Notes under the pieces: model-generated
What the model saw: only the letters and a program-made list of their open reading frames with translations
Told to the model about the DNA's origin: nothing
The model's database searches: none
In this document: positions 1-64,000 of the stretch, piece by piece
Numbering within the stretch: position 1 is the stretch's first letter
Layout: each line of letters starts with the position of its first letter
Program-made: the position numbers and the translations under genes
From: Mesodorylaimus sp. YZB2_4
Lineage: Eukaryota; Nematoda; Enoplea; Dorylaimida; Dorylaimidae
Direction of reading: 5' to 3'
NCBI GenBank assembly: GCA_030248295.1
Contig: JASANH010000647.1
Span: forward strand, 620,001 to 684,000
Length of the DNA stretch: 64,000 nucleotides

Positions 1-2678
1 GACCGGGAAAGTTCTAATGCTTTAGAGGGAAAAAAACGGAGCAAAAAAAGGAAGAAAAAAGGTGGTGAGAATGACGGAAATAAACCCGACACGATAATCG
101 AAATGGACGAGCCACTCGAACCGAGTAGTAGCGATGATGAAATTGAGGATTTGGACGAACTGGAGAAGCGCGAAGATGAAGAATATGAATACCACCTCAT
201 GCGAGTGCCAGTCTTGACAGCTTTAACGGCCACTGTCGGCTGGATATTCTTGTGCGCTGCTCTATTCTGCGTCTGGGAAGACTGGTCGTATTTCACATCA
301 ATCTATTTCTTTTTTATTTCGCTCTCGACAATTGGACTCGGAGATGAGACCCCTCACAGGAAAGACATTATGGTCTGCACATACCTTCTGGTCATTGTTG
401 GTCTGGCCCTGGTCAGCATGTGCATCACGGTCATTCAAAGGAGACTGGAGGACTTGTATTTGCAATTATTGCGAATGATCTTGCAGGAGTATCATAACAA
501 GTTGCGTGAAGGGGGCGATCAAATGGGGGCAACCATGGGTATTATGAATGTCTGGAGTAATAATAAGGCCGCTAAACTCTTGATGCCTTTGCTCAGGTAA
601 GAACAAAAATGACTTTTTACAGGCTCTGCCAAACCTAAACCTAAACATTAGTCGAAGTGTATAGCGTAGCATACTCATTATTACATGGCACAGAGCAATG
701 CACCAATTTTTTGCTGTAAACTACTCACGGATCAGACGTTCACAAGCGAAACGGTTGCGGCGAGAGTGCAAGCTTGTTACTGCGTTCATTCGACGTCTTT
801 TTTGGCCCACCTACGAGTAGCAGGGCAGCCGCTGAGCACTAGCTACGTAAGTTGACAAGGGACTGACAAGGGGTGCTAATGCTTCATTCGAGGTTACGTT
901 TTATGGCGGCTGTAGTTGTGCTATTTACGTCAGAGGGCAATACATATAAACGAGGATAACTCAAGTCGACAGGCACGCCAGTGGGGTAAGCCCCCAATCA
1001 CTCACTGCGCTGATTCTAGACCAGGAAGCGGTTTCATTTATAGAATAACAACTCGACGAGAGGTTCATAAAATTTCATACCGAGCACTGTTTGCGGTACA
1101 GCTAAGCAAAAGACAAACTGTCCTTTATTTTTAGCAAGCACAAGAAACAAAGCGTGGCACAAAAGTTTCAAGATGAAGCCAAGGTCAAAGGTTTTGCCGT
1201 ACCAGCCGTCTTGCGCGACTTGGATCCCAAAACAGGGGTGCCAGCTGTTTTAAAAGTGGCTAAGAACAAGGTCATAGAAGGACAGGCCCAACTGCGAGAA
1301 GCTGTAAGCGTTGCTATTACTAGAGCAGCAGAGAAAGCCCGGGCCCGGCATGAGCTGGACGAGGATGCGGTTCTCGAAAGCATGTACGCCGTTCAAGCCC
1401 AACCCGCTGAGCCTGCAAGAAACGTGGAGCAAGCAATGGTAGAACCACCTGTTCCGGAACCTCCTGTGCCCGCACCTCCCCCGCCGCCAATCGCCTACGA
1501 TGTTGACACTCAAACTGATGAAATGGCAACGGACGACAAACAGGAACAGACGCTGTACGCTGTACAGGTCGATGCTCAGACTCAGTCATTGGATTCATCC
1601 TTACTGGCACCACCTCGAGTGGAAGAAGAGTGTCAAACAGCGGCCGTGCATACCACTGACACCCTGACTCAGTACGAGCCGCTCGAAGAACCAATAGATC
1701 AGGAAACTCAAACAATAATCATTAGCGTGATGGATGCTTCGGTCCAAAATGATCCAATCGTACAAACAGAACAGGAGTGCCAGACGCTAACTGTAAATAC
1801 GATGGACGCCTCAGTTCAGTTCGAGTCAATGACACCAAAAGATGAGTCATGCCAGACCACCAATGTCGACACGATCGATGCGTCCATTCAATATGACCTA
1901 CCAACAGAAAATTCCCCTCCGCCTGAACCGCCTAAGCCCTTAACCACTGATAAGAAAACTCAAACAGAAACGCAGAAAATAACGGAGGCATCCTCGCAAA
2001 CACTGACAGTCTCAAACAAGGATAGAATAATCCAGGCTTACGCTTACGATTTGAAAAACGCTCATATCCAGACTGAGTCTGTGCCTACAAAGAATCAGAG
2101 ATTGCAAACGCCAGTGCCCGATGTTGTGGGACAAGAAGTTCAAACGGATCCGATGGCTGATCCACAGGTAAGCGGTCCAGATTGTGTGTCCAGTGGATTA
2201 TCGCAAAATTTTTATTTAGACTCAGACCACATCCCATAAATGGGGAAAGGCCAAAAACAACATCCATGACATAATCAAAAAGGCTATGGCCAATATGCAA
2301 TCCTCGTCCACATCGAGTAAAAGCAAACTGTCTACTGGCGCCGCTTCGATTTCTACTCTGGATCAAGAACCAGCGATGGCTAATTGGTCGGACGTAGTGA
2401 CCGACTACCCGCCATCCAGCGAGGAAGAAGAGGAAGAGGATAAGGAGCAAATACGAAGACTTCGGAAATACCGAGGCAATCAGGAGCTCGAATCTGAGAT
2501 GGCTGGGCCGAGTTGGAAAGACCAATTGCGCCATGTGAAAACACCGGATGAGTCGAAACGAATTAGACAAAATCTTAATTGGGATCCCATCGATGGCCTG
2601 CACGCCGAACAACAACGTAGAGTCAGTGATTTGAAGGAGTTATTTGAAGTTAGGCGACAAAAGAAACAGCAAGAATGA
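1..2678 (+). CDS. Two-pore-domain (TWK/K2P) potassium channel, 3' part, with very long cytoplasmic tail
   Basis: Exons read as <1..596, 1135..2167 and 2220..2678; the frame is open from base 1, so TM1, pore 1 and TM2 lie outside the window. The first exon gives a charged loop, then TM3, a second pore with selectivity filter TIGLGD and TM4, the arrangement of K2P leak channels that set resting membrane potential. Splices are GT-AG and phase-consistent: the first junction makes an AGC serine codon, the second (52-bp intron) is phase 0. At least 695 residues are encoded here, so the C-terminal tail (about 500 residues) is far longer than in ordinary K2P channels. It has a helical, Ala/Lys-rich start, a proline stretch, about 18 QT-type motifs, an acidic run (EEEEEE) and a charged C-terminal helix. 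Channel identity is confident; the role of the tail is inference. Confidence 0.9.
1499..2230 (+). repeat. TQT-type motif array in the K2P tail (candidate LC8-binding array)
   Basis: In-frame, degenerate protein repeats within the channel tail. Visible cores include DVDTQTDE, EECQTAAV, QETQTIII, PIVQTEQ, QECQTLTV, ESCQTTNV, KKTQTET, AHIQTES, QEVQTDP, and DPQTQTT, which is formed across the splice junction 2167/2220. Interleaved units of the form MDASVQFE, MDASVQND and IDASIQYD recur about every 25-30 residues. The cores match the consensus recognised by dynein light chain LC8 (DYNLL), a dimeric hub that binds T-Q-T peptides in disordered regions. The repeats are seen in the sequence; LC8 binding is inferred. 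Confidence 0.7.
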
Positions 2679-3051
2679 GCCCTGTATAGCAGCCCCGCCG
2701 AGTTTTGTTCCCAGCTTTTCCCAGATGCACTTATGGTCTTGGCACTGTTACAAAATGTTTATGCGAGATGGTGCCAAGCATACGCGTACAGTATATGTGG
2801 TCTTTCCCATAAACTTGTTCCCGCGGCTCGTCGGCTTGAATACCCTATAACTTAATTCTGTAGCAAGTACTGTAGTGGGTACGCACATAAATATGGTCAG
2901 CAGCAAGCTAGCGGAGACGCAAAACCTTCCACATCAGGAAGGGCATCAAAGCGGGGCACCATGAAGCACGAGGACACTAGGAATCCAGGATGTTACTGTA
3001 TTTACATTGTTTCAAGCAGCAAAAGTTGGACCTTGGTAGCAGAACAGCAAC
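2679..3051. other. Intergenic, convergent 3' ends
   Basis: The channel gene and the minus-strand membrane protein gene converge here. No coding exon, repeat or RNA gene could be supported. Confidence 0.5.
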
Positions 3052-3923
3052 CTAGCTAAGGTAATATTGGTCCATTTCATCCTCCTCTGACTCCCCATCC
3101 CAGTTGTCATCATCAAATAGCCGCCCGAATCTCCTTGTTGCCATGCGATCAAGGGCAGCAGCCATACTATCAATCTTTTCACTGATTCTGTCCAGACGCG
3201 CTGCCATATAATCGAACGGATTGTAGTAGGTGGGATTCGGTTCAGCATCCTTCTCATCATAACCGTCATCCTAAAGATAAGAACTTCGTTCCCCAGCTCT
3301 GTCGTATAACTGGAGCCATGTGTTACCTGAATGATCTTCAGAGCATTAGGGTTTTTGGTATTTGCAGCTTTACTATACTTGGTATATCGGGCTGTTTCCA
3401 CTGCGATCAGAACTGCCATTAATGCCGTTGTAGACAAGATAATGCTCGTCCTCGAACACGCCATGATAACACTGAGGAAGGAATTATAGTTAAAGAGGAA
3501 CAGCAAAATGATACAGTCTGATGTACTTGTACTAATGTAGCCCAGTACACAATGTCGGAGAAAGCAAGGCGGGCTTTGCCAGGTGAGCAACCAAGTATGG
3601 ACGGAAGACCCTTAGTTGCCATGTTTGAAATGTCTGGTGGCTTGCTGCTTGCTGCTTGTTGCTGATTTACATCAAATCTATGTCCTAGTCAAGGCTTACA
3701 GACTGGGAGAACTATTAAAAGGGGCACTTCCGTTATTCCATTCAGGCAACACCCTCGGAATACGTGAATGGCGCTGAATGTTATACTGTGCTGCAGTATG
3801 TGTGCCTCGCAGTTTCGCTTCTAATTCAACTCGCTGTTTGGTCAATACGAAGTGGGGATTGAAATCCGGATCATAGCGCTTGCGTGCTTCTTGTAACCGA
3901 AGCTTGGGTGTATGAAGAAGCAT
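3052..3923 (-). CDS. Unrecognised single-pass membrane protein, four exons
   Basis: Minus-strand exons 3923..3700, 3644..3549, 3471..3327 and 3270..3052 join in consistent phases (2, 2, 0) to give 227 residues ending in TAG. Donors are GTAAGC, GTACTG and GTAACA; acceptors end in GCAG, CCTCAG and TTTAG. The first 75 residues are basic and soluble, residues about 107-130 form one hydrophobic membrane segment, and the C-terminal 72 residues hold two short amphipathic repeats (DRISEKIDSMAA / LDRMATRR) and an acidic end. The second exon also contains ATG at 3622 in a good context, so a shorter 145-residue form starting MATKGLP is possible. The acceptor lies inside a repeated CAGCAAG stretch with several AGs. 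I do not recognise the family. The 5' start is tentative. Confidence 0.55.
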
Positions 3924-4706
3924 ATTTCTTTACCAATTGAATCGTTCTTTCTCATTTTGTGTTCTTTTCAGACATTAATGAAACAAGTCCAAACGCTGGC
4001 TTATGATGAATGTCTGGACGCCTGTCCAGCGACAGGGCCGCTCCACTTCAACACCTTATATCGATGTTGGCTCTGAATCTTATCGTACTATTGCATTCAA
4101 CAGATGTTTCCGCTGGGCATCGAAAAGGGCAATATACTGTAGCAACGTCAACGGAGGGGGCGGGAGACAAGATGACTGGCGCAACAGTTCTCTCACCTGT
4201 TGGCTCGGGGTACGCAGGAGCAGATGAAGATGTACGAAATATCGAATAACCCTTGGCTTCGAATCCCTCGGCGTCCCAAGAACCCCGAATGGCAGAAAAG
4301 GAGCGAAACAACCTACGTCTTACACAAAAAGATTGGATTCATGACAATACTTTGACTACGCAGTACTCTGGTCCGGCGGTGTTTCTGTTTTTTGCTTTAT
4401 TTTGATACTGAAGACCATACTTTGTAAAACATGCATTCTGGTGCTAATAAGAGTGAAAAAAAACCGTTTCTGTCACAGAATACACCTTGGCATTGTCTTT
4501 AGGTACACACATACATCCCTGTACAATGTCCCACAGAAAATATTTACATGCTACTCGCTGAAGACGCAACAAAAAGAAGTAAGTACAGGATCAGAGCGTC
4601 AAGATGAAAATCTGGATTTGTCTCATGTCTGATTCTTTTACTGGAATCTACCCGTCAGGCCACGGTGCTTTGTTGACCTCGGAATCATCCGTGTGGCGAA
4701 GGGCCG
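3924..4706. other. Intergenic spacer
   Basis: Short overlapping ORFs on both strands near 4003-4311 show no domain, no composition bias and no usable splice pattern. Nothing else is seen. Confidence 0.4.
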
Positions 4707-6764
4707 CTAGTCTTTCATAGACCACAGACGTTCGATCAGTTGCCTATGCTGATCAGGGTCAATCCGGTAATCGATGATGACAGAGTCCGATGGCTTCTTT
4801 CGACCGCCCACATTTTCAGTCAGCTCAGTGCCGCCGCCTCCGTTATGCTCGCTGTGGCTGATTTGTGGTTCAGCAATCGTAATTCCTCTCATCGACGTCG
4901 TACTGAACTTGCCCGACGTGACGGCTTGTCCAGTGAGCCAAAGAAGCTTGAGTCGGGGATACTGCTTGCAAGCAACCATGCGGAGTTTCTCGCACGTTCG
5001 CGTAGTTAAAATTGGATTCAAGACCATGGCTGAGGCAAGTATATGGACTATAGCCACAAGGGCCAAGATACTATTGGCCGAATGACGGAAATCATTATAC
5101 CAACCGTACATGGGCATAAGAGCGACGAAGAACGAGCCCGACAGAATGGCATTGGTGATAACAGCTGGCAAGAGCATGGCCGTAATGGTGACGTTGTGCC
5201 AAGCAAGGAATCGTTCTTGTAAATTGTGCCTGGCCGTATTAATAGTAAAATCGAGCAGGTGCCTACGATTTCTTCGCAGTACAGAACAGTAGAGCAATAA
5301 TGTGAAGATGGCCAGGGCCAGCCAGCTAGCCATAATTCCATACAGGACATCCTCGGTCACCGCCAGCGCCAGATGACAGTAGCAAAGGGTCTACAAAGTA
5401 AATACTATGATGAAAGACTTGGCAAGTAGTGTTTGTATGGCTGAAAAAGGAAACTCGTACCCTCGACATTCTCCTAGAAAACAAGACCCCGCCGTGATCG
5501 ATCAGCCTATGGTCATAAATCAAGCGTGTCGTTGCTCAGAGAGGAAACCACCCTCCGGCACGTGAGTGCGATCTGCTACCGACGAATTGGCTCAGTTAAA
5601 ATGATGCCTAGACAGACTTTTGCTTTCTGCTTTTCTCCGTCCAAGAGCTGCATATGCACATGCGAAACAGATTATACAGCTTACTGTCCTACGTTTTGGT
5701 CGAGCTCGCAATCAGTTTTATTGGCCCCAAAAAGACCGTGGGAAGAGTTTAAAGGCAAGCTAGACAACAAACTAAGATTTCTCAGAGTGCCTCAACGTCA
5801 TTGAATTACTTTAGGCTAGTGTTTTTTGTGCACCCTCCTCCTACGTATGTATCAGGCAGGCAGTAAATTTACCAGATTTATAGCTTTCCCTCCACGCGTT
5901 CAAGCGGATGCCTCAATTTTAAATCAATTTGAAAACTTATTTTGTTTGACTAAATTACTTTGTTTGTGCAGCGCACATTCTTAAGTAACCCCCTGCCTAC
6001 TTTGTCATACTTAGTTACAGCACACGCATACCGACCTGGTTCAATAACATGGCTGACCAATAGAATAGGGCCACGTTGCAAATTCCGATTAACCAAGTGC
6101 TCACGAGATAAGCCTTGACGAATGGTCCGATCTGATCCACCTGTTGGCCATGTTCGTTCGTGCCACTTGAGCTGTTGACACCAGATCGCTGGCGGGTCAA
6201 GGCGTGCAGAGTACGACGCCTTTTCATACCAACCGTGCCTGCTGCCACGTCCCGACTGGACGGTGTTCGGGAGCCGCCAGCATGCGTGCCTTTGGGCGAT
6301 GTCCATCGCCAAGTAGCGCACAATCTCTCCAAGCCGATGCCGAACAGGGACAGCATCATTGACACGACCCCAATTATGTACAGGCATTCCAATAGGGCGC
6401 ATGAACTCGAATGCAATGCCAGATAATCAAAACCGAGAGCTGATAACGGCCAGTGATAAAAGGTAGAGCGCAGAATCAAACATCCGGCTGCCAGCGTAGT
6501 TCCCAATTCAGCATTGACCAGCAGAGCGCGTACATTCTGATGAAAGATGGCCGTACGGCGAAGTAGAGTGAGGAAGAGAAAATTAAAAAACACAGCACCT
6601 GCGGCCACGACTAGCAATGTCAGTGATAAAAGCACAAAGACATAATCAGGCGCCCTCAGGTCGCCACAGTTTAGTCTTCCATTCCTAGAACTCCCGTTCT
6701 CCCTTCCGTCCATGCTAGCTCGTGGTCCCAGAACAACCTTGCTCGCGTTGAGCCATGAATTCAT
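4707..6764 (-). CDS. Serpentine (Sra-superfamily-like) 7TM chemoreceptor
   Basis: Two exons, 6764..6036 and 5390..4707, give about 470 residues. The chosen ATG (6764) begins an extracellular N-terminus with sequons NAS and NGS. Exon 1 encodes TM1-TM4, with ERLCATW at the end of TM3, where Sra, Srab, Srb and Sre receptors carry their ER..AT motif. It then has an unusually long basic second intracellular loop (about 60 residues, with KRRR and many Ser/Thr). Exon 2 encodes TM5-TM7, then a short tail. The exon 2 acceptor (TTTGTAG, phase 0) is clear. The exon 1 donor is less certain: CAG|GTCGGT at 6036 is phase-correct, and CGT|GTGCTG at 6024 is the alternative. Such receptors sense environmental chemicals in nematode sensory neurons; the ligand cannot be read. 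Confidence 0.7.
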
Positions 6765-8341
6765 GGTCGTACAAAGGCAATTTCGAACAAAATGAAACTT
6801 TTCCAAACGACTTGGACGATGACCAGTTTTATGGTCCGCCAATCAACGATCTTCTCGAGCAATGCCTTTTTCTCTCTCGTCTCGTCAACTTGTGCCAGCT
6901 TCAGTCGGCTGATAGGCCTTGGCAGTCTACTCGAATTTTATACTTTCATCCTGACTGCCCTTCGGGGCGTAGAAGCAGGCCGAGTTGGTCGCTAGATCGA
7001 GGCGGAACGCTGTTAATGAGGGCAGGCGAGCAGAACATGGAGTGAGATGCGGAAGCGGGAGAGAGCCCGATAATCTAAGCCCTGGGAGTGAAGCAAACAG
7101 AAAGGATTCACGTGATATGACTATGTATTATTAGGAAGATACGGGTATCGCCCCAGAATACATTTAACGAATCACATTCTAGTGATCAGCACCTCCACAA
7201 AGCCGGACTACCATTCAATAGCGCCGAAAGCTCAACAAGTTTCTTTCGGCTCGCCGTTCACAGGCCTACTCGACTCGGCTCAAAGACTCGTGTTTGCCAG
7301 CAAGATAAAAAAGCAAAAAAGAAATCGAAATTCTACAGTGGGTTCAGGAGTGGCCAGGCGCGGTCGAGACCTTAGTCGGATGTATGCGCCTGGTTTGAAA
7401 ACAGGAAGGCGGGTTCGAGCAATGAGCTAACAAGACCCCTGTTCTCTCCCTTTCCTCTTTCCGAAGCCCCTCCCAACGATAACAAGGCATCGTGGGGCGT
7501 GCGAAATGAAATGCCAATCTAGATCGTTGGGAGCTTCGGTGCTCGTTTAGTCTGTGAAACCTAGCCACCGGCTCATATTCCCAAAGAAGCTAAGAATAAT
7601 CATTAGCTACGTGATGAACAGCCCTCGGACACACACTTTCTCATACCTCTTATTAACGCAACACGCGAGACCTACTCGTTCCATAATCACGCAAAAGCTA
7701 CCCCCGGGTCGTGCGCTGCGCGACCCATGCTACATACACCTAGAAATGACTCGGTCAGGCATCTCTGAGAAGCTATACTGTACGCACTAAGTCAAGCGAA
7801 AAGGAAGGGTTTCCTCCTAGATTGAATGAGGCTTCTAAACGGTCAACGAGGAGTCCTTACAAGAAAGGCTTGAATTGGTTAGAGCAGGTGTGGAGCATCA
7901 GCCGTACGAATATGCCACTGATGTACGTTCATGCAGTCCCATCAGCGCGCATAGTCGTCCATGACGACAAAACAATTTGACAGGAATTATTGACCTCGTC
8001 GGGAAACGGTCTTACTTACGTTGCTATGACGTCAATTTGATGCACTGCTGCGACCTCGTTACAGGAAACGGAAGTATATAGCCATAATCTGTCCAATCCA
8101 GGCTACGCACCTGCGTATATCTTCCTTAAAAATAGCAAGTTTCGGTTGGACAAGTTTGATCTTGTCCACATATAACACACACCTGCAGCGACAGCCCCTT
8201 TCTAGGTCAGCTGAAGCTTGACGAGCAGCTGAATATTAATTAACACCTAACCATGGCACGGCTCATTAGAATTTCAAAGCCAACAAGAAATCAAAGCAAG
8301 TCAAAAAGTATTGCCACAGAACTAAAATCGATCATAAAGAA
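6765..8341. other. Intergenic spacer
   Basis: Upstream region of the 7TM receptor and downstream region of the oxygenase gene. No convincing exon, RNA gene or repeat was found on either strand. Confidence 0.4.
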
Positions 8342-9319
8342 TCAGTAATATTTTCCAGCCAATCTGCTCATCCTCTCATTCACATAATCAGCATGAGTAA
8401 CCGGCTTGTAGTTCGGCGCCTCGTCGTCCTGCACACACGATGGCAAGCACTCAACCACGACTCCAGGATTCATGAGCAGAAAATACACCAATGACAGTCG
8501 TGCCTTGTTTTCGTGTTCCTCCGGCCATACCACCTTGTGCACAGTGGCTTTCCACTTGTCATTTGTCCAAATGGCCATGAAATCTCCCAAATTGATAAAC
8601 AGTGTTCCAGGTATTGGATCCGCGTATACCCATTCTTGATTTGCGTTCTTGACTTGCAGTGCACGAGGGCAGTCATCCGTAGCCAGTATGGTAAACGGTG
8701 TGCTGTCAGTGTGCTCACCGAAACGAGTCGACTGCATCGGTTTTGGCCTAATCGTTTTGGGATAGAAGTTTGCCCTGAGTATGTGCTCTCCTTGATGGCA
8801 TCGCTCAAAGAAGAATTCCTGACTCGGTGCGCGGGCGGCAAGAGCGAATAGTCTCATTAGCTTTTCACCTAATGATCTTACTTGCTCATAGTAAGACTGA
8901 ACACTAGACTTCGACTTCAGTCCAGGGGGTACATCCGGCCAAATGTTGTCAGGAATTGGGCGACAAAATTCGGACACTGGTCCAAAGGCGTACTTTTCAA
9001 CGGGATCATTTGGGAGTCCGATTCGGCCCATAAACGCATTAACATTGCGGGTTTCGAACGCCTCATAGCCACGGTCCAAGCTGTCATTTGTGTCAGCAAA
9101 TTGCAGTTTGTACTCCGTCGGCTGACCAAAGAAGGTACGCAGGTCGTGGAAGACGTTGCGTACGATTTCAGCCTCTATTCCATGATTCTTAACGTAAAAG
9201 CAGCCGGCAGCTTTGCACGCATTTGCAATCTGGTCGGTTAGCTTGTCCAGTTGACTTGTCGATTTGTGATTGATTGGTGTCAGGTCAACTATCGGGATAC
9301 CACTTGGGGACAACTCCAT
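8342..9319 (-). CDS. Isopenicillin-N-synthase-like 2-oxoglutarate/Fe(II)-dependent oxygenase, intronless
   Basis: A single uninterrupted 325-codon ORF begins at ATG (9319) and ends at TAA. It has the family layout: N-terminal IPIVDLTPI and CFYVKNHGIEA (DIOX_N region), then the jelly-roll core. The iron ligands are all present: H203 and D205 (GEHTDSTPFTIL) and H261 (ATVHKVVWP); R274 and S276 (KARLSLVYF) form the R-x-S co-substrate motif. Length equals the 300-350 residues usual for the family, so the enzyme is probably complete and active, using Fe(II), O2 and usually 2-oxoglutarate to oxidise a small molecule. The substrate cannot be told; related enzymes act in beta-lactam, plant hormone and other specialised metabolism. 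Most neighbouring genes have introns and this one has none, which is compatible with transfer from microbes or with retroposition; both are inference. Confidence 0.88.
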   Translation of the reverse strand: MELSPSGIPIVDLTPINHKSTSQLDKLTDQIANACKAAGCFYVKNHGIEAEIVRNVFHDLRTFFGQPTEYKLQFADTNDSLDRGYEAFETRNVNAFMGRIGLPNDPVEKYAFGPVSEFCRPIPDNIWPDVPPGLKSKSSVQSYYEQVRSLGEKLMRLFALAARAPSQEFFFERCHQGEHILRANFYPKTIRPKPMQSTRFGEHTDSTPFTILATDDCPRALQVKNANQEWVYADPIPGTLFINLGDFMAIWTNDKWKATVHKVVWPEEHENKARLSLVYFLLMNPGVVVECLPSCVQDDEAPNYKPVTHADYVNERMSRLAGKYY

Positions 9320-10519
9320 CTCTGATCGGAAACAAAGGCTGGTGCGCGGAGCTCAATGAATGCAGCCTCTGCAAAAACTTCGACTGGGTATTACTTTGCA
9401 ATACCCATATTAGGAGTCCTTATCTCGCTGGGTTTCGAAGTGATGCGCTTGTTTACATTGTTCTTGTTTTCTTTACGGTTTGGGGCGTGCCTTTGGCCTG
9501 AGAGATAGCGATACATATCGGGCGGAGGACAAGGCGCTGGTAATAGGGTCTCTTGTTCAATCGTGTCGCGTCAGCTCGTTGTCAGCGATGCATAATGCGC
9601 CTATACGCCAAATAACTGCGTTGTGTGCGATCAGATATTCGCGTTACGTTACCATTATTCTGGAAGTGCATCAACGCTAACTCGCAATCTGTCAAAAAGC
9701 TGGGTACATACACGCAGTGGTGTTGTGAAACTTAATTTGGTGGGACACTGACTTTTTATAAAGGGCTGTTCGAGTTTACGGTATGTTCCAAATCCGAAAG
9801 TGTATACGTCTACTCGAATATAGCAACAGTAGTCCACAGCAGAGGCATCCAGGGGGCGGGGCTCTTTCCTCACTACTTGCGAGTAGTTCTGTGCAGTGAC
9901 AAACGCAGCTGTTGTCCTGTTGGTGATTGATACAAGGCTAGCGTCCCCTAATTTGAAGTTGGAGTGTCTTTGACAAACAATTGGTTACATAGTTGCTTTT
10001 AATGAATGAGATATTGTCGCTGTTGTGATCAATGGAAAGAGTCTTGACGTGGTCGATATTCTACTTTGACCTTGCCACTTGGCAGTGCTTGGGCCTTGCA
10101 TCGATTACAAATTGGTTTTGCTTGGAAAGGGTCATCCGTTTTTTTAATGAATGCATAAAATCTGGAAAGCTAACAGCGCAAATACAAAAAAGACCAGCAG
10201 AACTTTTCGATTTCAAATAAGATTCGTTGGTGCAAGCACCACTAGATGCACTGGCAATACTGTTTATTTTTAGAAACGAGGAGGCCTACCGAGAAAAACA
10301 CGGCGTAAGTGAGAATACATATGTATTGTACATCTATCGATACGATGAAATTTCCCAGTTTTTGAGCGCAAATAAGTCCACATCCTAAAGTTTATCCGTC
10401 ATACATGACCCGCAGTCACTCAGACATCTGTTATATCTTTGTGCGTAGACCAGCGATCTTTCAATGAATAAATAGAGATGATGAATGCAATGAATAAACA
10501 GAGCGATGGAATTCCAAAT
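9320..10519. other. Intergenic spacer
   Basis: Probable promoter side of the oxygenase gene and 3' flank of receptor A. Only short ORFs without domain features are present; no core promoter element could be identified. Confidence 0.4.
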
Positions 10520-12140
10520 TCACTGCAGTGACATGCGATCCCTGGACATGTGATACTGACGGCAGATCAAAATTTCTGAGGAGTGCGCTGGCGAAAATGA
10601 CCATTGTTTTTTGGGTTTCATTGGAATCCAATCTTGCTTTGTCACCGGAACGCTGGGCGAACTGGGGGCGATAGGTATAAGATGCATGTCGCACTCTTCC
10701 GTATGACTTGAAGCTCGGGGAGCGCATGAACGTCGTTTATGTCTGATCGAAGCTGCACTCAACGGGTCCCGCTCTAATATCGAGGCATTCTTGACATCGG
10801 ACAGACGTCGTTGTCGAAAATGACAAAATAGCGATAAGAGGCAAAAATAATTCCTAAATCGTTTGCTAAAGGTCAAATAAATGAAAAAATTAGAGCTACA
10901 ATGGACCATAACCAAGAGATTGCTGAGGTCGATCAGGAAATAGAAGAGTGGCGTATGCAATGGCATGACTTCCGTGGGGTTTTCACTCTCTAGCGAACTC
11001 CAACTCTCATTTACACCATGCTGAGCGTCAAGTAATGCTTGTCCCGACGTGGAGAATGTCAAGTCTTCCGAGCTCAGTCCAAAAACGTCCATCGCATTCA
11101 GAATACAACCGAGGCAATTGCACGCCAGAAAAAATGTGGCGACAACAACCATCATGGTTGCAGTTGCGTGTTCTTTACATTGACGACGTGATAAAGAGGC
11201 CCGGAAGTGATTAGCTTGCCGAATCGTAACCACAACCATCGTGTTCAGGAATAATAATACTGCGAACGGTAGGGCGAACATAAATATAAAGTATAGCCAA
11301 TGCCCGTATATGTTCATGTAATCTCGATTGGCTTTTAGTGCCTGCACTACTTCTATTTCAGTGTCATTCCTCTGTTTCAGTTCGTATTCCCAGAACCGAC
11401 AAATGTTGTACATTACACTACAGATGGCCACAACCACCAATGCATAAACAGCTCTGCGCCAAGTGCACATTGTCCGAGCTGTGAACGGGTGCGAAACGGC
11501 CACGTAACGTTCAACAGTGATCCTGAAAATGTCCAAGATTACTCGACATCTGGTGTAGAGGGCATGGAAAACGAACATGTCACAGTTTTGTAATGGAGGC
11601 CATTTTTATCAGAATTCCTGTACTTTCGCCAACTGGAACCTAAGCACTGAACTATTGAAGGGGAGGGATAGAGCCAAACTCATGTAGCCAATAACAGCGC
11701 GATACTCACAGAACCATGGTCCAGACGGAACCAGTCTGAAAGATGCTGGTGAAAGGATACAAATAAACGGTCATGACGGCTACGGCCCGTTCTAATCTCT
11801 CGATGCACGGATTGTTGGATATGTAAGACATCGTAGCCACCGAACTGTACAGGGGAACTCCAGACACCAACAGGGCAGCATCGGTGATGGCAAGTCCAGC
11901 TAACAGTGTGTTTATGGAGGAGACTAATGGGCGATGGGTGAATATGCGGACCGTAATGATATTAGCAATCAGTCCAATCACTGCTACCACGATCATAAGG
12001 ATACCACACAGAAGACTAGCGTCAGCGTACGAGCTGTCATCAGCGACGCCGTCGTTGTCGTCGTGAGGCATTGTTAGATTCTGACCCCACGGTTCGCTTT
12101 CGGCTGAAGAATGATGAAACCAAAAGTTGTTCTCGTCCAT
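10520..12140 (-). CDS. FMRFamide-type neuropeptide receptor A (class A GPCR)
   Basis: Exons 12140..11710 and 11522..10520 (donor GTGAGT, acceptor TTTTCAG, phase 2) encode 477 residues. The N-terminus is acidic with sequon NLT. TM1-TM7 are all present: HRPLVSSINTLLAGLA after TM1, VERYVAVSHPF at the end of TM3, and NICRFWEYEL in the region before the second extracellular loop, a signature of the FMRFamide receptor/frpr group. TM7 ends NFFIYLTFSKRFR, in which NPxxY is replaced, as in related FMRFamide receptors. The third extracellular loop is enlarged by about 30 residues (with NES). The C-terminal tail is long, basic and Ser-rich. It is predicted to couple amidated neuropeptides to G proteins at the plasma membrane. 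The intron falls just before the ERY motif, unlike receptor C. Confidence 0.85.
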
Positions 12141-15100
12141 ACTGCTGCTATCGATTGGAGGGTCCTCTTAGGCAAGGCGGGAAACGGCTAGGTTTGGGTC
12201 TTTATTGGAGAACATCGAAGACTCATCTTTGACTGATGGCTGCAATAAAAATGACGTACATTTTTGGCCACAGCTTCATGTTTTTTCAAGACAGATAACG
12301 CGGGGAGAGGGTGGCTACCTTGCTAGGAAACTGCACAAGTGCTTGTTGCTCGAAGAGAAAGCTCTCAGACACGGACTAGCTCGACATCGGAAACCGATCC
12401 TCCGTCTTTGGTAAGACGTTGAAAATTCGATTAGCCCATGACGAAGCTTTGGCGCGGAGGGCTAATGAATTACTGGGACTTGCAGAGCCAAAGCTGTCCT
12501 GAGACCGCGCCGCTCTTCCTGGTCCGCGGCACGAAAGCCTCTCCTTTATTATTACTTCAATCTCGGACTCCCTGGACTGGTCGCCTTGCAAGGTCACATA
12601 AGCAAGACATAAACCAAACGACCACACGGCCCGACGTAAGCACGCGCCCTCCGACTCCGACCCCATAATTCGGGTGACGCTGAAAGTCTTGCGCAAAACC
12701 TACTCCAGACATGTTTCATTTAAAAACTATTAGCGAATGAAAAGGAATCCTACTCAGCATCTAACACGGATATGCACGGCTACACATGTCTTTGAGCTAA
12801 TGTTTGTCTGCTTCATTTTCCTGAACAAACATAACGAGCTAGGATAACGGATAAAAGCCCTCATACGTTCACGTCGGCTATTCCCAGCTTGTCCCCGCAC
12901 GAGCTCGTAGGACTAAAATTAGCGGTTATTACTTGTCATGTGCACAGGTAGTGTATCAGTAGACAAGAGTTTTTGAAGCGGAAAACAGCTAGGGAGGACA
13001 GGAAACAAGGTGCTTGAAAAAAAATGTCTTGAGAAAATCCGTGATGGGAGTGCCTATGATACCCCGTGATACACATGACAGTGCCGGTACAGTAAAATAT
13101 AACTCATCATTCATCAATTCATGTCACTGTCCAGTTTGAAAGCCTGATTGGCCCTCTGCATTGGAATCATACCCCACGCTCTAAACTTTGAGCACAAGTC
13201 ATGATCTAGGCAGCGTCCATCTTCTTCAACTGACTTTCTTTGACATTTTGGACATGCCCATCATTCACCAGAAGCCTCTAAACACTCAACCAATTTCAGC
13301 AGCTTGTCGAAAAAAAACCTGCTGAAACGCAAGCCATCCCCGGCTGGTTAGCCATTGAAGTGGTTTTTCCTCCCTGCTGCCTTTTCTGTGTGAGCCATAG
13401 GTTAGAAGAGAACAGGAGTAACGGATATCGACTAAAGAAGAACATATCCCCTGTGCTTACACACTGCCAACCTTGTTATCACCGAGAAGCCACAAATTTT
13501 GATGGAGCCAGTCGCACAATTCCACCCGTGACACACTTGTTATCCTCTTGCTTTGCTTTCAGGGGCGCCTGCCTTGCCATTATCTCAGATGCAATGAATT
13601 GTTCGGCTCGCTATCTAAAAAAAGACAAAGCGGGAGAAAAATTATTACACAAATTACCCGACCTCTAAAAAATGGGAATGCTTGTTACACTCGTCCAGTG
13701 AGTCGAGTGATTTGTGGGTGGGTAAAGTATCAGAGCAAATTTGGATATTATGACTGACGAACTCGATCTCTAACCCCTCGAGCAGGCATAAACGTATGAA
13801 ACACCAAAAACCAAATGAGGCAAAACGAGCTGCTCAAATGGTCCAGACGGAGAAGACAATAGCATATTTTCGCTTAGGACTCTTAGAAAACGGAAATCCG
13901 CCAGAAACTCGAAAAGCCCAGTCTCTGAGTAAGCAGCAGAAACCTATTACGTTCGCTATATTCTCTGAAAATGCTCGGTATGGCGGAAAAAACAAAACTT
14001 CCCTCCTAGCTGCTTATCCAGCTTTGCCCTGCATCAGCTAGGGTATAAAAGCCATTTTGGGTTAACAGCATCGACGCTTTGTCACTGTCGCAAATGACGA
14101 ACACTTTGCGCACAAACATTACCCAAAGGCTGCTACTGGAAGATGAAGACCATGGACAGACATTGGTTGCTTGGTATTACGTGTTTACGGGCTTGTTCGT
14201 TCCAGCGTGACATCATTGTTCACACTTATCGCGTAAAAATAAATCAACCGTTTCCTTGGCGCACCATCGGGAAAAGACTATCACAAAATTTGTTTTTCCA
14301 GAAGTTTTTCAAAGAAGAAATAATAAGCTTGTGTGGCGCAATGGCGCAAGAGGAGTTCTTGCAGACGTCTGCGGGTTCTAGCTAAATGATGCCCAACTAG
14401 TGATCGAAACTCAATGGAGGCAGACGATGCCTAACGAGTACTGCAAAAAACACCTTCTCTGAACACTATGCATGCACAGACTAGGCTTGGACAAAACGAT
14501 TCTATGGCGAATATTATTTCCGTTAGGTACGCGCCAATAATTGAAATGGCACTTTTGGATTGTTATCGAGAAATTATGTGCCGCAGGAATTTAGAAAAGA
14601 GTTAAATGAGATCATTGAATCGGAATTCTAGTCGCGCCGCCTATCCACAATCGCATTCACACCAAGGGGTCAGTCGCCAAGCTTTTGGCTTGGCTGAGCG
14701 AGTTGACATATCTGGATTGGAGTAGTATGTGATCCCCGCCAAAACATTAAAACATAATGTCAAGAAGTCACTCGACCTCGCCCTCAGTCTTCTCATTATT
14801 CCTCAAACAAACAGCTTTTCCTCGCCTCCTTGTCTTACGACCGCTTTTGCAGAGGCCGGGGGTGACTTGGCTAATCTTCACCAACCATATGCAATACCAG
14901 TGAACTAAAGCTCAGGGGCCGATGAACGAAAGTACCAAATGGAAGAGGACGAGTGTAGGCGCTTCCGTGCGGGATCTTGTAACTTGTGCGGACCCAATTT
15001 ACGTTTCCTCATTTTGAACCTGTCCCAGCATTATCTATGCTGGAGATCTATCTGGGGAACGGGTAAAATTATACACGCTGTTCTCCGGATGCGTTAAGAT

Positions 15101-16577
15101 CAGGTTCTTCCTTTCGTCCTCCAGGTACGCATAACCTTTGTCTGCTTTCCCCGTGCCCAGTAATCTAGCAGCCGATTCAAGCGTAGGAGGACAGAAGATG
15201 CTTGAATGTGGGCATATACGGGACATGCAAGTAGGACATGGGCGTTGCCACGAGAAAAATGAGTGGTGAGCTTTACAAATATCCATTGCTAATGACACGC
15301 GTCCGCTCCCGGCCTTTCTTCTATCTTCCTGGTCGTCGACATGTACTTTGTGGTCACCTTACAGTATGTACGTCCTGCAACAGTAAAAAATAATGCAAGC
15401 GCATCTGCCCCTGGATGATACTGTACCAAGAGAAAGATAAAACGGAATGCGAAACTGAATATGAATGCCACAATGAAATATTTCGCACCATTCGCTTTTC
15501 CGCCCCCAATTACTGCATTTAAAATTAAAAACAATCTTCCCCAAGAACTGATGTGTATGTGGTAGCTAGAGGAAAAAGAAAGGGGGACGGTGATTATATA
15601 GCATGCCACACCATGATAACAACTATCGATTTTTGGCTGGCCCACATTCTTACCAAAATGTTGCTTTTGCCTAGCAAAGTATCTTGCACGATAGAAGCAG
15701 GGTATCGCAGAAATGATCGAAAATGTATTAGACTTGTCTTACAAGTTTCGTCGTTATTAGTCCACTGCGCACTTACGTTGTCCAAAACAAGGACAAGAGA
15801 GAGACAAGACTTGCGAGGCTGATTGGTTTAGGAGACAGCATGATAGGCGCCTTAGCAGATACCCTTCGTCAGCCTGCTATCAGGCTACCATGCAAAGAGC
15901 AATGTGATCGACGTCTGCGCCGGCGGCATATGAAACACATGGAGGAAGCGTTTTTGCATCGATAGTTTGTAAAGGAAAATAAGTTTTTCTCCTATTTTTA
16001 AAATATTGCTCAAAAATTAAGGTCACGACAGAACTGCCAGCGTGGAGATGAAATGCGTTTCGCCTCAAGTGAAGGTAGTCAAATGCTGGTGCTTCAGACG
16101 TCTGACCGCGAGTGACGGAAGTGCGATATGGGCATGTTAACGGCGATGGCCTGAACATTTTGCCAGTCCGTTGTTTATGGAATACAAGAAAAAAAACGAT
16201 TAGCACTACATTAGCGTCGAATAAGCAAGCGGTGCTTCGCTGAGGTGATATGACTGACATTTTTCTTGCTATAAAAACGTGGTCATAGCCAGAAGCTAAT
16301 ATTAATATGCCTACGAAATAATGCAACTACGAGTAATGCGAGCACTTTCGGGTCTGATGACAGGGAAAGCACCATTAGCAATCTGCACCGGAAAGCGTGT
16401 GCACCAGCGATAGTATGATCTCAGACTTTATTCGTGCTGCGAGGCATCTAGAAAGTGGTCATACCTGTGAAATCGCTGGTCGAGATAAAAGCAAGAGCAC
16501 ATGTAGTGTATACAATACAGAAAAACGCACATTATGTACATTGTACTAGGGACCATATCAAACAGAAAACATGGCTT
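12141..16577. other. Long intergenic region
   Basis: About 4.4 kb with no supportable exon. ORFs such as 13360-13668, 15289-15645 and 15880-16326 are short, lack conserved motifs and do not connect by splice sites. A minor inverted repeat (TTTCAGCAG / CTGCTGAAA) sits near 13297-13328. It probably contains regulatory DNA for receptor A, whose start is at 12140, but no element could be identified. Confidence 0.4.
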
Positions 16578-18136
16578 CTATTTGTGCATAGATCGCTTTG
16601 GCGATCGCCTACGGCGTTTTCTCGTCGAGTCAAAACCGGGGCTCGAAAACCCGATGAACCGTGCTGGCTTCATGTCTGGGATGTGTCCGGGGCCGATGTT
16701 TATGGTAGCTCCTTCGAAGAGGTTGGGCATGTTCTGCTGACCTATGGATAATACGTCGTCATGGAGAAGAGAGGGGGGACGAGGTTGGGGCGCGTTTCTG
16801 TTGATTGCAGCCCTGGATGCTGACTCAGGATTAGCAGAGCGATCGGCAGCTCGATCAAAGAAGTCCGCGCTTGGCGGCACGGCTCTCCAGCCATCCCTCG
16901 TTGATGAAAATCTCCACAATGTAGGCGATGGTTGTGCCAAAGCAATTGCAAATTGTGTGTTCGATTCAGCCCTTTCCGCACTTTTTGCGTTTTCATCACT
17001 GACGTCGGGCTCTACGGCGGAACTGGGGTTGTTGTAACTTGTAGCTCGAGCCAGCTGTTCATCAGTATTTGAAAATGAATGGCGATGGACTGGTTGGTCC
17101 TGGCTTGATATCGACCCTTTCTCAAGCATGGAAATGGGCGAAGGAGGTCCGCGAGGTGAATTTCGTAGTGGGTGCCGATCGGAAGGGTCTTCTTGGGATG
17201 CTGACGCATGATTGATCTGTCTCGGGCCAGGGCTCAACGGCCGTTGCATAGGGATTACATTATGTGATGTAGTCCACTGTTCCAATACGCCCGGAGCTAG
17301 TGGTGCCGGAGGCAATGGTTCCCCAGGAGGCCGACCAACGAAAGCGAACGGAGCAAGTGGCAGAGATTGACTTGGCACTGGGCCGCGCTGGGGTACCTGT
17401 TGGTCTTGAAACATAGCATCGTCCTGAAGTGCGAATTCTGGATGTTGGCGAAGGTTATCTTCTCTGACTGGTTCCCGTCTTCGAAAATGAACATTTGCAA
17501 ATGTGGGCTTGACCAGGGCTTGCGCGGACGGCGCTTCTTTTGGAGATGGTGCCAGAACTGGTGCCTCATCGTCTCCTTGGCCTTGCTGATCAATCACTGG
17601 TCCTGGTGCATTGAGTTCAAGGATAGGTGCGAAGACAGGAAATTGCCCTGAAGAAGGTCTTTCTGGAGGCGGGTTAAATGGTGAACGAGCGATTTCTTCG
17701 GGCGAGAAACTGGGTCCTCGAGCAGCGGGAACTTGATTCCCAAATTTAGTGTTAGGGCCTGGTGGGAATCCACGAATCGATTGGTGTTGAGGGCCGAACG
17801 ATGAACGGTCTGGCCCCTGAGGATTAGCAAACAAAGTGTTTGGCACGAACTGTTCTTTCTGGTCTCGGAATATAACCACAGTCACATTGGTATAGTCTGG
17901 ACAGTCTTGGCGGCTCATGCCAACGCAACAGTAGTAATCTATTCGATTTCCATGGCAGCAGATATCGGCAGCATCGATAGCTCTGCCTTGCAGGGCTGAT
18001 ATACAGAGGTCAGTGTGGTGAGGCAAACATCTCAATGGTTCTCCGGAATCATCGGTCAAATGTGTGGCTCCCTGAGGACACTTTGGAACTTCGTCAACAT
18101 GTTCCTCTGACCGAAGTAGGCCTGTCGCGATTGCCC
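16578..18136 (-). CDS. Eight-cysteine module plus proline/glutamine-rich protein, probably secreted; 5' exon not found
   Basis: One long exon of about 519 codons ends at TAG (16578). It has no initiator ATG near its start; a good acceptor (GACTTTCCAG, exon from 18136) implies an upstream exon, presumably with a signal peptide, which I could not find. About 20 residues into the exon is a compact module with eight cysteines spaced C-x16-C-x7-C-x14-CC-x8-CC-x7-C, including DICCHGN and DYYCCVGM, followed by sequon NVT. The pattern resembles small disulphide domains of extracellular and cuticle proteins, but I cannot name it. The remaining 430 residues are low complexity, rich in Pro, Gln and Ser, with PPAPLAPG-like segments and a basic end (RKRRRR) that could be a furin-type site. 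A matrix or cuticle role is inference. Confidence 0.6.
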
Positions 18137-18187
18137 CTGGAAAGTCAATGAAAGTCTTTTGCCTGAGGCGCAAACGCACAGAGAGTT

Positions 18188-18258
18188 TTACTCGAAGCGG
18201 TGAAGCCGTTCAGTCATGAAAAATTCGACCGCAGTCGGTCATTATCCGCTTCGAGTAA
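18188..18258. repeat. 13-bp perfect inverted repeat with 45-nt loop
   Basis: TTACTCGAAGCGG at 18188-18200 is the exact reverse complement of CCGCTTCGAGTAA at 18246-18258. It lies about 50 bp upstream of the cysteine-module exon, either in an intron or near its promoter. The adjoining TCGGTCATTATCC (18235-18247) recurs at about 19052-19064, which hints at an element boundary. Confidence 0.7.
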
Positions 18259-19990
18259 TCTTTTTGTGTAACAACTAGCGATAATCATATACGTCAAGCC
18301 CACATATACCTACCAAAAAGAAATAAGATAGTTGCTACAGTCTTTCCCATATCTAATCAAAATAAGTTCGGGCCACTTTCTTAAATTCTCAATATTTTTC
18401 CCACCCGTAAAATTTCATTTTTATACTCTTAACTTTGACTTGTACAGACTTCTAATTTTGAATTTTTGGGTCATTACTTGCAAAGTAGGTCAGAAGAGTC
18501 ACGCTTCTGGCACAGTGAGCATCGCATCGCGTCTGTCCCAAATTTTTATTTTCGTTACCTATATCTCAGGCGAAAGTGAAACTAATAGCGCACCGTTCGA
18601 CGCATGGATGAGCCAGATGCCAGATTCTGGGTCGCGTCATTAGATATCAACAATCAAATTTCACCTTGGGTCGACCAAGCGAACTGGGCAACTTATTATT
18701 TGTATATAAAAAATTTGGAGGGTAGGATATCTATCCTTATTGTGCATAACATACTTGTATACCACGAATTGATGGTTCGAGTGGCACCCCTTTAGGAATC
18801 AGTAATGCACCAAAAGGCCTGGGGAATACCGCAACTATCAGCTACCTACTGTAAGTACCCGACCCTCCATGCTCTCGACGGCGGTCATCATAAAGGCAAT
18901 CAGTACCTGTTTCTCCTGCGATTTTTTAAATGCTACATTAGAATGAAGTTTTACGGCAGGTGGCGCATACATTTTGACATGCAAACTGGTCAAATGCTGA
19001 TGCAACATATACTATACAAGCGAAATTTGTCATCTTCGAGTCCATAAGCGCTCGGTCATTATCCATGAGCTTCCTCCGTATGCCACTATACTGCAGCACA
19101 CATACTAGTTTAAGAGGCCAGAACTCTGCTTTATCCGATATTATTCATCAATCGCATGTGTCTCCTGCCAATTTCTTCTTTAGGCAAAAGTTTTAAGTCT
19201 GCTGTTTTGCCTCTGTCATAGCAGCTGCAGATGCCCGCACCAGAAAGGATTTGCGTCATATCATATGCTATAAATACAGTATGTTGAAGTCCCCGAGCAC
19301 ACAGGGACGTCGCCAAGTGTTTGCCAGGCCTAACTGCCCGCTGGAGTTTTTCCTGGGATAAAAAAAAAATTGTCCGTGTCGCTTCGAGTGCCGTACAGTG
19401 TGCACGGCATATCTGGGTGAGTCCAGAACACTTATCATTATTTCTGCTCACTCTAGTCCTTTCTATCATCATAGAATATCGATCTTTTTCCGCTTGCAAT
19501 ATATCATTCCAATTTTGTGTTCTATCCATCATTTCTGAGTGAAACATCAAAGGTAAGGGCGCATATGTATCGCATCACCTACCCGAAATGCATCACAATG
19601 CAGTACCGAGCCAATCTTCATTGCCTTTGCTGTAACTAGAGAAATGAGGATTACTTACTGGCAAACACAACGAGAGCCGATTGAGATAAAGTAAATACGT
19701 GTCCTCACTGTGCATCATTGCTCTTCCAGCCTCTTCGGTCCAAACGGAAATGAGCAGGCATTTGACTGCGTACATTCAGAGTGCATTAGTGTTTTTCACT
19801 GCAGGGCTGCTGTAGAAGACCATGAAGGTTCAGAACTTAGCTTCCGAGCTTCCGAAAGGCACTCTGCGTTAAAGGTGCTGCATATGCGCTTGAGTTCCGT
19901 GTCCTCGGTGTGTGTCAGTCCTAATCGATGTTAAACTGAACATACTTTACAGTTGACATAAAACGTTTGAAACAAAGGACGGCATTGGAA
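18259..19990. other. Intergenic spacer
   Basis: AT-rich region between the cysteine-module gene and the 3' end of receptor B. Only short ORFs of ordinary composition are present. No exon carrying a signal peptide in the right phase for the downstream gene could be confirmed. Confidence 0.35.
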
Positions 19991-21409
19991 CTAGGCTTCG
20001 TCTTGATCACTGATGACACCATCAATGTCATTGTCATTATCACGGTGCAGAGAAATAGGACTATAACTTTTGACTCGTATATTCATTCTAATGTCATTGG
20101 CCATTTGAGGAGTGAGCAAGTTGGAGCTGACAGTGCTTTCCGCGCTGACTTGTTGTGTAATTCCGTTCGGTCTTAAATAGTTGTGGTTGGCACTTGTGAG
20201 CAGTGGTGACAGCGCTGTCATTCGTTCATCATTTTTCGCTTTTTCCTTTTTACTTTCTCCTTCGACTACGATGTTATGGTCGTTGGTAGACACTTGCATG
20301 TACTTGATGCATCGACTAGGGCATAAACGAGATAGCATGCCGACCAGAAGTTGACGGTACTTTTGACTAAAAAAGTAATAGACAATTATGGAGCTGGCAG
20401 CATTGGTGACTACTAGAACATTGGAGATGTCGTTCAAGGCGAATAGCAGAGCCATGTGCCGCGGGTCGTAGAACCAATCCGGATGAGCCGCTTCCAGAAT
20501 GTTTAAAATGAAAAGTAAAGTATAGCAGCATATGAAAGTGATCACCACGATCACCATCATAATGGCCGTGCGATGCTCGCTGCGTTCTTTTCGATTCAGC
20601 GCTCGACGTCGTTGTCTCGACTGGCAAATAGTACGGATGATCAGAGAGTTTAGAATTACCAATATGGTAAATGGCACGGCGAAATGGGTCACGAGAAACA
20701 TACCGATATAGTAAATATTCATATAGGCCTTTCGATTTCGAAGTGCTGGTTCCACATCCACGTAATCTCTTACTTCAATCTCAGTTTCATTCGTAGTTTC
20801 ATTTTCGGGCATGTCACCATAGTCTAAGCGAAATTCGAAAAACCTGACTGCGTTGTAAGCAATGGCGAGGACGCACACAGAAATCAAGGCCATTCGAGAT
20901 CTTTGAACCGATGACCAGTTAGTTTGAAATGGTCTGCACACAGCTTGGTACCTTTCGATAGTTATAATCACGAAGGCCCAGACACTCGCGCTTTGCATGG
21001 TCAGTGCCAAAGGATAGATGTAAGCTGTACTGTAAGCTTGGGCGCTAAGCAATGTAGGCGTCTTATAATAGGCATATAATCCGGGTATGACAAAGGTGGG
21101 CACGGCGAGCAGACTGAGAATAAAGTCGATATAACCCGTCCCCATCAAAAGCACATTGATAGGTGATCGCATGGACGGGTTCGAATAGATAATTATTGAA
21201 AATACGTTGCCAACCAAACCGAATACGCACAAGGCCAGTGTTAGCCAAGCGATGGCAAAACTGATTCGGCGATAAGCGGTCGGGCTTTCACCTTCTTCCA
21301 CATTTGCACTGCTCGAACTTACTTCCACGATACTAACTGCTGTCGTGGTGGTAACATTGAATACAGTAGTCATAAGGGTCGAGCTCGTAGTTTCGGCGAC
21401 ATGAGCCAT
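19991..21409 (-). CDS. FMRFamide-type neuropeptide receptor B (class A GPCR), intronless
   Basis: A single 472-codon ORF from ATG (21409). The N-terminus is Thr/Ser-rich with sequon NVT. All seven membrane segments are present in one exon. Diagnostic features are NPSMRSPINVLLMGTGY after TM1, IERYQAVCRPF at the end of TM3, AYNAVRFFEFRL before an extracellular loop with three sequon-like N-x-T sites, and VVITFICCYTLLFILN in TM6. LNDISNVLVVTNAASSIIVY in TM7 is typical of the FMRFamide/myosuppressin receptor group. The tail carries a CPSRC pair that could be palmitoylated. It is closest by eye to receptor C (both have 'F..R(F)FE(F/Y)' and a PDWFYDP/PEYFYDP segment before TM7). The ligand is unknown. 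Confidence 0.9.
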   Translation of the reverse strand: MAHVAETTSSTLMTTVFNVTTTTAVSIVEVSSSSANVEEGESPTAYRRISFAIAWLTLALCVFGLVGNVFSIIIYSNPSMRSPINVLLMGTGYIDFILSLLAVPTFVIPGLYAYYKTPTLLSAQAYSTAYIYPLALTMQSASVWAFVIITIERYQAVCRPFQTNWSSVQRSRMALISVCVLAIAYNAVRFFEFRLDYGDMPENETTNETEIEVRDYVDVEPALRNRKAYMNIYYIGMFLVTHFAVPFTILVILNSLIIRTICQSRQRRRALNRKERSEHRTAIMMVIVVITFICCYTLLFILNILEAAHPDWFYDPRHMALLFALNDISNVLVVTNAASSIIVYYFFSQKYRQLLVGMLSRLCPSRCIKYMQVSTNDHNIVVEGESKKEKAKNDERMTALSPLLTSANHNYLRPNGITQQVSAESTVSSNLLTPQMANDIRMNIRVKSYSPISLHRDNDNDIDGVISDQDEA

Positions 21410-24400
21410 AGTTATAATCTCCAGTATAACGTCTGACTGTGCACCTTCTCACGAGCTCATCGCCGGGACTGCACTCAAATGAGCTTCTCTTTCTGAAAGA
21501 CCGAAATGGGATAAACCAGGCAGCTGATCAACTATCAAGGTGAAAAGCGTTTTATGTGAACGAGTCAATTACAGAGCACGAGAGTTGTTGGGAGAATCGG
21601 TTTTTAGAAGGCAGGTGGTCTCAATCGGTTCTAGTAGGTAGGCAGGGAAAAGTAAAAAAGGGTTGGTTGTCTCGCGGCCAAATGCGTTCGAGTAGTCTAA
21701 CAGAAAACTCCGCTCGAGGTTCGATCCATAATGAGCTTTGGAGTCAACTGTGGTAAAAAAAACCGCGAGCGCGCATGAATGAGGGCAAGAGGGACGAACA
21801 TGAGAAATCTTCTGGGAACTTGTAATAAAATGCATCAATCGTTTTTTTGTGCCAATGCTAAAAAAGCAAGCTGGACGTGTGTCAGACTTTCAATTGAGTC
21901 TAAGATTTGCAGCTCTAACGGTCTCCTTTCGGGGATCGGCGCGGAGTTGGATTCTAAGCTACGGAATGCCTGACACGCGCCTGGGGCCATGCGAGGCTCG
22001 AGGCGGACAGCTAATGATTGCCCATCGTCTATTTCGACTTTTTCCGGTCTATAATTGGCAGAGATTCCAGGAAGGGGATCGATAGATGTTCACTTCCCGT
22101 CCACGGATGGGAGCAGATATATGAACACACTCTTTTCGTTTACTCAGGCGCGTCCTCCACTCTTCTCTGGCTTCCTCACAAGCTTGCACGAGGACAAGAT
22201 TGCCCTGGCACTACTTACTTTACGGGTACAGTCGTCGCGGGACTCCACAAAGCGTGTTACTAGCTGAGAGTCCATGCATCGTTATCGACACCCTGAGAAT
22301 AGTCGAGACGGGCGTCTAGCGAGTTGCCCACAAATCGGTCATTCTCTATCCGAGGCTGGCTGGGTGACTTCCCCAAGCCCGACGACGGCGGCACAAAGCT
22401 CGTGGACGCGGATAGTGTTCACCCGGCGCGTGACAACCGAACCAAGCCTCTGCTCAAATGCCTGAAAACTTAAATGAAGTTCATCCCTCATTTTCGCAGC
22501 AATTTTTTTAGCGGGTTGAACTGAATGCCATTCGAAAATCTTGGTGACTAGGTAATCGGAACAAAGCGAGCTTATTGATCGCTGGACTCCGAAAGACGTG
22601 ACGGAAATTGGCTCATCCCTTAACTCGATCTACTCCAAACCCGCTTACCCTCTTTCCGTCGTTTTAACCACCAACTGAAAAAAATCTAGGCTTTCACTCA
22701 TCGAACGGAGGAGTAATCACTGTCGCGCCAAAGTAGATAGACCGGACTATCGTGACGGACACAGGTCCTCCGTCAATCTGGCTCGTGAGAAAAGGAGCTT
22801 TTATGGCCACCCCCTAGTCGACTTACTTTCCCGTATTGTCCCTTTGACATCTTGACTCATTATGCCCCTATGACGCCAATGGTCCCGCCTCGAGGCAGTC
22901 ACGTTGGGCTATTTGTCTTTCGGCTAACCAAAGAAGAAATGACCATGCATATTAGGAGAATGGTTCCATAAAATAGTCAACGGTTGCATATGGAAACCGA
23001 TGAAAGAGTGCCACTGCATCTTTCATTGATTAACACACTCAGACTGTAATCCATGAGCCTTGACGGGCTACGCGTCGCAGAACTTCATTTGGCTAGTTCT
23101 TCATGACTAGCTATGTAGCCTGTGGCACCTCTCTCTTTGTTAGCACCTTTTGATAAAAGTCAGATCCGCTCATCGATCCTGGACAACAAACGGCTTGTTG
23201 ATCATGTCCGAGTCTCCGAGGCATTTGGCCACGCCCTTTCATAGAAACGACGAGATGTACAAAGACATTATCTCTCGGCACCGTGTCCTCCACGAGATAT
23301 AGAACTCGACAAGGCGACCCGGGCACGAGTTGTTCGAGCAATCTCGACAAGCATAATACCGTCTAAAACTGCTTTTGAATCGACGGTCTAATATGCTCGA
23401 GTTAACCAGGTCTCTCAACTCGTGGCTCCGCTTTCTAGTTAGGTATGCAACAATTCTTGAAAATATTAGGCAGAAAGTTGAGAAACATGATCAAGAAGGT
23501 AGGATTACACAAGTATCTAACAAGTGCTGAATACTTTTATTTGACTCTAGCGCATCCATGCGTGAGGCTACGAGGCAAGTGAGGCTGACTTTTTCATTAG
23601 GGAGACAGCAGATAGAATTGCCAAAGACTCGCGGGCATTTTGAAATGCAGATGTCCGGTTGTTGATCAACCAAGATCGAGTCAAGTTCGATTACGGAGAG
23701 GGCAGGGTAATCAGTATGACCCCGTAAGAAGAACCTGGATCCGACTTAGTCAACAGGTTTAAGACGACGCCAACCCGGAGTCCTTACCAGGATACAATGA
23801 GAAGTCGATGGGTCCAACAATAAGAGTGGCTTTTACCTTTACGCCTTCAAGCCGATGGCCAGCTTTGAAAGATATTAGGGTGGTTTCACACACGTGCCTA
23901 AATTCTCAAGCCCTGACGCAGGTAAAAATCGAATATGTAAATAATTAATTGAAGAAGTATCGACTCGATGCACATACCGATTGGTGGCCAAGTATTGGCT
24001 GCTGGCGCATACATCAACGCCTTGACACCTTGTCCGAATACATTTCTCATTTTTTAAAAAATACTTCTCGAGGGACCGACCTGTCCTGGAATATATATTA
24101 ACCGAACCATGCTAAACCTGATATTTTTGCTTGATGAGCAACGCCTACTCGTACTATAAATCGCTCCTACACAGTTCATATTTGAGTAATGAAACTTTTT
24201 GAATTGTAGCCCACGGTGACATTAGTTATCAAAGCGACGAAGCGGTATTTCCTCTCTCTACGACGACAATGAAAGCTAACGGGTCAGCCAGAAATGCTCG
24301 CAAAGAAAAGCTCAAAAACACACTTAAACGGATTTGAAAATCTGGGAAGCGTAAAATCCATGATGGAACTACTTTTCCATGATTTGCTTGGCTGAGAGTA

Positions 24401-24852
24401 TGTCTGATTGTGAGTTGGACTTTGTGTGCGGGAGAAGCTTATTAGCGAAAGAGGATGAAGGTGTCTGGCAAAAATGCTGTTGCCTAGGGGAAGTGAAACA
24501 TGTTGCTGCATCCCAGAGTCTGTTTGAAGTAGAATTACCTTTCTCAAAAAAGCAACGGGGTTTGGTGGGTATCAGTGAAGTACATAGAGAAAAAACTGGG
24601 GATTTGAAGAGGTCAAAAACCATGACACAAGACATTGTTTTATCCAGGCATACCGTACGATAGATTGGCTTTAAATGCGCAGGACTGCTGCCTTGTGTGT
24701 CAGCAATTGCCAAAAACAGATTTAGAAAACTTTAGTGACTATTTAGTGCGCGGAAACTAAAAAGAGATATAGTGCAATTTTTGAGGTCAGCTACACGCTA
24801 CCATAATCTGCTATACCAGCTGTGCTGCCAGCATTATACTGTATATCTATAT

Positions 24853-24866
24853 GGGGGGGGGGGGGG
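24853..24866 (+). repeat. Uninterrupted G14 tract
   Basis: Fourteen consecutive G follow a TATATCTATAT stretch. Similar mononucleotide runs occur at 27347-27355 (G9), 33444-33454 (G11), 47271-47282 (G12), 48431-48445 (C15) and 62964-62973 (C10). Confidence 0.9.
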
Positions 24867-26519
24867 AGGATAACCTTATTAGAGTCTGTTAAGCGTTAAA
24901 GTTGAAGAATGGAGTAAAATCACACTTATTTTGCACCAGCAATGGGAATACTCTGCCCTTCAACTCTATTGTTCTTATTTGAGTAATGTGAAAAGAAAGC
25001 GACCGATAAATTCAAAATTGAACTCGGTTGGTTTCGTGAGCAAATATGGACGCATGAAACTGACAGTAAGCGCATTGCATATGGCAGGCAGAAATAACAG
25101 AGTTCAGTTTAGCACGTGATGCTTTTGGAAAAGAGGTGTAGTTGGGGCTGGCTTGAGTGTGTGCAGTATGGCATGCACGATACTGTACCTAGTTCTGCAC
25201 ATCACATGTCCACTGGATGACTGGATCAAAAATTATTTGAATTGAATTGGATGAAAATTGAGTTATAACAATTAGCAGTGCACCAATATACAGCGCCTGA
25301 ATTTTCTGTAACTGTAAATGCATGTGTGCGGAACACACACAAAGAAAACTTGAAATATGTTTCTGAAATACATCCCTAGAAAAATTTTGATTGTTCTCTT
25401 AGTTATAGGGCACATTCGAAAAGGGCATAAACATTCATTCACTTGAACAGGGTGATCTGATACAAGATCGGTCGAGTAGGTGCCTGCCGCAGCTCTTCCG
25501 TTACCGTACTATGCTCAGAATGCATCAAAAGCAAGCGTCAGCGGAAGACCAATATAAAGCTGACCACGATCAGTGTGTTAATAAAAGCTGGCGGATTCGC
25601 AGTTGACCATGAGATACGGATAACACTGTTGATCTATCAAGACACCGAGAGCAGCAACCTCTTTTGACACAGTAGCAGGCGTCTGATGATATTTTAAATA
25701 TCAAAACCATTTTGAAGAGTCACTCTCAACGATCTCACTTCATGTCATGTCATGTCATTTTCAACTTTTTTCTTTGCACTTTTGCATTCAAAATTTTTGA
25801 TTGGATTGGATTCAATACAACCCGATCCGCTGGTGGAGAGTGTGGTACGCTATCCGCGAAAATGCATAGCTCATTGCTCAATGTCAACGACGAAGCGTGG
25901 TGCGTGCTTTCGTTTTAGTCTTTATACAGAGTCTCTAGCGAAAAGTCGAGCCTTTTATGGGCATCTACAATCGTATCCAGTGTTATCAGTACGAAATTCA
26001 TGAGATAAGACTTGGCAAGGCTAATACATGTGGTTCTGGATGGCTCGACTAGGCCAATTCCTGGCCATTGACAATAAAGTCAAACAATAAAGCTCCTGCC
26101 TGACCACTGGCTGGCCACATGCACTCGCGGTTTTTTGGTTGACTTCTCATCCCTTCCAACCTCTGCTAGAATGAGTAAAGCTGAATTTACTTGCTGGTGA
26201 GAAAGCATGATCTCGAAAAATTCTACAATAAAACTTTCTGATGTAAAGTCACTCCAGGAAACAAAATTTTGTTGCGCCCGCAGTTAGGTTGTTGAGATAT
26301 CCATGTTGATGGTTCATGTGCTAGATTTCGAAAGTTATCCGCACCCTGACTGACAACCACCGTTAAAGGTAAGGATAGTGTATTTTAAATCGTTAGGTAG
26401 AGTATATACTCGAATTCCAATTAAGGCCAACATCTATGACATGTTCATGAAATTAGTTCTTGTCCTAGTGACAGACTGGCACGACCTCCTGTCACGACAT
26501 TCCACTGCGGATCCTTCTG

Positions 26520-27015
26520 GTTACCACATGGAACCCTGGTTTCCACGCCTTCCATGCGGATCAATGCATCTTACATGTGGTTTCCAGATCTTTCGTCCAT
26601 GAGTCACATTGATCGACTGTGGAATAGTTTAACTAACCAGCCAGCTTTCCCCCGCCTATTGATCAGCCAACTAACCAGTTGAATGTTTCATTCATGTTAT
26701 ATTTACGCAATTGACAAGTTTATTTAATCTTTTTCTTGGTTTTAAGGTCTTACTTCTTCGAGTGGCTTGTATCAATGAATGATAGCCAGTGTACAGGTAG
26801 TATCGGAACCTCTAGGAAACATGAGGAAGACCTTGTGAATACATATGGAAATGTGTGCTTTCCTCCATACTATCCATGTGGAAGAACACTGTTCCCAAGG
26901 TGGAGCCACATGGAAGTTGGCGGTCTCCATTATGGATTCCATATGGGAGTTTGTGTGAATCCATGTGGGGCCGTATGTTTTTGACATGAAGTCCGTGCGG
27001 CTCCCACAGTGGAAA
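26520..27015. repeat. Degenerate CCATGTGGA-type repeat cluster
   Basis: Many imperfect copies of a near-palindromic unit occur on both strands: CACATGGAA, TTCCATGCGGA, ACATGTGGTTTCC, CCATGTGGAAG, CCACATGGAAG, TTCCATATGGGA and CCATGTGGGG. A related cluster occurs at 48989-49045. Because the unit is self-complementary, both strands look open over parts of it. Confidence 0.6.
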
Positions 27016-27608
27016 CTGGCTTTTTAGAAAACTGGGGAATCTCAGCCTGTCCCTCTATCCCTCTGCCGTATAGAATCTGTCCCCTAATGAAGCTTAAACG
27101 AATAAAGATAGAGCAAAATCCTTTAACATGGGTAGCACCCGTTCCGTTTTCAATCTCTGATCATGTTCGGCTCTCCTTTCATAAATGCTTCTGTAGTCCC
27201 ATATTAGCCATGCCTGAGCAGAGCCCTAACGAGAAGCTATGTACTGTCGTTCGGGAAATCCCTTGGTGGAACTTTAGTTATTTTGATGACGTTACTTCTA
27301 TCAGATAAATTTTTGCCCTATACTTTGCAGAGATGAAGCTATTGGCGGGGGGGGGCGACCTGCACCTTTTATAAGCATCTTTTATAAACTTTTACTCTGC
27401 ACCAAAGATGTCAATCAGAGATCGCGAACAGTTGCGCCCGTGCAGCAAATTAAGATCATTAAAGACGACGACGAAGACAGGTGACGCCTGCAGTGACCTT
27501 TCTCCAGCAGCCCCTAGGAATATTTATTTCTACTCAACGCACTATCCCTTGCGCCGCTTGTATCAAGTAATTGGTCAAGCCAACCTTTGCATGTGCGTCA
27601 GGAATGCA

Positions 27609-29057
27609 CTAGACTAGGTCTGCTCTTTCATCGGCATTTTTATCAGCTTCGAAGACGCTGTCTTTCCTTTGAAATAAATGTCTTTTCTTGCTATCTAGTG
27701 ATTGAGAGCTTCTTCGATCGGGCATGGCTCGTCGATATTTTCCAGGAAGAAAGGGCCCAACGGCCATTGAACATAGTGATGCGGCTGGAATGTTGGTCAT
27801 TGTCGTGTTCGCCCAGAATGCTTGAGAATAGGCAGTCGAGTAACCACGGTTGATTGCTGAAATGTCAGGTTTCCAGTCCGCACACGAGCCAAATGGGAGC
27901 CACTTGAATCCGCAACAAACTTTGTGACTAGTGTACGCGAAAAGGCGTCGATATCGTTGACTACACGCGTAGTAAATGAAGGCTGTGGTCGATGTGTTGA
28001 CGACGACCAGCAAGTTCCCCAAATCTAATAAAGCGAAGCCGATCCATTTAGTCTCAGGATCATAGAAATACTCGGGGGTTACGGCCTCCACGAAATTCAA
28101 GACAAATGGTAACGTGTTTGTGATGAGAAATACGACTACTATCAGACCCATCATGATCGTCGTCTTATGCTCACTTTTCTGTTTTCGTCCCAGCATCAGA
28201 CGTTCACGACGTGCTTTGACAATGGACATGATCATGAGCATGTTCATGTAGATCAGGATGGCGAACGGGACTATGAAATGAGTGATCAAATACATGGCTA
28301 CGTAGTAGAAGGGCATATACGCCGGGTACACAGTAGTGTTTTTCAAAAAAGTTTGAGGTATCGTTCGATTTGTGTCGTTGTCAAAATTCAGGTGATATTC
28401 GAAAAATCTAACCACATTGTAACATATTGCCGATATGGTGACGGCGATTAGGGCTCGATACGATCGCTTGATTGTACTCCAACGCGCCTTGAGTGGATGG
28501 CAAACCTAAAGTGAGCGTGAGTAAATGACACGATGAACATCCCTCAAGTGATCTTGGTCAGGCCAGATGGCAAAGGGAGTACAAGTGAGATTGACATGAG
28601 TGGGCTCCCAGGAAGAATCGAACCCACACAACTAGAATTTCTTGTCCTAACTTACCGCGATCCATCGATCGAATGCTATAACCATAAAAGTAAATATGCT
28701 AGCCGTCTGGGCCATCATCGTCAGCGGGTACAGGAATATAGTGAAGTAGGTCATAAGCCAGTCCAGTATGTCCAGTTCGTAACACTGGTACCACATGGGC
28801 ACTACGAACGAAGGTATGCAGCAGGCTGACAGGACTAAATCCATTGCGCTTAATCCGGCCAAGAGGACATTGACCGGCGATCTCATGACCCGATGCGTGA
28901 AGATGTAGATGGACACTGCATTGGTCACTATGCCCATCACACTCAGGCTGAACGTAAACCAGGAAGTAGTACATCCAAATATCGTCAGCATCTCTAGTTC
29001 CATGGCTTCGTCACTTTCACCGATGGATACGTACGATTCATAATCTTCTCGCTCCAT
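27609..29057 (-). CDS. FMRFamide-type neuropeptide receptor C (class A GPCR)
   Basis: Exons 29057..28656 and 28505..27609 (donor GTAAGT, acceptor CACTTTAG, phase 0, 150-bp intron) give 432 residues. The N-terminus is short and acidic. THRVMRSPVNVLLAGLSAMD follows TM1. TM3 ends FDRWIA, and the intron falls directly after it, so exon 2 resumes VCHPLKARW. CYNVVRFFEYHL precedes a loop with sequons NDT, NRT and NTT. TM6 is VVFLITNTLPFVLN and TM7 ends with ST..FIYYACSQRYRR. These features place it in the FMRFamide/frpr group with receptors A, B and D. The Arg/Lys/Ser-rich tail could be phosphorylated. The different intron position from receptor A argues that the introns were gained or lost separately. 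Confidence 0.88.
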
Positions 29058-31472
29058 TCGACACTCCGACGAGGACAGGTGCTTGACTTCAGCGATGTGT
29101 CGTCCTGAAAAGATGGCTGAAGCTAATTCCTATTACTATTCATGAGGCTGTTGACTTCCTCGATGACAAAATATGTCGCAGAGTAGTATATCATAGAGGA
29201 CCCTCGTGACCAAGAATAGTCGGGCGGGGATAGATGGCCATTCACATACAGCAGTAACTTAGTTAGCGATCAGGTTTAGGTAAGTATCGTCAAAGGAGGA
29301 GCCCAACAGTCCAAACTATTTGATGAATAGAGTTAGCAAAAAGTAGGCAGACTTGTTTGTCAAGAATCAAGAATTTTGACACAACCGGATCCGATGTTGA
29401 GTGCTATGTGAGATAGGTCCGGGAAAAAAGAATCTTTCATGCTAATTTTCGAAGCTAGCTCCTGCTGCTTTTCGTGACTTCTAGCGTGCCTCAATCGGGG
29501 AACTCAGCTCGGACATGAGCACCTTATTCTTCGGTACTTTTAGGGCTGTGCAAACCACGCAGCAAAAAGATCGGGCTCGCGCTCACGAACCGAAAGTACT
29601 CGTACTGTACAGTGTGACTAAAAGGCTTCTACATAGTACCTGGCCATGGCGAAAGATTTACGAGTGCCTACCTTGTTGACCCCATTGCCCTTATTTGTCA
29701 CTCACGGAAATTTTTTTAGAGCTCGCTTCGTTTCATCTTCGTTATCAGGAAAGGAGGGAGCGCCGATGCACCCATTAGGAAAATATTAATGGAACCCTCT
29801 AACTTTCGAGTCCCAGGCATCAATTTTTCGTTAAAGTAACCTATTGTACTGCCTACAAGCGCTAGCTAAAGCTTCCTTGAGCACTTCCTACCTATGCTCA
29901 TCTTTCATTAGGTTTGTCTCAAATGGCTCGGATAAAAAAAGAACAGTCGAGTGTAATAAAATGAAAAATGCATATGTTCAGATGGCAAGCTTATCGCCTT
30001 CTTTCAGGAGCAATGCAGCAACTGGAAAGGGGGGGAGATGGCAAGGAAAAGTGCAAGCTGGAGCAATTTCTCCTGCACACAACATGCATCGTCACCAACA
30101 CTTGCCAGCAGGGTGCAAATAGCCTGACAATGCAAGCAGTCGAAAGCAGGGCGGGAGCCGGGTACTGGATCCAAGCTTAGATCAATATTCTAAGAGGCAA
30201 TACCAGTCCAGTGGGCATTAGAAAAAAATTCTAAGACCAATGGCGGCGTCGTTGTTTTTTTCTGTCGCATGTTGCGATTCTCTCAGTTCTCGCACCGTCA
30301 CCGAGACCACTGGACTCTAAGAGGAATCTACTTGCTTTAATTGTGAGATCAAAAGTAATTGAAGCAATGCAGAAGCAATTGGCAACACCCATCTTGAAAA
30401 TAGAATAAATTGCATGGAGGAGTTTTAACGAAATAGCAAGCAGCCCGCAAGCAAGCTACCTACTAACGAGTCGGCAGGCACCTTAGACCAGGCTTTTTAA
30501 TTACCGAGACAAATCGGCGCTAGAGCGGCAAATGCAGAAAATATGCTGATTGTCAGTGCAGCTTTGTACATCGTCTCAGGACAGGAACTGCAATGCGGCT
30601 TTGGGCGAAGAGCCCGTCGGAGCTTTATGAGGTTAGCGCACGAGGAAGCATCGAGCCGCCTTTCAGCTCTGAAACAATATGAACACAAAAGATGAAGATG
30701 ATAACATGTTTATAAAAACCAGGCTCAGAAGACATAGCCTTGAAAAGAATGGATTTCAGGAAACAAAATACCGAATTCGTCTAGCGCCGCAGGATGGGCA
30801 AGTTAGGTAATGTCAGCAAGTCTGCGCTAACACAGACACGTCGGGTGACCTTCCTCCTCTACTGTCGACATATTTACAGGGCCTCGCAGGTCGCACTGAC
30901 GCGAGTATAATTATCTGCAGACAGACTTGACGCAGTATTCGCTGTCCCACCCTGCGCTGATCCATATCAGCATGAAGCATGTACCTCGTGCTCTACCTAT
31001 TGAAGATTTCAACCCGCCCCGTCAATATAGTAATCATCAAAATAAGTTAACACGGATTACGTCCATGGTGTAGACCTGTCATGGAGCTAACAAGACATAT
31101 TTTCTACAACTACACCGCCAGGTGCATACTACAAAATCTATTTTTCCAATTATAGAATGTATTGATTTAGTAAAACTCACTCGTTCAACAGAAAGAGAGA
31201 ATCACAAAATAGGTTGAATTCATAGGCAGGTAGAATTTTTTTCGAAACTTTTTTGTTTTATCCCTTCTCCAAAGTCTCGAGCCCGCAGACACAGCGCTCT
31301 ATTTACCAGCTAGCTGTGCATTTTAGTCATTACACACTTCAAATCAAAGATCGAGTCCAATCGAAACCTTTTGGGAATATACCGCGCATTGACTATGAGC
31401 GATGAAATACCCTTGATCGTGATAACCTTCTTTGCAGGAAATTGGCAACAAAGAAATCTTCGTGCGCTAAGC

Positions 31473-32168
31473 CTTAGCCCGCGGTCGCACTTGCAATTGT
31501 TCTCGGCAACTATTCCGAGCCTATTCTCGAGAACTGTTTTTGGGAGCGGGTCGCACTAAAGAATAGAGAATCATTCTGCTGATTCGTGCAGGTTGCACTA
31601 GAATTGCTCCAGAACTGTTCTCAGTTTAAATTACGCGCCAGATTCCGGGGTAAGGGGCCCCTTACCCCGGAATTCAAAGCGTGGATTGGTTTCGCGATGC
31701 TTCTTTTGTATTTGTCGTCATCTTATAAAAAAAGAATTGGTTAAAATTAGTAAGCCAGCGCCAGTTTTGCAAGGACGCTTTTTTGTTCTTAAAAATTCAT
31801 GAGCATCATTTTAAAAGCATTTAATTTGCTGCTCCAAACTTATGTCTGCTTCCTACTATAAATTCGGCCTGCAGCTCTCACATTAGCATTGTGATGGGAA
31901 ATAGGGAAAAGTTTCTCACGCGAAATCTCTCATTTAATTCGGGTACCGTCAAGAATCCCCGCATCCGCAAGAGTTTTCTCTTTCAATTAGCCCAGACTAC
32001 CGTGCTTGGGTCTACTCTCATGAGAATTGTTCTTCGTCTATTTTCGCGAAAATAGAGGGCAGGTCGTACTAGAACGCAGATTTGTTTTCTACCTCTAGTG
32101 CGACCGCAAGAAATAAACAAAAAGTAGGTTCATAACTATTCTCTGCCTTAGTGCGACCGCAGTCTTAG
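31473..32168. mobile_element. Fold-back element with inverted GCGGTCGCACT ends (MITE-like)
   Basis: CTTAGCCCGCGGTCGCACT (31473-31491) matches the reverse complement of 32150-32168 at 16 of 19 positions. A second inner copy lies near each end: GCGGGTCGCACTA at about 31546 and TAGTGCGACCGC at about 32097. A third related unit (GCAGGTTGCACTAGAA near 31589; GCAGGTCGTACTAGAA near 32060) occurs as well. The 696-bp element has no coding capacity. A target-site duplication is not clear. It is consistent with a non-autonomous DNA transposon, possibly nested. Confidence 0.5.
31642..31673. repeat. 32-bp perfect palindrome, no spacer
   Basis: Arms 31642-31657 and 31658-31673 are exact reverse complements (ATTCCGGGGTAAGGGG and its complement) with no loop. 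It lies inside the fold-back element and is much more GC-rich than its surroundings. Confidence 0.95.
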
Positions 32169-32776
32169 TTTGAAGCACCGAGTGAGAACTCACTGTCAGA
32201 ACAAGTATCTTGGGGCAAGAGATAACTAGGGAACGTTCTCAGCCGCAATTTGTTTTATAAATTTAACACAAGATCGTGCATTGGCCACACAAGCTACCGA
32301 ACGGATAAAGACCTGGCTTTTAATTTCTTTAATATTTTTTCATATTGCCTTTTTAGAAAGTCGAGAGGTGCCTTCATTTAAAGGTGACGGGCATCTGAGG
32401 ATGAAATGCTCGTCCAACCGGTTATAACGCGGTTGTCAGCAACACACCTTGTGACAAGGGAGCCTATTGAAAATATCATATCGTTCTCGAATCTTCCTCT
32501 GAGAAAGCTAATTTTACCGTCGGAACATGACACAAAAGTGCGAAAATTTTAAAGACGTACCGAGCGAAGCAGAAAGAAAACGAATAGAAAGAAGAAGAGT
32601 ACATGAAAATGGAGCAACTCAAGTGAGACTTATTCCTGTTGTATAGTGCATTCTCAATTTACATTTCGAACCCCAAACCACTATGTACTGTGTAAAGATC
32701 TTTTAGCATCTGCTGGAATCTTGCGAGTAGCATCCCTGTCAGTCTGCCAGTCTGGTATGACTACAAGAAATAAGTA

Positions 32777-33206
32777 CAGTCGAGGGTGGCCGCGCGTGTC
32801 GATCCTGACGGAGGTTCTGGTGGTCCTGAGCCCAAACCGCCAGAGTGCAATTCAGACCAGGAACTCAATGCCAGTCGCCGCCCAATTCCTGCAAGCCAAA
32901 CCAGTCACTCGGCCTCGATATCACTCTCGGCCTCGAGTCTGGCCCTGACCTAGGAGAGGAAGACCAGAACCAGTGCACTGATAGGTGCAGATAAGTGTAT
33001 CCACGCCTATTACAGTTTTCTTGCGAGAAATCCTAGTTTTTGACGATTTTGCGCTTGCTTCAGACAGCCAAGAGCGTAAATGTGACGCTTTTTTAACACT
33101 TATTCCGCCTGGCCAAGAAATTTATGTGAATAAGCGGACTTCGAAAACCTGTGATAAATAACTGGACTGTGACATTATTCGGTGTGAGTATAAGTGGACT
33201 CAACTG
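32777..33206. mobile_element. Possible TA-flanked pogo/Tigger-like non-autonomous element
   Basis: The left end CAGTCGAG is preceded by TA. The right end, read on the minus strand, is CAGTTGAGTCCACTTATAC and is followed on the plus strand by TA. Ends starting CAGT with a TA target duplication are typical of the pogo/Tigger group. Only about 7 of the first 8 terminal bases agree, so the pairing of these two ends is weak. Confidence 0.25.
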
Positions 33207-34108
33207 TATTATACTGCGGTGTTTTCTGCAAGCGGGGAACTAGCCCGATCCAACGAGTTCGGTCAGACAGAATAATTTTATCGGTTCTATCAAGCAAAAT
33301 AAAAATAGCATTTGAAAAATGGGAAACTTGCTAGTCGGCGTTTTATACATGTTCCGTAAACGGCCTAGGTAAATTTGTGCAACGCGAATATAGACTCTTT
33401 ATGTGGCAACGAGAAGACGGAAGTTCGAAATGGCATGACTGGAGGGGGGGGGGGAGCAACAGGATGCACGTTCTGGGGATTCATGTACCTTCCTCTTTCG
33501 CCAGTGGTCAGCCTGCTGTAAGATCTAGTTCATGCGCCATGATAATGATACCTGTGTCTGGTGTATTTGTGCTACCTTTGCCCTGTCAGGCCTAAGTCAA
33601 TATCGGGTACAAGTCATGCTGACTGGTCCCCTCCCTGGTCCCATTGTTTCGTTCCTTGCACTGATAACCTTCTATTGATATCCTAGCTAGTCTCATCAAT
33701 GTGCCTCGTACGGTGCGCTCGAGTAAACCATATTGATCCTTCTTTGTTGTGAGACACCACGTCTTACACTGCGGCCTTACTGCATAACTTACACGGCTGT
33801 CTGTTTCACATAAAAGCATCCAACTCCGACCTGGCTGAAAAGCAGCCGACAGGTGAAGCTTCGACAAAACAACCACGCTCACTGTCAGCATTGCGTCATC
33901 GCATTCCCAGACAAGGTGTAGTGTGGAATAGAAAAACAAGGCTTCACGTAAGTTAAAGGTCATCTCGAGACGTACACTACGAAGAACACACAACCATAGC
34001 AGGGCATAAGAGGGCGCCTAATATATCGCGGATAAATATCTTGTGCTGTACAGTATACTGCTCTGAAGCATGCAGATTCGAATATAAATTATCGACCCAG
34101 AATCATCA

Positions 34109-36823
34109 TTATCCTTCATGCAAATGACCATTTTCACGGACTTGAATGGTCACCACTTGCTCATAGATTTCTTGTATCACTTTCCACGCAAATGCCACGT
34201 CATCGGGACCAGTTAGGCTTGAACATATGGCTAGACGTAAAATATATAGCTCGCGCAGATTAGCAGGAACGATATGAATGCGTCTGTCCTTGTTTATGGC
34301 CTTCAATAGGTCTTCATTGAGTTCGTTCGATCCCTGAAATTCACACAACAAAATAGTCCGCTGCATTGGTAGCGTTAGCGAAGCAGGAGGCCAACATGCA
34401 GAATGCATCGCATGCGAGTTTTCGAAAACTGGCACTGAATCTTTGAAATGCTTGACATTCCTTATTTGGAAGTGAGCTGACTCCGTGACCTTCCATTTTG
34501 TCTCATTCAGTTGGCTTACCTTTGCTCTAAAGCAAACTAGTCCCAGCTTTACGGTCCCTACTACTTCGAATCTGTCATCATCTCTAACCATGCTCTCGAA
34601 ATCTTTGGCTAGGGCGCACATCTGGAAAGAGAAAAGAATATTTCAGAACTTTAAAACTTTAAGCCCAACGACATGGGCCCTACCGAACGGATGTGATGCT
34701 GAAGTCCACTGATACCAATCGAACGAAGTACGAACCACAGTTTTAACGATCGGAAGCGCCGACCAAGAGGTACTTGCAAGTTCTGGAAAGCAGATACCTA
34801 CGGATTGACTTAAAGAAGGGAATGCAAAAAAACGCACCTTATAGTCTGGTACAATGCCTTGATGCTCGTGCTGAAGATATAGCGGGTCCACCAGGAATGC
34901 TTGTTCGATTTCGAACGCTTTCTTGAACCTGCGCAGTAATAAAGCCAGGACCAGTAAGGATAGCATCGCGTTCTGGTATCGCCTCAGCAGGCGTCAGACT
35001 AGATCTTACCACATCGCTGAACAGTCCATGTTGACCATCAGCCATTTGGCGGGATTGAAGTTAAATGAGTCGGCAAACTGAAAATTAACTATGAGACCCA
35101 AGATTTCATACTCCGTAACCAACTCACCTCAATGCCTTCCATCAAGGACCGGTATTCGGGACAAACGAATGAGTTGCCAGCGTAAGCAGCATCTACGTGA
35201 ACCCACACACCCATGCTCTGGCACAGTGGGCCAATTTCTGGAAGTTTGTCGAAAGCGCAGCTCGACGTACTGCCCAGCGTACAGCACACCTGAAAGATTC
35301 TGCTCTATTTTCAATCCGTTTCACACCGGCCTAAGCCAGATCAGAGAGTCTGCAGTGAGGCAAGTGTCCCGTGCTGGAGAGTTCTTGGCGAGCATTTGTT
35401 ATCGATGGGCAAACTGCCGGTTCTCCAAGCAGGGGTACACAAGCGGACTTACGAAAAAGGGAACCAGGCCCTGTTCAATATCCTCTTTCATGGCTTCTTC
35501 CACGATTTCGGCCGTCAATGAGAAGTCCTCGTTCGATCGCAGCTTTCTCATTCTAGCACCTGCCAAAAGTGCCGCACGTTCGACAGATGAATGCGCCTAA
35601 ACACGTCCTGTGTTTTTAGTAGGTACTGTATGTGATGGTCAGGAAGGTGGTCGCAGCCTAAATGAGACCATCCCTCATGGGGGTAGCACCGCGTCGATTT
35701 AGAAGTAACTCACGGCAAGACTAGCTCGCTGTTTCAAAGGAATAGACTGAGGAAACAGATAATGAGACCATGAGAGACGACAACTGATGACAAGGCGTTG
35801 GGGTCGAAGCTGTTTGATACTTTATCAACAAAAACAGCCGTGGGGTACAAGTGATTGTTACTCATGTTTTGCAAGAGACTCTACGTGAAGGAGGGGGACG
35901 TGCTTGATAGTAGATCTTGCCGTACCTGATCGGAACAATAGGCCACCAGTGTAGAGATTGCTGCGGTGTCGTGAGGATCGCTAAAACTACTTCGAATTTT
36001 GGCTCTCATCGAGAATAGACGGCGATTGCGCGCAGCCAAAAGTGCTACCAACGTCGAATCGCTAGCAGTACTCTGAAAACGTGCTGATATATTGAAGAGA
36101 AAACATACTGACTACAAGACTCACCTGTATCATGCCAGCACCCGGTCCTGGGTGAGAATTAAGAAAATGCTCGGGTAAGCCGATCATTTTGCCCAACCAG
36201 TCCATGACTACCATCTCCAGCTCCGTACATGCCGGGCTTGAGTTCTGGAATGGCAAGCTAGGTACACTTCACTGGCCACAGAAACCTTCAAGAGACTTTA
36301 CCCAAGTGAATCCGATGCATCCTAGTCCGTCAGATAGTATATCGCCCATGATCGCAGGATAGCTATTGGCGGCTGGATAATAAGCAAAGAAATGCGGGTG
36401 GTGCCAATGAGTCGATCCATCCATGACCACGTTCTCCAGATCAGCAAATATGGTTTCCCAGCACTCGGGCTCGGTGGGCGCCTCTGTCGGTACCCGACTC
36501 CATATATAGCCCGGCTCCACATTGTGCAATGGCCGACGATCTCGGATGTTCGTCCAGTAGTCGGCTACGAAGTCCACCATAGCCTTGCCCCATTTACGAA
36601 AGGCCTCCGCGTCCATCGGTTCGGGAATACCAGTGCGACTGGTTAGAGTCGGACGTCTCGACATGTTTAAATGACCGTTAGCAAATCGAGTAACCTTACT
36701 CAGCAGACCTTGACTCGACAGATGGACACGGTTCGAAGTGGGCTGCTTTGGCTCGTCCTCCTCCGTAAATGATGGATTGCGTTTGGGCAGCCAGCCCGTA
36801 ATCTGCTTCAGGAAACTCTCCAT
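34109..36823 (-). CDS. Aromatic L-amino acid decarboxylase family enzyme (group II PLP decarboxylase)
   Basis: Ten minus-strand exons join in consistent phases: 36823..36302, 36244..36125, 36072..35926, 35596..35453, 35289..35128, 35077..35010, 34928..34838, 34782..34684, 34621..34520 and 34333..34109, for 559 residues. After an N-terminal extension of about 70 residues the order is that of AADC/TDC/HDC enzymes: [83 protein letters not shown] (PLP lysine K376), [16 protein letters not shown] and [20 protein letters not shown]. It decarboxylates an aromatic amino acid to a monoamine in the cytosol. The GDILSD stretch resembles tyrosine decarboxylases, which would give tyramine, but substrate choice is uncertain. 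The usual NPHKW reads NPAKW. Intron 9 is stop-free and a multiple of three. Confidence 0.92.
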
Positions 36824-39800
36824 TCTTGTCCAAGAGCCACGTCCTGCTCACAGAACTGTATTGGGGCAGAAAATGGGGGCGCACTGGGCCTGTGGCAGTA
36901 ATGAGAAGATAATCAACGGGAATAAAGACATGTGGCAAATTTATCGGTTTTCTACTTTTTTTTTCTTGATCACATTTCCATTTCCAAGCTCTGGCTGCGA
37001 AGATAGAAAAAGGGGTGGGCACGAATGAATCGAGACATTAGTTACTCGTGCATTATTTAATAGCCACGCCTGAGATTTCTTGTCTTTTAATTTATTATGG
37101 TCGCCCAAACTGGAAAAATATCAAATTCTAATATTTTATTAGCTGAATAAACCTTAGATAATAGGTGCTGCTGGAATTCGGGATTACATCTAAAAGCCCG
37201 AGAGAATGCATGGTCATACAAAATGTAGGTTCATTAGGCGCGTGGTCATAAATACCTCCATATCCCACTGACGGGCACAGGAAATCGACTCATTCGATAA
37301 AAGGGCATTTGTTAGAATGTCGTTAAATACAGGGCGCCTACTCGCCGGATATGAACATTTATACGCCGTCCATGTGAACCGATGCTCATGAGGAGGTGAA
37401 AAATGACCAGCTCTTTGCATTTTCCAAGAGGGCGCGTGTGAGCTTACCGGCGAGGACAAAGGACCTTGCGTGAACGGCTCACCGCTAATCAGTTCTGATC
37501 TACGATGCTTATTAGGCGTGGGGCTGTTTGGTGTCGGAAAATTATCAGATGCATGGTGGACTTTAAACCGACCACATACACGCCGCAGTGGGCATAAGCC
37601 GCTAAACATCAGTCATTCGTGATGGTTGACATAAACACAAGAGAGGCTCGAGCTTGTTCCACTCTCTATTTTTCATAGTTTGGCAGAAATTTGATTATTA
37701 TCATGTTAGCTTATAGATCTGCGCTCTTTGTTATTGGGCGTATAACAAAACTTATGCGCAGTCAATGAAACAGGCCGTTTCAATGTTTTAAGAGACTGTT
37801 AAAATCCTAATCACCCTGTTCATATGCATGCCAGCTATAGTCGACAGCGTTGACTTGCTGAAAATTTCTGAGCCGGTGTTTCTTAGTGCACCCCATCAGG
37901 TTTCGTAACTCTTCCAGTCATGGTTCTATCAGAAAGATTCCGTTTAAGTTCCACGTTTCAATTTACCACATCACGCACCAAAAGCGCATGTGCTCTCCTG
38001 AGGTTGGGAGCACGTTATATGATGATTCACCAAGCCGCGAGTCGAACATTTGCCGTTGAACGCATCACAGGTGAGAGGCAGACACGAGTCACCATCAAAC
38101 CCAATGTGCACGATAAAAATTTTGTTAGAAAACCCTCACGATCAGGTGACTGATTACGATCTATAAACTTGGCTTTTTACGACAATCTAAATTTTACAGC
38201 GGCTTGTGTGAAGACATATTCTGTGTACTCCTGTTTGCCATGTAGGTTCTGTACAATGCGTCTACCTAGACACATCTGCAGGCTAGACCATTTAACCCGA
38301 ACTCACAATGCCTGCAGGCTCCCAACAATCATGACATGGCGCGGGGTTGCAATGCCTTACCAAAGGACACGACAGCATATGATACAGTGAAATCCGATCC
38401 TTGCTTCCTGCTTGCCTACCCGCCTCTTCTGACCTTGCCAGAGGAGCTAGGATATCATCGCAAAATCGATTCACTGGTGCGCCGCGGTTGAAACATCTCG
38501 TGTTGGTTAAGGACATGTGTTATTTGTCCCTGAAAAGATTATGAATTTGAAGCTCCCAATAACGAATAATCACTCCTCGGGCTCATATTCCCATGGAGAA
38601 GCTAACTTCTAAAAGAAACTGCGCTAATAAGCTTGAAACTCTACAGCAAGAGACGTGCATAACGTGCACCTTGAAATTGAGCGAACTATCATGGTTGAGG
38701 GTGGTCTTTTATCTCTTACAACCCAATCGATGAGCACCTGTTGTGGGAAAGGCTTGCATAGAAGTGACGGAAGACACGACTCACTCGTTGAAGTAAATTT
38801 CGATCGATTCGGGTGCGAGGACTAGCAATATCCCCAATTTCTTTGGTCCACGGCGGACGAATCGATTCCAGCTTCATTTTCCCTTCGCTCTTCTAACACA
38901 TGACGTATGCACATGTAACCCGACCCGGACGCGCGTATCACTCCATCACATAAGTACAGTCCATTGACGACGGCCCATGGATATGGGTCGCACACCAGAG
39001 GATAAAGGATGAAACTCATGTACTGTCGCCAAAACCTGCCGAAGGGCAGCCTCTTTGAACCATGACCTGTTTCGCAAGGCAATATACAGTACGAATATGC
39101 ATACAGTACAATGGCCACAAGGTATCATGTTAGCACGGTGCTCAGGACAACATGCACAAATGATGCAGGATCACGAGAAGTATCCCTTGTACATGTACTG
39201 TATGCTCTATATCTCTCTGCTGTTACCGATTGATCGAGTAGGTGCAGTCCAGAATCAGAGTACACCTAAACAAGCGGTTTCGCACAAACGACAGCACGAA
39301 ATCAGTAGTTTGACCCTGTCAGTAGAGCTAGTTGTCTGGCAGGTTGATTTGAGAAACGGCAGAACGGCAGAACGGCTTTGACCTTAACCTACGGACAAAG
39401 TCAGAGGGAGTCACGCTAGGTACTTGCTGGACACACTGGATCATGTGTCCTAAACAGGACAGCGCGTGGACAAGTCACACGGCAACCTCTTCACTATGTA
39501 AGACCACTCTACCTCGGTAAGCCTTGGACTGGGTTCCTCAGACAATGTCGAATGGGCTCTGAAGCCTATATAGCTGTTCTTGAACGTACTGTCCGCTCGC
39601 CATGCTGTCTTCAACTCACATCAAACTGGACGAGTGGACGAAAGCCAGGGGTCTAAGGTCAGTAAGAGTATGTGGTTTTTACAAACCCAATCTCATTCGC
39701 TTTGTTTGAACCCAGGTCCAGCCTCACAGCTCGTAATCAAGCAAGACGGATAGAAAACCGCAAACCAACACTGATGCGCAACCGTTGAACGTGCTGCGTT

Positions 39801-40005
39801 GACGTAAGTACTGAAACTGCACGACTCTAATATTTAAAATTACTGCTCGACAGATTGATCCGCAGGTACAAAATGACTGTGACGAAACGTGTGCGTGCGG
39901 CTACCGTACCGTGCTCTCATTTGCGAATTTGCGATGACGGCAATTATGTGTGATTCATCTCGTTTCATAATCGTTCGAAATCAAACTCGATTTTGAATTG
40001 CAGCT
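36824..40005. other. Intergenic region between divergent genes
   Basis: The decarboxylase (minus) and Rab geranylgeranyltransferase alpha (plus) genes diverge from this 3.2 kb stretch, so it should hold both promoters, but I cannot point to elements. ORFs at 37214-37609, 37920-38153 and 38822-39118 lack domain features. TACTGTAC-type words recur near 39018-39200. Confidence 0.4.
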
Positions 40006-41995
40006 ATGCACGGTGTGAGCAAAACTGCGTTAACCGACGAGCAAAAGGAAGCGAAGAGGTTGGAACGTCAGAAAAAGCAAGATCTTTTCCTCAAGGTCCG
40101 CGACGTGATCTTGAAAAAATCATTGGAAGGTAAAGTATGACGTTCAATAAAGTGTTTTATAGGTATAGGCTCACGCTGCAATGATATTGTAGCACACGAG
40201 ATGGCAATCTCTAATGTACAGTAGGTTAGCTGAGGTTCTGACTTTCTCTTTCGATATAGGCCAGTACGATGAGGAAGGATTGAAACTTTCGGCTGGAGTC
40301 TTAGCGAAAAATCCTGATCTGTATGCCTTCTGGAACTATCGGAAACGAGTAATTTTGTCTTTAATCGATCTGAAAACGGATCAGTCCAAGGGCGACGCTC
40401 CCGACCCAACAGCAGACGGGGCAAATGACGAGCCAAGGAAAGTCATTGACATGGAAAACTATTATCGAAATGAACTGTCGCTGACTGAAGAATGCTTACG
40501 TGATAATCCAAAGTCGTACGCGGCCTGGTATCATCGGCAATGGATTTTAGAAAAATTTTTCCTTGATTCATCTCGTTCAAGAGTCGAGCTGCTAAAATCC
40601 GAATTAAGACATTGCTCCGAGGCACTAAAATTCGACGAAAGAAATTTTCATTGTTGGGATCATCGTCGATTTGTTTGTCGTCTAGCTTCTGTATCTGAAA
40701 CGGACGAATTGCACTTTTCGAAGGAAAAAATCGACGAGAACTTCTCCAATTACAGCGCGTGGCATTATCGATCGGCTCTTCTTACGTGCATTTTTCCCCC
40801 ATCCGCGAATGATTCGGTATTGCGACTGGAAAAGAAGAAGCTCAATGAAGAACTTCTCTACGTTCAAAACGCCTTTTTTACCGATCCTGAAGATCAAAGC
40901 GCATGGTTCTATCATTGTTGGCTCTTTCGTCCCACGGAAAAGGAAACTGAGAAATTGTTGCTTCGTTACTTCTATTTCGACTCGATGACACCGGCCGTGA
41001 TCGTTCTTACTTTCAATCGTGCGGTAAGCATCGCTAGTCCTTCGTCAGTTTTTAAATTCCTGATCGATAGTTCCGATATTGTCGATTCCGGTTGGTCAAC
41101 TCCCGATGGCTCTCGCAGTTGTCCCGTTTGGGTAAATCGTCTGACGGAGGAAAACGTGGTGAAAATGGGTTTGGCGAAGAAATCGCTCAAGATCTGCATC
41201 AAGAATGAAACTATTTTCGAAGTCGATCTTAGCAAAATATTAGATAACGAACGATCGCATATTGAGATTTTTGAACCAAAGAGTTTTAACGATCGTTTGA
41301 TTCCGATTTTACAGCCAACCTTGCCATCGGAATTCCGTGAGGCCTTGGAGAAAAGCATGAATTCGTGCCACGAATTAAGCTCATTGGTTGAACCAACGTC
41401 GAACAAGTGGCCTTCATTGACCGAGATTTTGTCTATGAGATCGTTGGGATTGTTGAAGTATGAATCGAAGATTCAAGACGGCTTGGATTTCCTGATGAAG
41501 GCGGATCCCAGAAAGCGGTCCTATTACGAAGATTTGAAGTCAAAATTTCTTGTCGAAGCTCATTTACTCAAATGTGCATTTAACGGTGAGGGAAATGGAG
41601 TCCAGAGCGTGCAGTTGACCGCTGCAGGCATCACGGCATTGCCTCCTTTGAGCACCACCATTCTATTGGTGGGCATTTCCGATTTGAACCTGGACAACAA
41701 TCGATTGGTATCGGCAGGTCCGTTAGGGTATCTCTTGAGTTTACGCCGGCTTTCCTTGATCGGGAATCGATTAACGGATACGAAAGGGCTTGGTAGTCTG
41801 CTTCGCTTGGAATACTTGGCAGTCGCCGCGAACCAACTTGGCCCAACTGTATCGGAGTCGTTAACGGACTTGAAGGGTTGCGCTGGCTTGCGTGAATTGC
41901 ATCTGGATGGAAATCCTATTTGCGAAAACCTAACCATCGAGAATGTCTTAGATTTTCTGGGAAAGTCGAATGGTGACCTTATAATTTTTGTTTGA
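40006..41995 (+). CDS. RABGGTA: Rab geranylgeranyltransferase (GGTase-II) alpha subunit
   Basis: Exons 40006..40129 and 40260..41995 (donor GGTAAAG, acceptor GATATAG, phase 1) encode 619 residues. The start MHGVSKTALTDEQKEAKRLE matches the conserved MHG..K start of the family. Five tetratricopeptide-like PPTA repeats follow: AFWNYRKRVILSL, AWYHRQWILEKFF, CWDHRRFVCRLAS, AWHYRSALLTCIF and AWFYHCWLFRP. A central insert of about 200 residues corresponds to the immunoglobulin-like domain of animal orthologues. Leucine-rich repeats (LNLDNNRLV, LSLIGNRLT, LHLDGNPIC) occupy the C-terminus. With the beta subunit and Rab escort protein it attaches geranylgeranyl groups to Rab GTPases in the cytosol. 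Somewhat longer than the human protein; looks complete. Confidence 0.95.
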
Positions 41996-42234
41996 TTCAG
42001 TGATGGCTGCGTGCAATGATTTTGTAGTTGGGAAAATCAGTAAAGTTGTCCTGGGTGTTTGTTCAGTTTGTCATTTAGACGTTAAAGCGTCTTTCGTACT
42101 TTGGTCTGGTTATATATCTGGAACTAGCTAGCTGCCTTTATTGACCGGAAATTATTTGTTTATAATTGACATTGTTTTAGGCTTTACGATTATCGCTTGG
42201 TCTGTTTTATTACGTCAATTTTAAAGTTTGAACA

Positions 42235-43162
42235 ATGGCCCCTAGTGCTCGAGACAGCTTTACTCCAGGAGCTTTCGTCGACGTTGTTGTATCTTACGTG
42301 GAAGGTAAGGGATGAGTGCAAGCAAGAAAAAACGAAGGTGGAGAAATAGTTCGGTCTGTGTTGACTGATCCAGTCCAGAAAGGAACCACAGACAACGCTT
42401 CTGCATACTGTTGTCACTAGTATATATCAAATAATCTTGATTTCTTTTAGCCCGCTCGTTTTTAATGCTTTTTTTATTGTAGGCCCGCGCAAGATTTTTG
42501 TTCAACCATTGTCGTTGGCACAAGATTTGCGAACCATGTCGAAACGCCTGCACGTTTTGTACACTAGTATGCTGGCCGAAAGCGATTACAGCATGACTTT
42601 AGATCACTTGGCCATGGCTATGCGACCGGACAGCATTTGTTGGTGCGCTGCCCCGTTTATAATCGAGACGCAAGAGTATCGGCAACTGCCGCCTTATTAC
42701 TATCGTGCTGCCATTTTGGAACGTTCTGGCCCATCCACGGTGAAAGTAAGACGGAAGCTTACATGCGGTAGTGAAGTGGAACACTTTTTTTGGTCGTCTT
42801 AGGTGTTTTTCGTGGACTACGGAAATACGAGCGCGGTTCCGATCGCCAGTCTGAAAGTGTTGCCTCCATCGTATCAAGAGATTCCCTTCATGGCGGTGCC
42901 TTGTCGTCTGGTGGAAGGCGAGAATGGTGAAACTAACTTAATCGATGCGGAATGCTTGCGTAGTGTGGTGGACGGTTTCCACGTGGTCGTTCACGTCTCG
43001 CCGGATCATCCGATTCCTCAGTATCAGGGCTTGCCGCATGTGGCCGATCCGTTATGGGTATCCTTGTACGTGACGGATGGGAAGGACGAGGCCAACGTGG
43101 GAGAAACCTTGCTTTGCTCTCAGGATGCACACCAACAAGCGGGTGTTGGGAATGCGCACTAA
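42235..43162 (+). CDS. Small extended-Tudor-domain protein
   Basis: Exons 42235..42304, 42483..42745 and 42803..43162 (donors GGTAAGG and AAAGTAAGA; acceptors TTGTAG and TCTTAG) encode 230 residues. The protein is essentially one extended Tudor domain: VDVVVSYVEGPRKIFVQPLS opens the OB/SN-like part, YYRAAILER and VFFVDYGNTSAVPIASLKVL form the Tudor barrel, and MAVPCRL begins the following strand. The aromatic/acidic set typical of methyl-arginine pockets (F, Y/D, N in FVDYGN) is present. Tudor proteins bind dimethylated arginine in Piwi/Argonaute or Sm proteins and act in germ granules and small-RNA pathways; the partner here is unknown. It lies 239 bp downstream of RABGGTA on the same strand. 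The C-terminus lacks the usual full SN-like tail and may be shortened. Confidence 0.82.
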
Positions 43163-43564
43163 CTGTGGGGGCCTATTGACGGGTGGAGTTTATCGCTCAT
43201 CTGACTTATGTAATGCAGGAACTAGATTATGAGTGTCTTTTTTGACTGGTGGAGTTTTTTCTTTTTCTGATAAGCCTTTGATCATGAATTCATTCCGTAA
43301 GGTGCATAGGTTTTCATTGAGTTGGGTCGCCAGATAGCTCGCATTGGTTGAAAAAGTGTTGATGCCAAAATTTATTTTACTGATTCGGAAGTGAAGGAAA
43401 AAGTATATCTGAGGCCGTCTTTGTGTAATGTACGTTTGTCCTGTTTCTGTATGGAAATTCGCTCGTCAACGTGTGGTGACGAAGATATATTGTGGTGGCA
43501 TCCAAGACATAGCATGAGTGGTACTCGCGCAATATACCCGAATATGGCAGTACACGTTGGCACA
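43163..43564. other. Intergenic, convergent 3' ends
   Basis: Separates the Tudor gene from the minus-strand receptor. Overlapping short ORFs only; nothing else seen. Confidence 0.4.
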
Positions 43565-45381
43565 TCAAACATTCACTTCAGTTGAACGTGATTCCTTGGC
43601 GAGCGTGAATGGACTGCAGGCGGGGGCGTGCAGCACTGGACAGCTGCGGCTTATCCTGCGAACGTGGGTCTCGGGCCTGAGGTGGTGCGAGTACTTGGAC
43701 TCTTTGTCACTGGCCAACCCGAGACGACTCATTGCTTCACGGGCGCTGGCTCTATGACGAGCCCAGTTTCGACGCACATGAGTGCATAGCAGGTCACGCA
43801 CTGCTGTCGAGAAGAGAATGTAAAGTAGGGGGTTCATCGCACTGTTCAGTAGACCAGCGCACTGATTGAGGGCGAATGTGAGGAAAGTGTCATCCAAAAC
43901 GAGGTACGCGTAGGAACTGAACAGAACCAGGGCTAGTGAACTTGTGATGAGGAAACTTTGCAGTAAAATAGGAAATTCTTGTCGCAGCGACACGATGGAT
44001 ACTGTTGAGCCAGATCCAGACGAGGCTCGATCTCGACACTGCGAGGCTGAGCTCAGTGGTTCTCGATCAGCCCCGCTATTCGAAGCAGCACTCCATGTCT
44101 TGCTCTTGTGCCTTTCCAACTTGCACCTGGCTCTGCGCACATATTCGAACATAACGATGTAAAGAAGAAAGCAGACTGCCATTATGGTGACGGAGAAGAC
44201 GATTTCCATCCACCGGTAGTAGTAGCCCAATTCCCAGAACACCACATTCCCACGGCGATCAACGGCGACTTCACGTTGACCCGAGAAAAGGATGGGCACT
44301 GCCCACGAGATCGAACATAGCCAGACCAGGATGATGGAAATAACGACGTTGCGCCACTGGAGGTACTAAAAAGGAGCATGAGTCTAGTAGGGTGAGGGAT
44401 CACGCCTGTGTTGGGACCGTATCCTCATGAAATCCCCAAACATTGTACTAAACTGTACATAAGCGTATACGAGTTATAAGCCTTTGTTAGAACCAGGTTA
44501 CATAAGGTTTCATTATGGCCCAATAAAAGATCAAAATTGGTATCACCTGCTGTGTGTCACCATGAGCGACAGCTTATGGCGACCTATGATCCTAGCTCGG
44601 ACATGACATAAGGTTTTATGGGACCGCCTAAGTTATAAATAATTCTGGGATACCTCTGCCACAAGACAAATGGTCCCATACTTTATTCATTGCTTGCTGT
44701 TTCTAGATATTATTTGCTTCGTCCTTAAATTGTTGCTGCACCCGTATGACCTCACGGGCTTTTTTCTTTTGTTATCACACAAGGAAGATAAAAGACTTGA
44801 TGTTGTGCTCTATCGCGTCTCATGGTAGCTCACGATCAGAGGCTGGCATCACCATACAGAACACAAGGACAGACTTTGCTTACCCTCTTCGCATTGTGGT
44901 GCAATACAACAGCCACAAATCTTGTGCAAGTCAGACCCAGCACATTGAAGAGATTGCTATACCAACATAGCTGTATTAGAAAGGGCAAAATCCAGAATAG
45001 TGGTGGTTTCCTGAACACTTCTCTTTCCGATAATCTCGTCGCAATAAATATCAAAACCAACAAGTCGCTAAATGCCAAACTGAGAACATTGGCGTAGAAC
45101 GGATTGTTCAAGGTGATTCGCAAGTGCCTGGCGATTACAAAAACCACATAGGCGTAGAATAGGAAACAAAAGACGCTAACGTATTGTAATACTGTTTTTA
45201 ATGCATGCTTCTGCTCGGCAATGGCCGCCAGAACAGGCGATATGCTATCATTGACCATACCAGTCCCATTCGTCATCCACTCAGCCATCTTGCCAAAGTC
45301 ACCATTGGCACTTTCATAGGTCAGGTCGAAGAAGTATGGGAGGTCGATGGACTCGCTGTCCGGTTTAATAACAGCTAACAT
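43565..45381 (-). CDS. Rhodopsin-like 7TM receptor, possibly nematode chemosensory type
   Basis: Exons 45381..44884 and 44365..43565 (donor GGGTAAGC, acceptor CTTTTTAG, phase 0) give 432 residues. The N-terminus is acidic with sequons NGT and NDS. TM2 is NVLSLAFSDLLVLIFIA. TM3 ends TCTRFVAVVLHH, so the DRY position reads TRF. After the splice YLQWRNVVISIILVWLCSIS gives TM4. A third intracellular loop of about 50 residues is Ser/Arg-rich. TM7 is CAGLLNSAMNPLLYILFS with an intact NPxxY-type motif, followed by a basic tail. It is clearly a class A-like GPCR and not one of the FMRFamide group in this window. The TRF motif recalls the NRF of Srx-type receptors, but family placement is only a guess. 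Confidence 0.75.
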
Positions 45382-47040
45382 GGCTGTCAGTGAAAAATAA
45401 ACGCAGCCAGACCTGATTCCACTTTAAGCCGAACGATCGAGCCGTTGAACAAGCCTGCTTTTATCGACTTTCTTGTTCCCACGATGCGGTATTGCAAAAT
45501 TGGCATAACTAACTCAGGCCTTGCGTCTCGCAGCCTAATGAAAAGCTTGAAAATTCTGGCGAGTCAAAGTCTCAATTTCAGAATAGACTTTGTTGTAATA
45601 AGGAAGGGCAGTGGAGCAGAACAGAAGAAGATGCAACCAGCTTTCTTGGTGAGCTGAATTCGAGCAGCTGCCTATGCAACAACATCAGTCATTCACCCAT
45701 GCATCCTTCGAAATGGCAGAATCCCGCCTCTGCTCTCCTCGTCGTCGAATGAACCTGCTTCGTTATCAAGTAGGCGCTGGCTTGTGATAAAGAAAACACA
45801 AACGTCAAGACGTGCTTTGAAGTCAAGATGCGCTTGATCCCCATTTACTAGCCGTCCAGTCTATTTTTGAAAATGCAATAAAAGACAGACAAGGATTTCA
45901 TTTTCTAAGATTTTTTTGACTGGCTTAAAAGGAGGTGAAAATTAAAGAATGCGAAATGGAAACAGTCCTAAAATCGATTCTTAGGCAAGTCGCTGCGAGT
46001 TGAAAGAAGTAGCTCAGGGCATGGATAGGGAAAGGAAAAATGAGGATTGTCTTCGCGTCAATTGAGTAATGAATGCTCGAGGGAGAAGCTGGTGCAGGCT
46101 TGGAATCGGGGCAGAGAGTAATAGGCGATGGGGAGAACTCATTCGTGATAAGGGGGGAGCGGGCACAGATGTGGTGCATGAGTCTCCCACTTATAGGCCC
46201 CTTCTAGAGCTCTGCGTCCCCGAGTTTAGTGTAATAAAGGCATTGCCAGGCCTTCTTAAATTCCTCTTCCTTCATTCCGGAATAAATTACTCTTGGAATC
46301 GACTGAATCAATCAAAACGAGGATAATGCTTTGGCAAGTTCAAAACCTTGCGAAATGCCAAGATACTTTAGCAAAGGCATGTACGTAGATATCGTCAGCC
46401 ACCAAAATTTGCTCTGAACGTTGAAAATGCTGAGTTCTCGCAGTTCCCCTCACGTTTTCTTGTCCTAGCATTCACATCTTTTCTTGCATGGCATGTCGAT
46501 ATGCATAGCAAGTAAATGGCTTGACGAGGTGGGGTGGGGGATCTGATTTTGTAATGCGGTATGTGATATGCTGACGGTATCGAAAGTGCGTATTGTACGG
46601 AGGCCGTGCATACTGCTTGCTCTGTGTATAAAGCAGTCAACAGGAAACCACACAGTACCGTCTCCTTACAGGACAAACTAACATACTGCCGGTTACAATC
46701 GGAGAGGGAGGTACAATACACCCGGCACCCTTTTTTCTCTTTTGATGCACTTAACTTGTATTCTGAACAATAGCTTTACAAAATGCGTGATGCAAAGAGC
46801 TCTGACAAAGAGCAGGAGAAAAACGATAGCTTAAATAGGACAAAGCCGGAAGCTAAAGATATTTTTCACTTGCCCAATCCTATTGGGGAACTAATGGGGG
46901 TCAAGGCAGACGAGACTGCCCGAGCTTCCCACCCAGATGGTTCCTATAATCTATTGCTTTCTCCAGCTTTCGAACTGTTAGGTTGACCGGCGGGGCGGCT
47001 AGTGTGCATGATTCACTCTCAATTTTGTCAAGTCACAGAG
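45382..47040. other. Intergenic spacer
   Basis: Probable promoter side of the 7TM receptor gene. A charged 67-codon plus ORF at 46783-46986 precedes the LINE remnant and has no recognisable domain; it may be degraded element sequence. Nothing else is seen. Confidence 0.35.
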
Positions 47041-47475
47041 AAGAAGAAATCAGGCCTGGAGGAATACGGCATGGAGCTGATTCTCAAGAAAACTGAGTAT
47101 CTGGAGCGTGGTACCCAGACCGACGGCTGGGGACCAGACGTGGCACCCAGACCGACAGTGGATGGGATTGCAATCAACAAGAGAACACAGCTCTTGAGGT
47201 CCCATGTGCCGGCCGACAGAGACACCATGGCGGATATAAGACTGAGAATCCACAGCGCGACGGCAGAAGTGGGGGGGGGGGGCAGTCGCAGAATGCTCAC
47301 ATACAGTATATTACCTCAAATCAAAGGTGTGCAAAACGTGATTAGGTCAGTTGCTGTAGAATTTTCCCACAACCAGGAAACACGCAGGCGCTGCACACCA
47401 AGGAAGCGAGAATTCTTCGATGGACACTCGGCTTGACAAGGACGGACCACGTAATGAACACGGGTATACTAGCGC
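47041..47475 (+). pseudogene. Decayed non-LTR retrotransposon (LINE) reverse transcriptase fragment
   Basis: The plus-strand frame reads GLEEYGMELILKKTEYLER, then GTQTDG and DTMADIRLRIHSATAE, matching the segment after the catalytic core of LINE reverse transcriptases (the '..G..lN..KTEyl' and 'D..dI..RI..A' blocks). About 110 bp further on, in another frame, 47415-47462 reads LRWTLGLTRTDHVMNT, matching the 'mLRW..G.tR.D.vrN' block near the end of such ORFs. The intervening G12 tract and frame change show that it is broken. Only this 3' part remains; the endonuclease and the YxDD region are absent from the window. Confidence 0.75.
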
Positions 47476-47597
47476 GCATCCACGCACATACTGTACATTA
47501 CTTCATTATTGAACATACTGTACATTGCTCTATGGGCGCACTGTGCTGTATGCGAAATGATGAGTTCGGGCACGTACCATTGGACATACGGTCCCGT

Positions 47598-47730
47598 GAC
47601 GATTCCCCAATTTGGTCGTTTCCCCCCACCGAGACAGTTCCCCCACTGAGTCGATTCCCCCGCTGTGTCTTGTGGGGGAATCGACTCACTGATCGTGAGA
47701 CGTGCGTCGTTTCCCCACTATTGCTAGTGC
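47598..47730. repeat. Degenerate GTCGATTCCCCC repeats with perfect 15-bp hairpin
   Basis: Four diverged tandem units of about 17-19 bp occur: GACGATTCCCC, GTCGTTTCCCCCC, GACAGTTCCCCC and GTCGATTCCCCC. They are followed by an inverted copy. TGAGTCGATTCCCCC (47647-47661) and GGGGGAATCGACTCA (47674-47688) are exact reverse complements with a 12-nt loop. A related set lies at 48390-48475. Confidence 0.8.
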
Positions 47731-48389
47731 TATTGCATTTTCTATATTTCGTTAGCCAAGCTCTTAGGCGCACTCCAAGGGCACCGCACACCACTGCGAC
47801 GGTCCCCCACCAAAATTTTTCGCCTGATGTGCAGGTACGACTTGGGTTGCATAGGGCAGCGCCAATGTGATAGGATGTGTGTGGCAGCACGATAGGTGTC
47901 GGATATGGGCGTGTAAAGAACAATTTCGCTGCTGCAGCTCATGTGTAAGGTACTCAGGCTACAAACTTTTTGAACTCCCGACGTACTTCTGAAGGGATAT
48001 TTGACACGCTGCCAATACAAGTGCATGTTTCCAGTCCAGTTTTTTTATGCTAATCAAGGTAGGCTTCGAATTGCAAATGCAAAAATGCTCAACCCTAGAA
48101 ATGATTTAAAAAAGGAGATATACATGAGACTTTAGTGACAGTGGGACTTGAAAGTTCATCAGTATGGCAGTACGTAGATTTTGCGAATCAGTTTTCCCAC
48201 TCACTCAACATTTCAGGCTCGTCTTTTGTCCGTGGTCCAAGAATCAAACGCCCCGCAAACGTTTCAGATCACCATTACAACATTGGATATTTCACATCTT
48301 TCAGGATAAGTGATGACAATTTGTGCATTAGTACTTGTTTCTAGATGAAGGCTCAAAATTCGGTTCCCTACACACTGATGGTAGGGAAC

Positions 48390-48475
48390 CGTCACAGTGG
48401 GGGAACGTCGCACGCATCAGTCAGTCGATTCCCCCCCCCCCCCCCAGACAAAGCGGGGGAAACGTCTCACAATTG
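48390..48475. repeat. Second copy of the GTCGATTCCCCC repeat family, with C15 tract
   Basis: CACAGTGGGGGAACGTCGCAC, CAGTCGATT followed by fifteen C (48431-48445), and AAGCGGGGGAAACGTCTCAC repeat the words of the 47598-47730 cluster in both orientations. Together the clusters bracket about 0.7 kb. Confidence 0.6.
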
Positions 48476-48665
48476 GATATGCAGTATGCTACTGACCTGA
48501 CGTCAAAGTCTATACAAACACCAGCAGCCTTAGGCACTATTTTCGATGTTCTAGATATACAGCATTCCACTGAACCTGTTATGAGTCCTTTTCCAATGTT
48601 AGGACGAGTGCCGTAATTTATACCAGGGTAGCTATTCAGTCTGACGCAAAGCAGTTTAGGGCCTA

Positions 48666-50030
48666 CTGTAAATCACTTTGATTTCGCGGTAACCTTAATT
48701 TCGCGGTTTTCGCGGATGGCCTGGACCGCGAAAATTTCCTTCCGCGAAATTTTTAAGTTGAAAACCTGGATTTTCAGATAGAGCATAGGTTCAGTTTTAC
48801 CTTGTTTTAAACCAACTGCTCATAACATTAAGTTGAACTGCAACCCGGATCAGTTTCCATGTACGTTTAAAACCACCTCATCAAACAGTGCGGACATGAG
48901 TCACATTATCAATGCAGTGATGCACTGACGAGCATCTTGAACAGTACTACTGACAACAGTCTGTCTTAACCTACCTGACTAGGAGCTATCCAAGTGGATT
49001 GGAGCGGATCCACGTGGATTTTGGTGGATCCACGATGGATTCTGATGGATTTGGGAATCTGGGACGCCTTCAGAACCCATTGAGCATGTGTGACCAGCAC
49101 GCCTGGCGGTCGGGAGTAATCGATGCGCTCCCCTGGCTGGGACGTCAACCTCTTCGGTTGATGTTTCTAGAGCAGGTATAGTCGCGAGACTTGCCTACCT
49201 ACAGTCGGAGTTTTTTGCTTAGAGACTTCGGTCTCGACTATCTCCCGCCGCCTGGGTGCGCTGGTTACACATGCAATGGTTTGATCCCTGACAACCTGAG
49301 ATCCTTTTTTGGCAGTAGCTCACAGTTTTTTTTACGTCTTCGTAATTTCTTCCAAGTACGTGAGTAAAATCATTATTGAATGCTTAGGCGTATCCATTCA
49401 CAGCTCCTTCCACATCAAATTTTTTCGACCCATCCTGGCCTTGCAGATAGATTCAATTTTTGCCCCCTTTCCCGCGGGCTGGGGGGTTCTTGGCTGACAT
49501 CATCTTGCCATCAACTAGGGTCCACCCGGGATGGCAAGAGCGCGTGTTGATCTCTACTCCGCGATGTCAATGGCTACCCCATGGGGTAACTGCCCGTGCC
49601 CCATGAGGGGTCTGGGTTCGAGAGTCCATCGCCCCATCCAAGACCTCTCCTCGTTCATGGACACCGGATGGATAAAGAGACAGTCACCGAGCAACAGGCT
49701 TGCAAGGCACAGAGAGAGAACTTGACCAAGTTCTCAGATGACTAGAGTTACGTCCAGGCTGATGGTCTCCAGCTGTGCCAAGCAAACTGTGACACACGCC
49801 TTTCACCGTTACACCACCCACACGGCTACTTACACGCATCTAATGTTTAGAGCTCCTACGTGCAGGAAAGCACGTATAACGGAGCTGATTAAGTTCTTCA
49901 AATAGATCGAACATCCTACACAGCCTGAAATATCAGCGGGAGATTTATCGTATGCATAACCAGTACTGATGACTGACGGTCAGCCATAAACCGCGAAAAT
50001 TTGTATACGCAAAATAAAAGTGATTTATAG
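48666..50030. mobile_element. Non-autonomous pogo/mariner-like DNA transposon with TA duplication
   Basis: The left end CTGTAAATCACTTTGATTTC (48666 on) and the right end read on the minus strand, CTATAAATCACTTTTATTTT (from 50030), match at 17 of 20 positions. Both continue into GCG-containing sequence, and subterminal ACCGCGAAAATTT words occur near both ends (about 48725 and 49990). TA flanks both sides (48664-48665 and 50031-50032), the mariner/pogo target duplication. The 1365-bp interior has no transposase-like ORF and contains the GGATCCACGTGGATT repeat cluster near 49000. Confidence 0.75.
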
Positions 50031-50702
50031 TACTTGAAAGACTGCGGGCTGCGGACTGCGAATGGGATAACGTAAATGCAATGATATCCTCATTTTTGGT
50101 TGGATTTCTTAGTATTCTGCTTAAGGAATATACCAGGTCATGGTATCAGCGGGGACAATTTATCGATTCCGTATTTTCTCCAAGGATTAATAAGCCCGTC
50201 CATCAGAACAAATCACATATATATGTGTGGTCATCAAGGAGCACTGCCTTCACGCAGTCCTGTATTCCCTGATACTCTTGCGCCTAATCTCCTTCCGAGT
50301 TCCATAAATGCCATGCGCCCTCCTTTTCTATTATTCTTGGCTGGTCTTGCCTTTGCTATATCACATTTAATCAATGCCTGGCTATTAGCAGAGGAGGGAT
50401 TGTAGAGGCGGATGGCTCACTACGATTATGCACACCCGGTTCCCCTTCGTTTTACTGACCTCACTATCCTCATAAATACTCGACGAAAAGCTCTTATGAC
50501 GCACAAGTTGGGTGATCGATAGTAGCAAGAGGAAAGAAATTTGCGGTCTACCGATCTGATTTTTAAAACTATAACGGACAAATGTTGGCTGCATGATTTA
50601 TTGCAAGTCAAGATGATTAGCGAGCCCTGAAACTAAATAGGGCAACTAGTTAGAAGGTACCATACTCGCAAGAGCAACATATAGTCGTGCTCTCAAAGAA
50701 TA

Positions 50703-52094
50703 CTACACAAAAACGAGCACTTCATCATCGTCATTCTGGCTGCGTATCTCATCTCGATTACACTCAAACACTACATTGGTTTCTTGGGTCAAATTACTCT
50801 CGACCAACCGAAGGGTTTCCAGTAAATGTCGCTTATTATCTTCTAGTAGGTCCCTAGTCACACTGGCTCTAGGTACGTCCAAAGCTGAAGGCGTAACAGT
50901 CGTGGCCGTTGTGCTTGCTGACATGCAGGTCTCTTGCTGCTGGGCAGCCTCGACGAGGTCAGTGAGAACGGGTACCATCTTGTCCTTACCCGGTTTTACA
51001 ACCACCGCATTTAAGACAGAGTAATTCCTAGTACCTTTGTTGGTGGTGAACGAATGCCCGTTGCACGATCCGTGCGGGCTGGAGGCTAGCGAAGGGCGCA
51101 CATGACGGCGTAAGCAATACCAGAATTCTCTTCGGAATTTGGTGGAGAAACGGGCGTAAACGAAGATGTTGAATGCCGGGTGGGCCAGCACAAGCAGGTT
51201 GTTGAGATCACTTACAAATTCAAAAGCAGGGTCGGTCGGCTGATAGCCCAATACCTCGTAGCCGTTTAAGAGCCATGCCAGTGAATTGCAAGCAAAAAAT
51301 ACGGCCACGACGACTAAGAGCATGAGGGTGGTCTTGGCTTCTCCTCTTTGCTGGGCACTCATCTGGCAGCGGGGTCTGTTCACACTGGCTTTACGAACGC
51401 CAGCCATGACTAGAATGTTAAAGACGAATATGGCCAGAAATGGGATGGAAAACAAGAAAGCGAAGTACATCCAATGTACATAGACGGTTAGGTAAATGGG
51501 GTCTGAACGGAGCGATATGCTGGGCAATCCTTCCTCGTTCACTTCGTACTCCCAAAATCTGCACATGTTATACAATATGGATACTGTAGTGACCACCACG
51601 ACGGCAATACGCGCTCGTCGCACTGTCAACTCCCGCCGGGCCACAAAAGGGTGACACACACCCAAGTACCGTTCGAAGCTAATCAGGCACATAGTCAGTA
51701 CCGATCCCATTTGGGCCATGTTAGAGAAAGGGTAGAGAACGGTCATACAATAGGCCAGGGCGGCCAGTGTGGCGTGTCGACGATCGAAAGAGTATATGCC
51801 TAATAAGGAATACATGGGGCCACCAGCACATAGCAGGATCAGATCAAATGCACTCATCGCTGTCAAGAGGACGTTGACTGAAGAGCGTCTCGATGGATGA
51901 CCGAAGTGCCAGACGGCGTACCCATTCCCGATGGCGCCCACTGCGCTAATAGTGATCATGGAGAGACTGCATGCAAATCCCAAGTATTCGTAAACGGTTC
52001 GATGGAATTCTACGGTGCCATTCTCATTAGTCTCAATCAAATCATCGTGATCAGGGTGATCGGACAAGTCCAGAATATCGAACGTCTCGTTCAT
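50703..52094 (-). CDS. FMRFamide-type neuropeptide receptor D (class A GPCR), intronless
   Basis: A single exon of 463 residues from ATG at 52094; the frame is open 12 codons further upstream, without ATG. The N-terminus is acidic with sequons NET and NGT. HPSRRSSVNVLLTAMSAFD follows TM1, SFERYLGVCHPF ends TM3 and LYNMCRFWEYEV is the group signature. TM6 is VVAVFFACNSLAWLLN, and LNNLLVLAHPAFNIFVYARF is TM7, with the modified NPxxY. CRFWEYE and ACNSLAWLLN resemble receptor A more than B or C. The long tail (about 130 residues) carries a Thr-rich stretch and an acidic end. It presumably binds an amidated neuropeptide; the ligand is not predictable. Confidence 0.9.
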   Translation of the reverse strand: MNETFDILDLSDHPDHDDLIETNENGTVEFHRTVYEYLGFACSLSMITISAVGAIGNGYAVWHFGHPSRRSSVNVLLTAMSAFDLILLCAGGPMYSLLGIYSFDRRHATLAALAYCMTVLYPFSNMAQMGSVLTMCLISFERYLGVCHPFVARRELTVRRARIAVVVVTTVSILYNMCRFWEYEVNEEGLPSISLRSDPIYLTVYVHWMYFAFLFSIPFLAIFVFNILVMAGVRKASVNRPRCQMSAQQRGEAKTTLMLLVVVAVFFACNSLAWLLNGYEVLGYQPTDPAFEFVSDLNNLLVLAHPAFNIFVYARFSTKFRREFWYCLRRHVRPSLASSPHGSCNGHSFTTNKGTRNYSVLNAVVVKPGKDKMVPVLTDLVEAAQQQETCMSASTTATTVTPSALDVPRASVTRDLLEDNKRHLLETLRLVESNLTQETNVVFECNRDEIRSQNDDDEVLVFV

Positions 52095-52598
52095 TGCGCG
52101 ATCGACACTTTGGCACTGTGAGATAGTCACAACTCTGCCTAATCACAGTAGGAAAGGAACAATATTTCGAGTCGTTTGCACGTCCACCCTCCGTCGGCCT
52201 CCATCAGTCGATGTTGTCCAATACTCGTACTTCCACAAAAAGTCGAGTCGAATCGAGTCTTAAAAGTAAAAGGAACAAATTAAGACCACGGGACGCTCGA
52301 CAGATCACAAACGAGATCGCTAGGCAAGGTTAAATGCCAGCCTCTGAATGCCATCTGTGCGGTCAATTGAGCTGGCCTATAATGAGGAGTGCGCGATGAA
52401 GGGAGGGGCGTCCATGTCATACACAGCTCTCACAAACAGTAACAAGCAAAAGCCACGTTCTTCAGTGCGAGAGGTGAACTAACTAGCATCGGCTCTCTTA
52501 TCATCAATACCCCACTAGCAGGCTCTCAGAATGGGCTACAGCCAATCAGGACTTTCTAAGCTGCTTTCTTCCTCTCAATTACCAGGAGCGAGCGCAGT

Positions 52599-53045
52599 TT
52601 AGCTAGAGAGAAAACGAGGTCTCGCTGGACTCGAATGGCCAGCACTGATGCATTGAACGAGATTCAACAAATTCTCGGCCCCGATAATGTTTGTAAAGAA
52701 GGCTAGCAGAAGAGGCGAAATGAATATGATAAAATCATAGTGAGAAATCCATTCCGACTGGTCTCTCACAGCTTCCATGCTTTTGTCACTTCGAATAGTA
52801 ATCGTGTGAAATTTCGACTTCCACGTTCGACTGTCGCCTGCATATTTGAGTCGGCTGTTGCACACTTTGGTCGGACAGATGGGAATAGACAGCATTGTAT
52901 AATTGAAATTGGCCCTGTTCAATGGCCCGTTCAACTCATTTTCGAACAGTTCCCACGTTAGTGAGCAGGCATAGGAGACTGGCCTCCTTATGGATCCAAT
53001 ATCGCATTCTAGCCTTGCGTGAATATGATCACGGCAGGCAACGCT
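52599..53045 (-). CDS. Orphan exon-like ORF: ectodomain with C-terminal membrane segment
   Basis: A stop-free minus frame of 148 codons ends at TAG. It has non-random features: WELFENELN, a sequon NYT, paired cysteines in ICPTKVCN, a charged strand region (WKSKFHTITIRS) and near the end a hydrophobic stretch, FIIFISPLLLAFFTNIIG, followed by a short tail. No ATG lies near its upstream end, so it would be a terminal exon; an upstream exon was not found. The family is not recognised and it may be spurious. Confidence 0.28.
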   Translation of the reverse strand, partial: SVACRDHIHARLECDIGSIRRPVSYACSLTWELFENELNGPLNRANFNYTMLSIPICPTKVCNSRLKYAGDSRTWKSKFHTITIRSDKSMEAVRDQSEWISHYDFIIFISPLLLAFFTNIIGAENLLNLVQCISAGHSSPARPRFLSS

Positions 53046-54487
53046 TCAAGCACCAAACTGAGTAAAAAGGGTGTATTCCCTTCAGAACCCCATTGATTGC
53101 CGTGCAAAACACGTAGTTCGGTCCAATCGCATAATTTTGTGCTGGCCGCAATAACTAGATATGGATCTTATAACTGAATTCCAACTCAAGGTGCTGAATT
53201 TAAAAGAAATATCTACATAGTTGGCAGAACCATCCAGTGGCCATCAGAACTTGGCAAACACACACCCGCGAGTTTTTGTGTTCCCAAACCCGTCTCCATT
53301 ATATCGCGTCGAGAAGACACGGCAATATTAGAGCCGGAAATGCCTATGAACTGTCGGCAGAAATTCGAGACTCAACTAACAGTCTTGTCAAAAAGAGCCA
53401 ATCGCTTCGACGCATAGTTCCTTGTCAAGCTGCACAAAATAGGCGCCTCTTTTTTAAAAATTTGACTAATAGGCCTACTCCAAAGGCAAGTCACTCAAAG
53501 CCCAGAAAGTAAGGATGGGATATACGAAAAAAATCGAGCCGCGATCTGGTGAAACGCATTACCAGAAGCCTCTAAAACACGGTAACGAGCAACTGGACGC
53601 TGGCTGGTGTCGATTTATAATGATGCCAGCCCTTCTTGAGTCTGTAGGCTCGAATCACAGGCCCATGAACTTTCAACGGCTCCTCATCGATCCTCGAGCC
53701 GCGTAAATTGTTGGCTAGGTATATTTGCCAAAGTTGGCCAACGATTTTTCACCGGTGTTAGCTTCTGCGAGCACAATAGACCTAACGAACATGAGCCATG
53801 GCCGAGGGAACGTATAGTGCCAAGAAGGCTGCTACTTACACATACTTACACATGCTGCCATCAAAAGTTAGCCAACCTGCCGCCGACTGTTAAGCCAAGA
53901 ATCATTACTCAATGCACGCCTCTAGCTGCGGCTCGTACAAGGACATAATCCGTCTCCACTTACGATTAGGCCAAATAATTGCAGCGTCTTCGTCCCATTG
54001 TCAAATACTGTAGCTATGAATTTGGGATCAGCATTAGGACTAAGTAATGTTTTGCATTTAGGCGACACATTGCTGCTCTATGACTGAGCGTAATCATTGC
54101 GTAAGGAGATGTCAGCTGGACGTAGTCACCATGGGACTGATGACGCAAATTGAGCAATATGATTCCTGTCTTCAGCACGTTGGTACATCTAGTCTTTCAC
54201 CTGTCTGATAAGATATGACTCATCGTCCACAAATGATACGGCGCAGATTACGTGGGTGTCTTATTACGCATAGCGGTGCATCGAGATTAAGAGAGCGTGC
54301 TCTTCCCAACGATAAGGATGTCTCCCCTGGTATTCACCTTGCGCCAACACAGTGCCGGGTAGTGCCTCTAGACCGATGCGTCTGTCTACTATTCCTTCCG
54401 ATGCGTATAAACGACGACAAAGCGCAAGTACAAATCAGCCCCAGCACTAAATATGAATACACCAGAACCACAGTCATTTTTGCCATT
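53046..54487. other. Intergenic spacer
   Basis: No supportable gene. ORFs at 53237-53512 and 54215-54508 are featureless. The 3' end of the PH/actin-related gene adjoins at 54488. Confidence 0.4.
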
Positions 54488-57400
54488 TCAGAAATTTGCA
54501 CTGTATAAACGCCGAATAAATTTTTCCAATTCGCCCACATCTTTTATCAATTGTTGTTCGAACTGTATCCCACCAGCCAATATCTGAGCGCCGATATAAG
54601 CAGCGTGATCCCGCCATGGAGATGTGCGAACACGTACTTGAACCGACGAGGCTACCAAAGGAGCCAATTCCAATTCCAGCCTTTCCACCAGACCAGGAAG
54701 CAAGGAGGCACCGCCGGCTAGATATATGTTCCTGTACAGTATGCGCCGACTGTCCAAGGGTGAACCTTGAATAGCGTGATAAATCAACTTGTGCAAGCCA
54801 TCGATATCGAATCCCCAACGCTTCGGCTTGAAAATACCTTCGGGTGATGTGAATCGAGATGCGTCCACATCGTAACCTCTGAAAACGGGAGGAGTGTGGG
54901 CATGCTCTATGATAAGATAAATAGCCCTTACTTTGGCATTTCAGGAATCGGGTTAAACTGATCAATATTGACGTGAGTATCGATTTCGGACGGATTTTGA
55001 TCATAGCGTTTTGCTTCGTCATCAAAATCAGCAGCAATGTAGCAGGACTAGAATCAAAGGACGGTATACGTGATGAGAAGCGCAGCATAGTCAGGCTCTA
55101 GCAAAGCAACTCACCTTTTCCATAACATATCTCAGAATGTACTTCTCAACCTCGGACATAAACGAGTATGGCGTCCAGTTACGTTCGATCAACTTCGTCC
55201 TTAGGCCCTCGGATACGTTGTGGCCACCATACGGCAACGATACGATGGCGCTTTGAACTACATATCCTAAAACGGCGACGATGTAAGCATTATATGGGCA
55301 CATCATATCCACAGCTTACCATCAATAACAGGGACAATGTTCAAGCGATCACCAAAATCGACCACAACTCCAGTCGTCACATCGTAGGCGTATAAAATCA
55401 AAAACGGTTGTCGCGAAACGAACACACCTTTGACTCCGAAATCAGCCAGTAAAGTCCGCATGACATCGCCCACCATCCCGATTGGTGCGTTTTGGGGAAC
55501 AGAGAGCATAATCTAGAATACAGTAAAACCTGCCTGCTAACAGTAACTCCTACCCATGACTGGAAATATTACCTGATATGATTGAGAATCAATTTTCAAA
55601 TCCTCGAAAACTTTGCTAATCAGATGCTTCACTATTTCCAAATCCATGCTGTATCGATTGAGCGCGGGTTGAGTAGGCGTAATGGGATGAACAATGGTAC
55701 CCTCGTGTCGGACCAACGGTGACAAAGCATCGAAACCAGACACTATGGTTCCTAAAACGTGAACTCCACGTGAACAGAGGAGAGAAGCCCCAATGACGTA
55801 CTTACCATCCGGTAGAATACAAGCGATGCTCGGGAAATAGGTCTGCGGTAATGAAGGCTCCGCCGTCAATAATCCAGCACGAATAGAGCAACTGCCGATC
55901 TCAATCACGCAAATATTCTAAAAGTAAAAAAAAAACAAGTTTGAGCCCACTGATAAAAGCTCTGTATTGGTATATCTAGAGCTACATATCCGTACAATAC
56001 ACTTGCCTCATCAGCATGCGGTACTGCTGGATAGACAGGTCTGACAAAGTTGACTGCGGACGACGCGCTCGCATGGCTTAACATAGCAGATCGCCATTTG
56101 TCCAGTAAGTGCGGCGGGTATCTTCAAAATACAATGGACACTCACAATGGAATGGCCGACCGCCAAACCACACTTACCGTATGGTCAACAGCTGACCCTC
56201 CTTCGCATTGTGCACCACAAAGATACAAGCATTCTTGTCCAAGTCCACTTCAGCGCCCGCCAGTGCCAGCTCACCAAACGGAAGGGCGTCAGTATTTGTG
56301 TCCTGAATGTTAAGGGTAGAAGTCAGGGTAACAGCACACCTTGATAAGGAATAGAAGCCCGTCTTCACCCCACCTTGTTTTTAGTTCTTTAAGTCATGAG
56401 CTAACGATGTGAAGAAATCAGCTCAGTCTTTCTGTTTGCTCAATTTGATAATAGAAGCTTATCATCCGACGCTCTTCCTTTATTCTATGCCAGCATTTGC
56501 AACCTAGGGCACAGGGCACAGTCTTACCTCAAACCACTGCAACCTTCCTTCCCTTGTTCGAAAATAGTGTGTTCTCCACATGGTTTCCGATGCCACCACA
56601 GCTCGCATATTCATGGGCAAATGTTCCATTTGGCCTTCCATGTTCACAAACCGCTGCCGCTTCTCCTCGGGACGCGCCTCGTATCGAACAGTGTACAAAT
56701 GTCGTAGCAACGACCTCGGATCCCATTCTCGAAATGTATCACTCTCGACGGCTGCCTCCTCTTGCGACGAAGTCTTCGATCTTACTGCCAACGGTTTCGG
56801 CTTTTCCTGTTGGTACTGCGACTTTGACGTTGGAAGTGCCACCTCGGGCGAAGCACTGGCTGTTCGGCGGACGATTTCTGTCTCTTCAAAAGACGAATGC
56901 GGCGATTGGGAAGACTTGCCATTGGAACTTAGATTCAGTACGACCACATCTGGCAAATCGTTTTGCGCAGTCTTCGATCCGCCGTTTCGTACTGGACTCG
57001 GATAATCGACGTGATGCTGATACGCGCCCGGACTGTCAGGGCTGGCAGCCAATGGCGGGGCAGACTCCGATGGGCCAGGATGTTGGGCCAGTCGCGGAAC
57101 AGGTGAGTGGTGTTGACGAGGAGTGGTGGTCGTGGTAGTCTCTGACAAGGAAAGCGTTTTAGAATGTTCACCAATCTTTGATTCATCAGTTCCACTCGAG
57201 TACGACGAATCGCGTTGTTTTTCGTCAGTTAGACTCGACATAACAGAACTTCTTTTCGAGTCGCCACCGTCCGAAGAATATGAACGAATGCCCAATGAGT
57301 TCATGTTAGTGTACACTGTGCTGGAACCGTTCTGCTGATGATGCTCGTTTTGATGAATGCCGTTATCGATACTTCGACTGACCGCGTTCTCAGGTGGTCG

Positions 57401-58075
57401 TTTCTTCAATATTGATTTCAATGGTCTTTGTTCAGTCGATACTTGCTGCGGTTGGGGCGATAGGGTGGTAGCACGATTTGCACAAGTCGTGCCACTCGCG
57501 AGATGCTGAGATGGTGGAGCGGAAGCTCTACGACTCCTCACTTGTTCTAAGATACGTTCACGACTGGCGCGTAATTCCAATTCGTTCGGCTTTGCCGGTT
57601 TCGAAGTTTGGACTGGGGTGTTAGACTGTTGTAATATAATATGTCGATTAGGGTAATTAGCAGATAAGAGCGTGCTGGCAGTAACGGTAATAGAAGAAGG
57701 CGATTTAAGGCTTGAACTGGAATTGTAACCAGATTCTGGTGAAATTTCGACGGGTAAGACCGGACTGGGCGATACTGAAGCACCGCTTCCCGCAAAAATA
57801 TCAGTCAATACGGACTGGAATGCTTGCTGCCTTAAAATATCCGCCCTGGTAGGCGGCGGGTCGGAAGTAGGGTCGTCAGATAGCTCTTTCAATTTCTTCT
57901 CCTTATGCAAAGTGCTCAATGACTTTCTCGCTTGTTGCTGGCAAGAAGCGACTGTTTGAGGCGAAGAAAGCTTTTGAGACTGATCGCGTTGTTCATCGGC
58001 TGCTGTCGAACCCGTCGCAAGTTTGGGCTGCGCGGCCGCTCCTTGGTAATCTTCGTGTCCGTGCCGTCGACGACG
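54488..58075 (-). CDS. PH-domain/actin-related fusion protein (multi-exon; 5' end uncertain)
   Basis: Exons 58075..56528, 56302..56178, 56121..56007, 55917..55573, 55512..55320, 55266..55115, 55047..54932 and 54878..54488 join in consistent phases to give 994 residues. The first 420 or so are disordered (Ser, Pro, Gln and Thr runs). A PH domain follows: WRTHYFRTREGRLQWFE, then PFGELALAGAEV, ACIFVVHNAKEGQLLTIR and the closing helix LLDKWRSAMLSHA with its invariant Trp. Some 25 residues later an actin-like domain of about 400 residues begins with ENICVIEIGSCSIRAGLL. It continues through IMLSVPQNAP, VVDFGDRLNIVPV, SLPYGG and NIYLAGGASLLPGL to a C-terminal helix. It probably links phosphoinositide membranes to cytoskeletal assemblies; this is inference. 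Exon 1 starts at an acceptor, so upstream exons exist. Confidence 0.75.
55918..56006 (-). other. Predicted GC-AG intron between the PH and actin-related parts
   Basis: The donor reads GAG|GCAAGT, the consensus of the rare GC-AG class, and the acceptor is CTTTTAG. Phase 0 on both sides joins PHADE to NICVIEIG. No GT donor nearby preserves the frame. Confidence 0.6.
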
Positions 58076-61000
58076 CTGAAAACAAAGTAAGAGCACAAAT
58101 GTAAATATGGCTGATTAAACCACCAGCCCACTCCGTCCACCCTCCTTCCCATCTATGAGCATTGCTCTTGCTCAAGCGTAAAATTCAAAACCCCGAAAAA
58201 GGTATGCGTAGATAAGATAGGAGGGTGATGGCGAAACTGTGCGGAATGAGATCAAATTGCAAAGAGCCTGTCCTCCTCGCGTTTACATAACTAAAGGACG
58301 TGATTCTGGCGGCTTAAAAAGGGGAACGTGAAAGGCGATCTTCGAGCACTTTCGAGTTTCTGCATAAGCAATCGCCCGTTCTATCCGCAACCGCATCTCA
58401 AAACGTTTTCCTATTTTGCATGACATACAAGCCGGCACCCGAGCCATCCTGCGCAAGGTGCTTGTGCCAACGAAAGAATGGGCAACTGAAACTGGCCTGT
58501 GGCATAACTAGGTGCACAAACATCTGGCCTATCTAGGCGCGCACTAATTCCAAACACGGTTATCTGGGGAGCACGTCACGACAAATATAGACAAATAGGA
58601 CACTAGTGCATTGACGAGACAGGTGCAGCCCAACTGCCAACAGTCGGTGTCCGCCTTTGCAGATACGTTGCGTGAAACATCTCCATCGTGCGTAACAGCA
58701 TAGCCAGAACATGCGCTACGTCTCCAACGTTCCTATCTCCTTGGTCAGCTGTCGATGCATGGCTCAATTGCGAGAGCGGTGTGGGAGAAGGGCAACCTTG
58801 GTCCCAGCCCTACTAGGCACGACTGTTAGCAATTGAAAACCATGCACCATAACTCGCTCTTGTTCCACGCTTGGCCGATTCGTATAATGATGTAGAAATT
58901 TGAGCTTCCCGACCAGCCTAACAACCGAGCAACTGATCGCATTATACTGTACTACGAGAAAAATTTGAACTAAACTGGGCACGAGTCAAGTCTAACGATA
59001 AAACTAAAACCTAGTCAAAACTCATTTGTATGGCACCAAGTGCAGACGAAAGTAAAAACCTCACATCAGCATCAAAATAGGTTAAAGAGGATCGGAAATA
59101 GTCGAGTGGTGCGGTTCGAAAAAAGAGGCCAACTCACGAAACGCCTTTGGTCGATAAACCTAATTGGCCTAGTTCGTTCGAACTGACTTTTCCATATCCT
59201 AGTCCGTTGCCGACACACTGTGTACAAACTCGACATTGTCCATCATTCTAGCAATGGCCAGTTATCGACTAATGCCCGCACTGAAGAAAGTGCAATGTTA
59301 TAAGATCGTAAATGGGGAAAAAATGGACGGCTGAGTCGATGTTCACAAATTTGGGAACGAATGTGCACAGAGCGAAGACGTATTCAGAACAGCTCGACCA
59401 CAAAGGCTATTCAGACACCAGTTTGGATCCTATCGACACAAGGCCGAGTCAAAAAAAGCTTTTAAAGCTCGCACTTTTGTTCACTCGAAGGCAGCACAGT
59501 TCTCGAAAAGCGCAACTTTGTTCGAAAGAGAGTGCAGAATGTCAAATTTCAGTACATTCTCCTCAAGAAGCCTGTCCACCACAATGGACGCGTACTGCGT
59601 CCGAGGCAAAAAATTTTATGCGATTATTACAGATTACTGAGGTACTCAGGAAGAATAGAAGTTTTGGGGTCACCTGTAAGTGCAACTATCTCAATTGCCA
59701 CACGACCAATTAACGCCAAAGCTGTGAAAGCCTACAAGAAACATGGTTCATAATTACCCAGTCATCAAAGTGGTCTTCTCCGAATTCCATCCTGCAAAAT
59801 CCGATTACCAAACTCGATTTCCACAGCAGCAGCAGAGAGAGGATACAGTCGACAATGGCATTACGGCAATCGGCGATGAGAATATAGAATTTTATGAAAA
59901 GCGGGCTGACACTGAAAATAGAACCAACCAGAGTCAACACTGGACGACTGGCATCGGGAGGTCGTTGGTGCACGTTCCTCGTCGAACGCCCTCACTCAAC
60001 CGTATCTCCTGCTTTCGAGCCGATCGCTCGGCCTTAGCACATGCACAAGCAGAAAGCGGAAAGAGCCAAAATGGCCGTGTGTAAACACGAATAAAAATGC
60101 CATGCTTGGCACCAGCCGAGGCAGATACAGGAATTGCGTCACGACCTGTTTCAACGCCCCGTGTACAAATAAGGCAGTACACCGAAAACTGAACCACACG
60201 TACAGTATAGGCGGACCAGCCTGCAAAAGGTCGTTCGTGCTAATGCCCTACGATGCCTATCTGCCGACCATTATGGATGCAACGTGCTCGCTTTTCATGA
60301 CCATTGGACAGTAACCAACGAATCGGCCGAAGGACGCGAATAGATTACACCCATCCACCCCTCCCTTATAGCGAGGACACAATTTCGACAAACTCACAAT
60401 ACTCGCCAATTTGTATGCAATAAAGCGGAAGGGACGGAGTAGGCAAAGGTGTCTGTTTGTTTGCATACACAGGCCGCGGACTAAACGCCTTGGTCAACTG
60501 TGTGTAAACAACGTCAACTGCGCCAATTGATGCGCGTGATCGATATTAGCCGGTCCAAGAGCGATCGGCAGCGAGAGTGTCAATAAACCAAGTCCCACAC
60601 GTCCAACATAAGCCGCTGCGAATATTTGGTTACCAACATAGTACGGCGCATAAATGGAAACGGGCGCAAACAATCAAGAAATCTCGAAAAGTTCAAGTAT
60701 TGCTAATCCTCAGATGACCAACTCTTTAGTACATACGCCATATACTGGAGGATAGACAGATGCAAAGCAGCTGTCATTGCGCCATACTTGGCTGATGCAT
60801 TAGTATTCGAGCAGTCATGATCGTTGCATACAAATAAAGGAGAGTTGGCCAGAGCACCTCGACACGGCACGGTTCCATTACCGTGCAAATCGAGCCACGT
60901 GCATATGAACGCGGGAACATCAAACAGGCTTGATTGCATTCAAGAAGAATATGGGAAAGCAAACGAAAGGCTACCCAGAACAGGAACTTACGACTATGAG

Positions 61001-61427
61001 GAAATCCGAGCCTATGGGCATGAGAATCTGATTATTCTGAAAATGTAGGCGGATAACTAGAAAATTGCATGAAATGCCAGAACACAGCGCTGGTTATAAA
61101 CGCCCTGTTCAAACGGATCACATACACTGCACTGACATGACGGGAACTGTAATTGTTTCTGAGACCACGGGGGTACCTATGTAAGTGTAACGTAATAACG
61201 GAACATGATTGCGATAATGAAATTACGCCCTGTTTACTATACATATGTAGGACTGCACTCACTCTCCAGCACTCTCAGCAGTCTCCACGCCCTCGTGCCG
61301 TTCGCCGATTCGCGCCGCGGCATATCTTTCCAGGGATCAGAATATGCACCTGATACACATGTTTGCACAGACACCCGTCTCCAAAGTCCTGACTCAAGCA
61401 TGCATGATCGACAACCAGACCACTTAC
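58076..61427. other. Intergenic region or long intron
   Basis: If the coiled-coil exon upstream belongs to the PH/actin-related gene, this is a 3.35 kb intron. Plus-strand ORFs at 59312-59753 (the second ending KAVKAYKKHGS) have moderately protein-like composition but no recognisable family. No minus-strand exon with matching phase was seen. Confidence 0.35.
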
Positions 61428-62102
61428 TTCCTCTTGCAAGTTATAAATCTTCATATTCTTTGCGCATAGCTGAGCTAGCCGACTTTGAGACAGACACAAT
61501 TCGCGTGCCAAATAATCTCGATGTTCCTGTTCGGCTTTCATCCTCATTTCTATTTCGTCCAATGAAGCCTCGTCGTCATCCGATCCAATGCCCCCGTCCC
61601 CGATTGGTACTCGCAGCACACCGTTTTCTTGAGTGGTCGTATCATTTTTCTCAAACGCTCGCGCGTTGTCCCGTTGAATGGACAATTTCTTAGAAAAATC
61701 CGAATCATCAGTTGCGGGCGAACCGTAATTTCCGGGTTCAGTAAATTGTTGAAATGAAGATAGTTCCGCGAATGAAGCACCCGAAGATGGCCTCGATCCC
61801 GCACCGTCGCCCACACTTGAAACCATAGACATTTCCAAGAGTGGTGAAAGTTCTGATGGGTTGAGAATACACGATCGTCGAAGCCTTATATTGGCCCAAG
61901 CATCATCTACGAGTGGTCGCGCGGGCGAGCTTAGGCCACCCTCCGAGTCAGTCTCGTCTTCGTTATTTTTGCGTCTAATATCCGAAATGATGGCGGCTGA
62001 TCGAGAGGCGTCCAGTGCTTGTAAACACTGCGAAAGCTGAGCAAATCTCCGTTGTTCTTCCAACATCGACTGTTGAAGCAAGCCCACCAATCGAATTAAA
62101 TC
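61428..62102 (-). CDS. Coiled-coil exon, possibly 5' part of the PH/actin-related gene
   Basis: An internal exon of 225 codons, bounded by acceptor ATATTTACAG and donor GAA|GTAAGT, phase 0 at both ends. It starts with an amphipathic helix (LIRLVGLLQQSMLEEQRRFA), then an acidic and Ser-rich linker, and ends in a second charged helix (EIEMRMKAEQEHRDYLAREL onwards), as in coiled-coil proteins. The next minus-strand coding exon downstream (58075) also begins in phase 0, so the two are phase-compatible, but 3.35 kb apart. It could equally be part of a separate gene. The family is not recognised. Confidence 0.6.
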
Positions 62103-62994
62103 CTGTAAATATAAAAAAAGCATACATGCAAGCTAAAAATGCGCACGGCAGTGTTGACACCCGCAGATCCACCACCCACTACAGCGAGTGCCAGTCGGCT
62201 CGGTCAGACAAGTTTACGTGCTTACCAACTAGCTTGGTCTTCAAAAACGGTCTACACTTGAAATCAATCAGAGAAAAAGCGAAGCGTATTTAGAAAGAAA
62301 AGACCATTTCTCGGGTTGCTCTCAGAGAAAGTGAAATGACCAAGAAACTAAAAAGGACCAGCCAGTGGGACCAGACTCATGAAAAGTTCGGTTCAATAAA
62401 AATCAAAGAAGTACGCTTGGACTTTCTTTATAGTCAACAAGACATAATGTTGTACTCGAGTGGTCAAATTGAAGAGATTCATGCTATGGCGGAAAAGAAA
62501 AAGCCCTGAGAAAGTTTGCGGTTTTTGGAGACTTACGTCATGAACCGAGATCGTGCAAGTAAGCACGAAATCGATTTTTATGCTAACGGTGAGAAACAGG
62601 CTATGCAGCTTCAGATTTCAGCAAGTCATGCAAATAAGAGTCGGCCGATTAAAATTCCAATTGGTTATTTAAATCTTTGTGCTGTTACGACTACAAACAT
62701 GCAGTAAAGCACGAGGCGGTTCAGAAAGCGCGAAATTCAACAAATTTATACTGCTCGGCATTGATATGAAAATATGGATTTGTGTGCTTCAATACCTCTC
62801 ATACAACATAGGAAAGTAGTTAAAAGCGGCAAAAAATTTAAATTTGTATTTCCCGCCAAACCTAAATTTGCTTCCTGCGGTCGCACAATCGCAGCATGTT
62901 CAACATGTCTCTGATAGGCCACGTTTTGACCGCTCAAGTTAAAGGTCCAATGAACAGTAAACTCCCCCCCCCCACCAAAAAACTGTATACGCAC
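62103..62994. other. Spacer or intron
   Basis: No coding exon is seen on either strand. A C10 tract lies at 62964-62973. It would be the intron between the putative membrane-anchor exon and the coiled-coil exon if those are joined. Confidence 0.3.
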
Positions 62995-63054
62995 CATAAC
63001 GAAGAATAGAATAACGCTGACTGTCAATGCAATGAAGATCAGGAACAACGTCAT
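62995..63054 (-). CDS. Putative first exon encoding a 20-residue membrane anchor
   Basis: ATG at 63054 opens twenty strongly hydrophobic codons (MTLFLIFIALTVSVILFFVM) that end exactly at a possible donor, ATG|GTGCGT, in phase 0, the phase needed by the coiled-coil exon at 62102. This could anchor the downstream protein in a membrane. The evidence is only hydrophobicity and phase; the ORF is also open somewhat upstream of the ATG. Confidence 0.25.
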
Positions 63055-64000
63055 TTCCACCACCGAGTCGCTACGAGCGACTAAAACTACTCGTCGCACT
63101 CATCAAAGAAGCAACCGATTTCCGTTCACCCGTCGAAAAAATATCAATCCCATGAAAAGTCAACAGGAAATCTTCAAGAATATACGCCTTATATACGCCG
63201 AGGCTGGCTTCTTGGTCAGACGAACAAAATGGGCTTCACCGATCATTGAATAGGCCCCTATCTCGCTCTAACGTTTTAGAGTTACAAGTGTGGGACGATT
63301 TCAGGATTTCAGTAAACACACCACGAATAGAAAGAACACGAATGGCACTTAGCTGCGACGGTAACCGTTGGCATCATAACCGTGCCTAGCAATGCCTTTT
63401 GCGTCCTAGATCCCCTCTGGACGAACTCGGGTGACGCCAATTCCAGGGCTTCTCCCTCCGACTTATACAGCGTAAACAATGATGGCCATGGAATGCATAA
63501 AGCACAAAAGGCTTTTTAGCTAGCTGCAATGTACACACAACTGGTGTCAGAATAAACCAGAAAAGTCCCGCCGCCTCCTGGTCGTCTTTTCCCCTCCACT
63601 CCATCAACGATACGACAGCCGAATCTGCTTCATTCGTCACAAAGGACCAGCGCCCAAACCAAAAAGCGCCAAATCACGTTTCCTCACTCTGGCCTAAGCA
63701 ATGGCAATCGTCCAGCGTTCTCACAACACCAACTCGTACAAGGCTCAACATTTTAGAATTGTATATTAGCAGTCGGCTGGTCCTGGCGCGCATTATTCAC
63801 CAGAAAATATATGCCGCATAAGGGCAAGAGACCCGGCGTCCATAAAGCTAAGCATCGAAAGTGCGTGTCTACGCATAGAAAACATGCGTAAGCTAAAAAT
63901 TGGTCATTGGCACAGCCGAGCTGTGATTCTCCCGAGAGTCGTAGTTCGATTAAATTTTAGATGGGGGTGGTATGTTGGTAGGTGATGGACAGAAGCCTAC
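63055..64000. other. Window edge, no gene seen
   Basis: Short ORFs at 63032-63253 (+) and 63386-63640 (-) lack domains or splice context. Possible promoter side of the minus-strand gene. Confidence 0.35.

Follow-up and report, generated by a model that had tools for sequence, protein, structure and literature searches.

Gene structure of the PH-Arp locus

The window analysed here is a stretch of 64,000 nucleotides from the dorylaimid nematode Mesodorylaimus sp. YZB2_4 (contig JASANH010000647.1, positions 620,001 to 684,000). On its minus strand, between positions 58075 and 54488, it harbors a predicted gene, here referred to as PH-Arp, in which the removal of eight introns yields a single open frame encoding a disordered segment, a PH-like domain and an entire actin fold. 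When a small first exon at 59790-59758 is included, the model comprises ten exons with consistent phases and a stop codon at 54488, and its translated product is 987 residues long. The exon at 58075-56528 encodes a long Ser/Thr/Pro-rich region, which appears disordered by eye, followed by the first half of the PH-like domain (codon-bias scores of 51.4 and 46.0 in two scans). The middle strands of this domain are encoded by exon 56302-56178, which was assigned on the basis of phase match and Pfam alignment, while its closing helix and the linker to the actin fold are encoded by exon 56121-56007, which follows an AAG acceptor, ends at a GC donor and contains an in-frame ATG at 56084. The actin fold is distributed over six further exons, all placed through the spliced frame. 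Exon 55917-55806 encodes the first strands and a diverged P1 loop (EIGSCSIRAG; Pfam and alignment), 55751-55573 the diverged D-loop region (Pfam and invariant-column comparison) and 55512-55320 the equivalent of Gln137 together with the second phosphate loop (VVDFGDRL; alignment), followed by exons 55266-55115, 55047-54932 and 54878-54488 (all Pfam), the last of which carries the LAGGASLLPG loop and the terminal stop codon.

The original prediction had placed the transition from a PH domain to an actin-related protein on three exons. Two of these, 56302-56178 and 56121-56007, are present on the minus strand; their phases match, and the joined frame stays open to 54488. The third, 55917-55573, is not a single exon, as it is composed of exons 55917-55806 and 55751-55573 and an intervening 54-nt intron (GTAAGT...TTTTAG) which is open by chance and the removal of which fits the actin alignment.

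Both splice signals of the linker exon, TTGAAG at the acceptor and GCAAGT at the donor, are unusual. A reference set of introns was derived from nine actin-family loci of the same genome. Of the 33 introns returned, 27 were kept; the remaining six were considered unreliable (L012: three; L016: two; L019: one), and two of them end in AAG. The acceptors are CAG or TAG in all 27 reliable introns and AAG in none, while among the eight core introns of the PH-Arp gene seven have a CAG or TAG acceptor and AAG occurs only before the linker exon. A GC donor is found in one of the 27 (AAG|GCAAGT, contig C143), and GC-AG introns therefore seem to be used in this genome. The linker exon shows only a weak codon bias, although the model frame scores highest (4.0 vs. 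-1.8 and 3.0). Other acceptors for this exon were considered by eye and ruled out: a TGA lies in frame immediately upstream of the AAG site, so that the AAG at 56122 is the sole acceptor reading into the PH helix. This acceptor is the weakest point of the reading as one gene, and is likely to be a site of regulated skipping.

A linker exon of 115 nt is nevertheless needed between the two domains, because two surplus bases remain at the end of exon 56302-56178, while phase 0 is required by the first actin exon. Spliced straight to 55917, exon 56302-56178 reaches a stop within a few codons, and direct joining to the exon at either 55917 or 55751 was rejected since it leads to a stop or to a frame that does not match actin. 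The flanking exons are thus in phase only with the linker exon in place, which bears out the earlier view that two separate genes are unlikely, and by this phase logic a single gene encoding both the PH-like and the actin parts is the better reading of the sequence. The ATG at 56084, previously pointed out as a potential independent start, is present and in frame, and it is the only start codon available to the actin exons upstream of the first loop. A separate actin-like product could be initiated there, and the locus could then yield two products, a PH protein and an actin-like protein, through separate promoters or through trans-splicing to the linker exon. The atypical AAG and GC signals flanking this exon would accord with such an arrangement, as would an AATAAA at 56484 in the intron following the first PH exon. 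We nonetheless consider it quite improbable: a spacer is lacking, with the start falling inside the frame of the PH helix, the PH frame runs into a stop when the linker exon is omitted, and the AATAAA precedes rather than follows the end of the PH part. The same AATAAA (56484, minus strand) may represent an early poly(A) site, which would give rise to a truncated product ending inside the PH part.

Further upstream, exon 62102-61428 on the minus strand encodes 225 codons with two coiled-coil-like stretches and a disordered middle, the heptads and the disorder having been judged by eye. It is of phase 0 at both ends, has no stop and carries a GTAAGT donor, and its codon-bias score is 25.1 for the segment and 21.9 in frame, the latter with the exon end one base off. 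When this exon was searched against the genome, its own locus was the sole match. The exon beginning at 58075 follows a good acceptor, is of phase 0 and lacks a start nearby, and between 61428 and 58075 the only coding segment from the scan is the one holding the small exon at 59790. The gene probably continues upstream to at least 62102, and the simplest reading is that exon 62102-61428 is joined to the exon at 58075, the evidence for this junction consisting of phase and codon bias. The extended version, with a coiled coil, a disordered region, the PH-like domain and the actin fold, would be 1221 residues long. Pfam searches with the coiled-coil and disordered part retrieved no family above the cut-off (best E-value: 0.11 for the coiled-coil exon and 3.9 for a longer piece), and a PDB sequence search with the coiled-coil exon retrieved nothing at E-values up to 1.

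As an alternative, the first coding exon may be the small exon at 59790-59758 (minus strand; MEFGEDHFDDW), which lies just past TTGCAGG in phase 0 and has a weak score of 3.5. A speculative candidate at 62995-63054 on the minus strand encodes a 20-residue hydrophobic stretch (MTLFLIFIALTVSVILFFVM) and has a phase 0 end; its codon-bias score of 0.0 was taken with the exon ends one base off, and the wider segment 63099-62812 scores 9.9. A competing first exon of phase 0 (MSKTPSKRV...) is located outside the window, near C17:684820-684918. Also upstream of the window, on the minus strand of L011 (around 3300-7200), lies a long coding-looking stretch which by eye seems to be interrupted by stops, and which is perhaps a decaying gene.

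The PH-like and actin-related domains

The PH-like domain comprises residues 490-586 of the 987-residue product. Its identification as a PH domain in the original prediction is reflected in the ranking of the Pfam search, where PF00169 was the best of 24,736 models (E-value: 0.037 with 97 residues and 0.061 with 148 residues), but not in the scores, which at 15.0 and 14.3 bits, respectively, lie under the cut-off of 25.1. Likewise, the domain search of the joined protein that had been called for identified the actin family PF00022, but PF00169 was absent at E-values up to 1. None of ten shuffled versions of the PH-like region matched any Pfam family, while an NCBIfam search of the PH part gave no match. 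Searched against the PDB, the region showed a sole match at E-values up to 10, namely the PH domain of AFAP1L2 (KIAA1914; 2cof), a protein which to our knowledge lacks an actin fold. The E-values at three query lengths (0.25, 0.28 and 0.38) are not significant alone. The strands and helix were assigned by eye and from the AFAP1L2 alignment. The closing helix with its Trp, as predicted, is spanned by one AFAP1L2 alignment in which Trp is paired with Trp, whereas the Pfam alignments and those from shorter queries end earlier.

A profile was further constructed from four PH sequences including AFAP1L2, and the score of the PH-like region against it was reached by one of 20,000 shuffles (16,613 were scored and the remainder counted as lower). 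The region also ranked top among 420 tiles, drawn from the frames of the window and from the protein itself, when its own overlapping tiles are set apart. With a control profile from which AFAP1L2 was omitted, 391 of the 20,000 shuffles and seven of the 420 tiles, at least one of them an own overlap, score as high as or higher than the region, which this profile no longer separates from the background. The failure of this control, together with the sub-threshold Pfam and PDB scores and the whole-protein scan without a PH match, would be accounted for if the domain preceding the actin fold were unrelated to PH domains. That reading is unlikely, however, as the general searches of Pfam and the PDB both ranked PH first, the PH consensus features (EG, W..YF, G.L and the closing Trp) can be recognized by eye and the four-sequence profile score was almost never attained by shuffles, even though this profile includes the best match. 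The region before the actin fold is thus, with fair confidence, considered to be a PH domain. The phosphoinositide-binding motif, which we take to consist of basic positions in PH strands 1 and 2, retains by eye one of its three usual basic positions (MEGQMEHLP...WRTHYF), leaving the proposed phosphoinositide-driven recruitment to membranes unsupported. With most of the basic lipid motif missing, a protein is more likely than a phosphoinositide to be the ligand of the predicted domain.

The presence of a complete actin fold in the predicted protein is certain, with PF00022 aligning to residues 609-969 of 987 (Bitscore: 148.2 against a cut-off of 27; E-value: 3.4e-43; profile positions 6-392 of 410). 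A PDB search retrieved 154 distinct sequences at E-values up to 0.001, and the best 60 of the 154 are all named actin. The best match, Actin-1 (6i4g), is identical in 108 of 345 aligned residues (31%). While the complete fold is shared with conventional actin, PH-Arp has diverged from it in the P1 loop, the D-loop region, the adenine pocket and the C terminus, and carries a large N-terminal extension. Among the positions which we take to serve nucleotide binding and hydrolysis in conventional actin, G13, S14, Q137, D154, G156, D157, E214, G301 and G302 are retained, while D11E, N12I, G15C, K18R, G158R, H161N, K213M, T303A, Y306L and K336D are substituted relative to Actin-1, and the full set is not intact. 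An NCBIfam search with the actin part returned five bacterial or archaeal actin families, none of them over the cut-off.

The distribution of these losses was determined from an alignment of twelve sequences (eight actin or actin-like loci of the same genome, the Arp1-, Arp2- and Arp3-like loci and Actin-1), which contains 61 invariant columns. PH-Arp retains 30 of these, namely 10/35 in residues 11-116 versus 20/26 in residues 137-352, indicating that conserved residues were lost mainly from the first phosphate loop and from the D-loop side, and that most of the second half has been retained. The nucleotide pocket and the D-loop side of the predicted protein are therefore degraded, and its actin part looks non-catalytic. 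Conservation of the barbed groove is partial, with seven of the eleven positions assumed to form it retained and four changed (G146D, L349G, T351Q and M355Q).

Relatives of PH-Arp and its possible function

A search of the genome (145,146,385 bases in 1067 contigs) yielded 49 actin matches, which we grouped into 15 loci and named by eye as six conventional actins, two actin-like genes, Arp1, Arp2, Arp3, Arp4, Arp6, an Arp11-like gene and PH-Arp. The Arps named are identical to the set given for Caenorhabditis elegans (Arp1, 2, 3, 4, 6 and 11) in Table 6 of PMC2441452. As expected for a nematode, the genome also contains 133 matches to the cuticle collagen domain PF01484 and 27 to PF01060, two families typical of this phylum. 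The GC-AG intron on contig C143 mentioned above (AAG|GCAAGT) belongs to a diverged actin-like gene (L020, at around 106 kb). The PH-Arp gene is present in a single copy. Its protein product gives 29 matches in the genome at E-values up to 10, nine at its own locus and 20 confined to the actin part of the query, and among the scored candidates no relatives of the PH part were found in the genome up to the same E-value. The identity of PH-Arp is highest to the actins (27-31%), compared to 26% for the Arp2-like locus. A small tree, from which the Arp4-, Arp6- and Arp11-like loci were omitted as their matches are partial, places it beside Arp2 (support: 0.876), although with a branch length of 1.6 this placement may reflect long-branch attraction. 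A divergent actin fold is shared with Arp2/Arp3 and Arp11, but genes for Arp2, Arp3 and an Arp11-like protein (by eye) exist separately from PH-Arp. No class from Arp1 to Arp11 was both its best match and without a separate gene, Arp5 and Arp8 references lying outside this comparison. Given that the genes named by eye as Arp1, 2, 3, 4, 6 and 11 sit elsewhere in the genome, PH-Arp is probably none of these, and the predicted protein is classed as an orphan actin-related protein.

Filactin of Dictyostelium is likewise an actin with a long N-terminal extension, but according to PMC2441452 its actin domain shows high homology to conventional actin, which is not the case for PH-Arp, and the term "pleckstrin" is absent from the main text of that paper. 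A full-text search of open-licence papers revealed no PH-actin fusion among the matches listed, in agreement with the initial statement that this architecture is not widely described. As such a search spans papers and not sequence annotation, orthologs may already be deposited in databases under automatic names. The combination of a coiled coil, a probable PH domain and a diverged, probably inactive actin relative seems to be unusual.

Arps are mostly stand-alone subunits that are placed by other proteins, and Arp11 in dynactin and Arp2/3 at branch points act as pointed-end or terminal subunits. From the domain composition we infer, tentatively and at slightly less than even odds, that this one nematode gene encodes a modular orphan Arp, with a coiled coil, a long disordered region, a PH-like domain and an actin fold, that would function as a fixed terminal subunit. 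With much of the nucleotide site and the conserved D-loop side lost, but most of the second half and some of the barbed-side groove retained, PH-Arp would most likely neither cycle as an ATPase nor copolymerise freely. Its actin part could be fixed to a filament's pointed end or within a complex, where the changed nucleotide site would render the subunit static, and the partly kept groove combined with the loss of D-loop residues could allow it to serve as the last subunit of a filament on the pointed side. The coiled coil, if it belongs to the same protein, would pair PH-Arp, and the PH-like domain would bind a partner that positions it. The seeding or capping of filaments suggested previously is possible for the putative protein.

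Some nuclear Arps serve as protein-binding platforms without contacting filaments, and PH-Arp may similarly be a pure adaptor in which a pseudo-enzyme actin fold forms such a platform. This explanation, to which we assign roughly one chance in three, is nearly as likely as the role at a filament end. The altered nucleotide pocket would be compatible with it, as would the low share of columns invariant in actins that PH-Arp retains (64/167, 38%), which is below that of Arp1 (121/167), Arp2 (98/159) and Arp3 (62/135), while the persistence of seven of the eleven barbed-groove positions argues against it. More speculatively, and with a low probability, the filament-end reading could extend to a new class of tethered Arp, coiled-coil and PH-containing and catalytically dead, which would terminate or template actin filaments at a selected site. 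A localisation signal and a filament-end subunit would then be combined in one polypeptide. With an Arp and its placing module fused in one protein, the link between site and filament end would become testable through a single gene, and the degraded pocket would reveal what a solely structural role demands of the actin fold.

Other genes in the window

An intronless gene on the minus strand (8342-9319) encodes a 2-oxoglutarate Fe(II) oxygenase with a DIOX_N domain, for which the best solved structure by sequence is thymine dioxygenase (E-value: 5.1e-32). Its further matches are, going by their names, presumably mainly plant and microbial enzymes, and the gene may possibly have been acquired by horizontal transfer. 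Receptor-like frames with long exons can furthermore be observed on the minus strand at 10523-12167, 19994-21448, 27612-29129 and 50706-52142. Those at 19994-21448 and 50706-52142 show matches to 7tm_1 and Srw, while the other two are similar to them by eye, and together the four frames form a local receptor cluster.
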